From NCBI RefSeq assembly GCF_004101865.1, contig NZ_CP026118.1, positions 4,081,029 to 4,145,028 of the forward strand: a stretch of DNA of 64,000 bases, in the 5' to 3' direction. The translations under genes and the position numbers were made by a program. Position 1 is the stretch's first letter. The number at the start of each line of letters is the position of its first letter. Under the pieces are notes generated by a model. That model worked only from the letters and a program-made list of their open reading frames with translations, was not told the DNA's origin and searched no databases. This document shows, piece after piece, positions 1 through 64,000 of the stretch. This stretch comes from Halobacillus litoralis. GTDB taxonomy: Bacteria; Bacillota; Bacilli; Bacillales; Halobacillaceae.

Positions 1-528
1 AATATAAATGGATATCATGGTGTACAAAGCTAATTCCCATGAAAAAATAAAGCCGGATATAAAAACCACAACACTATTTATAGCGAAAATTAATACACCT
101 AACGGGATATCACGCTTCAACGTTAGTAGCAGCCCAATAATATCAGCTCCACCACCGGATCCGTAAAACCTGATGATAAGACCGATAGCTCCACCGGCAA
201 TGGCTCCTCCAAATACACATGCTAACAATGCATCCTCTGTTACTTGAGTGACTGGGAGATATTGCATCGTGATGGAGGTTATGACTACAGAAAATACGCT
301 ATTCCCAATAAACTCTTTTCCTAGCTTCATCCACCCGATAATAAAGATCGGGGCATTAAGAAGCACTAACCAAATACCAGAATTTATAGGAGTAAGTATT
401 CCGAACACCATAGCCAGACCGGTTACCCCACCAGTTAAAACTTCATTAGGTATTAAAAACAGGTTGAAGGCTACGCCTAAAACTATCGAGGCGACCAACA
501 GTACTGATAAATTTCTCAAGCGACTCAT
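1..528 (-). CDS. YitT family membrane protein, partial
   Basis: The reverse strand reads open from an ATG at 528 to the window edge (176 codons), so the C-terminus lies outside. The start is fixed by GGAG seven bases upstream; an in-frame ATG at 546 has no such site. The protein is hydrophobic, with several membrane segments and the Gly-rich GSGGGADIIG stretch around residues 120-130 typical of the YitT/DUF161 family (first membrane domain). Family members are integral membrane proteins of unproven transport function that usually carry a soluble C-terminal domain, here missing. It is divergent from the acid-sugar island, with no link apparent. Confidence 0.85.
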   Translation of the reverse strand, partial: MSRLRNLSVLLVASIVLGVAFNLFLIPNEVLTGGVTGLAMVFGILTPINSGIWLVLLNAPIFIIGWMKLGKEFIGNSVFSVVITSITMQYLPVTQVTEDALLACVFGGAIAGGAIGLIIRFYGSGGGADIIGLLLTLKRDIPLGVLIFAINSVVVFISGFIFSWELALYTMISIYI

Positions 529-700
529 GACAACACTCCAATTCATGTTAATGAAAATACTAGAATGAATTCTAGTGGCCATGTATTTGGAAGTCAATAG
601 TATAGAAAGAGAGAATAATTTCCTTTGGTCATGTTGCAATCAAAGTCCGTTAATTCTTAAGAAAAGCCGCAATCAGTTACTGATTTATACACTTTTAACG

Positions 701-751
701 AAGAGAGACTTCTGACTGAATAATAATAAAAATAAGCGATAAGTCTCTCTT
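701..751. repeat. Inverted repeat, 11-bp arms
   Basis: AAGAGAGACTT at 701-711 is matched perfectly by AAGTCTCTCTT at 741-751 with a 29-base loop. It lies upstream of the yitT-like gene on the opposite strand. It could be a long stem-loop or an operator; no T-run marks it as a standard terminator. Confidence 0.5.
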
Positions 752-865
752 ATTAGATAATGAAACCGTAAATCGATACTACTATCAAAAAAAATTTTTT
801 GATCTAATAGATATAGGCTACCTTTACAGTGTTATATAAATTAATAGAAATGGCTATCATTGTTC

Positions 866-914
866 GTGCCTGACCCCCACTCTGCTAAAGCGATAATGCG
901 TGGGGGTTAGGCAC
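866..914. repeat. REP-like palindrome, copy 1
   Basis: GTGCCTGACCCCCAC (866-880) pairs with GTGGGGGTTAGGCAC (900-914), one G-T wobble, around a 19-base loop containing AAGCGATAATGC. The same loop and arms recur at 20197-20246, and a half copy is at 16639-16650. This is a dispersed intergenic family, GC-rich against its AT-rich surroundings. Confidence 0.75.
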
Positions 915-1178
915 TGTTTTATCGTGAACTACTTTTAAAAGAAATTTTTTTAAGAACAAATTTATAATATTGAGGAGTCGAAAGTAAAAACTAAATATAT
1001 TACTACCCACCGGAGAGGGCTGGCTTCCACCTGTTTTCTAAATTATTATTCTTCCATTTGTACTCCGAATCGTAAAACTCCCAGACTTTTTAAAATAGTT
1101 TTATTTAAAAAATAGAAAATCCTCCCAAAACACCCTTGATTATTCTGAAAATTCGTGGTAGTTTGAATATTGAAAGCG

Positions 1179-1206
1179 TATACAAAACTTAGTTTAATAT
1201 ACTAAA
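1179..1206 (+). promoter_or_regulatory. Possible IclR autoregulatory site
   Basis: Just upstream of the IclR gene an interrupted inverted repeat is visible, GTTTA-ATATAC-TAAAC, about 15 bases before the ATG. Such positions suit autorepression by an IclR-type regulator. No binding data can be drawn from sequence alone and the match to any known consensus is weak. Confidence 0.3.
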
Positions 1207-1221
1207 CCAAAGAGGGATAAT

Positions 1222-1977
1222 ATGGGAAATAAATATTGGGTACCTGCAATTGAAAAAGCGAACAACATCATGACAATAATTGCAAAAGAGCCAGGGAAGT
1301 TAAAGTTAATTGAAATTTCAAGAAGAAGTAATATCAATAAGAGTTCACTTTTTTCAATATTGAACACGTTAGAAGAATTAGGGTGGGTTTATAAAGAAAG
1401 TGATCAAACATACTCGTTAGGAACTAGATTAGGATTTTTTAGTGCTCAATATTTTCAACAGTTTGATTTAGTAGGTTTTTTTAATCGAGAAGCAGAAAAG
1501 GCAATGAAAAAAATAGAAGAAACTATTCAACTTTCAATTTTAGAGGGGAACGAAATTATATATATAGCAAAAAAAGAGGGGCCATCAAGAGTAAGAATTG
1601 CATCGGGACCTGGAATGAGTTTACCAGCACATGCTACCGCAATGGGGAAAGCAATGTTGTCTAAATTTTCAAAAGACGATCTAGCCGAAATGTATAAGGA
1701 AAGTGGTTTCGAACAATTAACGGATAAGACCGTAGATAATTTACATGATTTACAGAATCAAATTAACGATATGAGGGAAAAAGGTTATGTTATTGAGAAC
1801 CAAGAGTCAGTGAAAGGTTTTACCTGTATTGCGGCACCAGTGTGGAACGAGAGAAATGAAATTATAGCTGCTGTAAGTTTTACAATGCCACTTGATAATT
1901 GGGAGAAGAAAAGTGAGCTTTGTAAAAAGGAGATAATTTCCTTAGCAAAAATACTTTCGATTAATAGTCATGTGTGA
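1222..1977 (+). CDS. IclR family transcriptional regulator
   Basis: 251 residues, the normal length for the family. The N-terminal third forms the winged helix-turn-helix (residues about 10-70, with SRRSNINKSSLFSILNTLEELGW as the recognition region). The rest is the IclR effector-binding domain with the characteristic LPAHATAMGKAML segment near residue 135 and a C-terminal SVKGFTCIAAPV-type motif near 195. The start is an ATG after AGAGGGA. It precedes a TRAP transporter and acid-sugar enzymes in the same orientation, so it is the likely local regulator, probably releasing or activating in response to a pathway intermediate. The effector is unknown. Confidence 0.92.
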   Translation: MGNKYWVPAIEKANNIMTIIAKEPGKLKLIEISRRSNINKSSLFSILNTLEELGWVYKESDQTYSLGTRLGFFSAQYFQQFDLVGFFNREAEKAMKKIEETIQLSILEGNEIIYIAKKEGPSRVRIASGPGMSLPAHATAMGKAMLSKFSKDDLAEMYKESGFEQLTDKTVDNLHDLQNQINDMREKGYVIENQESVKGFTCIAAPVWNERNEIIAAVSFTMPLDNWEKKSELCKKEIISLAKILSINSHV

Positions 1978-2082
1978 AACTTGGCACCATCAGTTGAATG
2001 TAATAAATGAAATAAATGTAATTGAGGTGCCAACATTCATATATAAACTGTTGAAAAATTTAGGGGGTGATTATATAAAATT

Positions 2083-2101
2083 AAATAAAACCGTTTTATT
2101 T
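2083..2101. promoter_or_regulatory. Perfect palindrome, candidate IclR/KdgR-type operator
   Basis: AAATAAAACCGTTTTATTT is a palindrome with 9-bp arms and one central base, placed about 120 bases upstream of the TRAP binding-protein gene. Its layout resembles the A/T-flanked palindromes bound by KdgR, an IclR-family regulator of uronate catabolism. With an IclR gene next door, this is the best candidate operator for the island, by inference only. Confidence 0.5.
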
Positions 2102-2218
2102 TGAAGGCGATTGTTAGGAGTTTATGGAAAGAATTAGTTTTGGCAATCAAATAGTATTTAAGGTTAATTACACCTATAAGATTCAGAATTTTTTGATTTA
2201 AAATAAGGTTAAGGAGAG

Positions 2219-3250
2219 ATGAATGTGAAAGGATTTCTTAAGTTAAAACTAAGCTTTTTTGCAATTGTGTTACTAATATTTACTGTTGCATGCTCTTCCG
2301 AAACAGGTTCAGACAATGCGGAGGCTAAATCAGATGAAGGCACCTATACAATCAATGTTGCTTATGGTAATCAACCTGACGAGCCCATAGGTAAATTGGC
2401 TACAAAATGGAAAGAGCTTGCTGAAGAGAAAAGTGATGGCCGGTTAAAATTAAATCTTTACCCAAGTTCACAATTAGGCGCGGAGAAAGACGTTGTTGAA
2501 CAAGCCGTGTCGGGTAACAATGTCATTGTTATGGCTGGATATGATTTCTTAATGGACTATGTCCCAGATGCAGGAATCTTAACAGCACCTTACTTAGTTG
2601 AAGATTTTGATCAGTTGCTATACTTAACAGAAACTGACTGGTTTGAAGGAGTTAGAGATGATTTACGCAAACAGAATATTGAAATTGTAAATTCTAAGAC
2701 AGTTTACGGGGAACGTCACCTTTTAACAAATGAAAAGGTAACCTCACCAGAAGACCTAAAGGGAATGAAGATTCGCGTTCCGGATAATCAAATGTCTATC
2801 AAAACCTTCGATGCTATGGGAGCAGCGGCGACTCCATATCCACTAGGGGAATTATATACGGCACTTCAACAAGGTCTTGTAAATGGAGCAGAAAACCCAC
2901 TTCCAGTTCTACAGGGGGTTAAAGCACATGAGGTTTCTAAAAACCTTTCTTTAACAGGTCACCAAAAGTTTATCACCTCGTGGATTGCAGGGACTGAATT
3001 TATTAATAAGCTCCCTGATGACCTAGTTGAAATTTTAAGAGAAACGGGAAAAGAGGCTTCCAAATATGGACGAGAGGTCTTGGAAGAAGAGACTGCAGCA
3101 GTATTAGAAGAATTTGAATCGTCCGGTGTAAAACTACATGAAGTTGATCAAAAAGCATTTAAAGAAAAAGTACAAAGTGTTTATGAAGAATTTTCTGAAT
3201 GGACACCAGGGCTATATGATGAAATTCAAGAGTTGTTAAAGGACAGTTAA
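2219..3250 (+). CDS. dctP: TRAP transporter solute-binding lipoprotein, DctP family
   Basis: 343 residues. A lipoprotein signal peptide ends in the lipobox FTVAC, placing the acylated Cys at residue 25. The mature protein has the DctP fold signatures: a segment around residues 150-190 (RHLLTNEKVTSPEDLKGMKI) and the conserved LYTALQQGLVNGAENP block near 215. It captures an organic acid outside the membrane for the DctQM permease encoded next. AAGGAG lies only two to three bases before the ATG, so the in-frame GTG at 2225 could be the true start. In this context the cargo is probably a sugar acid (uronate or aldonate), inferred from the neighbours. Confidence 0.9.
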   Translation: MNVKGFLKLKLSFFAIVLLIFTVACSSETGSDNAEAKSDEGTYTINVAYGNQPDEPIGKLATKWKELAEEKSDGRLKLNLYPSSQLGAEKDVVEQAVSGNNVIVMAGYDFLMDYVPDAGILTAPYLVEDFDQLLYLTETDWFEGVRDDLRKQNIEIVNSKTVYGERHLLTNEKVTSPEDLKGMKIRVPDNQMSIKTFDAMGAAATPYPLGELYTALQQGLVNGAENPLPVLQGVKAHEVSKNLSLTGHQKFITSWIAGTEFINKLPDDLVEILRETGKEASKYGREVLEEETAAVLEEFESSGVKLHEVDQKAFKEKVQSVYEEFSEWTPGLYDEIQELLKDS

Positions 3251-3346
3251 TAGTTAATTGGTTAGTAGAGTTTTGGGGCATGTATGCTATATAGATGGTC
3301 ATTCAGCTGCTTGCCCTATAAACTCTGAGCGCGAAAGGAGTGAAAC

Positions 3347-3835
3347 TTGGTGGTCAAAAGTGGACTTAATGCAATAGATGATGTAATGGCATCACTCGCT
3401 CTTGTTGGGGTGATTCTGCTAACGGGCATAAACGTTCTGTTACGTTATATATTTAATGCACCGATTGCATGGACGATGGAGGTTGCACTTGGATTATTCA
3501 TATGGTTTGTATTTATAGGTATAAGTTCATCAATGAAGCGTAACGGTCATATAGGTGTGGATTTCTTTGTAAAAAAACTACCGAGACCCCTTTGGATTTT
3601 AAGTGAAATTATTCGGGCAGCCGCCATTTATTTTGTGCTTATTTACGTTTTTATTTATCTTGGATCCAAATTTACCATGATGGCCACAGGTAAATTAACA
3701 CCAATTTTGGGTTTGAGTTATCAACTAATTGATATAGCCGTTCCAATCGGTGGGGCAATAACTGCTATTCACTTTACGAGAAATTTTATTTTATCTTTAC
3801 GAACCGAGTTTAGAAACGAAGGAGGGGAAGATTAG
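3347..3835 (+). CDS. dctQ: TRAP transporter small permease, DctQ family
   Basis: 162 residues with four predicted membrane helices, the standard DctQ architecture. The motifs RYIFNAPIAWTMEVAL (after helix 1) and the charged GHIGVDFFVKKLP loop are family hallmarks. Translation begins at TTG (3347) or the adjacent GTG (3350) after AAAGGAG. One base separates its stop from dctM, so the two are translated together. It forms the membrane complex with DctM, which uses an ion gradient to import the substrate delivered by DctP. Confidence 0.9.
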   Translation: MVVKSGLNAIDDVMASLALVGVILLTGINVLLRYIFNAPIAWTMEVALGLFIWFVFIGISSSMKRNGHIGVDFFVKKLPRPLWILSEIIRAAAIYFVLIYVFIYLGSKFTMMATGKLTPILGLSYQLIDIAVPIGGAITAIHFTRNFILSLRTEFRNEGGED

Positions 3836-3836
3836 A

Positions 3837-5117
3837 ATGGCTTTAGCTGTCGCATTAGTTCTCTTACTAGGGTTATTCTTACTAAATGTTCCAATCGCCT
3901 TCGGTTTAATTATAAGTTCGGTTGCTTACGTTTTATTTAATGATGGTTATTCATCCGAAATTTTAGTACAAAGAATGATTGGTGGACTAGAGTCAGTTCC
4001 TTTGCTTGCTATAATTTTCTTTATTACAGCAGGTATTTTAATGAACTATACAGGGATAACTAGCAGAATGCTTCGGTTTGCGCAAATGATTACAAAGCAC
4101 CTCCCAGGGTCACTAGCGCAAGTGAACGTGGTCCTTAGTACGCTAATGGGAGGATTATCTGGTTCGAATATCGCAGATGCAGCTATGCAATCAAAAATTT
4201 TAGTTCCTGAAATGGAAAAGAGAGGCTATAGTCGTGCTTTTTCGACGGCCTTAACGGCAGGTACATCTTTAATTACACCAATTATCCCACCAGGAATTGC
4301 TTTGATCTTATATGGTTTTATTGGAAATGTTTCGATAGGAAGTATGTTCTTAGCAGGAGTTATTCCTGGAGCCATACTCTGTATAAGCTTCATGATTTAC
4401 GTTCATTTTTATGCGAAAAAACATAAAATAGAAACGGAGAAACAAGAAAAAACAACAATGAAACAATTTCTAATAGTATCAAAAGATGCTTTTCTCGCCA
4501 TATTATTGCCGTTAATTATTATTGGTGGCATACGTTTTGGGATTTTTAGTGCCACTGAAGCTGGTGCAATTGCGGTTTTTTATGCACTATTTTTAGGATT
4601 AATTGTCTATCGAGAAATGAAACTCTCACAGCTAATAAAAGCTATCATAGAAACAGTACATACTGCTGCTTCGATATTAATTATTATCGCAGCAGGCTCG
4701 GCATTTGCTTGGGTGTTAACGTTGGAACGAGTACCACAGAGAATGACTATGTTTATGACTGAGTATGTATCTACACCAATGGCATTTTTACTTGTTGTTC
4801 TTGTATTCTTATTGATAATTGGAATGTTTATCGAAGGGAATGTAAGCATTATTATATTAACCCCTTTGTTTATGCCAATGCTCCACCAATTTGGAATAGA
4901 CCCAGTACATTTCGGGATTTTCTTTATTGTTTGTATAAGTATTGGAACCTTAACACCGCCACTAGGAACGGTTATGTATACAACTTGCTCAATAACTAAT
5001 ACAAACGTCGAAAAATTTGTAGTAGCTAGTCTACCATTTCTAATTTTACTAGTTTTAGTTGCATTGTTGTTAGCATTTATTCCTGGTTTAACCATGTGGA
5101 TGCCGAATACTTTCTAA
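3837..5117 (+). CDS. dctM: TRAP transporter large permease, DctM family
   Basis: 426 residues, about 12 membrane helices. Family motifs include LLAIIFFITAGILM, the GGLSGSNIADAAMQ segment near residue 105 and TSLITPIIPPGIALI near 140. This is the transport channel of the tripartite system, driven by a cation gradient (Na+ in characterised members, which would suit a salt-tolerant host). It starts two bases after dctQ and is followed after 12 bases by an SDR gene, so it is part of one transcript with the catabolic enzymes. Confidence 0.92.
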   Translation: MALAVALVLLLGLFLLNVPIAFGLIISSVAYVLFNDGYSSEILVQRMIGGLESVPLLAIIFFITAGILMNYTGITSRMLRFAQMITKHLPGSLAQVNVVLSTLMGGLSGSNIADAAMQSKILVPEMEKRGYSRAFSTALTAGTSLITPIIPPGIALILYGFIGNVSIGSMFLAGVIPGAILCISFMIYVHFYAKKHKIETEKQEKTTMKQFLIVSKDAFLAILLPLIIIGGIRFGIFSATEAGAIAVFYALFLGLIVYREMKLSQLIKAIIETVHTAASILIIIAAGSAFAWVLTLERVPQRMTMFMTEYVSTPMAFLLVVLVFLLIIGMFIEGNVSIIILTPLFMPMLHQFGIDPVHFGIFFIVCISIGTLTPPLGTVMYTTCSITNTNVEKFVVASLPFLILLVLVALLLAFIPGLTMWMPNTF

Positions 5118-5129
5118 AAAGGAGAAACC

Positions 5130-5894
5130 ATGAGATTAAAAGATAAAGTTGTAATTATAACTGGTGCAGGATCTGGAATTGGAAAAGAAACAGCCGTATT
5201 GTTCGCAAATGAAGGTGCCACCATTATCGTAAATGATCTAAATGAAAAGGCTGGTCAAAAAACAATAGACGAAATTCTTTCCAATAATGGTAAAGGGCTT
5301 TTTGTCCAGGGGGATGTCACGAGAATGGAAGATGTAAAGCATTTAGTTGACAAGGTCATAAAAAAGTTTGGAAGAATCGATATACTTTTCAATAACGCTG
5401 GAGTTAGTGGAGTTGGTCAGCTTCACGAAATAGAACCGGAAACATGGGAACAAGTATTTAAGGTAAACGTATATGGGGTATTCCTAGTTTCAAAATACGT
5501 CATTCCCCACATGATAAAACAGCGGTCGGGGACTATTATAAATATGTCATCTTGTATTGCAGAAATAGGATTGGCTGATCGTTCTTCCTATGCAGCAACA
5601 AAAGGTGCAGTGTTGTCATTAACAAAATCTATGCAAGTTGATTACGCTAAATATAATTTACGTATAAATGCCTTAATGCCAGGAACGATTTACACTCCCT
5701 TCGTGGAGGATTATATATCAAATTCCCCGGATCCTGAAGCCACAATTTCATCTATTAAAAAACGTCAGTTAGGCGAGGAGCTTGGAAAACCAATAGACGT
5801 CGCTTATGCAGCGTTATATTTAGCGTCAGATGAATCAAAGTTCATGATGGGGTCCCCTATGTATATCGATGGGGGGGTAGTAAATGGAAAATAG
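5130..5894 (+). CDS. SDR family oxidoreductase, candidate sugar-acid dehydrogenase
   Basis: 254 residues, classical short-chain dehydrogenase. The NAD(P) site GAGSGIG is at residues 12-18, NNAG at 88-91, and the catalytic Ser about 140, Tyr154 and Lys158 (YAATK) are all present. Start ATG follows AAAGGAG. It sits 12 bases after dctM in the same operon. In non-phosphorylative sugar-acid routes an SDR oxidises 2-keto-3-deoxy acids to 2,4-diketo acids, which an FAH-family enzyme then cleaves; an intact FAH gene lies at 9632. That assignment is inferred. The fold alone does not define the substrate; a gluconate 5-dehydrogenase-like role is an alternative. Confidence 0.85.
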   Translation: MRLKDKVVIITGAGSGIGKETAVLFANEGATIIVNDLNEKAGQKTIDEILSNNGKGLFVQGDVTRMEDVKHLVDKVIKKFGRIDILFNNAGVSGVGQLHEIEPETWEQVFKVNVYGVFLVSKYVIPHMIKQRSGTIINMSSCIAEIGLADRSSYAATKGAVLSLTKSMQVDYAKYNLRINALMPGTIYTPFVEDYISNSPDPEATISSIKKRQLGEELGKPIDVAYAALYLASDESKFMMGSPMYIDGGVVNGK

Positions 5895-5977
5895 GAGGTT
5901 GATAAATATTTGACTTACAATTTCGTTGCCTTGATTTTTTTACAGTTAATTAGGGATTTATCGTATTAAATTACTAG

Positions 5978-6349
5978 ATTATTTACATTAAAAAACTAGA
6001 ACCAACTGTATTTGAAAATGTATCCCCCAATATGCGTATTGCACTGGAAGAAATATTTGGACCAGTTCTTGCTCTGATGAAGGTAGATACTTTAGAGGAT
6101 GCACTTAATATGGCAAATGATTCAAAGTTTGGATTAAGCGCATCCATATTCACAACAAATATAAGTAATATGCTTTCATTTATTGAAGATATGGATGCGG
6201 GAATGGTTCGTATAAACGCTGAGTGTGCTGGTGTAGAACTACAAGCACCGTTTGGTGGAATGAAACAATCGAGTTCACACTCCAAAGAGCGAGATAGAAC
6301 CGCTATTGAATTTTACACGTCTATAAAAACAGTATTTGTAAAGGGATAA
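5978..6349 (+). pseudogene. Aldehyde dehydrogenase C-terminal remnant
   Basis: About 123 codons encode only the last quarter of an aldehyde dehydrogenase: EEIFGPVL, the FGLSASIFT segment and PFGGMKQSS near the end are recognisable. The frame is closed by a stop at 5975, and the region holding the NAD site and catalytic Cys is gone, so it cannot be active. An internal ATG (6032) has no ribosome binding site. Full members are about 480 residues. It lies between the SDR and the UxaA-like genes and so marks a deletion in the island. Family members of this type oxidise semialdehydes such as alpha-ketoglutarate semialdehyde in sugar-acid pathways. Confidence 0.85.
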
Positions 6350-6382
6350 GCACATATAAGCTTAGTAAGTTTGATTAATTAG

Positions 6383-6414
6383 TAATATGATAGTAATAAA
6401 TTACTATCATATTA
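6383..6414. repeat. AT-rich perfect hairpin, 15-bp arms
   Basis: TAATATGATAGTAAT is followed after two bases by its exact reverse complement. It sits between the aldehyde dehydrogenase remnant and the first UxaA-like gene. No T-run follows on the plus strand (A-rich instead), so it is not a textbook terminator; it may be an operator, mRNA-processing hairpin or scar. Confidence 0.55.
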
Positions 6415-6500
6415 TAAAAAAATAATTTCTTTTCAAGGAATCTATTACTGTTAGTACTAGCCTTAACTAATGGTTAATTAACACTGGAGGCGCTTACAAT

Positions 6501-7625
6501 ATGAATTATTCTTATGAGGGATTTAAAAGGGATGATGGAACAGCGGGAACAAGAAATTATGTTGGTATTGTTTCATCCGTTATATGTTCTAGCGCTGTGG
6601 TACGTGAAATTTCTGAAAAGGTAAGTGGGACTATTCCAATTGTGCATGCAAATGGCTGTGCCCAACTTGGTGATGATTTAAAGTTAACAAAAAATATGCT
6701 TGTGGGTATGTCGGCGAACCCGAATATTCACTCTGCATTACTTGTGGGATTAGGTTGTGAAACAAATCAAGTAAGTGGGTTATTGAAGCAAATTCCTAAA
6801 ACAAAACCAATAAAAGGAATTGGAATTCAACAACTTGCTGGAGGCACTAATACAGTCCAAAAAGGGATATCGATTGCCGAAAAGTGGGCGGAAGAGGCAA
6901 TGGAACAAGAAAGAACCAAACTGTCCTTATCATCGTTAACGGTAGGGGTCCTAAATGTTGATGCGGATCACGATTCATTAACAGAAACTGGTCCGGTAAT
7001 AGGGAATGTTGTTAATAGATTAGTTGAAAACGATGCAAACGTGATTATGGGACTTTCTAAAACTCTAGCACCTGCTGGGCTTTTATTATCCGAACGAATG
7101 GTTGATATAACCGAAAAGGAAAAAATGATTAGTACTAGTAAGGGATTAAATCGTCTGCGTTGGAAAGATCCAACTATAGAAGATACTAATGGTAATGAAT
7201 ATACGGAAGAACAAACAAATCTGGCGGTACTAGAATCAGAGATGACAGGATCAGTTCCTATAAACAGTATCTTAGATTATGGTGAAATTCCAAAAGAGAA
7301 TGGTCTTCATTTAATGAAGATTTCTAGTAATATTGTGGAATCGCTATCAAAAATGGCTTCAAGTGGTTGTAATATCGTGTTGGTCGTAAGTAAGAGGGGA
7401 GTATTGACGGGGTCGATTGCTTTGCCTTGTATGACAGTAACACCCCAAAGTAATAAAGGCTCATTTGACGAACTCATTGATTACACAATAAAAGGAAGTA
7501 ATGTTCACCAAGAGAGTGAAAGAATTATAGAGGAATTGTTAGAGGTGTGTTCAGGAAAACAAACAGAAGTTGAAATGTTAGAGTTGGGAGAGTTTTCCAT
7601 ACCTCACTTAGGAACTACCTATTAA
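6501..7625 (+). CDS. UxaA-family dehydratase-like subunit, divergent
   Basis: 374 residues matching the C-terminal catalytic region of altronate/galactarate dehydratases (UxaA/GarD) without the SAF domain. It keeps the family opening FKRDDGTAGTRNYVGI, the VHANGCAQLG motif and LLVGLGCETNQ. It has lost others: the LECGGSD motif is replaced by a VLNVDADHD-like stretch, and the second-half PGYDVESVVGL region is changed. It therefore looks like a partner or regulatory subunit of the complete paralogue at 7946 or an enzyme for another substrate. The start uses GGAGG eleven bases before ATG. It is followed in 12 bases by a separate SAF-domain gene. Family known, role inferred. Confidence 0.8.
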   Translation: MNYSYEGFKRDDGTAGTRNYVGIVSSVICSSAVVREISEKVSGTIPIVHANGCAQLGDDLKLTKNMLVGMSANPNIHSALLVGLGCETNQVSGLLKQIPKTKPIKGIGIQQLAGGTNTVQKGISIAEKWAEEAMEQERTKLSLSSLTVGVLNVDADHDSLTETGPVIGNVVNRLVENDANVIMGLSKTLAPAGLLLSERMVDITEKEKMISTSKGLNRLRWKDPTIEDTNGNEYTEEQTNLAVLESEMTGSVPINSILDYGEIPKENGLHLMKISSNIVESLSKMASSGCNIVLVVSKRGVLTGSIALPCMTVTPQSNKGSFDELIDYTIKGSNVHQESERIIEELLEVCSGKQTEVEMLELGEFSIPHLGTTY

Positions 7626-7637
7626 GGAGCGATACTG

Positions 7638-7943
7638 ATGGGGCAAAAAGTCAATGCTATTAAATTAGATGAAAAAGATAATGTTGCAGTTGCGCTTGAA
7701 ACTTTAAAAGTTGGAGAAACTTTATCTATTAAAGATGGGATAGAAGAAATCACCGTGTTGAAAAAGATAGCTTACGGGCACAAAGTAGCGATTTCCTCAA
7801 TTCCTAATGATGGTAAAGTTATCAAATATGGGGAGTGCATGGGAATTGCAACGATGGATATTGCAATTGGTGATCATGTGCATGTACTTAATGTCCGCGG
7901 CTTAACCGAGGAAGATAAAAGTTTTCAAAAGGAGGTTTATTAA
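7638..7943 (+). CDS. SAF-domain subunit of UxaA-type dehydratase
   Basis: 101 residues forming a stand-alone SAF domain. Signatures are DNVAVALETLKVGE near the N-terminus, KKIAYGHKVAI in the middle and KYGECMGIATMDIAIGDHVHV toward the end, as in the N-terminus of UxaA and in the small subunit SuyA of sulfolactate sulfo-lyase. In fused enzymes this domain precedes the catalytic region; here it is separate and sits between two catalytic-type genes, so it probably associates with one or both. It is tightly spaced on both sides (12 and 2 bases). Confidence 0.85.
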   Translation: MGQKVNAIKLDEKDNVAVALETLKVGETLSIKDGIEEITVLKKIAYGHKVAISSIPNDGKVIKYGECMGIATMDIAIGDHVHVLNVRGLTEEDKSFQKEVY

Positions 7944-7945
7944 CG

Positions 7946-9103
7946 TTGAGAACATTTGAGGGTTACCGTAGAGCAAATGGAAGCATCGGGGTTAGAAATC
8001 ATATTATTGTTATTAATACAGTTGGTGAATTGGCTGGGCTTACCAACAAGTTGGCTGGTCTTGTTCCAGGTGTTATTCCAGTTGTTCACCAAGCTGGACA
8101 ATCCCAATACTCCGAAGACAGTGAACAAACAATTAAAACGTTGGAAGGAACAGCAGGACACGCAAATGTTAGTGCTGCGTTATTTTTAGGGATGGGATCA
8201 AAAGACCCTGCTGAAGGAATTGTAGAAACGTTAAAAAAGAATGGTCATCATGTTCATTCCATTATATTTGATAAAGATAAATCTATAACTGAATGTTTGA
8301 AAGATGGAAAATCCTGGCTTGAAAATGCAATGAAGAGAAGTAAGGAAGAAAAAACAGAGAAGGCTGATATCTCTGAATTAATAATTGGACTTGAGTGTGG
8401 TGGCTCGGATGCATGGTCGGGAATAACTGCCAATCCTTCGATAGGAGCCCTTTCTGATTTAATTGTAGAGGATGGTGGCACCAGTATTTTGGCTGAAACA
8501 ACTGAAGCAGTGGGTGCGGAACATATCTTGGCAAATCGAGCAGTTAATCAAGAAGTAAGTAACAGATTTTTGGAAATTGTGAAAAGGTATGAACAAAGGG
8601 CAAAAGCTGTGGGAGAAGATATTAAAGCTGCAAATCCTTCACCCGGTAACAAAACAGGTGGTTTAACTACACTGGAGGAAAAGTCTCTTGGATGTATTAA
8701 AAAGGGTGGTAATTCTACATTAATGGAAGTAATTGATTATGCCCATAAGCCAAGAGAAAAAGGATTTATATTTATGGATACACCAGGCTATGATGTGGAA
8801 TCTGTAGTGGGACTGGTGGCCGGCGGAGCACAAATTGTCTTATTTTCTACCGGTAAAGGTTCGCCCACAGGTTCTCCAATTGCTCCAGTTATAAAAATTG
8901 GGACGAATCCCAAATTATATGAAAACATGCCCGAACATATCGATGTCAATGCTGGAAAGATAATTGATCAAAATTACACGATTGAGCAAATTGGTGAAGA
9001 GATCTATACAAAAATTTTACAAGTTGCCAATGGGGAAAGTACGGCTTCCGAAAAGTATAAAAACCACGAATTTAGTATATGGCGGTTAGCTGAAACACAG
9101 TAG
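7946..9103 (+). CDS. UxaA-family dehydratase large subunit (altronate dehydratase-like)
   Basis: 385 residues corresponding to the full catalytic region of UxaA/GarD-type enzymes. All diagnostic motifs are present: FEGYRRANGSIGVRN at the start, GLECGGSDAWSGITANP near residue 150, MDTPGYDVESVVGL near 275 and FSTGKGSPTGSPIAPVIK near 300. Such enzymes remove water from altronate or related hexonates to give 2-keto-3-deoxy acids, using a divalent metal. The start is TTG ten bases after AAAGGAGG. With the SAF protein upstream it forms a split altronate dehydratase like the SuyA/SuyB arrangement. The exact substrate is not determined by sequence. Confidence 0.85.
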   Translation: MRTFEGYRRANGSIGVRNHIIVINTVGELAGLTNKLAGLVPGVIPVVHQAGQSQYSEDSEQTIKTLEGTAGHANVSAALFLGMGSKDPAEGIVETLKKNGHHVHSIIFDKDKSITECLKDGKSWLENAMKRSKEEKTEKADISELIIGLECGGSDAWSGITANPSIGALSDLIVEDGGTSILAETTEAVGAEHILANRAVNQEVSNRFLEIVKRYEQRAKAVGEDIKAANPSPGNKTGGLTTLEEKSLGCIKKGGNSTLMEVIDYAHKPREKGFIFMDTPGYDVESVVGLVAGGAQIVLFSTGKGSPTGSPIAPVIKIGTNPKLYENMPEHIDVNAGKIIDQNYTIEQIGEEIYTKILQVANGESTASEKYKNHEFSIWRLAETQ

Positions 9104-9143
9104 CCCAGGAATTATCAAAAGGAAATTATAGGGAGGATTTTAA

Positions 9144-9578
9144 TTGAAGATTATTCGTTTCTAAAATAATAAAAGCCAACTCTAGGTGTTTTCATCACTC
9201 AACAGCACTTTTACCCTTTACCTTACTCTGATTTTATGGAGTTAGTAAATGATGCAGAAAACAAGGAATGCACACCTTCCATGTTAGTTCAGTAATTAAT
9301 CGATGATTATGCACCTACAGAGGAATTTTTATATGATGAATTAAATCTATTTACTCCAGTTGCAGCGCCTGAAGTATGGGCTTCGGGAGTAACTTATTTC
9401 AAGGGTCGTCAAGCGAGATTTTGACGGAACAGTTTTATTAACGGGCACGCCTATTGTACCGCCAAATAATTTCACACTCCAAGAGGGAGATCGTATCGAA
9501 ATTGAAATTCCGGAAATCGGCGTGTTAGCTAACCCTGTTAAAGAATTAATTTTAAAGGAAAGTCATGTGATCAATTAA
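9144..9578 (+). pseudogene. FAH-family hydrolase/dehydratase remnant
   Basis: A decayed gene. After GGGAGG a TTG start opens, but in-frame TAA and TAG occur within the first 15 codons, another TAA follows, and a large central deletion joins an APEVWASGVTYF segment (near 9370) directly to a C-terminal part with LLTGTPIVPPNNF (near 9440-9475). The pieces match FAH-fold enzymes of the 2-keto-3-deoxy-arabinonate dehydratase type; the metal-binding ExE...D region is lost. It is 54 bases before an intact FAH gene of a different subtype, so the island once carried two. Confidence 0.85.
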
Positions 9579-9631
9579 TCGTCTCAACAATTAATAGTGT
9601 GAAAAATAGTAGAGTTTTGGAGGTAAATGCT

Positions 9632-10525
9632 ATGAAATTAGTTACAATTTTGAAAAATGATCGTCCCTCACTAGGTGTTAAAGTTGAAGAAGGAGTAATA
9701 GATATTGCAGCAGCATTATCTATCACTCCTATGCAAAATATACCCACAGATGTAATGGATTTAATTAATGGAGGAGATGAAACTTTATCTTTGTTAAATA
9801 GTTATATTAGTAACCTTGATATTAGTTTGGATTCTCCTTATATACTTAATGAAAAAGAAGTGGAATGGGGGCCTTCTGTCACTGATCCAGGCAAGATAAT
9901 ATGTATTGGCTTAAATTACCGAAAGCATGCTGAGGAAACAAATGCAGATTATCCTGAATCACCAATACTATTTAACAAATTCAATAACACATTGACTGGA
10001 AATTCATGTAATATTACAGTACCTAAAGAAACAGACCAGTTAGACTATGAAGTGGAATTAGGAATTGTTATTGGAAAATCTGCAAAGTATATTTCAAAAG
10101 AAGGAGCCTTGGATTATGTCTTTGGATATTGCACGGCAAACGATCTATCAGCAAGAGATTTACAATTTAAAACAAATCAGTGGTTACTAGGTAAGACGTG
10201 TGATGGTTTTAGTCCGGTAGGGCCATATTTAGTCACAGCCGATGAAGTAAGCGATCCAAATAACCTATCGCTAAAAACAACAGTTAATGGAGAATTACGT
10301 CAAAACTCAAATACATCAGATATGATATTCTACTGTGATGAAATCATCAGTTATATTTCACAATATATGACTCTTAATCCTGGAGATATTATTTTAACTG
10401 GTACACCAGAAGGGGTTGTTCTTGGATTGCCTGAGAAAGAACGTGCGTATTTGCAGCCGGGTGATCAAGTTACAGTTGAGATTGAAAAGTTGGGTAAATT
10501 AACCAATACATTTGTGTCAGAATAA
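9632..10525 (+). CDS. Fumarylacetoacetate hydrolase family protein
   Basis: 297 residues starting at ATG 9632, chosen over GTG 9599 because TTGGAGG lies eight bases upstream. The C-terminal FAH fold begins near residue 85 (KIICIGLNYRKHAEE). The metal ligands are visible as the Glu pair in DYEVELGIVIG and the Asp in ANDLSARDLQ. TGTPEGV and a C-terminal PGDQVTVEIEKLG complete the signature. Members hydrolyse C-C bonds of 2,4-diketo acids or isomerise/decarboxylate catechol-pathway acids. Among TRAP, UxaA and UxaB genes the best guess is cleavage of a 2,4-diketo-3-deoxy sugar acid to pyruvate plus a hydroxy acid. This is inference; aromatic degradation partners are absent. Confidence 0.88.
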   Translation: MKLVTILKNDRPSLGVKVEEGVIDIAAALSITPMQNIPTDVMDLINGGDETLSLLNSYISNLDISLDSPYILNEKEVEWGPSVTDPGKIICIGLNYRKHAEETNADYPESPILFNKFNNTLTGNSCNITVPKETDQLDYEVELGIVIGKSAKYISKEGALDYVFGYCTANDLSARDLQFKTNQWLLGKTCDGFSPVGPYLVTADEVSDPNNLSLKTTVNGELRQNSNTSDMIFYCDEIISYISQYMTLNPGDIILTGTPEGVVLGLPEKERAYLQPGDQVTVEIEKLGKLTNTFVSE

Positions 10526-10595
10526 ATGATATCTAACTAGAAAAAATATCCATGAAACCTATAGTATTAAAATGGTTAATAAACTAACGGAAACA

Positions 10596-10628
10596 ATTAA
10601 TGAAATCACTTGTTTTCGTTTCATTAAT
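10596..10628. promoter_or_regulatory. Inverted repeat upstream of uxaB-like gene
   Basis: ATTAATGAAA (10596-10605) and TTTCATTAAT (10619-10628) form perfect 10-bp arms around 13 bases. The TGAAA...TTTCA arms resemble KdgR-type operators, but spacing is wider. It could regulate the uxaB-like gene 30 bases downstream or act as an RNA stem. Confidence 0.4.
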
Positions 10629-10658
10629 TTAATATATCCAAATATGGGGTTGTAACAA

Positions 10659-12146
10659 ATGACGAGAAAATTATCATCTTTAAAAACAGAAATGTATAAA
10701 AAGCTAGTTCAGGAAAATGCTGATTATCCAGAAAGAGTAATTCAAATTGGTGATGGTAATTTCATTAGAGGTTTTATTGACTGGATGATTTACGAGATGA
10801 ATCAAAAGAGTAATTTTGCAGGGAAGGTGGCTTCAATTCAAGCAACTCCAAGAGGCAAAACCGTTCCAAAACTTAACCGTCAAAATGAACTTTTCACATT
10901 AATATTACGTGGTATAGAAAATGGGAAGATAATTAATAAAAAACATGTTATCAATTCTATCAATAAAGCAATTAACCCTTATAAGAATTGGTCTGACGTG
11001 TTGAAAATTACAGAGCAACCAGAAATTGAATTTCTTTTCTCGAATACTACTGAAGCTGGTATTCGCTATGAAAAAGAGGATTTCTTGGAAGATGTATCCC
11101 CATTATCTTTTCCTGGTAAAGTTGCCGCACTTCTTTATCATCGATATGTTTATTTTAATGGAGAAAAAACTAAAGGGTTGATTGTTATACCATGTGAACT
11201 TATTGAAAACAATGGGGAGGAACTAAAAAGGATTTGTTTAAAAATAATTGAGGATTGGAATCTACCTAAATCCTTCGTGCAATGGATTAATGAAACATGT
11301 GTGTTTTGTAATACACTTGTTGACCGGATTGTGCCTGGTTATCCGAAAGAAGAAGACCAGCAGATATTTAACCATCTTGGATATAGTGATGAGTTGTTAA
11401 CAGTAGCGGAACCTTATCATTTATTCGTTATTGAAGGACCTTCATCTGTTGAAGAAAAACTCCCGTTTAAGCAAGCAGGCTTGAATGTTCACTTTGATAA
11501 TATTTCCGCATATAGAGAATTGAAAATTAAGTTACTGAATGGACCTCATACTATGCTTGCAGTAATTGGGATATTAAGTGAAATTGAAACTGTTCGTGAG
11601 TGTGTGGAAGATTCGTTAATTTTTCCTTTTATTAGTAATACTGTAGAGGAAGAAATAGTTACTACGCTACCTTCAAGCGAGAAAGAAATAGCAAAAACCT
11701 ACATTAAAGAAACATTCGATAGATTCGCTAATCCTTTTTTAAATCATAGATTGATTGATATAAGTTTAAATAGTTATGCAAAATTTAAAACACGAATATG
11801 GCCAAGCATATATGAATATCGGATCAAATTTGGGGATAATCCCAAACGATTAACGTTTGTCTTTGCATCATTACTTTATTTTTTCAAAGATGTGCAAGAA
11901 ATTCACTCACACAAAATAAAAGATGATACCAACGTAATTAACAAGTTCCACCAGTTTTATAATGAATTTGACAATTCAAAAGACTCTCTAGTTGCGTTTA
12001 TCAAGAATTTGATTCAAGTTGACTTCTTAGAGAATAATAAGGACTTAGGTAATCTGTATGAAGACGTGGCAGAACACTTTATACGTATTGACAGAGAGGG
12101 GATTACATCAGCAATTTTAAAGTTAGAAAGGGATGGTGACCTATGA
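10659..12146 (+). CDS. uxaB: Mannitol dehydrogenase family, tagaturonate reductase-like
   Basis: 495 residues, close to the size of UxaB. It has the NAD-binding VIQIGDGNFIRGF segment (residues 27-39) and the active-site KLLNGPHT block (about 291-298), with the C-terminal helical domain of the mannitol dehydrogenase superfamily. UxaB interconverts D-tagaturonate and D-altronate with NADH; fructuronate reductase (UxuB) is the main alternative. Altronate would feed the UxaA-type dehydratase encoded upstream. The stop overlaps the next gene by four bases (ATGA), showing translational coupling to the alcohol dehydrogenase. Confidence 0.85.
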   Translation: MTRKLSSLKTEMYKKLVQENADYPERVIQIGDGNFIRGFIDWMIYEMNQKSNFAGKVASIQATPRGKTVPKLNRQNELFTLILRGIENGKIINKKHVINSINKAINPYKNWSDVLKITEQPEIEFLFSNTTEAGIRYEKEDFLEDVSPLSFPGKVAALLYHRYVYFNGEKTKGLIVIPCELIENNGEELKRICLKIIEDWNLPKSFVQWINETCVFCNTLVDRIVPGYPKEEDQQIFNHLGYSDELLTVAEPYHLFVIEGPSSVEEKLPFKQAGLNVHFDNISAYRELKIKLLNGPHTMLAVIGILSEIETVRECVEDSLIFPFISNTVEEEIVTTLPSSEKEIAKTYIKETFDRFANPFLNHRLIDISLNSYAKFKTRIWPSIYEYRIKFGDNPKRLTFVFASLLYFFKDVQEIHSHKIKDDTNVINKFHQFYNEFDNSKDSLVAFIKNLIQVDFLENNKDLGNLYEDVAEHFIRIDREGITSAILKLERDGDL

Positions 12147-13150
12147 AATCAATAGTCTGTATAGAACCAGGGAATATGAGTGTAGCGAATAAAAGAACCC
12201 CCATTGAAATTGGAGAGGATGATGTTTTATTAGCGATAAAAAGGATAGGTGTTTGTGGAACTGACATACATGCATTCAAAGGAAATCAACCATTTTTCAC
12301 ATATCCCCGAATACTCGGACATGAAATTTCCGGTATTGTTGATAAGGTAGGTAAAGGAGTAGGAGATATTAATATTGGGGATACAGTAGTTGTTATACCT
12401 TATCTACATTGCGGTAAATGTGATGCATGTAGATATGGGAAAACAAATTGTTGTGCAAATATGAAAGTGTTAGGTGTACACACTGACGGTGGAATGGAGA
12501 AATATGTAACAGTGCCTTCCAGTCACGTGATACCGGTAAATGAATTAACATTAGATGACGCGGCAATTGTAGAACCACTTAGTATTGGAGCTCATGCTGT
12601 ACGCAGAGCACAAATTCAGAGTGATGATACGGTTTTAGTTATTGGGACAGGACCAATTGGATTAGGGGTTGCCCGCTTTGCAAAGCTACAAGGGGCAAAA
12701 ACAGTCGTAATGGATTTAAATGAAGAACGTTTAAATTTTTGTCAAAAGTGGGCTGAAAGTGATGTAGCTATAAATGGCTCTGAAAATGTCTTGCAACATT
12801 TGTTAGATACTGGTGATGGCTCATTACCAACAGTCGTTTTTGATGCAACTGGTAATAAACATTCAATGATGGAATCCTTTAATTATGTAGGTCATGGTGG
12901 GAAGCTCGTTTTAGTAGGTTTGGTAAAAGATGATATCAGTTTCTTTAATCCCGATTTTCATTCTAAGGAACTAACACTACTCGGAAGTCGAAACGCAACG
13001 AAACAGGACTTTAATTACGTAATTAATTGTTTGTCTAATGATATGATTAATTCATCTTACATTACGAATAAAATTAAGTTTGATGATACTGTTGCATATT
13101 TTAAGAAAGGTAACTTTCAAACAAATAAAACATTAATATTGCTAGACTAG
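12143..13150 (+). CDS. Zinc-dependent alcohol dehydrogenase, LgoD/RspB-like
   Basis: 335 residues, medium-chain dehydrogenase. Catalytic zinc ligands Cys38 (GVCGTD) and His60-Glu61 (GHE), four structural zinc cysteines (90, 93, 96, 104) and the Rossmann motif GTGPIGLG near 170 are all present. It resembles L-galactonate 5-dehydrogenase (LgoD/YjjN), which makes D-tagaturonate. That product is exactly the substrate of the UxaB-like enzyme with which it overlaps by four bases, so a galactonate to tagaturonate to altronate sequence is plausible. L-gulonate/fructuronate or another polyol acid cannot be excluded. It is the last gene of the island. Confidence 0.87.
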   Translation: MKSIVCIEPGNMSVANKRTPIEIGEDDVLLAIKRIGVCGTDIHAFKGNQPFFTYPRILGHEISGIVDKVGKGVGDINIGDTVVVIPYLHCGKCDACRYGKTNCCANMKVLGVHTDGGMEKYVTVPSSHVIPVNELTLDDAAIVEPLSIGAHAVRRAQIQSDDTVLVIGTGPIGLGVARFAKLQGAKTVVMDLNEERLNFCQKWAESDVAINGSENVLQHLLDTGDGSLPTVVFDATGNKHSMMESFNYVGHGGKLVLVGLVKDDISFFNPDFHSKELTLLGSRNATKQDFNYVINCLSNDMINSSYITNKIKFDDTVAYFKKGNFQTNKTLILLD

Positions 13151-13326
13151 GTGATAATCGAAAGTCGGGTACCGGAGGGAAGGGAATATAGAACTCCTTG
13201 CTTTTCTACACAAGACGATCTGATAAGAGATGTATTAACGTTCAAAAAGTGTATAATTGGTTCGTCTTTTGTAAGGAAGTACATCGCCAGGTATCCATTC
13301 CAGCCGAGTACGTAACCGCTATCTCA

Positions 13327-13590
13327 GCATGCCAAAACTCTGGTGGATAGATGATCATACATTGTGAAACTCTTCCACATTCCCCAACCGTTTTTCGGTC
13401 TTAGAGACCATTCGTCTAGCTCGGCCTTTCTGGAGCAACTATTGTCCCCATTCGCTTTACGGTACTTCTTCAGATTCAATTTTTCTGGGGTGGTTTGCTC
13501 GTTTGTGAATTCTAGGCACCCATCTGTTACGCAGAAGAAGTCATCCTCTGTTATCCGGAAGTGACTTTTCCTTGCGAAAGTTACTAATGT
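13327..13590 (-). pseudogene. Unrecognised open stretch, possible gene fragment
   Basis: The reverse strand is open for 88 codons between stops, with no ATG, GTG or TTG in a sensible position and no ribosome binding site. The composition is protein-like (balanced charges, Trp, aromatic residues; segments such as EDDFFCVTDGCLEF and NGWGMWKSFTMYDH). The plus strand also has a 66-codon frame with a Ser/Phe-rich product. The segment is more GC-rich than its surroundings. It may be the tail of a lost gene or part of a structured RNA; I cannot assign a family. Confidence 0.3.
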
Positions 13591-13833
13591 TCAGTGCTTA
13601 GCTCACCAGTGTCAATCTGATTAAAAAGAGAATATATAAATGCTCTGATTTACTATTAGATAATGGGTCAGAATTTAGTTGTTTTTACTCCAATTTAATT
13701 TATTGAGATAGTATTCTATCCTTGAAAAGTTTATTTTATGGGATTAAATACTCCAATATAATGGTGCGTATCATTTCCACACCAACAGCCTTCTAAGTTG
13801 CAGATCGTTTCGCTGCTGGTTTGAGGTAGTATT

Positions 13834-13863
13834 TCAGACTGGTTATTGTCTGACTTTTTTATT
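13834..13863 (+). terminator. Hairpin with T-run
   Basis: TCAGAC and GTCTGA enclose an 8-base loop and are followed by TTTTTT. It lies 680 bases after the island's last gene, so what it terminates is unclear; it may end an unannotated transcript. Confidence 0.5.
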
Positions 13864-14031
13864 ATTATTACTGATATCTAAATTAAACTCGTAATAATAG
13901 AGTAAAGCTGTAAACCGATTATATTGAGGCTTTTTATATCTTATTCTTTAGTATCTATTAAATACTGTGAATGGGCGACAGGATTTAAGGCATTCTTTAC
14001 ACTTTCTCCTTGCTCCCTAGAGCTACCTAAC

Positions 14032-14076
14032 AAAGAACCTACTTCCCTAATGAGGGAGTAGGTTCTTTCTTTTCTT
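14032..14076. terminator. Strong hairpin terminator
   Basis: AAAGAACCTACTTCCCT pairs with AGGGAGTAGGTTCTTT (one bulged T), then TTTC. A-rich and T-rich flanks allow action on both strands; it is about 95 bases beyond the 3' end of the minus-strand symporter gene. Confidence 0.8.
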
Positions 14077-14168
14077 ACACTAATTATTCTTTTCACTTTA
14101 GAGTAGGAGGGTGGCGGTGACTCTCAAAATCTTTAACCTATGGTGCATGGCCAGGGAGACTGTCTCCA

Positions 14169-15146
14169 CTATTGTGCTTGTTTGGAGACGGACTTGGCTT
14201 CTTTTATGTTTTTCCCTTCTGTGACTCGCTTTTTGGACCAGTAGGTTGCTAGAATCGGTCCGGAAATATTGTGCCAGACCGCTGCGATGACATTAGGCAA
14301 GGCAGCTAATGGTCCGAAGTGGGCGGTTGCTAGAGCTACGCCAAGGCCGGAATTCTGCATACCGACTTCAATGGATATAGCTCTTCGTTTACTCTCATCC
14401 AATCGCATCAATACAGCTGCTGCATATCCAAGGAAAAGGCCCAGCAGGTTATGAATCATGACCGCTGAAAAAATCAGCAACCCTGAAGTGGTGATACTTT
14501 CTACGTTCGCTGCTACGACTGCGGAAACGATGATGATAATCGCGAGAACGGAAATCAACGGAACGACGGTGGCGCTTTTTTCAACGGTTGCCGGAAAGAT
14601 TCGTCTGAGTAAAACCCCTAGGGTGATCGGAACAATTATGACTTGTACAATGGATAAGAACATCGCGACTGGGTCTACGGGCAGCCATTGACCTGCTAAG
14701 GCTAACAGGATCAACGGTGTGAGAATCGGCGCAAGCATGGTAGATAAGGAAGTCATGGCAACAGAAAGGGCAAGGTTTCCTTTCGCCAGGTAGACCATGA
14801 CATTTGAAGCTGTACCGCCTGGAACGGAACCCAAGAGGACCAGTCCTGCTGCCAGTTCAGCCGGTAAATTCATGAGATAGGCAAGCATAAAAGCTACTAA
14901 CGGCATTAGAACGAATTGGGCAGCTACTCCAATGATAACGGGGATAGGTTTACTTAATACCAGCTTGAAATCTACGGGTTTAAGTGTGAGCCCCATCCCG
15001 AACATGACGACTCCCAATAGGATCGTAATATAAGCACCCAAACCGATGAAAGGCGCCGGGATGAAAAAGGCGATAAGCGCTACACCGATCACCAAAAATG
15101 CAAAGTATTTCCCCGCTAGATTACTGATTGTCTCTAGTATTTTCAT
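14169..15146 (-). CDS. Bile acid:sodium symporter (BASS) family transporter
   Basis: 325 residues with about ten membrane helices. Family features are VVMFGMGLTL in the first third, LLGSVPGGTASNVM near residue 110 and the crossover segment EVGMQNSGLGVALA near 265. BASS proteins take up organic anions with Na+; relatives include YocS and the pantoate carrier PanS. The gene's ATG overlaps the TGA of the frameshift-corrected upstream GlcD-like gene (ATGA), so the pair forms an operon. The cargo may be the hydroxy acid oxidised by that enzyme, which is inference from linkage. Confidence 0.9.
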   Translation of the reverse strand: MKILETISNLAGKYFAFLVIGVALIAFFIPAPFIGLGAYITILLGVVMFGMGLTLKPVDFKLVLSKPIPVIIGVAAQFVLMPLVAFMLAYLMNLPAELAAGLVLLGSVPGGTASNVMVYLAKGNLALSVAMTSLSTMLAPILTPLILLALAGQWLPVDPVAMFLSIVQVIIVPITLGVLLRRIFPATVEKSATVVPLISVLAIIIIVSAVVAANVESITTSGLLIFSAVMIHNLLGLFLGYAAAVLMRLDESKRRAISIEVGMQNSGLGVALATAHFGPLAALPNVIAAVWHNISGPILATYWSKKRVTEGKNIKEAKSVSKQAQ

Positions 15147-16536
15147 TTGCTTCTTCCTTTCGCATCTACAAGTTTATGAGGATTCATGATTCCTTTAGGG
15201 TCCAGCGCCGATTTGATATTTTCCATGACATTCAGTGCACTTCCATGTTCACGCTGCAAATACTTCATTTTCCCCGTCCGACACCATGTTCTCCGGTGCA
15301 TGTTCCGCCTCGTGCCAAGGCGTATTCCACGATGGCTTCATTGAATTGCTCCGCCATCCTTACTTCTTTTGGATCATCTGTATCGATCATCAACAAAGCA
15401 TGGTAGTTGCCGTCACCGACGTGGCCCAGGATGCCTGCTTCAAAGTCCAATTCCTCGATTTTTCCTCTTCCGTGTTTGATGGCACCTGCCAATTCCGAGA
15501 TGGGTACACAAACATCAGTGACCATGAGCTTTCTTCCAGGGTTGCCATGGATATAAGCGTAGGCCAGGTTATGGCGCGCTTCCCAAAGCTTGGTGCGGGC
15601 TGCATTATCCTTTTCAAAATGGACTTCTTCACAATGATGGTCTGCGACGATTTCTTCCATAAAGGCGACATCATGCTTGAGACCAGGTTCATTCCCATGA
15701 AATTCGAGGAACAAGGTAGGTTTTTCTTTATAATCCATTTCGCTGAAGCTGTTCACTTGCCTGATGGAAGCTTCATCGACGAGTTCGACACGGGCGACTG
15801 GGACACCCGTCTGTAAAATCGAAACCACTGCCTCCACAGCATCATCGACAGTCGGGAACGATGCTCGTGCTGCCATGATATTTTCCGGGATTCCGTATAC
15901 TCTTAAAGTCAGTTCGGTAATACAGCCCAGCGTCCCTTCTGAACCAACATAAAGGCTCGTCAGGTCATATCCGGAAGCTGACTTCTGCGCCATGTTTCCT
16001 GTGTGGATGATTTCACCGTCCGGCAGCACTACTTCTAAATCATTCACCTGATCCTTCATGACCCCATATCTGACAGAGGTTGTCCCACTGGCATTGGTAG
16101 CTGCCATACCCCCGAGCGTTGCGTCTGCCCCTGGGTCCACCGTGAAAAACAGACCGTATTTCTTCAGTTCTTTATTCAATTGCGACCTTGTTACACCGGG
16201 CTGGACCTTGACGAGGAAGTCCCTTTCCCGGATTTCAACGACTTTGTTCATTAATGTAAAATCGATGGTAATCCCCTTATCATAAGGGATGACATGCCCC
16301 TCCAGGCTGGATCCCAGTCCAAAAGGGACAATCGGTGTATCATTTCTATCCGCTACTTTGACAATCTCACTTACTTCCTCCGAATTTTCAGGGAAAACGA
16401 CAATGTCTGGATTATTCCCGGCATGATAGGATTCGTCCTTGCTGTGGTGCTCAAGAATCGTTTCATTAGTAGTGACTTGCTCATCTCTTAAGAATGCTTT
16501 CAATTCATCTAATAAAGTCTCGACACTAGTACTCAT
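15143..16536 (-). pseudogene. glcD: GlcD-type FAD-linked oxidase, frameshifted
   Basis: The intact first 423 codons cover the PP-loop FAD-binding domain (VVFPENSEEVSEIVKVA, FGLGSSLEGHV, GGMAATNASGT near residue 135) and most of the FAD-oxidase C domain, ending at GEHGVGRGK and a TGA (15265). Supplying one base in the A-run there restores the frame and adds the expected tail (MKYLQREHGSALNVM and an HKL end), finishing at 15143 in an ATGA overlap with the symporter. The family oxidises D-lactate or glycolate, passing electrons to the membrane. The tail is conserved and the active-site region nearby is cut, so loss of function is likely if the shift is real; a homopolymer sequencing error would give the same picture. 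Confidence 0.88.
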
Positions 16537-16638
16537 ATGTATTTCACCTCTTTAGTCTAATAAACCGTTTATTCCAAGGATTATACATAATACTCTGAAA
16601 ATTTACAACCTTAAATTATCTTGAGGTTGTTTATCTAT

Positions 16639-16650
16639 GTGCCTGACCCC
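16639..16650. repeat. REP-like half copy
   Basis: GTGCCTGACCCC matches one arm of the palindromes at 866 and 20197 and is followed by ATGCGTTATC, an altered version of the loop. The other arm is missing. A still weaker echo (GAACCCAAAGTGCGATAAC) is near 23781. Confidence 0.5.
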
Positions 16651-16792
16651 AAATGCGTTATCTTTTAGAGAAGCAGGTGGACAGGGTACTGATATTAGAG
16701 GGTTTAAATTACACAAATTAAAAGGTAAAGTATGGCTTTTTACGTAATACAATAGAAGGAGATGTTTAAACCTAAAAAAGAGGAGGTAATCA

Positions 16793-17770
16793 GTGGAAAC
16801 ATTCTTAATGATTTTAATGCTAACGGCTTTAGCAGGTGCGATAGTCTTTTTTGTTTTGGGCTTCGTGAAAGGTAAAGATAACAGACTCAAGAACTTTGCA
16901 AAATCAGGGGCATGTCTGTTCGCATCTCTAGCCCTAGGAATGATTGTAGGAGCGACAGATGGAGCTTTTCAAACATTCTTAGGAATTTTAATGTTAACAG
17001 CTTTAGCAGGTGTGCTAGCCTTTTTTGTTTTAGCCTTTGTAAAAGGTAAGGGAAACAGGCTCGGGAATTTTGCGAAGTCAGGTGGATGCCTGTTCGCGCT
17101 TCTAGTCATAGCACTGATTGCAGGGGCGATAAGTGAAGAAACCCCTGTTGCTGAAGAGGTTACTGCTATAGCTTCCGCAGAAGATAAAGAGCAAGAAGAA
17201 CAGGAAGCTAAAGAACAAGCACAGAAAGAGCAAGAAGAACGTGAAGCTGAAGAACAAGCAGAGAAAGAGCAAGAAGAACGTGAAGTTGAAGAACAAGCAC
17301 AGAAAGAACAAGAAGAACGTGAAGCTGAAGAACAAGCACAGAAAGAGCAAGAAGAACAAGAAGCTAAAGAGCAAGAACAGAAAGAACAAGAAGCCAAAGA
17401 GGCTGAGGAGCAGGCGAAGAAAGAAGAAGAGGAACGTAAGGCTAAAGAAGAGGAAGAGCGTAAAGCTAAAGAAGCCAGCGTAACAGTTTCTCAGGAGCAG
17501 GCGGTTGCAATGGCTCAACAATATCTTAATTATACTGCATTTTCTAAATCAGGTTTGATCGATCAATTAAAGTTTGAAGGTTTTAGCACAGAAGATGCGA
17601 CATATGGTGTAGAAAATATCACCGTTGATTGGCAAGAACAGGCAGTTGTTATGGCTCAGCATTATCTTGATTACACTTCTTTTTCAAGACAAGGTTTAAT
17701 TGACCAATTGACTTTTGAAGGGTTCAGCACAGAGCACGCAACATATGCTGTCAGTCAAGTTGGATTTTAA
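16793..17770 (+). CDS. Membrane-anchored coiled-coil protein with two Ltp repeats
   Basis: 325 residues with three layers. First, a near-exact tandem duplication of a two-helix membrane unit (residues 2-54 and 59-112; both carry FLxILMLTALAG, FVKGK and NFAKSG.CLFA). Second, a highly charged Glu/Gln/Lys/Ala segment (about 130-228) built of short repeats and predicted to be a long helix or coiled coil. Third, two Ltp-type repeats (about 235-277 and 282-325), each with QAVxMAQxYLxYTxFSxxGLIDQL and FEGFSTExATY. Ltp repeats (PF07553) occur in a phage superinfection-exclusion lipoprotein and in many surface proteins. The start is GTG after AGAGGAGG. No operon partner; function unknown. Confidence 0.85.
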   Translation: METFLMILMLTALAGAIVFFVLGFVKGKDNRLKNFAKSGACLFASLALGMIVGATDGAFQTFLGILMLTALAGVLAFFVLAFVKGKGNRLGNFAKSGGCLFALLVIALIAGAISEETPVAEEVTAIASAEDKEQEEQEAKEQAQKEQEEREAEEQAEKEQEEREVEEQAQKEQEEREAEEQAQKEQEEQEAKEQEQKEQEAKEAEEQAKKEEEERKAKEEEERKAKEASVTVSQEQAVAMAQQYLNYTAFSKSGLIDQLKFEGFSTEDATYGVENITVDWQEQAVVMAQHYLDYTSFSRQGLIDQLTFEGFSTEHATYAVSQVGF

Positions 17771-17941
17771 TGAAAGAGTAATTTAGGGAGGTTTGGTCAG
17801 CTGGATTCCTTAGCGGGAGTGCGTTAAACACATAAACGAATCGGGAGTTAGGCTCCATTGCAGTACAAACGGGTCAGATAATGATAAAGTTAAAATTGCT
17901 CATACCTATCTGGTGGAGTCTCGTGCAAATCGCCACATACA

Positions 17942-17972
17942 AAAGAGCGCTTCATTCACGAAGCGCTCTTTG
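17942..17972. terminator. Bidirectional hairpin terminator
   Basis: AAAGAGCGCTTC and GAAGCGCTCTTT form a perfect 12-bp stem with a 6-base loop. It overlaps the 3' end of the TelA gene on the minus strand and follows the Ltp-repeat gene on the plus strand, serving both. Confidence 0.85.
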
Positions 17973-19070
17973 TCTATTCTGAGATAATTTCTTCCGGACA
18001 TTTTCGTTCAAGGTATCCATCTCTTCAATGAACTGTTCACTTGAAGCGATGATTCGCTCGGACGACTGCTCTGTCGTCTTCAGTGCTTCGAATACGTTAT
18101 CGAAAGACTCCTGGAGAGCTTCCATACTGATTGCCGGATTCTCCATCATCTGCGTGGTTTCTTCTGCATTCTCCCTGAGGTTCCTCGAGTTCGAAAGCAG
18201 CATTTCCTCGGTCGCTTTATTGACGCCGTTCACCGTATCGATCACTTTCCGCTGATTATTCAAAGCGAGCTGGATCGAAGCGGAGACGGTAATGATATTT
18301 TTCGTCAGCGTAACGGCATTACGGATCGATTCTTTCAGCTTTTCATTGTTTTTCTTAATGATATCAACGGAAGAAATACTCTGATGCAGCACACTCTTCA
18401 TCTGCGTCATGTTTCTCGTACGGGTAATGATTTTTTCTTTTCCTTCTGTAAGCAGTGCCACGTCGTATTCGCCTGTCGCTTCTTTTTCTTTCAAAAGCTC
18501 AAACAGCTTCTTCCCGAGGTAGATTTGCTTGTCCAGGTCATAAATCCGCTTCTGTGCGTTCTCTTTGATCAGCTGTAATTCGACGCTGTCTTCTTCAAGG
18601 CGATCTTTCCCTGCCAGCAGACTGCGGACCACCGTATCAATCTTCGAGTCGACCGTTTCGTATTTCTTCATGTAGCGGTCGATGGGCTTTGTTTTGCTCA
18701 GTTTATAAAAGAACCGCTGCACGCCGTTGCCTTCGGTGCGCTTTGGATCAAGGTCCGACACGATCGCCTCGAGTTCATTCAGTGTTTCGGGAATGTCGTT
18801 ATTGCCTCTGGTCATGAGATCGTTCACCGGGCGCTTCAATGAGTCCATCGTCTCCCCGGCGATGCGTTGTTCTTTATCTCCGAGGTCACCAAGTTCTCTC
18901 ATCACTTCTGATAGGGATTCGTCCCTGGACGAGTTGAACTTTACTGCATAGGCTTCAGCCTCTTCATTCAGGCGGTCGATGTCTTCTTTTTCGATAAGAG
19001 TCATCGCTTCTCTCAGGTCATTATCGTTCATTTCAGCTTCTTTGTCTCTGTGCATAGAATTTTCGCTCAT
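17952..19070 (-). CDS. TelA/YaaN family toxic anion resistance protein
   Basis: 372 residues from the ATG at 19070, preferred over the ATG at 19076 because the AGGAGG is one base from the latter and seven from the former. The all-helical TelA (PF05816) body includes the conserved NNEKLKESIRNAVTLTKN segment near residue 245 and LALNNQRKVIDTVNGVN near 270. Family members are linked to tellurite, cell-envelope stress and antibiotic tolerance; mechanism is unknown. It follows by 69 bases an unrecognised 285-residue protein, echoing the two-gene layout of B. subtilis xpaC-yaaN. Confidence 0.87.
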   Translation of the reverse strand: MSENSMHRDKEAEMNDNDLREAMTLIEKEDIDRLNEEAEAYAVKFNSSRDESLSEVMRELGDLGDKEQRIAGETMDSLKRPVNDLMTRGNNDIPETLNELEAIVSDLDPKRTEGNGVQRFFYKLSKTKPIDRYMKKYETVDSKIDTVVRSLLAGKDRLEEDSVELQLIKENAQKRIYDLDKQIYLGKKLFELLKEKEATGEYDVALLTEGKEKIITRTRNMTQMKSVLHQSISSVDIIKKNNEKLKESIRNAVTLTKNIITVSASIQLALNNQRKVIDTVNGVNKATEEMLLSNSRNLRENAEETTQMMENPAISMEALQESFDNVFEALKTTEQSSERIIASSEQFIEEMDTLNENVRKKLSQNRQRALRE

Positions 19071-19138
19071 GTCCATACCTCCTGTCTGCCATTCATTGGT
19101 TTCAAGAAAAACAAAACGACCGGCTGCTCTACAACTTT

Positions 19139-19996
19139 TTATTTCCGTGACAAGAAACTCTCGTCTTCCTTATTATACTTGGAAGCAATGATTCCTTTGC
19201 GTCTGGCAAAGTTCATTGTACGACTTTCTTCTTCTTTTCGCTCAAGCGTTTCGATGAACTTATCCAAATCATACATCGTTTCCACCAGTTCACTTTTCCG
19301 CGTTTCCTTATTGATATCGGACAAGCGCTGAAACGAGTCGATGAAGTCTGGAACGTCTTTCTCCACCATCGTTTCGAGGGCGTATTGTTCTTCAATGTCG
19401 AGTTCTTCCATACGTCTGAATTGTTTCACTGTCCGCTTCTTTAAAGATGTCCACTCTTTGTGAAGATCAGGATGGTTCTCGAGAAACGGGAAGTCCCAGC
19501 CTTCGAGTATCGTTTCTTCGGTATGTTCGGAAGTTGTTTCCTCCCGGGATTTTTTCGTGTTTTTCTCAACGTATGAATCTAAATACGAGAACAAAACCTT
19601 AGAAAAATCAATCAATGTGTCTCTGAGTCCTTTTCTTCTCGTGAATTCTTCTTTCAAAAATGTAGGGAAAAATACCTTTTCTTCTTCTCCCATTTCAAAC
19701 CGTCCAAGCAGCGTTTTCGGTGGCTTTCCGTAAACCTCGATGGTACCCCTGAAGGTGTCGGAAGTTGGAAGAACCGCAGTGAAAAAGACACCGTTCCAAA
19801 ATACATCCACAATATATCGATTGTCCATCTCGACCAGTTCTTTTATATCCAAATCGAAGTAAGCAAGACGGTTCCTTTTGATCGCCTGTTTCATATCTCT
19901 CATCGTGTGAAAGTCGATGTATCGCTGATATTCGGAAGTATGTGGCATGAATGTTCTTTCCAAATTCTCAAGCGTAGAAGAGAAGAGGTTTTCCAT
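19139..19996 (-). CDS. Unrecognised protein in TelA operon
   Basis: 285 residues, soluble, rich in Glu, Lys and Arg, no signal peptide or membrane helix. The N-terminal half has a beta-rich part with YIVDVFWNGVFFTAVLP and a Pro/Phe segment (FFPTFLKEEFTRRKG near 110). The C-terminal half is helical and charged (ERKEEESRTMNFARRKGI). I cannot assign a family. Its position directly upstream of the TelA gene on the same strand suggests the two work together, in the place XpaC holds in B. subtilis, but it lacks the membrane segments I associate with XpaC. Confidence 0.65.
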   Translation of the reverse strand: MENLFSSTLENLERTFMPHTSEYQRYIDFHTMRDMKQAIKRNRLAYFDLDIKELVEMDNRYIVDVFWNGVFFTAVLPTSDTFRGTIEVYGKPPKTLLGRFEMGEEEKVFFPTFLKEEFTRRKGLRDTLIDFSKVLFSYLDSYVEKNTKKSREETTSEHTEETILEGWDFPFLENHPDLHKEWTSLKKRTVKQFRRMEELDIEEQYALETMVEKDVPDFIDSFQRLSDINKETRKSELVETMYDLDKFIETLERKEEESRTMNFARRKGIIASKYNKEDESFLSRK

Positions 19997-20418
19997 GATT
20001 TTTCAGCCCCTTTGTAGTCCTTCCTTTGCCACGACTAAATGTTCTATAATAATTCAAGAATACCACAAATGGGAGTTTGATACGAAGAAATGCCCATGTC
20101 CTCCCTGCCGGAGAATAAAGAAGGGACAACATTCTCATGGTGTCTGGTTCACTCGATTCATCCATTCATCTAATCGACTCTTTACTATTTGTGAGAGTGC
20201 CTGATCCCCAATCTGCTTAAGCGATAATGCGGTTGAGGTCAGGCGCTTTTTTATATCCTTAAAAAGTAAAAATGAGGAAAGTTCGTGTGTCTTGAGTTTT
20301 ATCTATTTTTAAGGCAATCAGGTCCATCGATGTGTTTATTGTTAATGATCCGTAAATTCTGAATTCTTATCCTCGATTTATGGTACGTTGAGAATTGCGA
20401 GAATAAAGTGAATGGGGG
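19997..20418. other. Intergenic region between divergent genes
   Basis: 420 bases between the TelA operon (minus) and the PLD-like gene (plus). The second REP-like palindrome (20197-20252) is here and the rest is AT-rich promoter space. No gene is supported. Confidence 0.6.
20197..20252 (+). repeat. REP-like palindrome, copy 2, terminator-like
   Basis: GTGCCTGATCCCCAA pairs imperfectly with TTGAGGTCAGGCGC around a loop containing AAGCGATAATGC, identical to that in the copy at 866. It is followed by TTTTTTAT, so this copy can end transcription. Confidence 0.7.
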
Positions 20419-22389
20419 ATGGAACACGTGAAAAGATGGAAACCAGGATTTATAGCCGTACTTATTTTTTTATTAGGATGGACAAGTTTGCCTGTGTCGC
20501 AGATGGCCGAAGCGGCAGGAACGAATGATGTGGTCATTAATGAAGTGGCCTGGATGGGCACGGATGTGAGTTATAACGATGAATGGATCGAGCTTTACAA
20601 TCCGACTGGTTCAGACATTTCCCTTGAGGGATGGTCTTTGAATGCAACCGATGGCTCCCCGCAGATTTCATTATCGGGCACAATTCCGGCTGGAGGGTAT
20701 TACTTACTTGAAAGGACGGACGATTCGACCGTTTCTAATGTCGATGCTGACTTCATTTACACAGGGGCCATGGGCAATACGGGCGAAGTGCTTGAACTTA
20801 GTGATGGTACACAAATCATTGATGCGGTGGATGCCTGGTATGCAGGTAATAATGAGAGCAAAGCGACGATGGAAAGAGTCGATCCAGAAACCGAGGGGAC
20901 GGATGCTTCAAACTGGCGTACAGCGACTGATACATATACAGAAGGACTGGGAACACCTTCTGCCAGCTATACTTCCGAGGAGGAAGGGTGTTCCACGGCG
21001 AATGAACACTTGAACAACGTCAGTGAAACTGCCGGAAGCATCAATGTGTTTTTTAACAAATGTGCTGATGAACAATACGCAACTTCTGGTAACGAAGCCA
21101 ACTATAATGTGAATTTGGAAGATCGGTTGATTCATCGCATCAATCAGGCGACGACATCGATCGATCTTGCAACATATGAAATCAACTTGCCAGGCATCAT
21201 TGATGCGTTGATGGCAAAAGCTGCTGAAGGGGTAGACGTCCGCGTCATCGCTGATGCCAAAGATGGAAGCGATCCTCACTACGCGGAGCGTTATCAAACG
21301 ATGCGTTTGTATGCGGAGAAATTGGTACGTGGACAGGATAATGTCATCGGAACCAGTGATGATACGACGGTTTTCTCCGATTCGATCATGTTTGCTGTAG
21401 AGGACGTAACGCTCAGGGAACAGTACGGACTTCCGAGTTCAACAGCTGGGATGGAGGAAGTGACAGTAGAAGTAGGGAGTGGAACAGAGACCGGATATAA
21501 ACTTGCCGGTGCGGAACAAAAAAGTGAAGGAAGTTATTACTCGCCAGGACAGCAAATGCATAACAAATTTGCCGTCATTGACGGGGAGTGGGTGTTTACT
21601 GGAAGCTGGAATTTTACCGTGACGGGGTTATATGGTTCAGAAGAGAACATGCAGAACGATGTCCTTGGAGGGAACACTCAGCACGTGGTGGAATTGAATT
21701 CCTCAGCACTTGCGGATGTATTTAAAACAGAGTTTGATGAAATGTGGGGAAGCGCTGGGATGAACCCGGATGCGGCCGTTTCGAACTATCATGGTCGGAA
21801 AGTGGACAACACTCTTCATACTGTCGACGTTGGAGGGAAAGAAGTGGATGTGTACTTTTCAGCAGGTGATGATGCGATTGGACAAATGACTTCTTATGTA
21901 AAAAATGAGGCGGATTACAGCAGTTACTTTTCGATATTTGCCTGGAGTGATCAAGCCCTTGTCGATGAATTGAAATACAAATGGGAAGGCTCGTATGACG
22001 ACATGGAAGGTAGTTTGACAGGTTTTGATGTACGCGGAGTCTTTGATCAGAGCTTCTGGAATCAATGGTGGTCAGCTTCCATTGAAATGACCGGTCGTAC
22101 GGCAAGCCAAACTTCCGAAAACAACCCGAATGTCCGTTGGAATCATGCCGCTCCAGTTTATGAAGATGCGGAGGATCGCAAAATGCATGCGAAAACGATG
22201 TTGATTGATGCCGCAAACCCGACCAGTGATCCGACCACAATTGTCGGATCGACGAATTGGAGTACGAATGGAAATGAAATCAACGATGAAAACATGTTGT
22301 TCATTCATGATGAAGATGTGACGAATCAATTCTTACAGGAGTTTTATACCCGGTATGAGGCAGCGGGAGGAGAGATTCCAGCTCCTTGA
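20419..22389 (+). CDS. Secreted lamin-tail plus phospholipase D-like protein
   Basis: 656 residues with a Sec signal peptide (about 1-32, ending near AEAAG). A lamin-tail domain follows (about 35-155: VINEVAWMGTD, DEWIELYNPT, ISLEGWSL). The C-terminal two thirds is a phospholipase D superfamily region with two catalytic HKD motifs: MHNKFAVIDG...GSWN near residue 378 and MHAKTMLID...GSTNWS near 590, so both halves of an active site are present. Such proteins hydrolyse phosphodiesters in lipids or nucleic acids outside the cell. The mature protein is acidic, fitting a salt-tolerant host. Start ATG is at GGGGGATGGAACACGTG; the in-frame GTG at 20428 is an alternative. Standalone gene. Confidence 0.9.
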   Translation: MEHVKRWKPGFIAVLIFLLGWTSLPVSQMAEAAGTNDVVINEVAWMGTDVSYNDEWIELYNPTGSDISLEGWSLNATDGSPQISLSGTIPAGGYYLLERTDDSTVSNVDADFIYTGAMGNTGEVLELSDGTQIIDAVDAWYAGNNESKATMERVDPETEGTDASNWRTATDTYTEGLGTPSASYTSEEEGCSTANEHLNNVSETAGSINVFFNKCADEQYATSGNEANYNVNLEDRLIHRINQATTSIDLATYEINLPGIIDALMAKAAEGVDVRVIADAKDGSDPHYAERYQTMRLYAEKLVRGQDNVIGTSDDTTVFSDSIMFAVEDVTLREQYGLPSSTAGMEEVTVEVGSGTETGYKLAGAEQKSEGSYYSPGQQMHNKFAVIDGEWVFTGSWNFTVTGLYGSEENMQNDVLGGNTQHVVELNSSALADVFKTEFDEMWGSAGMNPDAAVSNYHGRKVDNTLHTVDVGGKEVDVYFSAGDDAIGQMTSYVKNEADYSSYFSIFAWSDQALVDELKYKWEGSYDDMEGSLTGFDVRGVFDQSFWNQWWSASIEMTGRTASQTSENNPNVRWNHAAPVYEDAEDRKMHAKTMLIDAANPTSDPTTIVGSTNWSTNGNEINDENMLFIHDEDVTNQFLQEFYTRYEAAGGEIPAP

Positions 22390-22398
22390 TCGGATAGG

Positions 22399-22492
22399 AA
22401 GGAGTTGGGACAAAATGATAACTGCCTTTGGAAAAGACGAACAATAGCGAAGTATGTTCCCGGAGCGGTGTATGCATTAATAGCTTCATAAA
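22399..22492. repeat. Intergenic repeat family B, deletion copy
   Basis: The left end (GTTGGGACAAAATGATAACT...GGAAAAGACGAACA) and right end (TATGTTCC...TATGCATTAATAGCTTCATAAA) match the two ends of the 300-base element at 32250-32550, but the 200-base core is absent. It is consistent with a mobile-element-like or REP-like family whose core can be lost. Confidence 0.7.
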
Positions 22493-22621
22493 TAAATCCT
22501 GCCATTAATCTATGCCAGAAAAAGGGGGAGTTCGATCAGCGTGCGAGTACTCAAGCAGATTATTTCTCTTTCTTGGATGCATTTGTCATAATATGCAAGG
22601 TAAGAAAGAGGAGGCTATACA

Positions 22622-23728
22622 TTGACATCAACTACAAATAAATCCATCGAACCTCTATTTGAGGCATTCCATAGTGAAAAATTAGACTTGGACAACCGTA
22701 CAGTCATGGCACCTATGACACGCGGATTTTCTCCAGAGGGGATACCTGGCGAGGATGTCGCTGCTTATTACCGGCGCCGTGCGGAAAATGGTGTAGGTCT
22801 GATCGTTACAGAAGGAACCGGAATTAACCATCCCTCTTCTGTATCAGGTGCAAGCATTCCGCTTTTCCACGGAGAAGAGTCATTAAATGGCTGGAAGCAC
22901 GTGGTTGACGAAGTGCATAAAGCAGGCGGCAAAATAGCACCACAGCTTTGGCATGTCGGCATGACTCGGAAAAAAGGTGAGCTCCCAAATGAGGAGGCCC
23001 TGCCTGTTGGTCCTTCCGGTTTAAGCCTTGACGGTGAACAAGTAACGGAGCCGCTGACGACAGAGGAAACGGAACAGCTAGTGGAAGCATATGCGCAGGC
23101 TGCTGCTGACGCTAAACGCCTCGGCTTTGATGCCATTGAGCTTCACGGGGCTCATGGGTACCTGATTGACCAGTTTTTCTGGGAACAAACGAACAAGCGC
23201 ACAGATCGCTTCGGCGGAGACATCGTTGGCCGCACACAGTTTGCTGTGGAAATCATCGAAGCGTGCCGCCGCGAAGTCGGACCAGACTTCCCGATCATCT
23301 TCCGTTTCTCTCAATGGAAAATGAACGACTTTAATGCAAAACTCGCGAAAACATCAGAAGAACTGGACAGTTTCCTGCAGCCGCTTGTATCAGCTGGAGT
23401 GGATATCTTCCACTGTTCTACACGCCGCTTCTGGGAACCTGAATTTGAAGGTTCTGACTTGAATCTCGCAGGCTGGACGAAGAAACTCTCAGGTAAACCG
23501 GTTATTTCTGTAGGTTCCGTCGGCTTAAATGGAGAATTCACAAGCTTTAATTCAGCGGAAGCCACCAGTCTCGATAACCTCATGGGAAAACTCGAAAATG
23601 ATGAGTTCGACCTTGTGGCCATCGGACGCTCTCTATTAATCGATCCTGAATGGGTGAAAAAAATCCGCGAAGGCCGTGCGGAAGATTTGCAGCCATTTGA
23701 TAAAGCTGCGCTTCAACAATTATATTAA
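22622..23728 (+). CDS. Old yellow enzyme family NADH:flavin oxidoreductase
   Basis: 368 residues, FMN-dependent TIM barrel. The start is TTG after GAGGAGG. Features include MAPMTRGFSPEG near the N-terminus, APQLWHVGM (FMN contact, about 105), FDAIELHGAHGYLIDQFF (about 170-187, catalytic HGAH), and GRSLLIDPEWV near the C-terminus. Family members reduce activated alkenes, quinones or nitro compounds with NAD(P)H and help with electrophile and oxidative stress. It is followed by a strong terminator and has its own promoter space, so it is monocistronic. The physiological substrate is not evident. Confidence 0.92.
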   Translation: MTSTTNKSIEPLFEAFHSEKLDLDNRTVMAPMTRGFSPEGIPGEDVAAYYRRRAENGVGLIVTEGTGINHPSSVSGASIPLFHGEESLNGWKHVVDEVHKAGGKIAPQLWHVGMTRKKGELPNEEALPVGPSGLSLDGEQVTEPLTTEETEQLVEAYAQAAADAKRLGFDAIELHGAHGYLIDQFFWEQTNKRTDRFGGDIVGRTQFAVEIIEACRREVGPDFPIIFRFSQWKMNDFNAKLAKTSEELDSFLQPLVSAGVDIFHCSTRRFWEPEFEGSDLNLAGWTKKLSGKPVISVGSVGLNGEFTSFNSAEATSLDNLMGKLENDEFDLVAIGRSLLIDPEWVKKIREGRAEDLQPFDKAALQQLY

Positions 23729-23736
23729 TCGATTAA

Positions 23737-23767
23737 AAGGTCCACCGACGCCGGTGGACCTTTTTTT
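23737..23767 (+). terminator. Terminator of old yellow enzyme gene
   Basis: GGTCCACCG and CGGTGGACC pair around ACGC, followed by seven Ts. It begins eight bases after the stop codon. Confidence 0.9.
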
Positions 23768-23912
23768 AGTGAAAGTAACTGAACCCAAAGTGCGATAACC
23801 CTATAGCGACGCATAGGAGGGGCAGCGTATAATGGCAAAGAGATTTACTATAAAAAGAACGCCCTTACTCCAGATTCTTTTAACAGATACAACATTGATA
23901 AAAAGGCTTTAT

Positions 23913-25385
23913 TTATTGGTATATGTTCCCGTCTTGATCGACATAAACGGAAAGGATAATGGTGCGATTAAAAGCATCGTTGTTTACTGTTTTACCATGA
24001 ACATCGACTGTAATATTATAGATTCCCTCTCCGTATTTAGGAATCTTTGTGAAAATGGTCTGGTTGATGTTCTTCCAGCTATTGGTTTTCGATTGCCGTT
24101 CTCCTTTTCTGATAAAAGCTAAGCGGATATCTGCAGTTAATTTCCTTTGATTATTCCAAATTAAATAGCTGTCTTTGGTCTGGAAGAGTAAATTCAAATC
24201 AGCATCGACGATCACTTCAAGTTCTTCATTAATCGGACTTTCATAAGCTACCGATAGCAGGTATCGTTCATAGGGAGAAGTCGATTGGAGCTTCCAACTG
24301 CCCTTTTCAGGAGATACAAGGGTGAATGTGTGATGGTAGGCTCCTTCGAAAATCTCACTATCAGCTGTTGTTATCATTTGATAATCTTTGCTTCCATCTG
24401 GATGAAATAAGGTAAGGAGAGGGTCTGGCTGGTTGCTGACCCAGTCGACGATCACTTCTTTTACCTCTTCTTCTACTTCAAAAACCTCCACAATAGATCC
24501 TCTGTAAACTCCGCCTTGATGATATGAGGGATGGTAAGCTTGTGGGGAATGACTGGCGACATTGACCGTTTGAGTGATGGGGATTCTTCCACCCTCTGAT
24601 AAGTAGTCTTGTAAATAGGGGAAGGTAGAACTACCCCGTTTTATTTCATAATGGTTCCAGTCGTCTACCCGAATTTCTGTTGCATAAGGAAGCCTTGAAC
24701 TCTCAACTGTAACAACCCCGTCATTTGCACCAAAACTTCTTAAGTATAATCCACCCCAGAATAAAGATGTACCAAAGGCTCCCCAGCCTGTTCCCCCGAA
24801 TGTAAAAGTAGGGACATGATCAATTGTCGGCAGGGAGTCCGTTTGACTTCTGTAGTAGCTCATGTACCCTGTTTGAAGAGAAAACGTGGCATCATTTTTA
24901 CTCCCGATTATATCTGCGAGCCAGGAAGCCCAACTGCTGTAAGCCAGATTCGCGAGCTGCGAACCATGGTGCGGTGAAGATAGTGTAATGATCTCATGAA
25001 CGTAAGGGAGAGCACCATAATGCAAAAGTGCTGCCTGGGTGTCTATTCCGCCTTTACTATGAGCGATTACAGTTAATCGCTCACCAAAATGTTCATAAAG
25101 GTCAGGGATGATCGTTGCTAATAATAGACCGTTGTCCCACATATCCTTTACAGGCGATACATCAATGAACGCTGTCTCGTAGCCATGCTCTCGAGCCAAT
25201 TCATACATATCATTATCCTCCCACCATGTGTAGGAAGAGCTATTGATTCCATGAATGAATACGAGAGGAGCAATACCAGGCTGAGGGTTTGCAGGGGCTT
25301 CTCCCAGATACCATTTTCCTGGAGTTCCAAGCTTGCTGTACTTTCCCATCATTTTTGTTCTAACTTGAGAAGAATAAGAATTCAT
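23913..25385 (-). CDS. Alpha/beta hydrolase, lipase-like, with C-terminal beta domain
   Basis: 490 residues. The alpha/beta hydrolase domain occupies residues 1-270: the oxyanion FIHGINSS motif near 45, nucleophile in AHSKGG near 110 (Ala replaces the first Gly, as in Bacillus lipases), the SSPHHGSQLA segment near 137, an Asp in ANDGVV near 220 and a His in DWNHYEI near 240. The C-terminal 200 residues are beta-rich, perhaps a lipid or surface domain. No signal peptide is visible. Start ATG is six bases after AAGGAGG. Likely an esterase or triacylglycerol lipase; the substrate is unproven. Confidence 0.82.
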   Translation of the reverse strand: MNSYSSQVRTKMMGKYSKLGTPGKWYLGEAPANPQPGIAPLVFIHGINSSSYTWWEDNDMYELAREHGYETAFIDVSPVKDMWDNGLLLATIIPDLYEHFGERLTVIAHSKGGIDTQAALLHYGALPYVHEIITLSSPHHGSQLANLAYSSWASWLADIIGSKNDATFSLQTGYMSYYRSQTDSLPTIDHVPTFTFGGTGWGAFGTSLFWGGLYLRSFGANDGVVTVESSRLPYATEIRVDDWNHYEIKRGSSTFPYLQDYLSEGGRIPITQTVNVASHSPQAYHPSYHQGGVYRGSIVEVFEVEEEVKEVIVDWVSNQPDPLLTLFHPDGSKDYQMITTADSEIFEGAYHHTFTLVSPEKGSWKLQSTSPYERYLLSVAYESPINEELEVIVDADLNLLFQTKDSYLIWNNQRKLTADIRLAFIRKGERQSKTNSWKNINQTIFTKIPKYGEGIYNITVDVHGKTVNNDAFNRTIILSVYVDQDGNIYQ

Positions 25386-25468
25386 GAAAGACCTCCTTCA
25401 AGATAAAAACGAGTCTACCATTAATTTGCAATCAGGGATATTATTCCAATATCAGTTCCTATTATAGT

Positions 25469-25822
25469 ATGATTGAGGTAGTCCGTATATCAACCGAAAG
25501 TGATAGTAAAGCAATTATAAATGTGAAAAAGTACCTGAAAAACTTTCAGAAGCATATAAACAACAAGTTTTTATTTGCTGCAAAAAATATTCAAGAGGCA
25601 GCAAGATTCCTAGCTGAAAAATACAATACTACAAAGAGTAAATATTATCATCAAATTGAAAGAGGACATAAGAATGCCCGCCGATTTTGGTTAGTACCAG
25701 CTAACCCGAATGATTATGACATAGAGAGTGCATTTAGCTATTATGAAACCATAGATTGGAAACGTTCTTATAATTATGAGAATGGGGATATAGTAACACT
25801 TGTATTATCATCCTGTGTCTAG
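25469..25822 (+). pseudogene. EVE-domain protein, C-terminally truncated
   Basis: 117 codons. Residues about 72-108 match the opening of the EVE (PUA-like) domain: FWLVPANPNDYDIESAF, then TIDWKRS and NGDIV. A full EVE domain is about 140 residues; here a stop follows immediately after GDIV with an unrelated LSSC tail, suggesting a frameshift or deletion. The first 70 residues are Lys-rich and unassigned. No ribosome binding site precedes the ATG. EVE domains bind modified bases and are often joined to restriction or toxin modules. The bases past the stop do not obviously continue the domain. Confidence 0.5.
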
Positions 25823-25893
25823 AAAATGAAACGTATTGAGTTTCATTACGTATCAATTAACGAAAGGAAAACAAGAAAGCAGGCGATTGATCA

Positions 25894-26244
25894 ATGACAC
25901 AAAAACTTCTCCGTTTTGAAGGTTTATTTGTTTTACTAGCTTCTCTCTATTTCTATTCCATCCTGGAAAATCACAGCTGGCTGTGGTTCATTCTTTTGTT
26001 GTTCGTCCCCGACATTTCTATGATCGGGTATGCTTTCAATGAACAGATCGGGAGTATTCTGTATAACATTTTCCACAGTTATCTTATCCCGATTTTTGTT
26101 GTCATACTGGCATTTTTCATTACAAATGAATGGCTGTTTTCTATAGCGATCATATGGATGGCTCATATAGGGATGGACAGGATGCTTGGATTCGGTTTGA
26201 AATATCCAAGTGGATTCAAAGATACGCATTTACAGAGAGTATAG
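25894..26244 (+). CDS. DUF4260 family membrane protein
   Basis: 116 residues, four membrane helices. Recognisable family segments are LRFEGLFVLLASLYFY near the N-terminus, FVPDISMIGY near 47 and the C-terminal HIGMDRMLGFGLKYPSGFKDTHLQ. The function of the family is unknown. It sits 12 bases ahead of the nucleotidyltransferase gene and probably shares its transcript. Confidence 0.8.
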   Translation: MTQKLLRFEGLFVLLASLYFYSILENHSWLWFILLLFVPDISMIGYAFNEQIGSILYNIFHSYLIPIFVVILAFFITNEWLFSIAIIWMAHIGMDRMLGFGLKYPSGFKDTHLQRV

Positions 26245-26256
26245 GAGGGAAGGACT

Positions 26257-27000
26257 TTGGTGAAGGAAGTGTTGGAGCACTTGGTAGGTAAAATCAAAGA
26301 CATCGCAGGTGATCGATTGGTAGGTGTGTATTTACATGGTTCGCTCGCTATGAGCAGTTTTTTTCCTGAGAGTAGCGACATCGATGTGATCGCAGTGACA
26401 GATCAGGCTTTGGAAAATGAACAGTACAGGCTGCTTACAGAATATTTATTGGCGCGATCCGACCATCCATTTCCAATTGAAATCAGTGTTTTGAATAAGG
26501 AACAATTGCAGCATTGGAAGCATCCTTGTTTGTTCGATTATCATTTCAGTGAAGATTGGCGGGAGCATTTTGAAATGAAGCCAGCGGTGTACTTCAATAA
26601 GGGAGGAATGAGAGACGCTGATTTAGCGGCCCACCTGACTATTTTAAACAAGAGAGGGCAAGTGCTTTACGGATCGCCGATTAAGGAGGTTTTTCCTGCC
26701 ATCCCTGTCGAAGATTATAAACATGCGATTCTTGCAGACTATCAGGATTGTTTGGAAGACATGGATGATGACCCCGTCTATAGTATTTTGAATATGCTCC
26801 GGGTCTATCGATACTTGCTGGACGGGATGATTAATTCTAAGCTGGAAGCGGGAGAATGGGGGCTTCTTCAACTGCCTGAATATCAATCTGTTTTACGAAA
26901 AGTGATAGCTGTTCAAAAGGGCGATTCCAAATTACTCGATATGCAGGAGTTAGACAGTTTGAGGGAAGCAATACATAAGCAAGTGAAGGGTATGCTTTGA
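26257..27000 (+). CDS. Aminoglycoside adenylyltransferase-like nucleotidyltransferase
   Basis: 247 residues, either from TTG 26257 or GTG 26260 after AGGAGGGA. The nucleotidyltransferase core is clear: GVYLHGSLAM and SSDIDVIAV (residues about 28-48) supply the GS and DxD catalytic motif. A C-terminal helical DUF4111 domain follows, as in AadA/ANT(9) enzymes that adenylylate streptomycin or spectinomycin. Length and order fit AadA (about 260). Resistance cannot be concluded from sequence: many chromosomal homologues in Bacillaceae have no shown activity. Confidence 0.82.
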   Translation: MVKEVLEHLVGKIKDIAGDRLVGVYLHGSLAMSSFFPESSDIDVIAVTDQALENEQYRLLTEYLLARSDHPFPIEISVLNKEQLQHWKHPCLFDYHFSEDWREHFEMKPAVYFNKGGMRDADLAAHLTILNKRGQVLYGSPIKEVFPAIPVEDYKHAILADYQDCLEDMDDDPVYSILNMLRVYRYLLDGMINSKLEAGEWGLLQLPEYQSVLRKVIAVQKGDSKLLDMQELDSLREAIHKQVKGML

Positions 27001-27025
27001 AAATGCCAAGATAGAGGAGGATATT

Positions 27026-27418
27026 ATGAATTTCCGCGAATTCGGAATAATTTTGTTCGTTGAACATTATGAGGATTGTATCAATTTCTATAAGAACGGA
27101 TTACGACTGGAAGTGAGAAATGTAAAAGATACCCTCACCACGTTCGAATTACCGCAGGGTTATTTGATGGTGGAACAGGAGGGTGTCGGATTCATGTACG
27201 AAAAAAATCGTGCGCAGAATCCTGTCGTTCTCCGTTTTGACGTGCATCATTTAGAGGAACAAGTAAAAGTATTAAAACAAAGAGGTATCGACTTTTCACA
27301 GGAACGACTGGAATTTGACTGGGGAACGATCGCTGTCCTCCAGGACCCTGACGGCAACCGCATCGAACTGGGAGAAATCAATGAAACTAGCGGTTCTTAT
27401 GCTAAGGATGAAAGGTAA
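27026..27418 (+). CDS. VOC (glyoxalase/bleomycin resistance) family protein
   Basis: 130 residues, a single VOC domain of two beta-alpha-beta-beta-beta modules. The C-terminal signature WGTIAVLQDPDGNRIELGE is present, with the metal-ligand Glu; the N-terminal ligand position is Glu/His in FVEHYEDC, which fits a metal site only loosely. Start ATG follows AGAGGAGG. It is the third gene of an apparent DUF4260-nucleotidyltransferase-VOC run. Members range from lyases and dioxygenases to drug-binding proteins, so no reaction is assigned. Confidence 0.8.
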   Translation: MNFREFGIILFVEHYEDCINFYKNGLRLEVRNVKDTLTTFELPQGYLMVEQEGVGFMYEKNRAQNPVVLRFDVHHLEEQVKVLKQRGIDFSQERLEFDWGTIAVLQDPDGNRIELGEINETSGSYAKDER

Positions 27419-27492
27419 GTAAACACAAAAACGCTAGGAGAATTCGAGGCAAGTGAAGAACTGCAACTTTTTGAGCTATGCATCAAATAAAG

Positions 27493-27537
27493 AAGCCGAG
27501 TTGGACGATTTTGTCGTTCAACTCGGCTTTTTTTCAA
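27493..27537. terminator. Hairpin terminator
   Basis: AAGCCGAGTTGGACGA and TCGTTCAACTCGGCTT pair (one G-T) with a short loop, followed by TTTTTTTC. It ends the VOC transcript. Confidence 0.88.
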
Positions 27538-27604
27538 TTTACAAGAAAATCACTCTTATCAGATGGACCTGGTTGATTCCACGATGAGCGGTCGGTGGTG
27601 ACGC

Positions 27605-27736
27605 CTGCGGGAATAGCGCGAGCCGAAGATTCACTTGGTCAAGTGATCTTCTTGACCAAGTTAGCTGAGGCCGTGCCCGCGGCAAGCACCCACCGACAAG
27701 TGATTCGTGAGAAGCAACAACAAACTTTAACAGCTC
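27605..27736. repeat. Intergenic repeat family B, core copy
   Basis: About 130 bases are nearly identical to 32343-32476, including the perfect stem ACTTGGTCAAG...CTTGACCAAGT and the GCTGAGGCCGTGCCCGCGGCAAGC block. The outer ends found in the full copy are absent here. It lies immediately past the 3' end of the metal ATPase gene on the minus strand. Confidence 0.85.
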
Positions 27737-27748
27737 CAGTGAGTTCAC

Positions 27749-30181
27749 TTATTTTTGTTTCAACAACCGCATGCTGTTCAAAATGACGATCAACGCGGCA
27801 CCAGTATCACTTAGTACCGCCATCCAAAGTGTAAGAATTCCAGGGAATATGAGGATTAATGCAGCGAATTTCGTAATCAGCGCAAACCACACATTCTGTT
27901 TGATGATTTTCAATGCCCGGCGACTGAGACGAATCGTATAAGGAAGTTTTTCTAAATTGTCAGCCATCAATACGATATCGGCAGTTTCCATTGCGGTATC
28001 AGTACCAGCGCCACCCATGGCGATTCCAAGATCTGCGGTAGCAAGGGCTGGTGCATCATTAATTCCATCGCCGACCATGGCCACCTCTTTCCCTTCTGAC
28101 TGCAGTTTTTTCACGGCAGTCACTTTATCTTCAGGTAAAAGTTCTGAAAAAGATCGGTCGACTCCTGCTAAGGATGCCATTTTAGCGGCGGTTCCTCTGT
28201 TATCACCTGTCAACATGACGATTTCCTCAATGCCACTTGCCTTCAACCGAAGGAGAGCATCTTTCGTGATTGGGCGAATCGTATCCGATATAGCCATGAA
28301 CCCTGTAATTTCTTTTGCTGTACCGATGATGACGACCGTATGCCCCTCCTGTTGCAGCTGATGAATAGCGGAGCGTGTCTTCTCCTCCAATGAAACATTC
28401 ATTTCTTCGTATAGACGGAGGTTACCTGCAAAGTAGGAAAGACCTTCTATCGTTGCTTTCGCTCCTTTACCTGCTAACGCTTCAAAGTCTTCTCCATGCC
28501 GCTCCTCTATAGAACGTTCCTTTGCATAATCGGTAATGGCCTGAGCGATCGGGTGACTGGAACGAGCTTCAATCGTATGGGCAACACTTAACATTTCCTC
28601 AGGTGAACCATTTATTGGAAATACCTTTGTGACTTTTGGTTTTCCTTCGGTCAATGTTCCTGTTTTGTCAAAGGCGATGGCTTTTATGGTCCCGGCTTTT
28701 TCCAGGAATGTTCCGCCTTTGATGAGCACACCGTTCCTTGCTGCATTGCCGATAGCTGAGACGATAGCAACAGGGGTGGATATGACTAGGGCACATGGGC
28801 ATGCGACGACAAGCAAGGCAAGCCCTTTATAGACCCATTCGCCCCAAGTACCGAATCCGAGTAGTGGAGGACCGACCATGACGAGTAGAGCCAATAAGAA
28901 CACGATCGGAGTATAGACGTTTGCGAAGCGATCGACGAATGCTTGTGTGGGTGCTTTTTTCTCTTGTGCTTCTTCCACTAAATGAATGATGTTCGCGATT
29001 GTCGTATCTTCCACGAGTTTTGTCACATGTACTTCAATCGAACCGTTCTCATTGACAGTACCTGCATAAACAGTGTCCCCGATATTCTTATCTACAGGAA
29101 GAGATTCTCCTGTAATCGGTGCCTGGTTGACACTTGTCGATCCTTTGGTGATTTCACCGTCTAACGGGAATTTTTCTCCTGGTTTAACGAGGATGGTATC
29201 CCCGATAGCTATTTCTTTCACTTGTAAAGTCACCCATTCAGCGTTGCGCTTTACAAGGGCTTCTGATGGGGTGAGGTCGATCAAGCTACGAATGGAATCA
29301 CGGGTCCGTTCAATCGAGCGATTTTGTAATGTGTTTCCGAGAGCGAAGAGCCAGACGACCATTGCCCCTTCGAACCACTCCCCAATAAGCGCGGCACCTA
29401 ATGCGGCTGACGCCATCAGCACATTCATGTCCAGCGAACGGCTTTTGATTGAGTAAAAGGCGCTTTTGGCTGGTTTCCATCCTCCAACGACTATTGCTGT
29501 CGCATAAAAAAGGATGACCAAATATTCGGGTAGCGCTGTAAAGGAAGCAACGAAACCGCCAGTGAGGAATATCCCGGAAATCCAAGTCGTTATGTCCTTT
29601 TTAGAAGGAGCTTTTTCTGCTGACTCCGTCTTGGAAAACAAGGAGGCTTGGAAACCGGATTTCTGCACTTCTTTCATAATCGTTTCAGAATCAGTCGTGT
29701 GATCGATTTGCATTTTGCCTGTCGAGAAATTCACGCTCACTTCTTTGACTTTTGGATGGTTCATCAAGTGTTTTTCTATGGTTTTAGCACATGAACCACA
29801 ATCCATACCTTCAATGCTATAGGTTTCAACGTCTTTTTCCTGTTCTACAGGGGCAGCCTCAAACCCGAGCTTTTTCACTTTTGCAGGGATATCGGAAAAG
29901 GTACTGTCCTGATCAGCTTTTACCTTCATTTTGGCTGTGCTGTAATTTATGTTGACTTCGCGAATATTTCGGGACTGCATCAGATTCTTTTCAATCGTTT
30001 GTGCACAGGAAGGACAATCCATTCCCGTCACTCGATATTCTTTTTCAACGCCCGTTACACTGCTGCTATCTTCTGAACAGCAACTGGATGCAGTAGAGGT
30101 TTGATCCGATACGCAGCAACTCACCGCTTCAGTTTTTTCGGTTGAGCAGCAGGAGGTTTCGTTTTTCTTAAGTTCACTCAT
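27749..30181 (-). CDS. cadA: Heavy-metal translocating P1B-type ATPase (Cd/Zn/Pb type)
   Basis: 810 residues. A Cys-rich leader with three CC pairs (residues 11-35) precedes two heavy-metal-associated domains (GMDCPSC, Cys56/59; GMDCGSC, Cys128/131). Then come the actuator TGES near 357, the ion-binding CPC (461-463), phosphorylation DKTGT (Asp505), the HP locus near 541 and a GDGINDAPALA hinge. This set defines a Cd/Zn/Pb exporter at the plasma membrane using ATP. The extra CC pairs are likely additional metal ligands. The start overlaps the cadC stop (ATGA), so expression follows the metal-sensing repressor. Confidence 0.95.
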   Translation of the reverse strand: MSELKKNETSCCSTEKTEAVSCCVSDQTSTASSCCSEDSSSVTGVEKEYRVTGMDCPSCAQTIEKNLMQSRNIREVNINYSTAKMKVKADQDSTFSDIPAKVKKLGFEAAPVEQEKDVETYSIEGMDCGSCAKTIEKHLMNHPKVKEVSVNFSTGKMQIDHTTDSETIMKEVQKSGFQASLFSKTESAEKAPSKKDITTWISGIFLTGGFVASFTALPEYLVILFYATAIVVGGWKPAKSAFYSIKSRSLDMNVLMASAALGAALIGEWFEGAMVVWLFALGNTLQNRSIERTRDSIRSLIDLTPSEALVKRNAEWVTLQVKEIAIGDTILVKPGEKFPLDGEITKGSTSVNQAPITGESLPVDKNIGDTVYAGTVNENGSIEVHVTKLVEDTTIANIIHLVEEAQEKKAPTQAFVDRFANVYTPIVFLLALLVMVGPPLLGFGTWGEWVYKGLALLVVACPCALVISTPVAIVSAIGNAARNGVLIKGGTFLEKAGTIKAIAFDKTGTLTEGKPKVTKVFPINGSPEEMLSVAHTIEARSSHPIAQAITDYAKERSIEERHGEDFEALAGKGAKATIEGLSYFAGNLRLYEEMNVSLEEKTRSAIHQLQQEGHTVVIIGTAKEITGFMAISDTIRPITKDALLRLKASGIEEIVMLTGDNRGTAAKMASLAGVDRSFSELLPEDKVTAVKKLQSEGKEVAMVGDGINDAPALATADLGIAMGGAGTDTAMETADIVLMADNLEKLPYTIRLSRRALKIIKQNVWFALITKFAALILIFPGILTLWMAVLSDTGAALIVILNSMRLLKQK

Positions 30182-30570
30182 TTTGATGGCTCCCTGGCTT
30201 CTTGAGGGTCTGTTTGTTTACTATGCGCAAGGGCGATGGTCACCATTTGATGGATGTAATCGTCAGCCAGCGAATAAAAGACTAATTTGCCTTCTTTGCG
30301 ATATTTGGCAAGCCCCATGTTACGTAACAGTCGTAAATGGTGGGAAGCGGTTGCCGTAGTTGAACCGGTGATGTTGGCGACATCACACACACAAAGTTCA
30401 TTTTCCAGTGTCATAGCATAGGCGATCTTCAAGCGTGTGGCATCTGACAAAGCTTTGAAAATCAGCTCGACACCATTCACCTCTTCGATTTGCGGCTGGA
30501 CTCGTTCTACGAGCTCTTCATCATAACAAAAAGTATCACAAGTATCTTTTCGCTTTATATTCGTCATCAT
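30178..30570 (-). CDS. cadC: ArsR/SmtB-family metal-sensing repressor
   Basis: 130 residues with a central winged helix (residues 35-105). The metal site of CadC-type sensors is present: ELCVCDVA on the recognition-side helix and N-terminal Cys residues (KDTCDTFC), together the tetrathiolate that binds Cd, Pb or Zn and releases DNA. TTATASHHLRLLRNMGL is the DNA-reading helix. Two matched inverted repeats upstream (30586 and 30637) are its likely operators. It is co-translated with cadA. Confidence 0.93.
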   Translation of the reverse strand: MMTNIKRKDTCDTFCYDEELVERVQPQIEEVNGVELIFKALSDATRLKIAYAMTLENELCVCDVANITGSTTATASHHLRLLRNMGLAKYRKEGKLVFYSLADDYIHQMVTIALAHSKQTDPQEAREPSK

Positions 30571-30585
30571 GTCACTCCTATATAT

Positions 30586-30601
30586 TCAAACATTCATTTG
30601 A
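30586..30601. promoter_or_regulatory. Candidate CadC operator 1
   Basis: TCAAA-N6-TTTGA, 16 bases upstream of the cadC ATG. It resembles ArsR-family operators with TCAAA half sites, and is repeated exactly in form at 30637. Confidence 0.6.
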
Positions 30602-30636
30602 TTATTAGTTTATGTGCTTTAAGTGTAAGTGTCAAT

Positions 30637-30652
30637 CAAATATCAGTTTGAA
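30637..30652. promoter_or_regulatory. Candidate CadC operator 2
   Basis: TCAAA-N6-TTTGA, 51 bases from operator 1 measured start to start, close to five helical turns. It is nearer to the divergent kinase gene, so it could also affect that promoter. Confidence 0.55.
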
Positions 30653-30700
30653 TGATACGAAATAAAAAAATGTTAAAATAAAGAGAGGGGGGAGTTCAGT

Positions 30701-31573
30701 TTGAAAATACTTAATTACGGTTCATTGAATATTGATAAAGTCTATCGTGTTCCGCATTTTGTCCGAGAAGGTGAGACACTTTCATCGCTTAATTACAGCG
30801 AATATTGTGGAGGAAAAGGTTTGAATCAATCGATTGCTTTATCCAGGGCCGGGGCAGACGTCTACCACGCAGGAAAAATCGGGCCCGATGGCGCTTTTTT
30901 ATTAACGGAATTACAGAAGAATGGTGTACATACAGAATTTATTGAAGGGGATGGGTCAGTCACTGGACATGCCATCATCCAAGTTACAGATACTGGTGAA
31001 AACAGCATTCTACTATTCGGAGGAGCGAACAAAGAGATTGGCCATCATCACATTGACCACGTTTTATCACGATTTGAAGCAGGAGATTTGCTCGTTTTGC
31101 AAAACGAAATCAATGACTTGGATATCATCATAGAAAAAGGGTATAAAAAAGGAATGTTCATTGCCCTGAATCCTTCTCCAATGACCGAGCCACTGTTACA
31201 GTTGGATTTGTCCAAAATCACTTACCTTATTGTGAACGAAGTGGAAGGGGAGAGATTGACCGGCCATAGGGATCCTGAGAAAATATTGGCTTCTTTCCAT
31301 GGGGAGTTTCCGCAGCTGAAGGTTGTATTGACACTAGGTGCGCAAGGAGTCATTTATCAAAGTGAAATTGAAACGGTAAAGCAGAAAAGCTTTCAAGTGG
31401 ATGTCATCGATACGACAGCAGCCGGGGATACCTTTCTCGGTTACTTCTTAAGTGGCATCTTTAATGATATGAAAACAGTAAATGCTCTCCGCATAGCATC
31501 AAAAGCCGCGAGTATTGCAGTCTCACGTGAGGGCGCAGCTAGTTCGATCCCTCATTTGTATGAAGTTGAGTGA
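30701..31573 (+). CDS. PfkB-family carbohydrate kinase, ribokinase-like
   Basis: 290 residues, starting at TTG after GGGGGAG. The N-terminal NIDKVYRVPHFVREGET and GGKGLNQSIALSRAG motifs, and the C-terminal catalytic DTTAAGDTFLGYF (Asp base), define a PfkB kinase. Length matches ribokinase (about 290-305). The substrate could be ribose, another pentose or a nucleoside; no sugar transporter is next to it. Divergent from cadC. Confidence 0.87.
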   Translation: MKILNYGSLNIDKVYRVPHFVREGETLSSLNYSEYCGGKGLNQSIALSRAGADVYHAGKIGPDGAFLLTELQKNGVHTEFIEGDGSVTGHAIIQVTDTGENSILLFGGANKEIGHHHIDHVLSRFEAGDLLVLQNEINDLDIIIEKGYKKGMFIALNPSPMTEPLLQLDLSKITYLIVNEVEGERLTGHRDPEKILASFHGEFPQLKVVLTLGAQGVIYQSEIETVKQKSFQVDVIDTTAAGDTFLGYFLSGIFNDMKTVNALRIASKAASIAVSREGAASSIPHLYEVE

Positions 31574-31622
31574 AACCATTGATCCGTCCCTCCCGTACAT
31601 CATAGAACAGGAGGTGATGTTA

Positions 31623-32018
31623 GTGATAAAGGCCAATCGCTCCATCATGGTCGTCATTTTCCTGGTGATCCTGTTAGCTGGATGTGAATTAGACGATCGT
31701 TATGTTTATGAAGGGCAGAGTCAAAACTGGCATGCACAATTGGATTATATCGAGGGGGATCCCGGGCAAACTTACGATCTTTATTACACTTATAAAGGTG
31801 AACTTGAAGATCTGTCTGACGTTGAGGAGATGATTTTTTCATATGAAATGGAAAATCAGTCGGGAAATTCGACAATCAACTTTGAAGGATCCCCGCCAGA
31901 CGAAAAGCAATACTGGAACACGATTTCATTCCAGGGGGTAGATGTGGAGGAGATGGAACAAATTGATGTGGCAGTAGAGTGGAAGGATCAGAGAGAGAGT
32001 TTTCAAATAAAAAGATGA
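31623..32018 (+). CDS. Small putative lipoprotein, hypothetical
   Basis: About 131 residues from GTG at 31623, placed ten bases after AGGAGG; ATG at 31617 is possible but too near. A signal peptide ends in the lipobox LLAGC, so the protein is likely membrane-anchored outside. The mature part is acidic with aromatic residues (NWHAQLDYIEGDPGQ, DLYYTYKGE) and may be a small beta-sandwich. I do not recognise a family. It begins 50 bases after the kinase, and a small membrane protein follows in 12 bases. Confidence 0.7.
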   Translation: MIKANRSIMVVIFLVILLAGCELDDRYVYEGQSQNWHAQLDYIEGDPGQTYDLYYTYKGELEDLSDVEEMIFSYEMENQSGNSTINFEGSPPDEKQYWNTISFQGVDVEEMEQIDVAVEWKDQRESFQIKR

Positions 32019-32030
32019 GAAGGAGTTATT

Positions 32031-32243
32031 ATGGTTTTAGTCATTATTATTGCAGCGATCATTTTCTTTACTATTTTACATTATGTCATAAGAAATGCGG
32101 TCAAAGAAGGAACCGATCAATCCAAGACCGCTCGTGTGATCCAGCAGGTACATAAAAGGGAATGGATGAAAGTTGAAAGAGAAGAACCAGAGAAAAACAA
32201 ATCTTCACTGGATCGAGTGCTCGAGGGTGAAGAGGATAAATGA
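32031..32243 (+). CDS. Small single-pass membrane protein, hypothetical
   Basis: 70 residues: a hydrophobic helix (3-20) then a charged cytoplasmic tail rich in Lys and Glu. Start ATG follows AGAAGGAG. It is 12 bases after the lipoprotein gene, in one transcript. No family recognised. Confidence 0.65.
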   Translation: MVLVIIIAAIIFFTILHYVIRNAVKEGTDQSKTARVIQQVHKREWMKVEREEPEKNKSSLDRVLEGEEDK

Positions 32244-32249
32244 GCCTCC

Positions 32250-32550
32250 GAGGTTGAGACAAAACGATGACTGCCACTGGAAAAGACGAACATTAGGGTA
32301 GAATGAATCAAATGAAGCGTAGGCAACATACGTAGACTCCCTCCTGCGGGGAAAGCACGAGTCGAAGATCCACTTGGTCAAGTGATCTTCTTGACCAAGT
32401 TAGCTGAGGCCGTGCCCGCGGCAAGCATCCACCGACAAGCGATTCGTGAGAAGCAACAACAAACTTTAACAGTTCCTCTAGGTTGAAAAGTGTTTTTCAG
32501 TGGCCTCAAGTATGTTGTCGTAGAGGCGTATGCATTTATTGCTTCATAAA
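32250..32550. repeat. Intergenic repeat family B, full-length copy
   Basis: About 300 bases containing conserved left and right ends (shared with 22399-22492) and the core (shared with 27605-27736). The core has the 11-bp perfect stem ACTTGGTCAAG/CTTGACCAAGT. It fills the whole gap between two converging genes and codes for nothing convincing. Non-autonomous mobile element or REP-like family, by inference. Confidence 0.8.
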
Positions 32551-32551
32551 G

Positions 32552-32582
32552 AAAACCCGAACAAATTCGTTCGGGTTTTATA
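32552..32582. terminator. Hairpin terminator
   Basis: AAAACCCGAAC and GTTCGGGTTTT pair around AAATTC. It sits between converging genes and can act on both. Confidence 0.85.
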
Positions 32583-32612
32583 GTGGAAAAATTCTTTTAT
32601 CCCACTCTTTTT

Positions 32613-34001
32613 TTATAATTCTTCTAACACATCTTGCAACACTTGTTTCTGTTGGTCCATTTCTTCGATGGCATGATCGATATTACGCTCATAGATGGAT
32701 AAGATGCTTTGACCGTAAGTTGTGCCGGGGACAGCCCATTTTCCATTGAGCTGTATCCATGTCTTCCCACTTCCACGGCTGACGAGGTCAAACCTTGGAT
32801 CTACTTTTGCGTAACCGGTCGGGATAGCTTCCGTGGAGGCATATGCGTAAAGGTGCTGTATTTGTGCATGAACGCCTTCTTCAGGAGAGCTGAATGTCGC
32901 ACCAGGATTCCCTGGTCCTGTAGCACCGATGCCTGCATAGTTGTTTTGGTCTGCATCAACGAGGCCGGTGAACCGGAAATAATCTGTTTCGTGAATGGCT
33001 TGGGCATAAGCGATATCGCCGCGAATGCCGTAAGCATTTCCGTACTTCATATAGAATCGTCCGAGGTCAGGGGCATCAGGGTTGACTGTTTTTACAAAAT
33101 CGTCAAGCTGGCAGGCATTCAAATACTGATCACCAAGAATAGAGTAGCCTTCTTCTTGTGGAGGTTCCGGAGCAGGTGTTGGAGGTGTGGTCCCCGTTTC
33201 CCTTACAATGAATGCTCCGGTAATTCCGATGCTTTTTAAACGAGCTACTTGATCTTTGGCATTCTTCTCTTGCTCATAAGCGCCAGCCTGGACACGGTAA
33301 TAGACAGTTCCAGAGATGGTCGTCTGTACTACAAATGATGCAATCCCTTGATTGGCAAGAAATTCGATTCGATTTTCTGCATTTTCACGATTGCGAAACG
33401 AACCGGCAATGACCCTGTAAAGATCTCCGGGGGCAGGTTGTGGTTGTGTCTTCCCAGGTAGATTCAAAGCGTCTGCTACACCTTCAGCGATGCTTCTGCT
33501 TACATCATTGATGAAGGAAGAATTCTTCAGAAGGGCAAGGTCGCCAGGGTTGTCGACAAACAAAATTTCGAGAAGAAGTGCACTCATGTCTGATTCTCTC
33601 AGCACATGGAAGTTCGCCTCTTTCTTACCGCGGTTGCTGACATTGTATTTCGGTCCGACAGTGTTGATAATGCGATCGTGGATGGTGTTTTGATAAGCTT
33701 GGGTAGTAGGAACTAACGGGCCATTGTAAATGTAACTTTCGAACCCGCTTCCACCAGCTGCATTATTGTGAATGGACAAGAAGAAATCCGCATTCCTTTG
33801 ATTGGCGAGCTGTGTACGGGCGCCAAGGGACAGAGTTACGTCAGACGTACGTGTCATAATGATTTCCACTTCGTAATTCTGCGATAATATACGCTGGACA
33901 TTCAAAGCGATGGATAAGTTGAAGGTTTTTTCCTGGCTTCCCTGATAGGTTGCTCCGGGATCAGACCCTCCATGACCGGCGTCTATGACAATAGTCTTCA
34001 T
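32613..34001 (-). CDS. Bifunctional amidase/glucosaminidase cell-wall hydrolase with SPOR repeats
   Basis: 462 residues. An N-terminal zinc amidase_3 domain (1-180: VIDAGHGGSDPG, SIHNNA, LLLEILFVDN) splits the MurNAc-L-Ala bond. Two SPOR repeats (about 190-270: YRVIAGSFRNRENAENR, YYRVQAGAYEQEKNAKDQ) bind denuded glycan. A C-terminal glucosaminidase domain (about 295-440: GDIAYAQAIHETDYFRFTG, NNYAGIGATGPG) cuts sugar bonds. There is no signal peptide. CwlC of B. subtilis, an amidase with SPOR repeats and no signal peptide, lyses the mother cell; a similar role is inferred here. The fusion to a glucosaminidase is less common. Confidence 0.9.
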   Translation of the reverse strand: MKTIVIDAGHGGSDPGATYQGSQEKTFNLSIALNVQRILSQNYEVEIIMTRTSDVTLSLGARTQLANQRNADFFLSIHNNAAGGSGFESYIYNGPLVPTTQAYQNTIHDRIINTVGPKYNVSNRGKKEANFHVLRESDMSALLLEILFVDNPGDLALLKNSSFINDVSRSIAEGVADALNLPGKTQPQPAPGDLYRVIAGSFRNRENAENRIEFLANQGIASFVVQTTISGTVYYRVQAGAYEQEKNAKDQVARLKSIGITGAFIVRETGTTPPTPAPEPPQEEGYSILGDQYLNACQLDDFVKTVNPDAPDLGRFYMKYGNAYGIRGDIAYAQAIHETDYFRFTGLVDADQNNYAGIGATGPGNPGATFSSPEEGVHAQIQHLYAYASTEAIPTGYAKVDPRFDLVSRGSGKTWIQLNGKWAVPGTTYGQSILSIYERNIDHAIEEMDQQKQVLQDVLEEL

Positions 34002-34165
34002 AATTTAGTCAGTCTCCTTTCTAGACTTCCAACTATTATATGAAAATATAAGACAGCTTGTATGGTTGATTGTATTAGATTCAAGATAAATTGTATTCTA
34101 TCATTTAGTGACAAAGTCAACTTAATGTATAATGATACAATAGAAGTGTATAGAGGAGGGGACAT

Positions 34166-35380
34166 ATGGATCCATTAGATATCATAGGAAACTTACATAA
34201 GATCAAGCCCGTCTTCCAGCCGATTGTCAGTGCGATCAACCATGACATCAATGGCTATGAAGTACTCGGACGTTATCAGCATGAGAATGAGTGGTGTAGT
34301 CTCGGCCCTTTCTTCCATGACCCTGAGGTTCCGGAAGAGTTCAAAGCGGAAGTCGACCAACATATATTAAGACTTGCGATGACAGAGATGCTTGAAAAGA
34401 ATAAAAAAGGTCTATTGTTCATCAACCGGAACGCAGGGCAGCTAATGATGAATGAAGGAGAGGACTTACTTGAAACGCTGCTGGTCTACGAACAAAAGGG
34501 CTTTAGTTTAGACCGGGTGGTCATTGAAGTGACAGAGCACGAGTTCGATGAAGATTTTGAGTCCTTAAGTCACTTGCTTCTCTACTATAAAACGTACGGG
34601 ATCCAGATTGCGGTCGATCATGTAGGGGCCAAAAGCTCGAACATCGACCGGATCCGCCAACTGGAGCCTCATATATTAAAAATCGATGCCAGCATCATCC
34701 GCAAACAGAACAGTGATATTTTCCAGGACATCGTCTACTCTTTGTCCATGCTCGCCAACCGAATCGGGGCGGCTATCCTCTTTGAAAACATTGAAGATGA
34801 TTTCGAGCTTTATTTCGCTTGGAAACACGGGAGCCGTTATTATCAAGGTTTTTACCTAGCCTATCCAGCCTTCGATCTTGTCGACAAGGCATCGCTTACC
34901 AATGATTTAGGGGAGAAAGTAGCGGGGTATGTCCAACGGGAAAAGAACCTTCTCGAACAACGTTACGGATTCGTGAAAAAATGGGAAAACAAAGTCAAAG
35001 GATTGCTACCCAAGTGGGAAGGACCGAAGAAATCGGATGCATTCATAGAATGGGTGACAGAGCAATTCCACGACGAAAGCTTTCGTATGTTCGTTTGTCA
35101 TATCGATGGTCAGCAAGTGTCTGCCAACTTTAGAAAAAGAGAAGATAAATGGGAACTGGAACCACATAAACGCGGCTCGAACTGGGCGTTCCGTCCCTAT
35201 TTTCTGGAAAGCGTCGTGCAGATGAAGGTACTGAATACAGGGCTGTTATCTGAACTCTATTCTGATATAGAAACAAAAGAAATGGTACGGACCTTCAGTG
35301 TCCCGCTTACGGATCAGCATTTTTTATTCATCGATTTACGTTATGCTTACCTGTACAATCATGAATGTTTGTTAGCATGA
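34166..35380 (+). CDS. ykuI: EAL-domain protein, YkuI-like
   Basis: 404 residues, near the 407 of B. subtilis YkuI. The EAL domain spans about 1-250, with GYEVLGR in place of the canonical EALLR, then FINRN, EVTEHEFDE and VDHVGAKSSN (DD motif changed). The C-terminal 150 residues match the YkuI_C PAS-like domain (FHDESFRMFVCHIDGQQVSANF). YkuI binds cyclic-di-GMP but weakly or not at all hydrolyses it; the altered motif here suggests the same receptor-type role. The start ATG follows AGAGGAGGGG. A GGDEF enzyme lies 1.7 kb downstream. Confidence 0.88.
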   Translation: MDPLDIIGNLHKIKPVFQPIVSAINHDINGYEVLGRYQHENEWCSLGPFFHDPEVPEEFKAEVDQHILRLAMTEMLEKNKKGLLFINRNAGQLMMNEGEDLLETLLVYEQKGFSLDRVVIEVTEHEFDEDFESLSHLLLYYKTYGIQIAVDHVGAKSSNIDRIRQLEPHILKIDASIIRKQNSDIFQDIVYSLSMLANRIGAAILFENIEDDFELYFAWKHGSRYYQGFYLAYPAFDLVDKASLTNDLGEKVAGYVQREKNLLEQRYGFVKKWENKVKGLLPKWEGPKKSDAFIEWVTEQFHDESFRMFVCHIDGQQVSANFRKREDKWELEPHKRGSNWAFRPYFLESVVQMKVLNTGLLSELYSDIETKEMVRTFSVPLTDQHFLFIDLRYAYLYNHECLLA

Positions 35381-35469
35381 AGCCACTTTTGGAAACGCTA
35401 TCTGATAGTGTGTCTTTGCACTGCTATTTTGTTAAATTCATAGTACTTGAAAGATAGAGGAGAATGCAT

Positions 35470-35937
35470 ATGACGAAGTTTGTCCAGCCAATGACTGAAT
35501 TTCTCGCTAAACAGTCACTTCAGTGGAGGTACCAGCCTCCTTATGATTTATACAATGTTCAAGCAGATGCTGAAACGATCGCTGAAAGACTCGATGGCAG
35601 TTATCAGGCAGTCTTCGAGAACGAAACATTCATCGGCTTTTTCTGTACTGGAACGAGTGCTAGAGTTCCAGCCGGCTATGACTACGGTGTATATGAAGAA
35701 GCATGTGTCGATATGGGACTAGGAATGGACCCTGTCCTCACCGGAAAAGGAAATGGGTATGAGTTTGCCCGTTTTATCATTGAACAGATTGGCAATCAGA
35801 AAGGAACCCTGCCAATCAGGCTCTCCGTCGCAACCTTCAATAAACGAGCGATTCGATTATACGAGAATCTTGGTTTTGTAAAGGTGGACACGTTTTTTAA
35901 CGACACAAATGAATTCATCACGATGATCAAGGGATAA
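35470..35937 (+). CDS. GNAT family N-acetyltransferase
   Basis: 155 residues, starting at ATG 35470, seven bases after GGAG (ATG 35464 is one base away). The acetyl-CoA signature appears as VLTGKGNGYEFARFII, and the GNAT C-terminal strand-helix is RLSVATFNKRAIRLYENLGFVKV. Acts on an amine substrate that is not evident. Followed by its own terminator. Confidence 0.85.
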   Translation: MTKFVQPMTEFLAKQSLQWRYQPPYDLYNVQADAETIAERLDGSYQAVFENETFIGFFCTGTSARVPAGYDYGVYEEACVDMGLGMDPVLTGKGNGYEFARFIIEQIGNQKGTLPIRLSVATFNKRAIRLYENLGFVKVDTFFNDTNEFITMIKG

Positions 35938-35942
35938 AGTTG

Positions 35943-35977
35943 AAACTCAGCTGCTGGTTTAGGCAGCTGAGTTTTTA
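35943..35977 (+). terminator. GNAT gene terminator
   Basis: AAACTCAGCTGC pairs with GCAGCTGAGTTT around a short loop, followed by TTATTTT, starting right after the GNAT stop. Confidence 0.88.
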
Positions 35978-36164
35978 TTTTCGGCGCAAAAAAATCTAAA
36001 AATTTAATCTAGTGCTTATTACCTCCTTAATCAGGGTATATACATTTTGGCACATTCAGAATTGCTTCCTAAAACCCCTGCACGTATAATCGACCTAACC
36101 AAAAGAAATAGGACTTAAGAATGACGTAATAGGTTGGAAATTACGATGGAGAGGACTGTTGTTG

Positions 36165-37032
36165 ATGTTACATACGAGGGAGCAAGATAATTTCAGACAT
36201 GAGTTTTTATTCAATGCGATCGATAAGAATCTGGCAATCATTCAATTCGGAACGGATCGCCGTGTTTCTTATGTGAATGAGATTTTTTCAAGTACGATGA
36301 ATTTTCGTAAGGCAGAAGATATGATCGGGCTGCACCACAAGAAGTTCTGTTTTGAAGATTTTTCTCAAAGTAGAGCTTACGACGATTTCTGGGAAGATCT
36401 GCTCAGGGGACGCAGTTTTCAAGATAAAATTGAACGTAAAGATGCTCTTGGGAACCGGGTCTGGCTTGAAGCTACCTATATGCCTGTATATGAAAATAGC
36501 CAGGTGGTCGGGGTGTTGAAGGTTGCGACAGATATTACCAAAAGACAAACGGATATCAATGAGGTCGTCATAAATCTTACACAAATGTCAGCAACGCTTA
36601 ATAGCCAGGCGGAGGAAGGCATGAGCCAACATGAAGATTTGAACGATAAAATAGATGAAATAGCCAAAAGATCCAGGAACAATACAGAAGTATTGAACAG
36701 TTTGAGTTCTCAAGCGGAAGATATTCAAGGGATAGTGAAGACGATCCGCGACATTGCAGCCCAGACGAATCTGCTTTCTTTGAATGCAGCGATAGAAGCG
36801 GCCCGTGCAGGGGAACATGGCAGAGGATTCGATGTTGTTGCAAAAGAAGTTCGTAAGCTGTCTACAAAAGTGGAAGAATCGATCGGGGAAGTGAGGGAGA
36901 ATATCGAAAATATCACTAAAGAGATTTCGAATATATCAGAAGGAACTGAAAAAATTCAGAAGGAAGTAAGAAGTTGTGGACTCTGCAGAGTCTTTGAAGA
37001 GTGAAGCCAGTAAACTGTCAGGCATCATCTGA
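36165..37032 (+). pseudogene. Soluble PAS-chemoreceptor, C-terminal frameshift
   Basis: About 288 codons. A PAS domain (15-125: [28 protein letters not shown]) is followed by a methyl-accepting signalling helix hairpin with [33 protein letters not shown] (about 190-220). No transmembrane segment, so a cytoplasmic receptor like B. subtilis YfmS. In the current frame it ends at 37004 with CGLCRVFEE. One extra base near 36978 hides the expected [22 protein letters not shown] tail, which finishes at 37032. The core is intact, so it may still work. The start has two TTGs in frame at 36159 and 36162 and ATG at 36165 after GGAGAGG. Confidence 0.78.
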
Positions 37033-37064
37033 TTTTTTCCGATCCCCAGAAAGGGCGTTTGATC

Positions 37065-37907
37065 ATGAAAAATGACTATTTATTAACGATGTTCTTTGTT
37101 TATACAGGATTGGGCGTTTTGATCGGCCTCGGTTTTTCATTCATACTTCCGCAAGTGATTCCGATTCCTGATCATCTTTTCACACTATTCCTGATCGCAT
37201 CTGTAGCAGCAGGCATTATGCTCGGGATCATTAACCATCTTGTCTTTTATTATTTCGTCAGACGTTTCACCCACTATTTCAACGGGGTGTTGAAGTCGGT
37301 TCGGAACGGGGATCTGAGAGCCAGGTCAGGCCTCAAAACGAAAGGCATTCTTGGAGAATTGAATACAAACATAAATAAGACAATCGCTGATCTTGAAAAA
37401 TCGCAGAACGCGATTCATCATGATGATTTGACCGGTCTGCCGAATAGGCAGGCATTGCAGCAGTTTTTCTTGAATCAGGATAATGATGACAAAGATTATG
37501 CGCTTCTTTTTTTAGATGTGGATAGGTTCAAACAAATCAATGATACATACGGACATGTAATCGGGGATGAAGTATTAAGATATATCTCGTTTTTGCTTCA
37601 CGATCTTGCTGAAGGGAAGGGGAAAGTGTTTCGACTGAGCGGTGATGAATTCATTATCGTACATGAATTGTATGCGGGTAACCGGACAGCGTGGGAATTG
37701 TGCCAGGACATCCACCAGCATTTCAGGGAACCTTTCTTTTGTGCCAAGCACTGCATCCCCATCAGTATCAGTATAGGTGTTTATGAATTTTGTTTCGGAA
37801 GCGAGGATTTTATTACAATACTCGATCAGGCCGACCAGGAAATGTACAAAGTTAAGAAAAGGATTACAGATGGCTTTGACGTAAGAAAGAGAAGGACCCT
37901 TCCATGA
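37065..37907 (+). CDS. GGDEF-domain diguanylate cyclase with two membrane helices
   Basis: 280 residues from ATG 37065; a TTG at 37059 also follows the AAGGG. Two or three N-terminal membrane helices (6-65) and a short HAMP-like linker precede a GGDEF domain (120-275): DDLTGLPNR, DVDRFKQINDTYGHVIGDEVL and the catalytic SGDEF (Ser in place of the first Gly, common in active enzymes). It makes cyclic-di-GMP from two GTP. It starts 33 bases after the chemoreceptor frame ends, giving a receptor-plus-cyclase pair. Confidence 0.88.
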   Translation: MKNDYLLTMFFVYTGLGVLIGLGFSFILPQVIPIPDHLFTLFLIASVAAGIMLGIINHLVFYYFVRRFTHYFNGVLKSVRNGDLRARSGLKTKGILGELNTNINKTIADLEKSQNAIHHDDLTGLPNRQALQQFFLNQDNDDKDYALLFLDVDRFKQINDTYGHVIGDEVLRYISFLLHDLAEGKGKVFRLSGDEFIIVHELYAGNRTAWELCQDIHQHFREPFFCAKHCIPISISIGVYEFCFGSEDFITILDQADQEMYKVKKRITDGFDVRKRRTLP

Positions 37908-37921
37908 GGGACCTTCTCTTC
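37887..37921. terminator. Terminator between converging genes
   Basis: AAGAGAAGG and CCTTCTCTT with an inner CCCT/AGGG pair (one A-A mismatch) form a long stem overlapping the end of the GGDEF gene. Confidence 0.75.
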
Positions 37922-37924
37922 GCT

Positions 37925-38617
37925 TTATCCGGATTTGAATGTGAGTCCACCGACCCCCATATTGGCATCAATATCGATGGTGACTTCTGAATCTCCATAA
38001 GCTTTGTTTACCAATGAATCTCCGTGATAGGTCAATCCATCAGCCTTTATTTTACCTAGCCCTTGAGCTGTTTCTATTCTTACTCCGATGCCTTCTGGCA
38101 GGTGGATCGTGGTATCACCGACGCCACATTCCAGGTTTACTTGAAAGCTTTCCTGCCAATCGCCACTCAAATCAAGCTCCAAGTTCCCTACACCCGTCTG
38201 GATATCCACTTTCTTAATTTGAGTACCTGATAAATCCAACGAAGAAGAGGAAGCCCCTGTTTCGATCTGAAGTTCAACGGGAAGTTCATTTGTCAGGTTC
38301 AAGTCCCACTCACTCCCGCCTCTCCTTTTTAACGAATTGGATTTTTGCTGCAAAGAAATGATTCCTTGATCATCTTGCAACGTATAAGATAACAGGGGGA
38401 CTAATTTATTTTCCCTGTACAAGAAGGTTCCATCCATCCATTCCTTTGAACCACCGGCGATGTTCAGTTTCCCGACCCCCATTTGAATGTTTACTTTCAA
38501 CCTTCTCGCTTCATCAGCGGTAATTGTTTTGATTTCCTCTATCCGCTCACCAGCCTTAACAAAAGAAAACCCGCGGACTACCTTTGTAATTAACGATTTT
38601 ATAACTGTCATGACCAT
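37925..38617 (-). CDS. Toast-rack/DUF2154-type beta-solenoid protein
   Basis: 230 residues. After an N-terminal helix, repeated strands with VGKLNIAGGS, TGASSSSLDLSGTQIKKVDI, TGVGNLELDLSGDW and CGVGDTTIHLPEG give a right-handed beta architecture, as in the toast-rack and LiaF C-terminal domains (cell-wall-active antibiotic response). Tripled G-V-G motifs are the visible repeat. No signal peptide is certain. Probably membrane-associated and linked to envelope stress, by family only. Confidence 0.75.
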   Translation of the reverse strand: MVMTVIKSLITKVVRGFSFVKAGERIEEIKTITADEARRLKVNIQMGVGKLNIAGGSKEWMDGTFLYRENKLVPLLSYTLQDDQGIISLQQKSNSLKRRGGSEWDLNLTNELPVELQIETGASSSSLDLSGTQIKKVDIQTGVGNLELDLSGDWQESFQVNLECGVGDTTIHLPEGIGVRIETAQGLGKIKADGLTYHGDSLVNKAYGDSEVTIDIDANMGVGGLTFKSG

Positions 38618-38900
38618 CGCTCCTTTTCTATTGATTTCATTATATAGGAAACTAGAATAAGGGAGCAGTGGCTTGGGAAGGAAAAAATCTCAATCTTGAG
38701 ACTGAGTTACCACCAGATAATATACATAATAAAATTATTGTAAACTTAATCCATGTACCGTCTTTTATAATGCGGATTGGGAAAGTGCTGCTTCCAGTCA
38801 TCATGGAATAGAAATTTTTGTTACAATATTAGGGAATAAAATCCAATTTATGATTTGTTAAGCCTTTGGTGTGATGAAGACGGAGGAAGGTGTCATCAAC

Positions 38901-39149
38901 ATGGATAAGTCTTTAAAGGTTACCGCCTGGATATTATTGAGCATAGCTCTGGTTCTTTATTTGCTCCCGTTTTTCACCCAGTTTGTTATTTCATTATCAG
39001 CTGTGTGGGTATTTTTGACCTGCTCTCTTATGATGAATGCCTGGAGTGAATACAGGAAAACGAGAAAAAAGCCGAAAATCATTTTTAGTATTTTCTTCTT
39101 TGGGTTCCTGTTTTTCTTCGCCATATTTGATCTTTTTTTTATGAGATGA
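38901..39149 (+). CDS. Small membrane protein, hypothetical
   Basis: 82 residues from ATG 38901, which has AAGGTG eight bases upstream; ATG 38871 lacks any site. Three membrane helices and a basic loop (EYRKTRKKPK). No family recognised. The next gene is 78 bases away. Confidence 0.6.
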   Translation: MDKSLKVTAWILLSIALVLYLLPFFTQFVISLSAVWVFLTCSLMMNAWSEYRKTRKKPKIIFSIFFFGFLFFFAIFDLFFMR

Positions 39150-39227
39150 AAACAGATTAATCAATTACTCCAAACTGAAAAGTAGTAAGATTTATGGAAG
39201 ATAGTTTATACATAAGGGGTACGTGTT

Positions 39228-39746
39228 ATGGAAGAAGCTTTAGAAAAAGAAAGCATCAATCAAATTTCGATAAGAAATAAAGAGAGAAAATCAGCCTGGT
39301 ATCTATTCTTGACTATGGCTCTTTGTATAGGATTTGGCCAGCAATTTCTCGATTCAGTACCTGGACTCATCTATTTAGGTGCCGTCGTGTTTTACGCGAT
39401 ATTTCTCTATGAGACTTATATGAGCAGGAAAACGAACAAAGAACTTTGGAAATTATGGGAGGAAAGATGGAGCGAACATAAGAGACTTTTTCAGCTCCGT
39501 TCCTCATTTGGTGAAAGTTTGCAAGTCTTTCTCCCTGCGATTTTGATGGCGGATTACTCCGGAGTCATGTCTATTATCTTCGGGGTGATTGCACTGGTTA
39601 CAGGGTTCAGAAGCGGGGATAAGAAATGGAGAGCCAAACAGCACTATTATGAAGAATTCCAGGAAAATAACAACACGATTGCAGCTAGGCAGGTCCGGGG
39701 ATTACTTTCGATCATGGACCTCCATGCCTCCTCATCAAAACAATAA
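39228..39746 (+). CDS. Membrane protein, hypothetical
   Basis: 172 residues, about four membrane helices (25-65 and 100-130) flanked by charged segments, with a helical amphipathic C-terminus. The start ATG follows AAGGGG with a long spacer. No family recognised; adjacent to other small membrane proteins of unknown role. Confidence 0.6.
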   Translation: MEEALEKESINQISIRNKERKSAWYLFLTMALCIGFGQQFLDSVPGLIYLGAVVFYAIFLYETYMSRKTNKELWKLWEERWSEHKRLFQLRSSFGESLQVFLPAILMADYSGVMSIIFGVIALVTGFRSGDKKWRAKQHYYEEFQENNNTIAARQVRGLLSIMDLHASSSKQ

Positions 39747-39798
39747 TTATAGAAGGTTATCATTCTGGTTATACTGATGGTAGAAAGGGTGATGAGGC

Positions 39799-39987
39799 AT
39801 GAGTTATATGGAGAAGACGAACAAAGTGATGGAGGAACTGATTTCCGGAAAACGAGGACAATTCGGGAATTACTCTTATCATCAATCCAGGTTTACCGAT
39901 GGAAAAGCTGATATCCCTGAATGGGAAGTCCGGAGATTTATCTTAAACTACTTCCTTACATTGGACAACTTGAAAAAGAATGCATGA
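39799..39987 (+). CDS. Small soluble protein, hypothetical
   Basis: 62 residues, charged and aromatic, no membrane segment. A site of AAAGGGTGATGAGG precedes the ATG. The C-terminal DIPEWEVRRFILNYFLTLD could fold as two helices. No family recognised. Confidence 0.55.
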   Translation: MSYMEKTNKVMEELISGKRGQFGNYSYHQSRFTDGKADIPEWEVRRFILNYFLTLDNLKKNA

Positions 39988-40051
39988 GGATTTGCCCCTA
40001 GGACCTGTAAAATAACTTCGTAAAGATAAAAATAGCCGTACTGAATATTTG

Positions 40052-40087
40052 AAAAGCGACCCTTGAATGAAATGGATCGCTTTTTTA
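40052..40087. terminator. Hairpin with T-run
   Basis: AAAAGCGA and TCGCTTTT enclose a 17-base loop followed by further Ts. It lies between a plus-strand gene and the converging EamA gene. Confidence 0.65.
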
Positions 40088-40145
40088 CTTTGGTCAATAG
40101 TCGTATCTGGCCAGGTCGTTCCTGTCCCTTTCGGTGGAATACTAT

Positions 40146-41057
40146 TCACCCGGCAAGCGATTTACTTCCACCAATAGGCTGTGCTCGTTTTGATTCTTGT
40201 ACGATGATGACAGATAGGATGACAAGCCCGACACCGGCATATTGCCATATATCCATCTTTTCTGCAAAAACAAAATAACCTACGAACGTTGCGACCACCG
40301 GCTCGATGGTTGCGATGATCGATGCCCGGCTGGATTCTACAGCTTCTAGTCCTTTCGTATAGAGAAGAAAAGGAAGCACGGTCGACACAAGACCGAGCCC
40401 AAGGATGAGCAGCCATACCTTCACACCAATCAAGAGATCGCCGGTCTCCCAGAGACGGCTGAAAGGAAAGACGCCGGTTGCTGCTAGGAGAAAGGTGTAG
40501 ACAGTTACTGTCAGAGAACGATATTTTTTCAATACGAACTTCCCGAATATGCTGTAAAGCGCATAAAAAAGCCCGGAACCTAATCCCAGCATCAGTCCAT
40601 AAAATGACAGCGAAGCATTCCACCCCGGAAATAACCCTATGACGAGCGCACATCCTGTGAATGTGGTGATAAGCGCGAATATTTTCCTGAACGTCAAAGA
40701 CTCCTTGAAAAATATTCTCGATAAAAGCGTGACGAACATAGGTGCAGTGTAGAGGAGGACGAAGGCGATTGATATGGAAGTTTCCTCGATCGCACTGAAC
40801 AAGCACCAATTAAACCAGACAATACTGATGATGCCTGTCCCTATGAAATAATGGGTATCTTTCGGTTTGATGATCAATAACCGTCGATTCATCAGACTTA
40901 CATACAGCATAAGCAGTACAGCCGCTGTGATGACTCGTAGTGCAACGACTTGCAATGGCGTAAACCCGATTTCATACAGCTGGTTTACAAAAATTCCAAT
41001 GATCCCCCAGAGGGACGCGCCGATGAAGATTAACAGGAAAGCTTTTTTTCTACTCAC
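40146..41057 (-). CDS. EamA/DMT-family transporter
   Basis: 303 residues from GTG 41057, chosen because AAGGAGG is six bases before it; the ATG at 41063 touches the AAGGAGG, and longer frames up to 41285 have no site. Ten membrane helices in two EamA repeats (FIGASLWGIIGIF, FALIYTAP-like; SGLFYALYSIFGKF, YTKGLEAVESSRASIIATIEPVVA). Drug/metabolite exporters of amino acids or other metabolites; substrate unknown. Divergent from a GNAT gene. Confidence 0.88.
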   Translation of the reverse strand: MSRKKAFLLIFIGASLWGIIGIFVNQLYEIGFTPLQVVALRVITAAVLLMLYVSLMNRRLLIIKPKDTHYFIGTGIISIVWFNWCLFSAIEETSISIAFVLLYTAPMFVTLLSRIFFKESLTFRKIFALITTFTGCALVIGLFPGWNASLSFYGLMLGLGSGLFYALYSIFGKFVLKKYRSLTVTVYTFLLAATGVFPFSRLWETGDLLIGVKVWLLILGLGLVSTVLPFLLYTKGLEAVESSRASIIATIEPVVATFVGYFVFAEKMDIWQYAGVGLVILSVIIVQESKRAQPIGGSKSLAG

Positions 41058-41193
41058 TGCCATCCTCCTTCCGTTTAATGATATTCGTCTATTATACAAA
41101 AATAGGTAAAGATTGAATATATCTATTGAAAAAACTTCAAATATCGGGTTTGATAGATTATAAGAATTTGTAGGAGGGGAAGGGTGGCAATCG

Positions 41194-41757
41194 ATGAATC
41201 CGATTATGAAAGATGTTAAAACATCAATTGAAACAGAACGCTTACTATTAAGGAGACCGGAAGCAGGAGATGGTGCTGTCATCAATGAGGCAATCCGGGA
41301 ATCAATCCATGAACTGAAACCATGGCTCGTTTTTGCCCAGAAGCTCCCAAGTACTGAGGAGACAGAGGAAAACGCAAGAAGAGCACATGCGAAATTCCTG
41401 ACCCGTGAAAGTCTCCGTTATTTAGTTTTTCTGAAAGAGGGGGATGTATATATCGGCACCACGGGTTTTCCTGACATCGACTGGGATATCCCTAAGCTTG
41501 AAATCGGGTATTGGGTGGACACGAGGCATAGTGGGAAAGGGTATATGAGAGAAGCTGTCGGGGCCATGACACAGTATGCATTGAATGAATTGAAGTTTGC
41601 ACGGTTAGAGATCCGCTGTGAATCAGAAAACATGAAGAGCCGCGCCATCCCTGAAGCGCTTGGGTATGATCTGGAAGGTGTTTTACGGAATGAAGACTTG
41701 TCAGTAGATGGGGAGCGGCTGACTGATACCTGTATTTACGCGAAAATACGTACATGA
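41194..41757 (+). CDS. RimJ/RimL-type GNAT acetyltransferase
   Basis: 187 residues. N-terminal TERLLLRRPEAGD, the acetyl-CoA loop YWVDTRHSGKGYMREAVGAM (about 108-127) and the RLEIRCESENMKSRAIPEALGYDLEG segment are the RimJ/RimL protein N-acetyltransferase pattern. Start ATG after GGAGGGG with a long spacer; an ATG at 41206 is an alternative. It lies 17 bases before a flavoprotein gene and likely shares its transcript. Confidence 0.87.
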   Translation: MNPIMKDVKTSIETERLLLRRPEAGDGAVINEAIRESIHELKPWLVFAQKLPSTEETEENARRAHAKFLTRESLRYLVFLKEGDVYIGTTGFPDIDWDIPKLEIGYWVDTRHSGKGYMREAVGAMTQYALNELKFARLEIRCESENMKSRAIPEALGYDLEGVLRNEDLSVDGERLTDTCIYAKIRT

Positions 41758-41774
41758 AATAAGGGGTTTTTTCA

Positions 41775-43106
41775 ATGAATGACGTAACAATCATCGGAGC
41801 AGGTGTAAGCAGTGTTTTTCTTGCTTACACCTTAATGGAGAAACATCCTGATTGGAAAGTCCACGTGATTGATAAAGGAAAGCCATTAGCAGAACGGGCC
41901 TGTGGTCTCGACCATGGAGAGGGATGCACATGTGAAGGAGGATGCAGTAAATATATCGGGTTTGCCGGTCTGGGAAAATCAGAAGGGAAATTCAACTTAA
42001 CGACTGACTTCGGGGGGCAGTTACCTGAAAAAATCGGTGAACAGGAGACAATGGATTTAATGTACGAAGTTGACCGTATCCTGTGTTCTTTCGGGACAGA
42101 CCGAGTAAAAAAATATAGTACGAAAAATGAGCAGCTCAGCAAAAAAGCCGAAAGTCATTCGCTGAAACTGCTCTCCACAGATGTCCGTCATCTCGGTACA
42201 CAGCTTGCCGGGGGAGTTTTTCAGAAGATGTATGAAGCCTTGAAGGAACGCGTCACGTTCAGCTTCGAAACAGACGTTGCCAGCATAACCAGGAAAGAAA
42301 ATGATTTCTTGATTGAGACAAAAGACGAGGACTATGTGAGTGATAAAGTCGTACTGGCAACAGGCATGAGCGGAAGCCAGTGGATGTTGGAGCAAACGAG
42401 AAAGCTGGGGTTGAAGCCGGCTGAAACCAGACTGGATCTCGGGATACGTGTAGAAATGCGGAAAAATCAATGGGATGAAATATTGAAAAACACTTTTGAA
42501 ACCAAATTGCAGTACACTGACGGTGATTATACAGCTACGACCTATTGTATGAACCCCTATGGACGTATCGTTCCCAAACATCAGCATGGACTGGTAATGC
42601 CCGATGGCCAAAATCAACATGAGGAAAATTCACCAAGCGGCAATTTGAATTTCACATTGTTTATTCCGAAATATTTTGAAAGCTACGAAATGGCGTTTAC
42701 ATATGCTGAAAGGGTTGTCGGTGGAATCAACGATGGAAGCAACCGGATTGTCGTCCAACGGTTCGCAGATTTGTTGAAGAATCGCCCTACTGAAGTGCTC
42801 ATGGATAACAAAATTGCCCCGACCATCGAAGCAGAAGGTGGAAACTTGCACGAGGAGGTTCCAGCGCTGTATATTAGATTTTTGCTCGAGTTTTTTGAAG
42901 CTTTGGAAGGCCTATTAGGAGAGAAAATCGATCCTGACACTCTTCTTTACGGCATCGATAGTAAATTCTATGAATCTAAGATTTACACAGATGAATCCTT
43001 TCAAACATCCGTATCAGGGCTGTATTTGGCAGGCGACTGCTCTGGGGAGACGCATTCTCTTTCACAAGCGGCTGCAAGCGGAATCTATTTAGAATCTAAA
43101 CTCTAA
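41775..43106 (+). CDS. FAD-dependent oxidoreductase, COG2509 type
   Basis: 443 residues. The FAD dinucleotide fold is VTIIGAGVSSVFLAY (3-18), and a Cys-rich segment follows (CGLDHGEGCTCEGGCSKY, about 43-60) before GFAGLGKSEGKFNLTTDFGG. VVLATGMSG near 192 and the C-terminal GLYLAGDCSGETHSLSQAAASG close the FAD site. This matches the uncharacterised FAD-dependent dehydrogenase group COG2509. The clustered cysteines could bind a metal or Fe-S cluster. Reaction unknown. Confidence 0.82.
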   Translation: MNDVTIIGAGVSSVFLAYTLMEKHPDWKVHVIDKGKPLAERACGLDHGEGCTCEGGCSKYIGFAGLGKSEGKFNLTTDFGGQLPEKIGEQETMDLMYEVDRILCSFGTDRVKKYSTKNEQLSKKAESHSLKLLSTDVRHLGTQLAGGVFQKMYEALKERVTFSFETDVASITRKENDFLIETKDEDYVSDKVVLATGMSGSQWMLEQTRKLGLKPAETRLDLGIRVEMRKNQWDEILKNTFETKLQYTDGDYTATTYCMNPYGRIVPKHQHGLVMPDGQNQHEENSPSGNLNFTLFIPKYFESYEMAFTYAERVVGGINDGSNRIVVQRFADLLKNRPTEVLMDNKIAPTIEAEGGNLHEEVPALYIRFLLEFFEALEGLLGEKIDPDTLLYGIDSKFYESKIYTDESFQTSVSGLYLAGDCSGETHSLSQAAASGIYLESKL

Positions 43107-43140
43107 TAACCTCCGGGGCTTTCACTCCTGGAGGTTATTT
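43105..43140. terminator. Hairpin terminator between converging genes
   Basis: AATAACCTCC and GGAGGTTATT pair, followed by TT. It overlaps the flavoprotein stop and precedes the end of the dehydrogenase gene. Confidence 0.85.
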
Positions 43141-44217
43141 CTATTGCTTGTGGTAAAGTTCTTCAACGTTCTGAATAGCCGCTACGACGACATCAGCTTC
43201 AGAGACACCCATCAAATGAATCGACTCCCCCTGTCTGGTTGTGTAACGAGCAATTGTTTGGACCGCTTCGTTCGTGATTTCTCTTAACCCTAAATCATAT
43301 AGTGACCTCGGCAGCTGCATTTTCTGATAGAAGGGGTATAACCGCTCGATTTCTTCAAAGCGTTCTTCAAGGGCAAGTTGGACCAAAATGCCGTACGCTA
43401 CTTTATCTCCGTGTAAATGTCCGTGTGTCTCTTTGACTTTTGTTAAACCGTTATGAACCGAATGGGCTCCGGAAATCCGACCGTACACATCACCGAAACC
43501 GCCGACCATTCCACCTGCCAGGATGATCGTTTCGACTACTCTGATAAACGAAGGGTCTACTTCTTGCTGCTGATGGGCACGGATAGAATCGGACCCGTTT
43601 TCAATCAAAACATCCCGGCATAGTTTAGCTGCATGAAGTGAAACGTCTAAAGGTACCGGCTTTGTCTTTATGTGCCTTGTCAGTACATCTGCTTCATACC
43701 ACTTTGCGATCGTATCCCCAATACCTGCCCGCAAATATTCTACGGGTGAGGCAAGTAATAAATCCGGATCAACGAGAACCATCAAAGTGCTTCGCGGAAA
43801 TACAATGTATTCTTCGAAATTGCCTGTCTCATCATAAAAAACGCTTAAAGGAGTCCAGGCTGCACAATTGGATGGAAGTGTAGGAATCAGAACTACCGGC
43901 TTATCCAACCGGTCACCGGAGGCTTTGGCCAAGTCGAGAATCTTTCCACCACCGACACCGATAATGAGCTCAGCACCCGAAAGGTTTTCACACAAACGTT
44001 CAACCTCTTTATGTGAGCATTCACCGTTATACTTTTGATAAGAGATGGATAGAGGGAGGTCAGGAATGTGAGGTTCTGCTGCACTCCATGACTGTTCTCC
44101 GTGGATGAGGCCAGCTTTGTTCACATGTTTTCCTTTGAGTAAGTCAGGCAATTGGGCTAAAACTCCTTGCTCACAACGGTAGACTGCTGGAGCACCTTGC
44201 ACATTCAATGATTCCAT
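43141..44217 (-). CDS. Iron-containing alcohol dehydrogenase, GldA-like
   Basis: 358 residues, glycerol-dehydrogenase-like subfamily. NAD-binding GVGGGKILDLAKASGD (about 88-103), IPTLPSNCAAWTPLS, and metal ligands in GIGDTIAKWYEAD (Asp), GAHSVHNG (His) and HGHLHGDKVAYG (His) are present. The enzyme oxidises glycerol or a similar diol, or reduces a dihydroxyacetone-type substrate; YbdH is a comparable B. subtilis homologue of unknown substrate. Alone on the minus strand. Confidence 0.87.
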   Translation of the reverse strand: MESLNVQGAPAVYRCEQGVLAQLPDLLKGKHVNKAGLIHGEQSWSAAEPHIPDLPLSISYQKYNGECSHKEVERLCENLSGAELIIGVGGGKILDLAKASGDRLDKPVVLIPTLPSNCAAWTPLSVFYDETGNFEEYIVFPRSTLMVLVDPDLLLASPVEYLRAGIGDTIAKWYEADVLTRHIKTKPVPLDVSLHAAKLCRDVLIENGSDSIRAHQQQEVDPSFIRVVETIILAGGMVGGFGDVYGRISGAHSVHNGLTKVKETHGHLHGDKVAYGILVQLALEERFEEIERLYPFYQKMQLPRSLYDLGLREITNEAVQTIARYTTRQGESIHLMGVSEADVVVAAIQNVEELYHKQ

Positions 44218-44523
44218 TATTTCACCACGCCTTTGTTAGATATGCCCATCATTATCAGTTCAAGCGGTAATTTTGTCAATATTGTAAATAATTCTCCGGA
44301 TCATTCATATAGTAAGTGTTCAGGCTCCGTTTCGCCCGCACCGATTTGTTACTACAGGTCTGGTCATCATCTTTACAGAATCTCCCCGCCATTCCCGTGT
44401 CATTTGAGCATTGAGTAAATAAGTTGCCTATTATAAATATTGGGAAAATTGTTTACAACCACAAATATTTACGTTAAAGTGTTAAATTATACAGTTCAAC
44501 AACAAAACTGAATCGAAACACTT
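44218..44523. other. Upstream region of the metNIQ leader
   Basis: Intergenic sequence between the dehydrogenase (minus) and the S-box. It must hold the promoter of the met operon; a TTTACA at 44452 with a TAAAGT 17 bases on is a candidate but weak. Nothing else is visible. Confidence 0.4.
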
Positions 44524-44624
44524 CTTATCGAGAGTGACAGAGGGAGAGGCCCGTTGACGTCACAGCAACCTTCCAGCCGGAGTGGTGCTAATTCCTACAG
44601 AATGATTCATTCTGGGAGATAAGA
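44524..44624 (+). ncRNA. SAM-I (S-box) riboswitch aptamer
   Basis: Core S-box elements occur in order: CTTATCGAGAG (P1 5' side), GGGAGAGGCCCGTTGACG, CAGCAACC, then GTGGTGCTAATTCC and the closing AGATAAG (P1 3' side). It senses S-adenosylmethionine and, with the terminator below, shuts off metNIQ when SAM is plentiful. Confidence 0.95.
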
Positions 44625-44644
44625 GTTTGGCTGAAATTATCATG

Positions 44645-44680
44645 CGAAACTCTCTTCCGAATGTGGAAGGGAGTTTTTTA
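44645..44680 (+). terminator. S-box expression-platform terminator
   Basis: AAACTCTCTTCC and GGAAGGGAGTTT pair and are followed by TTT. The 3' side of P1 plus GAGTTT (44623-44628) can pair with AAACTC in the left arm to form the antiterminator when SAM is absent. Confidence 0.9.
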
Positions 44681-44704
44681 GTTTCTGAAAATGGGGGGAA
44701 GCAA

Positions 44705-45748
44705 ATGATTTCGATTGAACATCTGAGTAAAGTCTATCAATCCAAAAACCGTCAAATCACCGGGGTGGATGACGTATCACTGCAGGTAGAAAAAGGGGAG
44801 ATTTATGGAGTGGTCGGTTATAGCGGAGCAGGGAAAAGTACATTGCTGCGCTGTATGAACATATTGGAAAGACCGACAAGTGGGAAGGTCAACATAGATG
44901 GAATCGATCTCCTATCTTTATCCTCAAAAGATTTGCGGAGAGCCAGGCAGTCGATTGGCATGATTTTTCAAGGCTTTCATTTGACGATGGCAAAAACTGT
45001 CCTCGAAAATGTGGCATTTGCGCTGAAAGCATCAGGCGTGGGGCGGAGCGAAAGAAAAGAGCGGACACTGCAGTTACTGGAACTCGTCGGGTTATCTGAC
45101 AAAGCCGATCAGTACCCTGCCCAGTTGAGTGGGGGCCAAAAGCAGCGGGTCAGTATCGCGCGGGCTTTGGCCAACAATCCTAAAGTCCTTCTTTGTGATG
45201 AAGCGACTTCCGCTTTGGATCCGAACACGACTCAGTCGATTCTTAAACTATTGAAGAAGATTAACCGCGAATTGGGTTTGACGATTGTCCTCATCACACA
45301 CGAAATGGAAGTCGTCAAGGAAATTTGTGACCGTTGTGCCGTCATGGAAGAAGGACGGATTGTTGAACAGGGGAATACGTACGATATTTTTGCAGCACCT
45401 GAAAACCCTTTGACGAAGCAGTTCATCCAGACTGTGATCGATTTCAACATCCCGGAAGAATTGATGGAGAACAACAAGGGGACGATCGTCCATATGAAAT
45501 TCACAGGAAATCTCGCCAGGGAGGCTGTCGTATCAGATTTGCTGCAGAACCATCAAGTTCGAGGCAACATCCTTCACGGGAAAGTCGATTACATACAGGG
45601 TCATGCATTAGGAACTTTTGTTATGGAATTGACAGGAGAAGAAAGTGAAGTTCAGCAGGCGATCGCACGTTTGCGGGAAAAACTAGGGGAAGTGGAGGTG
45701 TTAAGAGATGTGGGAACAGTTCATCACGATATTGCCAGAGCTGAATAA
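44705..45748 (+). CDS. metN: Methionine ABC transporter ATP-binding protein
   Basis: 347 residues from ATG 44705 after GGGGGGAA; upstream frame extensions run through the riboswitch and are not translated. Walker A GYSGAGKST, signature LSGGQKQR, Walker B VLLCDEATSALD, and a C-terminal NIL domain (about 270-345) that senses methionine. It powers D/L-methionine uptake. It overlaps metI by 41 bases. The S-box upstream regulates it. Confidence 0.95.
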   Translation: MISIEHLSKVYQSKNRQITGVDDVSLQVEKGEIYGVVGYSGAGKSTLLRCMNILERPTSGKVNIDGIDLLSLSSKDLRRARQSIGMIFQGFHLTMAKTVLENVAFALKASGVGRSERKERTLQLLELVGLSDKADQYPAQLSGGQKQRVSIARALANNPKVLLCDEATSALDPNTTQSILKLLKKINRELGLTIVLITHEMEVVKEICDRCAVMEEGRIVEQGNTYDIFAAPENPLTKQFIQTVIDFNIPEELMENNKGTIVHMKFTGNLAREAVVSDLLQNHQVRGNILHGKVDYIQGHALGTFVMELTGEESEVQQAIARLREKLGEVEVLRDVGTVHHDIARAE

Positions 45749-46370
45749 GTCATTTTTGGAGACATTGATCATGGTGGGGATCGGACTTATAGTTGCTTTG
45801 GTCGTCGGCTTACCTTTAGGGCTCCTGCTGTTTGTCACAGACCGGAATTTATTTTTGGAAAACAAATGGGTGAAAGGCATTGCAGGTGTTGTCGTAAACT
45901 TGGTCAGATCTGTACCGTTCATTATATTACTCGTCTTTCTTTTTCCTTTTACTAACTATTTATTAGGGACGACAACCGGTCCGGTTGCCGCATCTGTCGC
46001 CCTATCTGTCGCAGCGATTCCGTTTTACGCCAGAATCGTAGAATCATCTGCCCGTGATATCGATCGCGGCGTCATAGAGGCAGCGATTGCATGCGGAGCG
46101 TCCCCATGGCTGATTATCAAGGACATAATTTTTCCTGAAATCAAATCAGGATTGATCAGTGGATTGACGATTACAGCCATCAGTCTGATTGGATACTCGG
46201 CAATGGCAGGAGCGATCGGTGGCGGTGGAATCGGTGACCTGGCGATCCGCTACGGGTATTATCGTTACGATAATTTCGTCATGTTCACAACGGTTATCCT
46301 GCTCATTGTCATGGTCCAGGTTGTCCAATATGTCGGTGACTTTGTTGCAAAATCTGTGAAGAAAAGCTAA
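45708..46370 (+). CDS. metI: Methionine ABC transporter permease
   Basis: 220 residues, five membrane helices, with the EAA loop EAAIACGASPWLIIKDIIFPE that contacts MetN and the GGGGIGDLAIRYGY segment typical of MetI. GGAGG ten bases before ATG; the start lies inside metN. Forms the channel of the methionine importer. Confidence 0.95.
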   Translation: MWEQFITILPELNKSFLETLIMVGIGLIVALVVGLPLGLLLFVTDRNLFLENKWVKGIAGVVVNLVRSVPFIILLVFLFPFTNYLLGTTTGPVAASVALSVAAIPFYARIVESSARDIDRGVIEAAIACGASPWLIIKDIIFPEIKSGLISGLTITAISLIGYSAMAGAIGGGGIGDLAIRYGYYRYDNFVMFTTVILLIVMVQVVQYVGDFVAKSVKKS

Positions 46371-46392
46371 CCAACTTTAGGAGGAATTATAG

Positions 46393-47229
46393 ATGAAAAA
46401 ATTATTCGCCGTACTTATCACACTATTAACAGTGACTATTTTATCAGCTTGTGGAGGGGATGAATCCGGGAGCGCAGACGCATCTGATAAAGATACCATC
46501 CGCTTCGGTGCTACTTCCGGCCCCTACAGTGATATGGTCAACAAGGCCATCAAACCATTGTTAGAAGAAAAAGGCTATGAAGTGACCAATAAGGAATTCA
46601 CGGATTATGTTCAGCCGAATAAAGCATTAGCGAATGGTGATTTGGATGCGAACCTTTTCCAACACAAAATTTTTCTTGAGTCTTTCGCTGAAGAACATGG
46701 TTTGGATTTATCTGAAGTGATCATTGTACCAACTGCTCCGATGGGGATTTATTCAAATACATTCGAGGATATCGAGAGCATTGAAAAAGGGAGTACAATG
46801 GGCGTGCCGAACGATCCGACCAACCTTGCCCGTGCACTTATCGTGCTTGAGGAAGAAGGCTTGGTGACAATTAAAGATGATGTCGATCCATTACGTGCTT
46901 CTCTGAAAGATATCAAAGAAAACAAGAAAGATATTGAATTCGTCGAAGTAGAAGCTGGACAACTCCCACGTCTGGTCGATAGTGAAGACTTATCTATGGT
47001 TCCTGGTAATTATGCGTTGGCTGCAGGTATGGATTTACTCAATGCTTTGGCATTGGAAGATATGCCGGATGATTACCGTAACCGTGTTGCGGTTAAGACA
47101 GAAGATCTTGATAAACAATTCGTCAAAGATATCAAGGAAGTCGTCGAATCCGAAGAGTTCGAAAAAATCATTGATGAAGAATTTGAAGGATTTGGAAAGC
47201 CGCAATGGATGAAGGATAAAGAAGAATAG
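46393..47229 (+). CDS. metQ: Methionine-binding lipoprotein
   Basis: 278 residues. A lipoprotein signal (LSACG, Cys about 20) and the NlpA/MetQ body: FTDYVQPNKALANGDLDANLFQHK near 60-85, and VPNDPTNLARALIVLEEEGL near 120. Start after TTAGGAGG. Captures methionine outside the membrane and hands it to MetI. Confidence 0.95.
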   Translation: MKKLFAVLITLLTVTILSACGGDESGSADASDKDTIRFGATSGPYSDMVNKAIKPLLEEKGYEVTNKEFTDYVQPNKALANGDLDANLFQHKIFLESFAEEHGLDLSEVIIVPTAPMGIYSNTFEDIESIEKGSTMGVPNDPTNLARALIVLEEEGLVTIKDDVDPLRASLKDIKENKKDIEFVEVEAGQLPRLVDSEDLSMVPGNYALAAGMDLLNALALEDMPDDYRNRVAVKTEDLDKQFVKDIKEVVESEEFEKIIDEEFEGFGKPQWMKDKEE

Positions 47230-47230
47230 T

Positions 47231-47267
47231 AAAAAACGGGACCTCATGATAAGGTCCCGTTTTTTTT
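47231..47267 (+). terminator. metNIQ operon terminator
   Basis: AAAAAACGGGACCT and AGGTCCCGTTTTTT pair around a short loop, with eight Ts. Begins one base after the metQ stop. Confidence 0.93.
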
Positions 47268-47287
47268 CGTATTGAAATGACAGAGTC

Positions 47288-47483
47288 TCGTGAAGGAAAA
47301 CCGTTTCACGTTACGAATGTTCTTAAGCTTGTCGGGGCTCCCAAGGCGCTTGCGCTTTTGATTCATCCAGCTCCAGCGCCTAGCCTCTCGAGGTCTTAAG
47401 TCCATCCGTATCGTGAAGGAAAACCGCTTCACGTTACGGATGTTCTTAAGCTTGTCGAGGCTCCCAAGGCGCTTGCGCTTTTG
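47288..47483. repeat. Direct repeat pair, family C
   Basis: Two 73-base units (47288-47360 and 47411-47483), about 95% identical, separated by 50 bases. Each opens with the hairpin GTGAAGGAAAACCG...TTCACG and ends in CCAAGGCGCTTGCGCTTTTG. The spacer holds CCAGCTCCAGCGCCTAG, a motif common in intergenic repeats of Bacillus-type genomes. It lies directly past the 3' end of the minus-strand SDR gene. Confidence 0.85.
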
Positions 47484-47487
47484 GTTT

Positions 47488-48210
47488 TTAAAATGGATTT
47501 GTCGCCCACTGAAGGGATTGTTTTATAAAGATTCTTGGGTGCAGTTTCAGTTGGGATACCATATACTCTGCCATGTCTTCAGGCTGCATGAATTTCTCTT
47601 TATCTTGTTCTTCCAAGTTATCACCAAAAGCGAGCTCTGTCGCTACAAGGCTTGGATTCAACGTAAAGACGCGGATATTGTTCCTGCGTACTTCCTGCAT
47701 GAGAGCTTCCGTCATGCCCTGGATGGCAAATTTGGAAGCACTGTAGGATGTTGAGCCTGCTGTGCCTTTCAGCCCATTGCTTGAGGATATGTTGATGATG
47801 TCACCTTGATCTTTTTCAATCATTTGTGGCAACACAGCACGGGTTACGTGATAAGTCCCATACACATTGACTTCAAAGGTATGTTTCCATTCTTCAGGGT
47901 CGGTTTCTAAAAAGGACCCCTTCAAACCGATTCCGGCATTGTTGATCAAAATGTCAGCACTGCCAAAATCTTCTTTTAAGTGTTGGATCGCTTCTTCAAC
48001 ATTTTCTAAATCGGAAATGTCTACGGCAGCGATACTTGTTTTTACTCCATATTGCTTCGCTTCCTCAGCTACTTCCTGCAGTTTGCTTTCCGTTCGAGCA
48101 ATCAAACCTACGTGAACACCTTCTTTTGCTAACTGTAAGGCTGTCGCTTTTCCGATACCACGGCCGGCTCCAGTTACGTAAGCAATTTTACCTTTGATTT
48201 CTTGTCCCAT
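47488..48210 (-). CDS. SDR family oxidoreductase, FabG-like
   Basis: 240 residues from ATG 48210, nine bases after AAAGG; an ATG at 48219 touches that site. TGAGRGIG (about 15-22), NNAG near 88 and YSASK (about 155-159) supply the cofactor and catalytic residues. It resembles the YoxD/3-ketoacyl reductase-like group. Substrate unknown; no fatty-acid genes nearby. Confidence 0.85.
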   Translation of the reverse strand: MGQEIKGKIAYVTGAGRGIGKATALQLAKEGVHVGLIARTESKLQEVAEEAKQYGVKTSIAAVDISDLENVEEAIQHLKEDFGSADILINNAGIGLKGSFLETDPEEWKHTFEVNVYGTYHVTRAVLPQMIEKDQGDIINISSSNGLKGTAGSTSYSASKFAIQGMTEALMQEVRRNNIRVFTLNPSLVATELAFGDNLEEQDKEKFMQPEDMAEYMVSQLKLHPRIFIKQSLQWATNPF

Positions 48211-48402
48211 CACCATCATCCTTTCTTTCTTCTTATAAAAAGTGTACGTCCTTCCTCATAATGATGCAAAAATTTACTACTGAATCCAGATCTTTCATTC
48301 ATGGGTTGAGATTTGAACTCTTTACATTGAGAAAGGTAGATCCGATTCTTTTTCGTGAGAAGGTGATTTGATGATCAGACTTCACTAGGATTAAGAAGTT
48401 AT

Positions 48403-48436
48403 AACGAAGACTGCAGCCAGCCTTCGTTTTTAATTT
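48403..48436. terminator. Hairpin after gerC
   Basis: AACGAAG and CTTCGTT with inner CTG/CAG pairs form a stem; a T-run follows on the plus strand. It overlaps the 3' end of gerC and may serve both directions. Confidence 0.6.
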
Positions 48437-49572
48437 GAATTAAAATTTTGTGTGCCGAAATCAGTGATTTTTGTTTTCACTTCAACAGAAACATCAATAT
48501 CTTTGAATGTATTGTTCCAATCCTTTCCATGTTGCTTCCAATATTTTGGTTGTTGAATTTTAACCCTCTTCGAAAAGTCGAGAAAGTCAATTTTGAAATC
48601 TTTTTGCGCCATTCGGATGACTTGTTCTACTTTATCCTTGATCACTTGGTTCCCTGCTGCTTCTACTTTACCTTTCCAACCTTTTTTATAGACATTTCTT
48701 TCCATTCCCCAGTCCTCTCCAAGAACTGAGGAAATATGAATCGTGATTTTCATCGTTAAAGTGTTGCCGGAGAGGGTGGTATCATATTCCGTTTTCGAGT
48801 CTTTGATTTCTAAAACTACCGGTCCCTGGTCGATTTTTTCCTCAACTATGTCGATGTACCCTCCTTGAACATTATTATAAATAAAACGAAGGCCTTCAAT
48901 GTTTTCGCTGGGAATCCAGCCTGCATATTTTGATTCTTCTGCAGAGATGACCCCCGCACCGGATGATTTGATAAAACCGTCTTCGAGAGAGATGCCTGGG
49001 ATGACAAAGTTAGTTTCCTCTGAAATTTTCTGGGACATATCTCCGATGCTTAAGTTTCTGGGGATTTTGTTATTCTTAAAATAATTCTCACTAAGCTCTT
49101 TGATTTGGATGGAAGGAAATAATTCCTTCGTAGGTTCTGTACTGAAAATGTCCTCTACTGAGTCGCCCGTAATGAACACAGGGACGGTCCGTCTGAATTC
49201 ATGATCCCGGATGAATAAATCGATGACTTGATCGACCCGTTCTTTTTCAAAAAGACGCGTGGAAGTAAGGATTGATTTCAAGTGTGTGTAATTAGGAGGA
49301 CGATTACTCTCGAGAGAATTCTCCCGGATGATTTCAAAGAAAGACTCTCCATTGATTTGTATGTTTTGATAAGGAGCTTCCTGATTGGAGCTTTCCTGTT
49401 GGGTGGGGATTTTTCCTGGAACAACATATTGGTTGACCATCGATAAGGAACTTTCTTCAGAGACGTCCAAAGCCAGACCAGTAACAATCCCGACGTTCTC
49501 AATTTCCTTACTATCCCAGCATCCAGCCAAGAGAACGAGAACCAACCCGCTAAGTAAAATCTTATGATGCAT
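48430..49572 (-). CDS. gerC: Spore germination lipoprotein, GerC family
   Basis: 380 residues from ATG 49572 (AGGGGGGA upstream; an earlier frame start at 49599 has no site). A lipobox LLAGC (Cys about 18) and the conserved CWDSKEIE after it identify Ger(x)C. The rest shows GAGVISAEESKYAGWI near 210 and the C-terminal HISSVLGEDWGMERNVYKKG. It sits on the outer side of the spore inner membrane with GerA and GerB as a nutrient receptor. Overlaps gerB by 11 bases. Confidence 0.93.
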   Translation of the reverse strand: MHHKILLSGLVLVLLAGCWDSKEIENVGIVTGLALDVSEESSLSMVNQYVVPGKIPTQQESSNQEAPYQNIQINGESFFEIIRENSLESNRPPNYTHLKSILTSTRLFEKERVDQVIDLFIRDHEFRRTVPVFITGDSVEDIFSTEPTKELFPSIQIKELSENYFKNNKIPRNLSIGDMSQKISEETNFVIPGISLEDGFIKSSGAGVISAEESKYAGWIPSENIEGLRFIYNNVQGGYIDIVEEKIDQGPVVLEIKDSKTEYDTTLSGNTLTMKITIHISSVLGEDWGMERNVYKKGWKGKVEAAGNQVIKDKVEQVIRMAQKDFKIDFLDFSKRVKIQQPKYWKQHGKDWNNTFKDIDVSVEVKTKITDFGTQNFNSN

Positions 49573-50656
49573 AGGAATCCCCCCTGAAAAACGAGACAAT
49601 CAATAGGATGGCTGGGAGTGCAACGATTGCGATTAAGGAAATGATCTGGATATAGGCAGAGTAATGAAAAACTTCAGTAAGACCTTTTGGTAAAAGCGTT
49701 GCTGTGAATATTCCCGCCGCGCTGATGAGCAGCATCCAGTTGGAAGGTTTGATCAGTCTTTTTAAACCCAGTGTCATAGAAAACGCATAAGCAGTAAAAG
49801 ACGTGAATGCTGTCGTCAGCCAGCCGAATAGAAAAATGAGTTCAAATCGCTCAAAAAAGAAGCCTTGGAATTCAATACTTTTGGCCAATTCAATGGTGGG
49901 GAAGGTGATTTCTTTCAGTTCTGCCACCCCTAGGACACCAATGGAAATGATGTGGAAGATTACATAAATAAGAGCGGTAATCCCAATGCTTGTCCAAACA
50001 GTGAAGAGAAGACTTTTCACTCGTTTCTTTTTTATTAGAGAAGCGAAAATAAGAAGGAATTCCACCCCCAAAAATGAAAAGAAGGTGATTTTCACCCCTC
50101 CTAATGTAGAAAGAAAATCGTTTTTCAAAACAGGTCTGACATTCTGTATATCAACATCCTTTATACTCAGTAAACAGAGAACAAAGAACATGAAGAGCAT
50201 TACCGGGAAATATAGTTGAAAAAAACGAACAACATCCCCTGCTCCGTTAGATAGTAAGTAGAAGCTGACCAGGATAAAAGTGCCGATGATCACATAAAGA
50301 GGCGTTGTATCCAGCAAATAATTTTTTATAATCCCTGCGGTGATACGCATAATGTACGCTGCCACAATTAGACTGTAGAGGATATAATAAAGGTTAAAGA
50401 AAAAACCTAGGGATTTCCCCATGATGAGCGGTGACAATTCAAAAAAAGTTTTTCCAGGGTAGCGGCTGGCTAACAAAACATAAATTATAGAAATAACGGA
50501 TATGGCAATAGCGCCAAAAATGATGCTGATCCATAAATCAGGGGAGTCCACTTCGTTAGCAAGCTCCCGTGGCATCAAGACAATGCCGACACCAATCATA
50601 GTCGAAATGAGGATGACGACAAGCTGCAATGCAGTCAATTGCTTTGCATCACTCAT
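49562..50656 (-). CDS. gerB: Spore germination permease, GerB family
   Basis: 364 residues from ATG 50656, eight bases after GGGGAG; a GTG at 50665 is the alternative. About ten membrane helices of the GerAB/APC-like fold (LVVILISTMIGVGIVLMPRE at the start). This subunit binds the nutrient (amino acid or similar) that triggers germination. Overlaps gerA and gerC by a few bases, so the three are co-translated. Confidence 0.93.
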   Translation of the reverse strand: MSDAKQLTALQLVVILISTMIGVGIVLMPRELANEVDSPDLWISIIFGAIAISVISIIYVLLASRYPGKTFFELSPLIMGKSLGFFFNLYYILYSLIVAAYIMRITAGIIKNYLLDTTPLYVIIGTFILVSFYLLSNGAGDVVRFFQLYFPVMLFMFFVLCLLSIKDVDIQNVRPVLKNDFLSTLGGVKITFFSFLGVEFLLIFASLIKKKRVKSLLFTVWTSIGITALIYVIFHIISIGVLGVAELKEITFPTIELAKSIEFQGFFFERFELIFLFGWLTTAFTSFTAYAFSMTLGLKRLIKPSNWMLLISAAGIFTATLLPKGLTEVFHYSAYIQIISLIAIVALPAILLIVSFFRGDSYAS

Positions 50657-52037
50657 TGTTCCCACTCCCCTTTTTCAGTTTCATTCGTATGATGGAGTCT
50701 TTCCATCGATTCACGTAGTATGGAGCGAATGGCTCCAGGTAAGGAACAGAAAAGCTTTTGAGTCGGACTAAATGGATTGAGAGCGCGAATATGGCAAGAA
50801 TGAGCCCATAAATGCCTAATAGTGCAGCTGCGAACAACATCGCGAAGCTGATCGATCTCAAGGCTAAACTCAATCCATAATCCGGAATAGTGAATGAACA
50901 TATAGCAGCGAAGGATACGACGATTACCATAAGGGGGCTGATTATCCCAGCTGTGACAGCAGCTTCTCCAAGCACAATGGCGCCGACGATGCTGACAGCA
51001 GGACCGATGGGTTTAGGTAAACGGATACCTGCTTCACGCAGGACTTCAATCGTGATTTGCATGATCAATGCTTCCATGAACGAGGGAATCGGAACACCTT
51101 CTCTCGTTTTGGAGATAGAAATTGCCAAATCGGTAGGAATCAGTCCTTGATGGAATGAAATCAGTGAAATATAAATCGCTGGCAGCATAACTGAAATAAC
51201 TGCAGCAAAATACCTCATCAATCGAATCAGAGTAGCAGGTATCCATTTGAAATTGTAATCATCGGCTTTTTGAAATAAAGCATTCAGTGTTGTGGGGGCA
51301 AGTAATACGGTAGGGCTTCCTTCCACGAAAATAGCGATTTTGCCTTCTACTAGAGCACTTGAGACCTTCGTTGGCCGTTCAGTTTCCTGTATCTCAGGGA
51401 ACAACGAATAGCTGTTCTTTTCAAGTAATTGCTCCACTACACCACCATCAGGAATATATGTAGCATTTACTTGTTGTAACCTTGTCCGCACATCGCTGAG
51501 CAATTCTTCATTAGCTTCTCCCTTCATGTAAGCAAGAGAAACATTTGTAAATGATTTCTTACCAAGTGTGAAGTTTTCAAAAGCCAAATCATTTGTACGT
51601 AAATGGACACGGAGAAGGGCGATGTTCTCATCGAGAGATTCAATGAATCCATCCCTGGCTCCCCTTAAAGTCATTTCTGAAACAGGTTCCTGTACAGAAC
51701 GATATGAAAATTTCGCTGAATCTATAGCGTAGAGGGTTTCTTCTTCAATGAGCAATGTAAATCCGTCTAAAAGATGGTGATGAGCATCATCGATTTCCTC
51801 TAAACAAATCAAAGGTTCAGCTGAGAATGCATGCGTCACTGAACCTTTTCCTTTTGTATCGTATTCCATCAATGGTTGAAGGATGGACCCCTGGATTCTC
51901 TTCGTATCTGTAATCCCTGGTATATAGAGAATATGTATGAGGTGGATGGAAAGCTCCACTTCTTTAATCGTTACGTGCGGCATTTTCTGCATCTGTTGCA
52001 AAAAATCAACAGTATTCAACTTTGGAGAACGGACCAT
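50649..52037 (-). CDS. gerA: Spore germination protein, GerA/SpoVAF family
   Basis: 462 residues. A soluble N-terminal half (about 1-240, SEMTLRGARDGFIESLDENIALLR is the typical motif) precedes membrane helices (ALVEGKIAIFVEGSPTVLLAP, then KPIGPAVSIVGAIVLGEAAV). Size is at the short end for the family (480-530). Start ATG follows GGGGGGAG. First gene of gerABC; under forespore control in relatives, not visible here. Confidence 0.93.
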   Translation of the reverse strand: MVRSPKLNTVDFLQQMQKMPHVTIKEVELSIHLIHILYIPGITDTKRIQGSILQPLMEYDTKGKGSVTHAFSAEPLICLEEIDDAHHHLLDGFTLLIEEETLYAIDSAKFSYRSVQEPVSEMTLRGARDGFIESLDENIALLRVHLRTNDLAFENFTLGKKSFTNVSLAYMKGEANEELLSDVRTRLQQVNATYIPDGGVVEQLLEKNSYSLFPEIQETERPTKVSSALVEGKIAIFVEGSPTVLLAPTTLNALFQKADDYNFKWIPATLIRLMRYFAAVISVMLPAIYISLISFHQGLIPTDLAISISKTREGVPIPSFMEALIMQITIEVLREAGIRLPKPIGPAVSIVGAIVLGEAAVTAGIISPLMVIVVSFAAICSFTIPDYGLSLALRSISFAMLFAAALLGIYGLILAIFALSIHLVRLKSFSVPYLEPFAPYYVNRWKDSIIRMKLKKGSGNNE

Positions 52038-52110
52038 GATGCTCCCCCCTTAATCCAATTTCTTTTTTTAGTATGCACAGGCGCGAAAAAAATTACACAG
52101 CATCATCTAT

Positions 52111-52142
52111 GTAAAGGTAACTTGACGTCAAGTTACCTTTAC
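52111..52142. promoter_or_regulatory. 32-bp perfect palindrome operator over promoter
   Basis: GTAAAGGTAACTTGAC is followed with no gap by its exact reverse complement. Its centre makes the -35 (TTGACG, 52122-52127); a TATACT -10 is at 52145-52150 after 17 bases. A repressor bound here would block RNA polymerase. The adjacent XRE gene is the obvious candidate for autoregulation. Confidence 0.8.
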
Positions 52143-52150
52143 AATATACT
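52122..52150 (+). promoter_or_regulatory. Sigma-A-type promoter of XRE operon
   Basis: TTGACG, 17-base spacer, TATACT: near-consensus. The -35 and most of the spacer lie inside the palindrome. Translation of the XRE gene begins 24 bases past the -10. Confidence 0.8.
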
Positions 52151-52173
52151 GTATTTGGAAACGGAGGGAGTAT

Positions 52174-52377
52174 ATGAAAAATAAACTCCTCGAATATCGA
52201 AAAGAAGCAGGAATGTCCCAGGACCGCTTGGCAGATATCCTGAAAGTGTCGAGACAAACAGTCATTTCTATTGAAAAAGGGAGATACTCGCCTTCATTGC
52301 CACTGGCTTTTAAAATAGCCCGAACCTTTTTAGTACCAATTGAAGAGATTTTTATTTATGAAGAGGAAGGAGAATAA
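52174..52377 (+). CDS. XRE-family transcriptional regulator
   Basis: 67 residues, just a helix-turn-helix (MSQDRLADILKVSRQTVISIEKGRYSPS, about 14-41) with the family ending IFIYEEE. Such YozG/YvaO-like minimal repressors usually sit with one or two small membrane proteins. Start ATG after GGAGGGAG. It precedes the membrane protein by two bases and likely represses its own operon through the palindrome. Confidence 0.92.
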   Translation: MKNKLLEYRKEAGMSQDRLADILKVSRQTVISIEKGRYSPSLPLAFKIARTFLVPIEEIFIYEEEGE

Positions 52378-52379
52378 GG

Positions 52380-52760
52380 ATGAAGGATTATTATCCTAGA
52401 ACTTACGGAATTGTAGGAGGTCTATTCTCATTACAAGCTGTATTTTTGCTCTTTGTGAGCCTGATGGCGAAGTCTGCTCCGCCAATGATCACGTATATGA
52501 TGATTTCCATGGCGATTCTGGCTTTTTCCATGAGTTATCTACACCCTCAATTCAGACAAAAAGATGAGCGGATGAAAATGATCCGCTACAAGGGCTTATT
52601 CTATTCTTTCTTTGCGATGATGGGGTATCTGAGTTTATTACTGTTGTTGATGGAATTCAACATCATGATTTTGAGCGCTGAAGAAGTTGTGCAGCTATTG
52701 ATTGCCTTGAATATGTCTACTGTATTCTTGTCATGGGTTGTATTATCCAAAAAGTATTAA
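52380..52760 (+). CDS. Membrane protein, hypothetical
   Basis: 126 residues, four membrane helices with a charged middle loop (FRQKDERMKMIRYKG). The ATG follows GAAGGAGAATAAGG. Typical partner of small XRE regulators (DUF2178-like, not certain). Part of the XRE operon. Confidence 0.7.
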   Translation: MKDYYPRTYGIVGGLFSLQAVFLLFVSLMAKSAPPMITYMMISMAILAFSMSYLHPQFRQKDERMKMIRYKGLFYSFFAMMGYLSLLLLLMEFNIMILSAEEVVQLLIALNMSTVFLSWVVLSKKY

Positions 52761-52772
52761 TGGAGGGGTAGG

Positions 52773-52946
52773 ATGGAGTGGTTTTTCCCGATTGTATTTG
52801 TCGTCGGCTTCGGTGTGCTCTATTTTGTCATACGTAAAGAGACCCACAATAACACTTTGAATAAGAGAGGTTTCATAAAGCTTATTGTCACTTTTCTCCT
52901 GTTGTTTGTTTTTGTGTTCGGAGTCGTGCTGCTAGCCAATACGTAA
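52773..52946 (+). CDS. Small membrane protein, hypothetical
   Basis: 57 residues with two membrane helices and a central charged loop. ATG after GGAGGGG at a good distance. It is 12 bases after the preceding gene and 15 before the next start, so it fits in the same operon; too short for standard gene callers. No family recognised. Confidence 0.65.
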   Translation: MEWFFPIVFVVGFGVLYFVIRKETHNNTLNKRGFIKLIVTFLLLFVFVFGVVLLANT

Positions 52947-52961
52947 GTGAGGAGGGAAGAA

Positions 52962-53489
52962 ATGAAGCATGCATTGATCATCGGAGGAACCGGAATGCTT
53001 AGTCAATTTACAACACGAATGGCTGTAGCAGGAGATCACGTGTCTGTGGTCGCTAGAAACTCCGAGAAAATGGAACGGTTGGAAGCGGGGCTGGCTAATG
53101 CTGATATGTTGACTAAGCTCTATGTTAATTATGAAAACTCTGAAGAACTACGTGAAAAAATACGAACAACGGTTAAACACAATGGACCGATTGACATAGT
53201 GATCGCCTGGATTCACACTTCTGCTCCGGAAGCTTTACAAATCGTAATTGATGAGGTCGCTAAACCTGAAAATTCTGTCCGTATTTTTCAAGTCCTCGGC
53301 AGCCGTGGGACGCCGGAAAGCCAGCGACGCTCCTTGAATCTGCCTCAACAAATCCAATATCGGAGTGTAGTTCTCGGCAAGGTCGAGAATGAGGATGGTT
53401 TCCGTTGGTTGACTGATGAAGAAATTTCAGAAGGGGTATGGGAAGCGATGGTCAACGATCGTTCAGCTTCTGTGATTGGTAAACAGTAA
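52962..53489 (+). CDS. Short-chain dehydrogenase-like Rossmann protein
   Basis: 175 residues from ATG 52962, after GAGGAGGGAAGA; an in-frame GTG 15 bases upstream is part of that site. LIIGGTGMLSQFT (4-16) is the nucleotide-binding loop. No YxxxK tyrosine-lysine pair is seen. Related to atypical short-chain dehydrogenases found across Bacillus. Reaction unknown. Confidence 0.78.
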   Translation: MKHALIIGGTGMLSQFTTRMAVAGDHVSVVARNSEKMERLEAGLANADMLTKLYVNYENSEELREKIRTTVKHNGPIDIVIAWIHTSAPEALQIVIDEVAKPENSVRIFQVLGSRGTPESQRRSLNLPQQIQYRSVVLGKVENEDGFRWLTDEEISEGVWEAMVNDRSASVIGKQ

Positions 53490-53717
53490 CTGAATGATAA
53501 CGATTAACTTGCTGAATCAACCATATTCAAGATTTCTGTTACAACTTATCCGCTGAATTTTCCAAATTAGGGCGGCTCTTTTATTACTGCGCAGGGATAT
53601 CTTCTCTTACATAAGCAACGCTCTCAGTTGACCTTCAGTAGTGCTTCTGTTCTTTTTACATTTGTCACATGATTTAATTTTCATAAGCCAAACTATGAAA
53701 GAAGGGAGGTCATCACA

Positions 53718-53819
53718 TTGGGTGAAAAAAAGAAAAACAAAAGCAAAAAAGACTTGAACGCCTTAAGACGTGAAAAGGGAGAAAAGAACGGAACAGGCAA
53801 ACAAGACCCCTCCCGCTGA
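53718..53819 (+). CDS. Very small basic protein, hypothetical
   Basis: 33 residues, Lys/Arg-rich (KKKNKSKKDLNALRREKG), from TTG after GGGAGG. Similar tiny basic proteins are common in spores of Bacillus relatives, but no family is recognised. Could be chance. Confidence 0.35.
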   Translation: MGEKKKNKSKKDLNALRREKGEKNGTGKQDPSR

Positions 53820-53850
53820 CCAGTTCTTAATAAAGTGAAGTTGAATAAAA

Positions 53851-53883
53851 ATGCCTGCTTCCAATTAAAGAAGCAGGCTTTTG
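53851..53883. terminator. Hairpin terminator
   Basis: GCCTGCTTC and GAAGCAGGC pair with an 8-base loop, then TTTT. Between the tiny basic gene and the converging RDD gene, close to the end of the latter. Confidence 0.85.
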
Positions 53884-53886
53884 TTA

Positions 53887-54429
53887 TTAGATGGTTTCTG
53901 GCTTTTTTTCCATTGTTTCATTCAAATGCTTGAATTTGTCTTTTATTACTGACGTGTCAGCAAAAAGGTCGTGAATGCCCTGGTGACGCTTCGTGAAAGC
54001 GACGACAAGGTATGGAAGTCCAGCCAGCGCCATGCTGATATATCGTCCGATACATTCACGGAAGATGAGCTGGCTGTTTGTCAGCTGTCCACCTTTTAAG
54101 GATTCTACAGATAGACCTAAGATCATCTTTCCTAACGTGGCTCTGAAAAACTTAGTCATCAGAATGAAGTACAGGAAAAAGATAACGGTTGTCATAATGT
54201 TCGCTGCACTAAACATCGGAATCCATAGTTGCGCCCCCTCTAAACCCAAGAGCCTTAGTAATGGTCTCGTCACAATTGTATTGACACTCCATATGACAAT
54301 CAAATCGATGATGTACGCTAAAAAGCGGGAACCGAAACCTGCATAGATCAGTTTCTGGAGGTCATCTTTTTGTTTAGTGACGATGGACGAAAGTAAACCG
54401 CCTGTGTGATGCTGCTCTGTTGTTTCCAT
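53887..54429 (-). CDS. yteJ: RDD family membrane protein, YteJ-like
   Basis: 180 residues from ATG 54429, eight bases after AGGAGGG; TTG at 54432 is also possible. Three or four membrane helices with the RDD opening GFGSRFLAYIIDLIVI and a central GKMILGLSVESL. In B. subtilis yteJ follows sppA and acts in lantibiotic resistance with SppA; the same order here supports the name. Thirteen bases after sppA. Confidence 0.85.
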   Translation of the reverse strand: METTEQHHTGGLLSSIVTKQKDDLQKLIYAGFGSRFLAYIIDLIVIWSVNTIVTRPLLRLLGLEGAQLWIPMFSAANIMTTVIFFLYFILMTKFFRATLGKMILGLSVESLKGGQLTNSQLIFRECIGRYISMALAGLPYLVVAFTKRHQGIHDLFADTSVIKDKFKHLNETMEKKPETI

Positions 54430-54441
54430 CAAGATCCCTCC

Positions 54442-55443
54442 TTATTCTGTGTACATATACATGAGTGTCGGTCCTTGGCGTTCACTGATCAATTGCTCAA
54501 GGTAACGGATTTCACTGTTCGGCAAGAAGCTTTTAGCCATCGGCAAATTGAAGAAAGATGAAATGTTGTTTTTATATTCAAACACTTGCGGATCCCCACC
54601 GACTTCTTCTTTTAATGCAGCCAATGTATCTTCACGGAAGCCGATGTCATCGACAAGTCCATTCTCTACGGCTTGTTTTCCTGAATAAATCCGTCCATCC
54701 GCAAGCTCTTTTACGCGCTCTTCAGACATGTCACGGCCTTCGACTATCACATTTACGAACTGCTGATAGGACTCATCTACAAGCGTCTGGAGAATTTCGC
54801 GGTCCTCTTCGGTCATTTCTTTCGTAGGGCTCATGATATCCTTGAATTCACCACTTTTAATTGTGTTGAATTTCACGCCATATTCGTTAGCCAGCTCTTG
54901 ATAATTGACGCTTTCCATAATGACACCTAAAGAACCGGTGAATGTGTCATTAGCAGCAAAAATACGGTCTGCAGGGGCAGAAACATAGTATCCTCCAGAA
55001 GCAGCCATATTCCCCATAGAAACATAAATGGTTTTACCTGCTTCTTTTATTTCCAAAAGCTTGTCGTGAATTTCTGCACTTTCATATACTCCGCCACCAG
55101 GTGAATTCACATAAAGGTGTAAACCTTTGATCGAATCATCCTTTTTAATGGCTTCCAGTTTTTTCATGAATCGATCGTGCTGATAACCTCCGCCCCCGAA
55201 TGGGTTGGTGTTGGTACCAGGATTGTCGATGATTGTCCCTTCCAAATTCAATTGGGCAATCCGGTTCCCTCCGGATCCACGCTCTACGACTTTCTCTTCC
55301 AGCTTTTCACTGTTAGAGAAGAGAGCCATGGCGTCATTGTCCGACTCCTCGCCGGAGGTGGTGAAAAAGCCAATCAATTGGAAGGCGATCGCCACGATCA
55401 AAATACATGCTGCTATAATACTTGCTCCAATTCGTTTATTCAT
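54442..55443 (-). CDS. sppA: Signal peptide peptidase SppA
   Basis: 333 residues. One N-terminal membrane helix (8-28), then an S49 protease domain. Catalytic Ser is in MAASGGYYVSA (about 148) and Lys in TIKSGEFKDIMSP (about 200), the Ser-Lys dyad of SppA. It degrades signal peptides and membrane fragments. Start ATG with AAAGGGG upstream. First gene of sppA-yteJ. Confidence 0.93.
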   Translation of the reverse strand: MNKRIGASIIAACILIVAIAFQLIGFFTTSGEESDNDAMALFSNSEKLEEKVVERGSGGNRIAQLNLEGTIIDNPGTNTNPFGGGGYQHDRFMKKLEAIKKDDSIKGLHLYVNSPGGGVYESAEIHDKLLEIKEAGKTIYVSMGNMAASGGYYVSAPADRIFAANDTFTGSLGVIMESVNYQELANEYGVKFNTIKSGEFKDIMSPTKEMTEEDREILQTLVDESYQQFVNVIVEGRDMSEERVKELADGRIYSGKQAVENGLVDDIGFREDTLAALKEEVGGDPQVFEYKNNISSFFNLPMAKSFLPNSEIRYLEQLISERQGPTLMYMYTE

Positions 55444-55865
55444 ATGTATACCCCTTTCTTCTAATGGTGCTCAGAAATCAACTTTACCATAAAATATATT
55501 TCTGAACACTTTATTTATACGATTGAATATCACTCAAGTTTCATTTTAAAAAAATTTAAATTCCCCTGATGGTTTATATAACCTGTTTTACAACAGGAAT
55601 CATAGCTTGAAAAAATCACATTGGCAGAGATTGCTTGACATGCGAACCGTTACACTCAGAGTTACCGAGTATGCCTTCAATAGTTCCTCTGTATTTTATA
55701 TTCTCCCGATAGTCACAGACTTCCCACAACTGCTTTCATAGTAGCATTAAGGGAGTAAGTCGTGGACCTTCCTATCTAATATGATTATCCAGCAAAATAA
55801 TTAATTGTCCTAAGTTATGGTGAAGAGTGAAACGGGTAAGACACCTAAGGAAAAGGAGAGAGTAG
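55444..55865. other. Gene-free intergenic region
   Basis: About 420 bases upstream of sppA (minus) and of a small plus-strand gene. AT-rich, with stops in all frames. No repeat, RNA or clear operator seen. Confidence 0.55.
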
Positions 55866-56042
55866 ATGAGTAAAAATAAATTACGCACCATCATCATCAT
55901 AATCATAGTTGTTTTCATTATTGGTTTAATCGGGATATCGATTCGTATGGCAGTCAACCCGGGCACTGCACTGCCTGCAAAAATTGAAAAAAGGACGGAA
56001 GCTGTATCCGTCCTTCAATCAGGGTTCACGTGGATTAATTGA
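55866..56042 (+). CDS. Small single-pass membrane protein, hypothetical
   Basis: 58 residues with one membrane helix (an Ile-rich run at residues 9-25) and a basic start. AAAGGAGAG precedes the ATG. The C-terminal 15 codons run through the stem of the downstream terminator, and the stop overlaps the end of the ASCH gene. May be a small stress or membrane-associated protein; unrecognised. Confidence 0.5.
   Translation: MSKNKLRTIIIIIIVVFIIGLIGISIRMAVNPGTALPAKIEKRTEAVSVLQSGFTWIN
55986..56015 (-). terminator. ASCH gene terminator
   Basis: AAGGACGGA and TCCGTCCTT pair perfectly; on the minus strand the stem is followed by TTTTTT. It lies immediately past the ASCH stop. Confidence 0.9.
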
Positions 56043-56464
56043 AATCTTTCACATACGACATCCATGTCTTCTGAAAACTCATAACCCAGTTCTTCGGCTT
56101 CTTCATTAAAGAATTTCACATGTGCGTCCCACCAATACTGATAAGAAAGATCGCCTTCCCCTTCAGCCCGGGCGAACTCTTCTGATACTTCATTGAAAGG
56201 GACGATGTCGACATTTGTTGTTTTGATGATTGCTACAGGTTCGTCGGAAGAATTTAAGATAATACTGTGATCTTCTTTCTTGGGGAGAGGTTCGCTTTCA
56301 ATTCTGTAAGCCTCTCTTGACGAACAAGTCGCTGTTTTAACCCCATCCATGACGAGTCTTGCTAAATGGTCAGCTTCTACACCGAAGGCCCATGCTGTAA
56401 CGGTGGACGGCTTTTCTTTTCCTTGCCAATAATCTTCCCAATATTTTTTGGCAGTATCATTCAT
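56015..56464 (-). CDS. ASCH-domain protein
   Basis: 149 residues from ATG 56464, preceded by AAAAGGAG; upstream in-frame start codons lack a site. The ASCH fold (PUA-like, RNA-binding) shows KTATCSSREAYRIESEPLP near 43 and the KTTNVDIVPFNEVSEEFARAEGEGD stretch near 84-108, with the GEGD-YW pair that is typical. It may act in translation or RNA modification; no substrate can be named. Confidence 0.85.
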   Translation of the reverse strand: MNDTAKKYWEDYWQGKEKPSTVTAWAFGVEADHLARLVMDGVKTATCSSREAYRIESEPLPKKEDHSIILNSSDEPVAIIKTTNVDIVPFNEVSEEFARAEGEGDLSYQYWWDAHVKFFNEEAEELGYEFSEDMDVVCERFQLIHVNPD

Positions 56465-56733
56465 TATAAACAGCTCCTTTTCAGTTTGGTAAGTATTACA
56501 TATTATGGGATGATGTAATGGATTCCATGCATAGTAGAGCAGGCAGAGCAAAAGTCTACCATTAATTATCAGAACGAGATGAAATGCTTTTTTACAAATC
56601 AACAGTTCCTGTATGAATGAAATTTCATTTTATTTATCCCTATATGACTTGTTACGTATGGGATGGTCTGACGTTTCATTAATTTTTTAATGGAGGGCTA
56701 CTGGTAAAATTCTTTTTTTAGGGAGGGGATCGA

Positions 56734-57180
56734 ATCGTTTATAAAGCAGCACCACCTCGTTACATTGTTTTTTTGTTATTACCGCACATTTTCACGAATT
56801 TCCAAACATTTTTTCAATATACAATAAGCATTGTTCTTGCACTCCTATCCATAATGATTATAACTCTTGCCTATGAATTGGAAATCAAGGGAGCAAGTAT
56901 CCACTATCGCTTCCTCCTCTTAAAGAAAGTGGTTTATGCAAAAGAGATCGAACCCTCAAATATACAAAAGGTAATTTTCAAGCATGCAGGGTGGGGAAGA
57001 CCAGGCGCATACATAAAGACAAAAAGAGGTTTCAATTTACGTATTCTTTTTTTCAGCCCGATTGAGGTCATGGAAGAACTGCAGTCATACGTGAATCATT
57101 ATTCGATTGACTGGGAAGAGAAGAAAGATTTTCAAGTTGCCTACGAATTGAAAAAAAGAAAAGAAAAAAGGGAAGCCTAA
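56734..57180 (+). CDS. PH-like membrane protein with unclear start
   Basis: At least 135 residues from TTG 56773; a longer frame reaches back to near 56734 (ATC) with VYKAAPPRYIV before the hydrophobic stretch. GGGAGGGG at 56721 fits a start near 56734, but no ATG, GTG or TTG is there, so the real start codon may be mutated or non-standard. Two membrane helices are followed by a bacterial PH-like beta domain (LEIKGASIHYRFLLLKK, then NIQKVIF and FSPIEVMEELQSYV). Membrane-anchored, role unknown. Confidence 0.6.
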   Translation: MVYKAAPPRYIVFLLLPHIFTNFQTFFQYTISIVLALLSIMIITLAYELEIKGASIHYRFLLLKKVVYAKEIEPSNIQKVIFKHAGWGRPGAYIKTKRGFNLRILFFSPIEVMEELQSYVNHYSIDWEEKKDFQVAYELKKRKEKREA

Positions 57181-57338
57181 AAGGAGGAGAGAAAATAGGA
57201 AGTTTCCTTTCAGAATTTCCACGATTTAGAGAAGATATTAAATTTCATTTACATATTGACTGCATGCAACTATTTTGACTTCATTTCCTTTAAAATAAGG
57301 ACACACAGCATAATTATCAGATCAAAGGAGCACTGACG

Positions 57339-58811
57339 GTGAAACTTCAAGGACTACTCGACATATTACACATAGGTCACCAATTAATAGACAGAAAAGA
57401 TTTGAACCAGGAGCTTACGGGAGTGACCGATGATTCTCGTGAAGTGAAAGAAGGGTTTGTTTTTGTAGCCGTTCGTGGTTATCGGGTGGATGGCCACAAT
57501 TATATTGAAGAAGCGATTTCCAATGGAGCTTCTGTTATCGTTTGCGAAGAGAAACTCGATCATTTATCCATCCCTTTCTTACAAACAGATAACTGTCGTA
57601 AAGTTCTTGGACTGATTGCCAGTGAATTTTACGGAAATCCCTCTTTTGATAAGATCGTTATCGGGGTAACAGGGACGAATGGAAAAACGACGACAAGCCA
57701 TCTGATTAAACATTTGTGTGAGAAAAACGGGTATTCCTGCAGCATGTTCGGGACCATTGACTATATCGTCAATGACCAAGCTGTTCCAGGTATACAAACA
57801 ACACCAAGTGCACCTGTGTTACAAAGGCTGCTTGCAGAAAGTAAAGATGATATTGTCGTTATGGAAGTGTCTTCACATGGCTTAGAACAGTACCGCTTAG
57901 AGGGGATTGCATTCGACTACTGTGTATTCACCAACCTTCATCAGGACCACCTGGATTATCATTTTTCAATGGAAAATTATTTCTCAGCAAAATCTAAACT
58001 CTTTTATATGATGAAAGAGACAGGAGAAGCAGTCATTAATACTGATGACCATTGGGGAGAAAAACTTGCGGAGCAATTGACTGAAGATAGCATCACCCAT
58101 GAAACAGTGGGACGAAGGAAAACCTGTGATTATGAAATCATCCAGCTATCTCCTGAAAGTTCATCTGCTGTCATTTCAGAGGAGAAGAGAGAGGTCATTG
58201 TAAGATCACCGTTGAAAGGTACTCATAATGTATATAATACTCTACAGGCATATGCAGTATGACGCCTGCTTGGTCTGACACCTGAGAAAATCAACACGGC
58301 TTTAGAAAGCTTTCAGGGCGTATGCGGCAGATTTGAAATGTACCGCTTGGAAAATGAGGTCACCGTAGTCATCGATTATGCTCACACTGCTGACAGCATT
58401 TCTCATTCCCTTGAAACAGTCGGCTCTCAGGGAGCTGCTTCGATCACCCATGTCTTCGGCTTTCGTGGTGATCGTGATGAGAAAAAAAGGAAAGATATGC
58501 TTGAAGCATCTGTGCACCAGAGTGATGCTTACATCTTAACCTGTGATGACCTTAATACAGTGCCTTACGACCAGATGATAGAGACACTGGAAATGTTACA
58601 AAGCAGCTTTGGTGAAGAACATGGGCGGATCATCCCGGACCGCACGCTCGCTGTTGAAGAAGCCATCATGAATAGTGATAAAGGTGATTGGGTGTTGATT
58701 ACTGGAAAAGGCCATGAATCTTACCAGCAGGAATTCCATTATCCGACGACATCAGATAAAGAAACTGTCGAATATATTCATTCGCGTTTAAAAGAGTATG
58801 AGAAAATATAA
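57339..58811 (+). pseudogene. murE: MurE-like UDP-MurNAc-tripeptide ligase, interrupted
   Basis: 490 codons in one frame except for TGA at 58260, which splits it into 307- and about 183-residue parts. Mur ligase signatures: TGVTDDSREV, P-loop GVTGTNGKTTT (about 109-119), MEVSSHGLEQYR, HQDHLDYH, carbamylated-Lys KSKLF, then after the stop VIDYAHTADSI, GFRGDRD and TGKGHE. The amino-acid recognition loop reads CDDLN rather than the DNPR used for diaminopimelate, closer to lysine- or ornithine-adding MurE. It is not near dcw genes, so it is likely a second copy. If the TGA is real both pieces are probably inactive. Start GTG at 57339 after AAGGAG. Confidence 0.85.
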
Positions 58812-58814
58812 TGC

Positions 58815-58852
58815 AGGACCTGTTTGTTATTACAAGCAGGTTCTTTTTTATC
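58815..58852 (+). terminator. Terminator after murE-like gene
   Basis: GGACCTG and CAGGTTC pair with inner TGT/ACA around TTATT, followed by six Ts. Starts four bases past the stop. Confidence 0.8.
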
Positions 58853-59003
58853 TTAATCCTGCAAGCCCTTTGGTGTGGTAAAAAGCGCCACATCAAAAGT
58901 TTGCGTATGATAGTCGAAGCTGAGGTCCTTCCACTTTTGTTCATTTGCACAGCAGTGGTGTTTAAGAATATATATGGTATAGGAATGGATTTGGGGGGAT
59001 GTT

Positions 59004-59435
59004 ATGGCTGTGGTAAAAGCTACGAAAAAAGATAAACAGCTCCTGGCCAGATTGATGAGGGCAGAAGCCGAAGGGGACGGAAAGCTGGGAATGCTGATGG
59101 TAGGAAACGTCGGTGTCAACCGGACAAGAGTCGGCTGCCTGGACTTTTCGGATATCAACACGATCCAGCGGATGGTTTTTCAAAGCCCCGGAGGGTTTGA
59201 AGCTACTCAGAAGGGATATTTTTATCAGCGGGCTCGTGAAATGGAGATCCGTCTTGCTCAAAAAGCAATCAATGGCGGGAGATACCATCCAGCGAGTTAT
59301 GCCCTCTGGTTTTTCCGGCCTGAAGGGAGCTGCCCCGCTCAATGGTTTGGGCAGTGGAATTCAGGAAGGTACAAAAGTCACTGTTTTTTTATACCGACAG
59401 AATCAGAATGCGCGGAAGTATACAATACATTTTAA
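59004..59435 (+). CDS. cwlJ: Spore cortex-lytic cell wall hydrolase CwlJ
   Basis: 143 residues, the size of CwlJ (142). The Hydrolase_2 domain is the whole protein: KQLLARLMRAEAEGDG (catalytic Glu) near the N-terminus, VGNVGVNR and a Cys/Trp C-terminus (SCPAQWFGQWNSGRYKSHCF). CwlJ cuts cortex peptidoglycan during germination, usually with GerQ, not seen here. ATG after GGGGGGATG. Downstream of a terminator, so it has its own promoter. Confidence 0.92.
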   Translation: MAVVKATKKDKQLLARLMRAEAEGDGKLGMLMVGNVGVNRTRVGCLDFSDINTIQRMVFQSPGGFEATQKGYFYQRAREMEIRLAQKAINGGRYHPASYALWFFRPEGSCPAQWFGQWNSGRYKSHCFFIPTESECAEVYNTF

Positions 59436-59440
59436 GCGGG

Positions 59441-59466
59441 AGGCGTCATCAAGAGATGGCGTCTTT
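59441..59466 (+). terminator. Weak terminator after cwlJ
   Basis: AGGCGTCAT and ATGGCGTCT can pair with two G-U wobbles, followed by TTTAAC. Moderate evidence. Confidence 0.45.
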
Positions 59467-59502
59467 AACTATTGACGGTGCAGAATTTTTAAAGGTGGTA
59501 AA

Positions 59503-59688
59503 TTAACTGTCCCCATTCTTCCACTTCCATCCATTTGTAATCACTCCGATTAAACCGGAAACTGCGAATATGAAGGCGACAAAAAGAGGTAAATCATCCA
59601 ATTGCCCTGTAAATATCCGATAAACACCGACCATCAATAACAAAAAGCTGGCAATCAAGGCAATACCGATTTTAAATTGTTGGTTCAT
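59503..59688 (-). CDS. Small membrane protein, hypothetical
   Basis: 61 residues from ATG 59688 after GAGGAAGG (longer start at 59712 lacks a site). Two membrane helices. No family recognised. Alone on the minus strand. Confidence 0.6.
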   Translation of the reverse strand: MNQQFKIGIALIASFLLLMVGVYRIFTGQLDDLPLFVAFIFAVSGLIGVITNGWKWKNGDS

Positions 59689-59813
59689 AGCCTTCCTCCT
59701 CTCTATAACCAAATCCAGATTAACATATTTGATGGAAATGATTCATGATATGATGAAACGGATGGATAATTCTGATAATTTTCAACATTGATTATTATAC
59801 AGGAGTGATGGAA

Positions 59814-59960
59814 ATGAGAGAAGAAAGTCTGTTTGAACAAATACGTTTTGTAAGAAAAAGAACTGCGGCTGCTTTGGAAGCTACTACAGGGCATGAAGGG
59901 CTTCACCAGGGAGCGATTTCCTCCCTTAAAAGAACACAAGGTCTAGAGGAACCCTTTTAA
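59814..59960 (+). CDS. Small soluble protein, hypothetical
   Basis: 48 residues from ATG 59814, eight bases after AGGAG (ATG 59808 is too near). Charged helix (REESLFEQIRFVRKRTAAALEA) then a flexible tail. Too short for most callers. No family recognised. Confidence 0.5.
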   Translation: MREESLFEQIRFVRKRTAAALEATTGHEGLHQGAISSLKRTQGLEEPF

Positions 59961-60073
59961 AGAGGATTCATACTGTTTGGGATGACCCACAAAGCTTGCG
60001 GAGCTACATGGTGCCATTTCTAACTGTACATAACAGATTTAATAGAAAATCATCAACAGAAAGGCCGATCAGA

Positions 60074-60907
60074 ATGAAACAAAGAACATTGAAATTGGAG
60101 GATGGTTCCTCTGTTCATGTCTATAAAGCAGGGTAAAGAAACCGTCCTGCTTTACTTTTTCTTCATGGGTTAGGCAGCACAGGATCCAGCTTTTTTGAAG
60201 TGCTCGAATATCTTAGAGAAGACTATCAACTAATCCTGGTGGATATGCCTGGGCACGGATTTTCTCCGAGGTTAGAAGGGTCAATAAATGAATATACGGG
60301 ATGGCTGCATGAAATAGTGATTGAACTGCGGATTGATTCCTGTCATATTATCGGTCATTCGATCGGAGGAGATCTTGCTCTTGCTTACTGCAGGAGCTAT
60401 CCTGAGGCAGTACAAACAGTTGTTTTATTAGATGGTGGTTATATGAGAGGCAACGCGCTTCCCGATTATTCTTTAGCTGAAGAGTTGGAGGTGACGGACA
60501 AACATATTCACACATACGTATTTTCATCCTGGCTTGACTATGAAAGCAAATTGAAAGAAGCGGGGTTCAGCAATAAGAGAATTGAACTTTCCAAAGATAC
60601 GATGATGTTGGAGAATGGCAACGTTCGTTTAAGAGTAGACCATAGTACAGCATTATCTCTCGTGAAAGCTTTCTATGATGAACCTTCTTCCGATAGTTTG
60701 CAGGAATTGACCCGACCGGTCCTTCTGCTCAGGAGTACAGAACCGGATATGATGAACAAAATAAGAAGAAAGGAATGTGAACATTTTTCCAAGTATGCCT
60801 CATTGACGGTGATCGATTTGCATGAAACCGGTCATGATTTATATGGGGAAAGCCCCTATGATGTCTGTCAGGAGATAAAGGCGTGGGTGGAGTCTGGAAG
60901 AGCTTGA
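60074..60907 (+). pseudogene. Alpha/beta hydrolase interrupted by a stop
   Basis: 278 codons in one frame with a TAA at codon 21 (60134). After the stop the hydrolase core is intact: FLHGLGSTGSSF (oxyanion), GHSIGGDLAL (nucleophile Ser), DMPGHGFSP and ETGHDLY (His). The first 20 codons (MKQRTLKLEDGSSVHVYKAG) are the usual opening strands, so this was one protein of 277 residues. Any start after the stop (GTG 60200) drops the first strands and the HGLG loop, so activity is unlikely. Monocistronic. Confidence 0.85.
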
Positions 60908-61031
60908 ATTTTAAAAAACACGCCGATATCAGCCTTGCAAGTCTTTGAAAGCCAGCAGCTTGTTGGAGCTCATGTGGTCAACGATAGGACTGTATAAATA
61001 ATAGTAAAATGGATGAAAGGAGTTGGGGATT

Positions 61032-61442
61032 GTGGAGCGTGCAGGATTCTGGCTGCGTTTAGGCGCTTTTCTATTAGATACTTTTCTCATCGCTTTCCCA
61101 GTCACCCTTCTATGGTCTTTGTACCAAGGGGAATGGAGTTACCAATTGACGGAAGGTTGGGGGTGGGACATCATTTATACATGCTATTTGACAATAATCC
61201 CCGTTCTTTGGGGTGGCTATGTTGTAGGAAAAAGGATTTTTACAATCAGAATCAGAAAGGAAGGCGACAGACCAGTCACTCTTTTACAAATGTTCGTACG
61301 TGAAGTTGTTGGGAAGTTCCTGCTCGGTTACCTTACATTTGGTATTACCACATTGATCAGTGCAGCTATGATAGGTGTCCTTAAAGATCGAAAAGCGATC
61401 CATGATTATTTAGCACAAACCTATGTAAAAAATGAAGTATAA
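61032..61442 (+). CDS. RDD family membrane protein
   Basis: 136 residues from GTG 61032, nine bases after AAAGGAG; TTG at 61023 touches the site. Three membrane helices: GFWLRLGAFLLDTFLIAF (RDD motif with Arg and Asp), VVGKRIFTIRI and the C-terminal VLKDRKAIHDYLAQTYV, all diagnostic of RDD proteins. Function general membrane-stress or transport, not known. Confidence 0.87.
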   Translation: MERAGFWLRLGAFLLDTFLIAFPVTLLWSLYQGEWSYQLTEGWGWDIIYTCYLTIIPVLWGGYVVGKRIFTIRIRKEGDRPVTLLQMFVREVVGKFLLGYLTFGITTLISAAMIGVLKDRKAIHDYLAQTYVKNEV

Positions 61443-61457
61443 AGGAATTGTCCTCAA

Positions 61458-61487
61458 GGTGCAGTCCATTTACTATGGCTGCACTTT
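61458..61487 (+). terminator. Hairpin after RDD gene
   Basis: GTGCAG-CCAT and TGG-CTGCAC pair around a short loop with one mismatch, then TTTAG. Fits a terminator for the RDD transcript. Confidence 0.6.
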
Positions 61488-61557
61488 AGTTATCGATTCG
61501 TGCTTAAATATGACTTTTTGGAGTACCCTAGGTGAATAAGTTACAACTTTTCGTCTT

Positions 61558-61573
61558 ACTGGTATAGACAACT
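61558..61573. promoter_or_regulatory. NagR/DasR-type (dre) operator
   Basis: ACTGGTATAGACAACT matches the dre consensus ACTGGTCTAGACCACT at 14 of 16 positions. It overlaps the likely -35 (TAGACA, 61565-61570) of the nagE promoter; TAAATT at 61588 is a candidate -10. A GntR-family NagR repressor would relieve it with GlcNAc-6-P. Confidence 0.8.
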
Positions 61574-61600
61574 ATATTAATAGATGATAAATTGTATGTG

Positions 61601-61614
61601 ATAAAACGTTTTCA
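61601..61614. promoter_or_regulatory. Candidate cre (CcpA) site
   Basis: ATAAAACGTTTTCA fits the cre consensus TGAAANCGNTTNCA except at the first two bases. Located just downstream of the proposed -10, where CcpA would repress in glucose. Confidence 0.5.
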
Positions 61615-61652
61615 TTTGCGAAGGATTTAAAGACATAAGGAGGATGTACAAC

Positions 61653-63563
61653 ATGCTGAACTTTTTACAGAAAATCGGGAAGTCCTTGATGTTCCCGATT
61701 GCAACCTTACCAGCTGCAGCGTTATTGGTCAGGCTTGGGATGGAGGATATGCTGGATATCCCATTCATGACAGCAGCAGGTAACGGAATATTAGAAAATC
61801 TGGCTCTTATTTTCGCCATCGGTATTGCTATGGGATTTGCTAAAGATGGAAGCGGGGCAGCGGCTCTCGCAGGTGCCATTGGTTATCTGGTACTGACGAA
61901 TGGAATCGAATCCATCAATGACGAAGTCGAAATGGGAGTGTTCGCAGGGGTCCTTGCCGGTGTTGTTGCCGGAATGCTTTACAACCGCTTTCATGATGTG
62001 AAATTCCCTGAATTCCTGTCCTTTTTCGGAGGGAAACGGTTCGTACCAATCGTAACATCAGGGGCGATGGTAGTTTTAGCTTTCGTGCTTGGATATTTAT
62101 GGGTATATCCACAGTATGCCCTTGATGCAACAACCAGTTGGATATTGAATGCCGGAGAATTAGGTGTCGGTGTTTATGGTGTATTGAACCGTCTATTGAT
62201 TCCTGTCGGCTTGCACCATGTGATCAACGCTTTCATCTGGTTTGACTTTGGATCATTTACAACAGCTAGTGATGAAGTTGTCCGAGGAGAAATCAATCGC
62301 TTCTTGAACGGAGATCCAAATGCCGGGTACTTCTTAGCAGGGTTCTTCCCGATCATGATGTTCGGTCTTCCTGCTGCGTGTCTAGCCATGTATATGGCAG
62401 CGAAAAAGCATCGGAAAGCTGCCGTCGGCGGAATGCTGCTCAGTATTGCTTTGACTTCTTTCATTACAGGAGTGACCGAACCGATTGAATTCTCATTCAT
62501 GTTCTTGTCACCACTCCTTTATGTTGTGCACTCAATACTTACTGGAGTCGCGATGGTTCTTGCCTTCATGTTAGATATCCGGCACGGTTTCGGGTTCTCA
62601 GCAGGGTTGATCGACTATGTTTTGAACTTTAATATCGCCCAAAACCCTCTGCTATTACTTGTAATCGGCCTAGTCATGGGTGTGATTTATTTTGTTGTTT
62701 TCTATTTCCTTATCGTTAAATTGGATTTGAAAACACCTGGTCGTGAAGATGATGATGAGCTCGCAGAAGAGGAAACGACTGAAGCCAGTAGTGGATATGA
62801 AGCTAAAGCAACTAAATACCTTCAAGCACTTGGAGGAAGCGAGAATATTAAATCACTCGATTATTGTACGACAAGATTGCGGCTGCAAATGGAAAATCGT
62901 GACAATGCAGATGAGAAAGCATTGAAACGTCTCGGTTCAAGAGGAGTCATGAAAGTTGGAAAGAACAATTTACAGGTGGTTGTCGGTACGACGGTGGAGT
63001 TTTTAGCTACAGCGATGAAAAAACAGATGGAGCATGGTATTCCAACACAGGCACCTGAGTCAGAGGAAAAGGCAGAAAAAGCAGAAAGTGATGAAAACTT
63101 GAAAACTTTGACCGCTGATGAGTTTGCTATGCCGGTAGAAGGAGAAATCATACCTCTTGAAGAAGTCCCTGATCAAGTGTTTGCTGAAGGGATGATGGGA
63201 CAAGGATTTGCAGTGAATCCATCAGGTGATGTCTTCCATTCTCCTATTGATGGAAAAATCGTCAATGTTTTTCCTACGAAACACGCGATCGGGATCGAAA
63301 ATGATCAGGGCTTGGAAGTGTTGATCCATGTTGGACTTGATACTGTGAAGCTGGAGGGGAATGGTTTTGAAAGTCTCGTCGATTCAGGTCAGCAAGTGAA
63401 GAAAGGTGACCCGTTATTACGTGTGGACTTAGAGAAGGTAGCTGCAGAAGCACCTTCAATCATAACACCGGTAATTTTTACGAACTTAGAAAGCGAGACG
63501 GTTCAGGTTCATAAAAAAGGGAACGTGAAACTTGGAGAGACAGGCATTGTGACAATCAAATAG
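61653..63563 (+). CDS. nagE: N-acetylglucosamine PTS enzyme EIICBA
   Basis: 636 residues from ATG 61653, nine bases after AAGGAGG (ATG 61644 touches the site). IIC membrane domain (1-370: LQKIGKSLMFPIATLPAAALL, GVTEPIEFSFMFL), IIB (about 400-470: SLDYCTTRLRL, catalytic Cys), IIA (about 500-636: EVLIHVGLDTVKL, catalytic His). Order C-B-A and the IIC family match GlcNAc/glucosamine transporters; PtsH passes phosphate to IIA. It is the entry step and is followed by nagA in 18 bases. Confidence 0.94.
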   Translation: MLNFLQKIGKSLMFPIATLPAAALLVRLGMEDMLDIPFMTAAGNGILENLALIFAIGIAMGFAKDGSGAAALAGAIGYLVLTNGIESINDEVEMGVFAGVLAGVVAGMLYNRFHDVKFPEFLSFFGGKRFVPIVTSGAMVVLAFVLGYLWVYPQYALDATTSWILNAGELGVGVYGVLNRLLIPVGLHHVINAFIWFDFGSFTTASDEVVRGEINRFLNGDPNAGYFLAGFFPIMMFGLPAACLAMYMAAKKHRKAAVGGMLLSIALTSFITGVTEPIEFSFMFLSPLLYVVHSILTGVAMVLAFMLDIRHGFGFSAGLIDYVLNFNIAQNPLLLLVIGLVMGVIYFVVFYFLIVKLDLKTPGREDDDELAEEETTEASSGYEAKATKYLQALGGSENIKSLDYCTTRLRLQMENRDNADEKALKRLGSRGVMKVGKNNLQVVVGTTVEFLATAMKKQMEHGIPTQAPESEEKAEKAESDENLKTLTADEFAMPVEGEIIPLEEVPDQVFAEGMMGQGFAVNPSGDVFHSPIDGKIVNVFPTKHAIGIENDQGLEVLIHVGLDTVKLEGNGFESLVDSGQQVKKGDPLLRVDLEKVAAEAPSIITPVIFTNLESETVQVHKKGNVKLGETGIVTIK

Positions 63564-63581
63564 TAGAAGGAGGCAAATAAG

Positions 63582-64000
63582 ATGGAAGAGATTTTGGAAA
63601 TCACAAATGTGCAGATCGTAGCAGAATCAGAGACGATTCCATCCGGTACGGTTCAAATCAAAGATGGAAAAATTCATGCTATTTTACAAGCCCCTTCTAA
63701 ACAGGCAGCTGAACTTATCGATGGAAAAGGAATGACGCTTGCACCTGGTTTTATTGATGTGCACATCCACGGGGCCAATGGTTATGATGTGATGGACGCC
63801 ACAACAGAAGCTCTGGATGGAATGGCAGCAAAATTACCGGAAGAAGGGACGACAAGCTTTCTTGCAACAACGATGACTCAATCTGTAGAGTCCATTTCAG
63901 CGGCTGTCAAGAACATCGGCGACTATATGGACAAACAAAAGCAACCAGGAAAAGCTGAAGTGTTAGGTGTTCATCTGGAAGGTCCGTTCATATCAAAGGA
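63582..64000 (+). CDS. nagA: N-acetylglucosamine-6-phosphate deacetylase, partial
   Basis: 139 codons run to the window edge. ATG after AGGAGG. The N-terminal beta-sandwich leads into the amidohydrolase barrel with the metal site FIDVHIHGANGYDVMD (HxH) and VLGVHLEGPF (Glu ligand). It removes acetate from GlcNAc-6-P made by NagE. Truncated only because the window ends. Confidence 0.94.
   Translation, partial: MEEILEITNVQIVAESETIPSGTVQIKDGKIHAILQAPSKQAAELIDGKGMTLAPGFIDVHIHGANGYDVMDATTEALDGMAAKLPEEGTTSFLATTMTQSVESISAAVKNIGDYMDKQKQPGKAEVLGVHLEGPFISK

Follow-up and report, generated by a model that had tools for sequence, protein, structure and literature searches.

The island at positions 1222-13150 of the window (the whole 64,000-nucleotide stretch of DNA that was analysed) encodes a UxaA/GarD-type dehydratase in three genes, a small SAF-domain subunit and two large paralogs that are reciprocally eroded: GDAH1 retains three of the four family-conserved cysteines together with the second domain, and GDAH2 the fourth cysteine together with the C-domain. 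Judged from sequence, this erosion is the real oddity of the island, overlooked by the earlier sequence-only reading, and the enzyme probably works only as a heteromer whose active site is shared between subunits. We read the surrounding genes, with reasonable confidence, as an imported catabolic locus for L-fuconate, L-galactonate and D-arabinonate, in which this dehydratase is accompanied by a separable LgoD/UxaB arm. The pathway is a further example of an already described kind of locus; what is new is the split of the dehydratase.

Gene content of the island

The open reading frame list and the Pfam and NCBIfam searches confirmed the gene content and coordinates previously claimed for this region, to which two overlooked pseudogene stumps are added. 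The idea that the two intergenic gaps are empty spacers was rejected, as they hold these stumps. The 'split UxaA' described before is indeed split, but really comprises three genes, one encoding a SAF subunit and the others two distinct large subunits.

1222..1977, + strand: IclR-family regulator (Pfam IclR_C, 137 bits)
2219..3250, + strand: TRAP solute-binding protein DctP (Pfam DctP)
3347..3835, + strand: DctQ, TRAP small membrane subunit (open reading frame; same place kept in L009-L013)
3837..5117, + strand: DctM, TRAP large membrane subunit (open reading frame; 86-96% identity in L009-L013)
5130..5894, + strand: SDR, probable 2-keto-3-deoxy-acid 4-dehydrogenase (PDB match 4DQX, residue placement)
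5996..6349, + strand: alpha-ketoglutarate-semialdehyde dehydrogenase (KGSADH) C-terminal stump, pseudogene (corresponds to residues 373-489 in L013, whose gene is intact and encodes 489 aa)
6501..7625, + strand: GDAH1, UxaA/GarD-type large subunit (second domain and Cys29/53/86 retained; C-domain motifs gone)
7638..7943, + strand: SAF-domain small dehydratase subunit (Pfam SAF, 31.4 bits)
7946..9103, + strand: GDAH2, UxaA/GarD-type large subunit (C-domain and Cys151 retained; three second-domain cysteines gone)
9155..9575, + strand: KdaD-type 2-keto-3-deoxy-pentonate dehydratase stump, pseudogene (in-frame stops plus a 473-bp deletion)
9632(9599)..10525, + strand: FAH-fold hydrolase, probable 2,4-diketo-3-deoxy acid hydrolase (NCBIfam, PDB, NYRKHAEE motif)
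10659..12146, + strand: UxaB-type tagaturonate reductase (NCBIfam NF002969, 560 bits against a cut-off of 359)
12143..13150, + strand: LgoD-like Zn-dependent dehydrogenase (333 positions aligned with E. coli LgoD, 42% of them identical)

The IclR-family regulator missed every cut-off in the NCBIfam search, and the top NCBIfam model of the Zn dehydrogenase, PRK10083, scored 224 bits, under its cut-off of 376. Promoter-like and terminator-like sites were uninformative (45 against 53 expected and 9 against 7.9 expected, respectively).

A dehydratase divided between two large paralogs

Canonical large subunits of the family carry all four cysteines in one chain (41 of 41 alignment rows), whereas the island distributes them three to one. 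The GDAH2-type cysteine pattern recurs in all 15 pairs compared (11 from Bacillota and 4 from haloarchaea) and the GDAH1-type pattern in 14 of them, the exception being haloarchaeal L046, where the GDAH1-type protein has a cysteine in the fourth-cysteine column, without the CGGSD motif. The partition extends to whole domains: of the columns invariant in canonical subunits, GDAH1 retains 92% in the second domain and 38% in the C-domain, and GDAH2 60% and 91%, the corresponding figures for the haloarchaeal pair being 92/40% and 66/93%. The two paralogs also co-occur: of 397 genomes sampled from the order, 5 carry GDAH1, and these 5 are also the ones with GDAH2. In both halves of each paralog, dN/dS is 0.05-0.24. 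Given this reciprocal erosion, the two large subunits most likely make up the active site together; it would take three of its iron-site cysteines from GDAH1 and the fourth, with the C-domain motifs, from GDAH2. We thus infer a heteromer with a site in trans, and for such UxaA-family dehydratases at large the balance tips slightly towards obligate heteromers whose iron-containing active site is built in trans from two half-eroded paralogs.

Alternatively, the paralogs may have no common site, with GDAH2 and the SAF subunit catalytic alone and GDAH1 a regulatory or structural remnant. GDAH2 is the better match to the family (GD_AH_C Pfam score 345 bits, against 75 for GDAH1) and evolves more slowly, and SuyAB is described, in the available text, as not having the conserved cysteines (Watanabe et al., 2019; PMC6336799). 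Moreover, two genomes of the family (L096 and L097) hold a SuyAB-like SAF gene beside one large subunit with only the fourth cysteine, no GDAH1 partner being found within the 18 kb examined; since SuyB-like proteins lose cysteines without a partner, such loss alone does not require one. However, SuyB-like rows are eroded in both domains (70/68% of the canonical-invariant columns), unlike GDAH2, and the losses in GDAH2 are of second-domain residues that GDAH1 retains, a domain-wise reciprocity seen in two lineages. Together with the co-occurrence of the paralogs and the constraint on GDAH1, this makes a site confined to GDAH2 unlikely. Membership of the island enzyme in SuyAB was itself rejected, as it has two large subunits that jointly hold all four cysteines.

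Compared with UxaA/GarD dehydratases, the island enzyme has the same domains (SAF, GD_AH_second and GD_AH_C), but in three chains, with the conserved motifs divided between two large paralogs. A separate SAF subunit is also found in the two-gene split UxaA of a Priestia plasmid (L047), in SuyAB and, by description, in Campylobacter cj0482-cj0483, a hypothesised L-fuconate dehydratase (PMC12566272); each of these has one large subunit, which in the Priestia enzyme contains all four cysteines. A literature search for split or three-part UxaA enzymes yielded none beyond those in PMC6336799; its coverage of subscription papers was thin, and absence from print is unproven.

The order of the paired genes is opposite in Bacillota and haloarchaea. 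A midpoint-rooted tree of 74 rows grouped the Bacillota and haloarchaeal GDAH1 proteins on long branches, a grouping that is not trusted; in a tree of 42 rows without GDAH1 the two GDAH2 groups are separate, and a single GDAH2 clade is not rejected (p-AU 0.18), so that the erosion may have arisen once or twice. If the partition is indeed shared by both groups, it would point to a single ancient split transferred between domains or else to splitting that took place twice independently.

Structural work on the UxaA/GarD family, whose members are iron enzymes, is sparse, and one distinct solved relative was found (6u7l); AlphaFold predictions for the two large subunits, built from five-row alignments, were too poor to use (pLDDT 41 and 35). 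Reciprocal loss between paralogs would mark the residues of one site and show that it can form between chains, and ordinary UxaA/GarD enzymes would then be predicted to build their site between neighbouring chains. As a caution for annotation, triplets labelled 'UxaA family hydrolase' may be one enzyme.

A probable sugar-acid pathway with a separable arm

We infer the substrates and the order of reactions as follows. The TRAP transporter would import a sugar acid with the C2-C4 configuration shared by D-arabinonate, L-fuconate, L-galactonate and D-altronate, the GDAH1-SAF-GDAH2 dehydratase would convert it to the 2-keto-3-deoxy acid, the SDR would oxidise C4 to give the 2,4-diketo acid, and the FAH enzyme would cleave this to pyruvate and lactate, glycerate or glycolate. 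The nearest solved chains to DctP in the PDB comparison are 4ovt and 4o8m, whose ligands we take to be L-fuconate and L-galactonate. The scanned island proteins included no member of a sugar dehydrogenase or lactonase family, so the island would serve free acids.

The non-phosphorylative ending, through a 2,4-diketo acid to pyruvate, had been proposed before and appears to be supported by the SDR residues and 4DQX match and by the FAH model and motif. 4DQX is the second PDB match of the SDR overall and the best single-domain, full-length one, and was placed by a 2024 paper beside the 'type 2' L-KDF 4-dehydrogenases. Arg151, Thr186 and an Arg-Gln pair of the SDR align with Arg148, Thr183 and Arg214-Gln215 of L-KDF 4-dehydrogenase, in a placement made by judgement, in which the third ligand is Tyr or Phe (type 2 being R-T-Y-R). 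The solved L-KDF 4-dehydrogenases match the SDR only at about 1e-40 and are not among its nearest structures, and the SDR reached no NCBIfam equivalog cut-off. The top NCBIfam model of the FAH hydrolase is the diketo-rhamnonate hydrolase (239 bits, missing the cut-off of 500); its PDB ranking is 1gtt (HpcE-type), 8sky and then 8gsr (diketo-rhamnonate hydrolase), and its NYRKHAEE motif contains His-x-x-Glu.

An alternative ancestral ending, in which KdaD and KGSADH would lead to alpha-ketoglutarate (Route II), is decayed here, both genes being stumps, with about 1,130 bp of KGSADH gone relative to the closest relative. Both are intact in the clusters of L009, L010, L011 and L013, where FAH1 is of the KdaD type (PDB 2q18 at 8e-70, next match 1e-15); L012 also has an intact KGSADH, and its contig stops inside GDAH1. 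A second, intact KGSADH and KdaD pair lies elsewhere in the same genome and may cover the lost branch, so that the island would capture an imported pathway while it is being pared down.

The sequence-only reading had placed all the enzymes in a single chain, from L-galactonate to tagaturonate (LgoD), altronate (UxaB), KDG (island dehydratase), the diketo acid (SDR) and finally pyruvate and glycerate (FAH). All five enzyme types are intact on one strand, here and in L010, and a homologous D-arabinonate dehydratase of the UxaA family acts weakly on D-altronate, as on L-fuconate and L-galactonate (PMC6336799). That characterised relative, however, prefers D-arabinonate to D-altronate by about 6,700-fold, and the ancestral partners KdaD and KGSADH fit C5 acids. 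Furthermore, the core is intact in relatives in which uxaB and lgoD are absent (L009 and L011) or uxaB is broken (L013), which argues against one obligatory chain. The absence of KDG kinase and KDPG aldolase, also claimed, holds for the island but not for the genome: none of the 10 PfkB and 3 KDPG-aldolase matches in a whole-genome search falls in the island, and the sole PfkB of the window (30701-31573) is ribokinase-like, but a uxaB-uxaC-uxaA-kdgA-kdgK operon, which could process KDG, lies at C1:1.570-1.576 Mb, and PfkB and aldolase genes are neighbours again at C1:2.912 Mb. Genome-wide absence of kdgK/kdgA was accordingly rejected, and the KdgK/KdgA pair that, if co-induced, was to count against the chain is present, but in other operons. 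The single chain is therefore improbable; LgoD and UxaB would act as a side arm that is separable from the core and converts L-galactonate to D-altronate; either the chromosomal UxaA-KdgK-KdgA operon or the island dehydratase could then complete the breakdown.

Such an arrangement has a precedent in the L-fucose/L-fuconate/L-galactonate loci of Halomonas and Chromohalobacter, for which dual L-fuconate/L-galactonate use was proposed (Leyn et al., 2017; PMC5507952). As far as the available text goes, these also combine lgoD, uxaB, a UxaA-family gene, a COG1028 SDR, a COG0179 FAH gene and a TRAP transporter, and are read as parallel L-fuconate and L-galactonate arms with a common transporter, so the supposed 'unusual hybrid' of routes is not unprecedented. 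In contrast to those loci, the island belongs to Bacillota, has a three-gene, reciprocally eroded dehydratase and has relatives whose clusters include KdaD and KGSADH. The non-phosphorylative D-arabinose routes II and III of Herbaspirillum and Paraburkholderia likewise comprise a UxaA/GarD-family dehydratase, a FAH-fold KDP dehydratase, an SDR 4-dehydrogenase and a FAH hydrolase (Watanabe et al., 2019; PMC6336799). Their D-arabinonate dehydratase, unlike that of the island, is a single chain with all four conserved cysteines, and the KDP dehydratases of these routes reportedly bear little relation to the archaeal one, in contrast to the clearly KdaD-like enzyme of the island's relatives.

In other genomes the GDAH1-SAF-GDAH2 triple adjoins DapA-type, KDPG-aldolase, LarA or IlvD genes, and with neighbours so variable its substrate may vary. 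An aldarate of the galactarate/glucarate type, rather than an aldonate, would accord with the DapA-type genes beside the triple in L049 and L050, with the inclusion of GarD in the GD_AH family and with the use of KGSADH in aldarate routes (PMC6336799). For this island it is very improbable: no DapA-type protein was recognised among its open reading frames or by Pfam, KdaD and the 4-dehydrogenase/FAH pair act on 2-keto-3-deoxy aldonates, and a DapA and KGSADH locus sits elsewhere in the genome.

Probable origin by import and state of selection

Of 22 genomes from the genus, only this one has a close GDAH1 homologue, and the near relative G004 lacks the island at the same site. The GC content is 35.6% over 619-14031, against 43.0% downstream; that of the upstream 618 bases is also lowish (39.0%). 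On genus distribution, empty site and GC content, the island appears to be an imported catabolic locus.

Recent import, together with the two pseudogenes among 13 loci, would also suit decaying cargo that encodes no working pathway. This is decidedly improbable, since the other eleven open reading frames are open and the seven genes compared with relatives (SDR, GDAH1, SAF, GDAH2, FAH, UxaB and the Zn dehydrogenase) are under purifying selection, with dN/dS of 0.07 to 0.33.

Division of conserved residues between two dehydratase subunits

Proteins of the UxaA/GarD family combine a SAF domain with a second domain and a C-domain. In the window, this dehydratase is encoded by three genes in the order GDAH1-SAF-GDAH2, and the two large subunits, GDAH1 and GDAH2, share about 25% identity. 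In E. coli UxaA numbering, GDAH1 retains Cys132, 166 and 199 and is without Cys264 (NVDAD in place of ECGGSD), the NPSPGN motif and SLG; in GDAH2, Cys132, 166 and 199 are gone, and Cys264, NPSPGN and SLG are retained. By their spacing, Cys132, 166, 199 and 264 would correspond to the four cysteines (134, 173, 208 and 276) that PMC6336799 describes as conserved throughout the family except in sulfolactate sulfo-lyase.

Fifteen complete pairs were compared, comprising 11 from Bacillota (the window and loci L009, L010, L011, L013 and L049-L054) and four from haloarchaeal plasmids (L043-L046), the latter drawn from 12 haloarchaeal records that each matched at two places, among 30 matches listed of 264. 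The haloarchaeal gene order is GDAH2-SAF-GDAH1. The GDAH2 cysteine pattern is present in all 15 pairs and that of GDAH1 in 14, the exception being L046, which has a cysteine in the Cys264 column and no CGGSD motif. All 41 canonical rows (a non-random set, found by GDAH1 searches or added as controls) have cysteine at all four positions.

A set of 83 columns, each at least 90% conserved among the canonical rows, shows the same division. GDAH1 keeps 92% of these in the second domain and 38% in the C-domain, against 60% and 91% for GDAH2; the haloarchaeal values are 92% and 40% (GDAH1-type) and 66% and 93% (GDAH2-type). Columns kept by a single partner divide 7:0 (GDAH1-type to GDAH2-type) in the second domain and 3:36 in the C-domain (Fisher p 2e-6), and 7:1 and 2:36 in the haloarchaea (p 5e-6), where both p values serve as a guide since columns are not independent. 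Within a sample of 397 genomes from the order, matches to GDAH1 and to GDAH2 fall in an identical set of 5. Both subunits are constrained, as illustrated by the dN/dS values in the two parts of GDAH1 (0.10-0.19 and 0.19-0.22) and of GDAH2 (0.10-0.24 and 0.05-0.06). If both are needed and neither holds the full set of residues, the active site would be completed across the two chains.

However, two genomes of the window's family (loci L096 and L097) count against a shared site. Each carries a SAF gene and a single large subunit in which the first three cysteines are absent and the fourth is kept, with no GDAH1 partner within 18 kb, such that this loss alone is tolerable in an enzyme with one large subunit. 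From the lost cysteines and the neighbouring genes we take these loci to be probably SuyAB-like; SuyB-like rows of this type are eroded in both domains (70% and 68% of columns kept in the second and C-domains, respectively). Loci L030 and L031, probably also SuyAB-like, likewise have SAF and a single large subunit without the first three cysteines, and in all four an LDH2-like dehydrogenase gene (identified by eye) adjoins. As far as the searched literature shows, the GDAH1-SAF-GDAH2 triple is a previously undescribed form of UxaA/GarD dehydratase.

The neighbours of the triple differ between genomes. A conserved protein of ~315 residues recurs beside it in L049-L053; in L051 and L052, the two tested, it matches only Peptidase_U32, and weakly. 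LarA-type (lactate racemase family) genes, possibly encoding sugar-acid epimerases, lie near it at L049:5229-6539 and L051:683-1951, and an IlvD/EDD-type dehydratase gene adjoins it at L053:12722-14965. On the haloarchaeal plasmids it is accompanied by DapA-type, enolase-type or FAH genes, which suggests varied substrates.

Gene remains and probable recent import of the island

The sugar-acid island recognised in the sequence-only reading (window 1222-13150) is borne out, its ends coinciding exactly with ORFs, and its genes all lie on the + strand. Two stretches unremarked in that reading are gene remains:

5996-6349, + strand: stump of an alpha-ketoglutarate-semialdehyde dehydrogenase (KGSADH) gene, matching residues 373-489 of the intact 489-residue protein of L013, with about 1,130 bp gone relative to that copy
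9155-9575, + strand: stump of a gene like that of 2-keto-3-deoxy-D-arabinonate dehydratase (KdaD), the remnant of a 302-residue FAH-fold protein, interrupted by stops and lacking 473 bp through a deletion

The intact KGSADH of L013 (Alkalihalobacillus sp. YIM B00296) scores 887 bits against the NCBIfam GucD model (cut-off 770). The intact L013 copy of the FAH-fold protein matches archaeal KdaD (PDB 2q18) at 8e-70, the runner-up being at 1e-15, and reached no NCBIfam model at 1e-30.

Five relative loci (L009-L013) were obtained from one scan of genome contigs. The order TRAP-SDR-KGSADH-GDAH1-SAF-GDAH2-KdaD-FAH is common to L009 (Lentibacillus populi), L010 (Terrihalobacillus insolitus), L011 (Oceanobacillus sp.) and L013, and in L012 (L. 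kapialis) the contig edge falls inside GDAH1. L009, L010, L012 and L013 each have a recognisable IclR gene; none was recognised in L011.

Among 44 genomes from the family to which the window belongs, 3 have a close GDAH1 match (E < 1e-100), one being the window genome and the others coming from other genera; within its own genus the figure is 1 of 22. Within a phylum sample of 398 genomes the GDAH1 type is found in the window genome only, the remaining 18 matches at 1e-45 being canonical. The near relative G004 has the flanking genes (91% DNA identity) at the same chromosomal site, but between them lie some 3 kb of unrelated genes in place of the island. The GC content is 35.6% in window 619-14031, compared with 43.0% downstream and 39.0% in the 618 bases upstream. 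Given this distribution, the other genes at the G004 site and the low GC content, the island is probably recent cargo.

The ~3 kb in G004 opposite window 619-14031 holds flavodoxin-, DoxX- and dioxygenase-like genes (by eye). Window 13230-13645 has no long ORF and is single-copy in the genome; its counterpart with 73% identity, L013:1318-1735, flanks the cluster on the opposite side. A glycolate-oxidase-like FAD gene at 15265-16536 (- strand) encodes 423 residues, versus 464 in G004 (L094), and its C-terminus looks cut off.

Probable sugar-acid pathway and further gene copies in the genome

Watanabe et al. (2019; PMC6336799) showed that a D-arabinonate dehydratase of the UxaA family also acts, more weakly, on D-altronate, L-fuconate and L-galactonate, all four acids sharing their C2-C4 configuration, and described 2-keto-3-deoxypentonate dehydratases of FAH type (Route II) and an SDR and FAH pair yielding pyruvate and glycolate or lactate (Route III). 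A 2024 paper (PMC11199699) defines SDR ligand residues and sets PDB 4DQX beside 'type 2' L-KDF 4-dehydrogenases. For the window SDR, 4DQX is the second PDB match overall and the best among single-domain ones; solved L-KDF 4-dehydrogenases rank far lower, at about 1e-40. By our placement, its Arg151, Thr186 and an Arg-Gln lie at distances from the catalytic Tyr154 that match the L-KDF 4-dehydrogenase ligands. For the FAH enzyme, the top curated model is diketo-rhamnonate hydrolase, at a score under its cut-off, and the top PDB match is of HpcE type.

The island, whose substrates we infer, fits loci with lgoD, uxaA, uxaB, COG1028, COG0179 and a TRAP operon that Leyn et al. (2017; PMC5507952) read as co-located L-fuconate and L-galactonate pathways, and its pathway is a further example of a kind already described. 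The single chain LgoD-UxaB-UxaA-SDR-FAH proposed earlier is unneeded, and it is weakened by relatives in which LgoD or UxaB is missing or broken: neither uxaB nor lgoD was found in 21 kb of L009 and L011, and in L013 lgoD is intact and uxaB broken. In L010, uxaB-lgoD follow the cluster.

The accompanying remark that KDG kinase and KDPG aldolase are absent holds for the island only, which contains none of the 10 PfkB and 3 KDPG-aldolase matches of the host genome; one of each lies in a uxaB-uxaC-uxaA-kdgA-kdgK operon at 1.570-1.576 Mb of the chromosome (C1). Its UxaA is 61% identical to that of E. coli, its aldolase scores 182 bits with the eda model (cut-off 156), and its PfkB protein has KDG kinase as best model at 190 bits, below the cut-off of 400. 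Among sugar genes at C1:3,166,098-3,168,485 lie an intact KdaD-like gene (59%) and, after it, a KGSADH (65%), and at 0.64 Mb a further KGSADH accompanies a DapA-like gene; these copies could explain why those of the island were dispensable.
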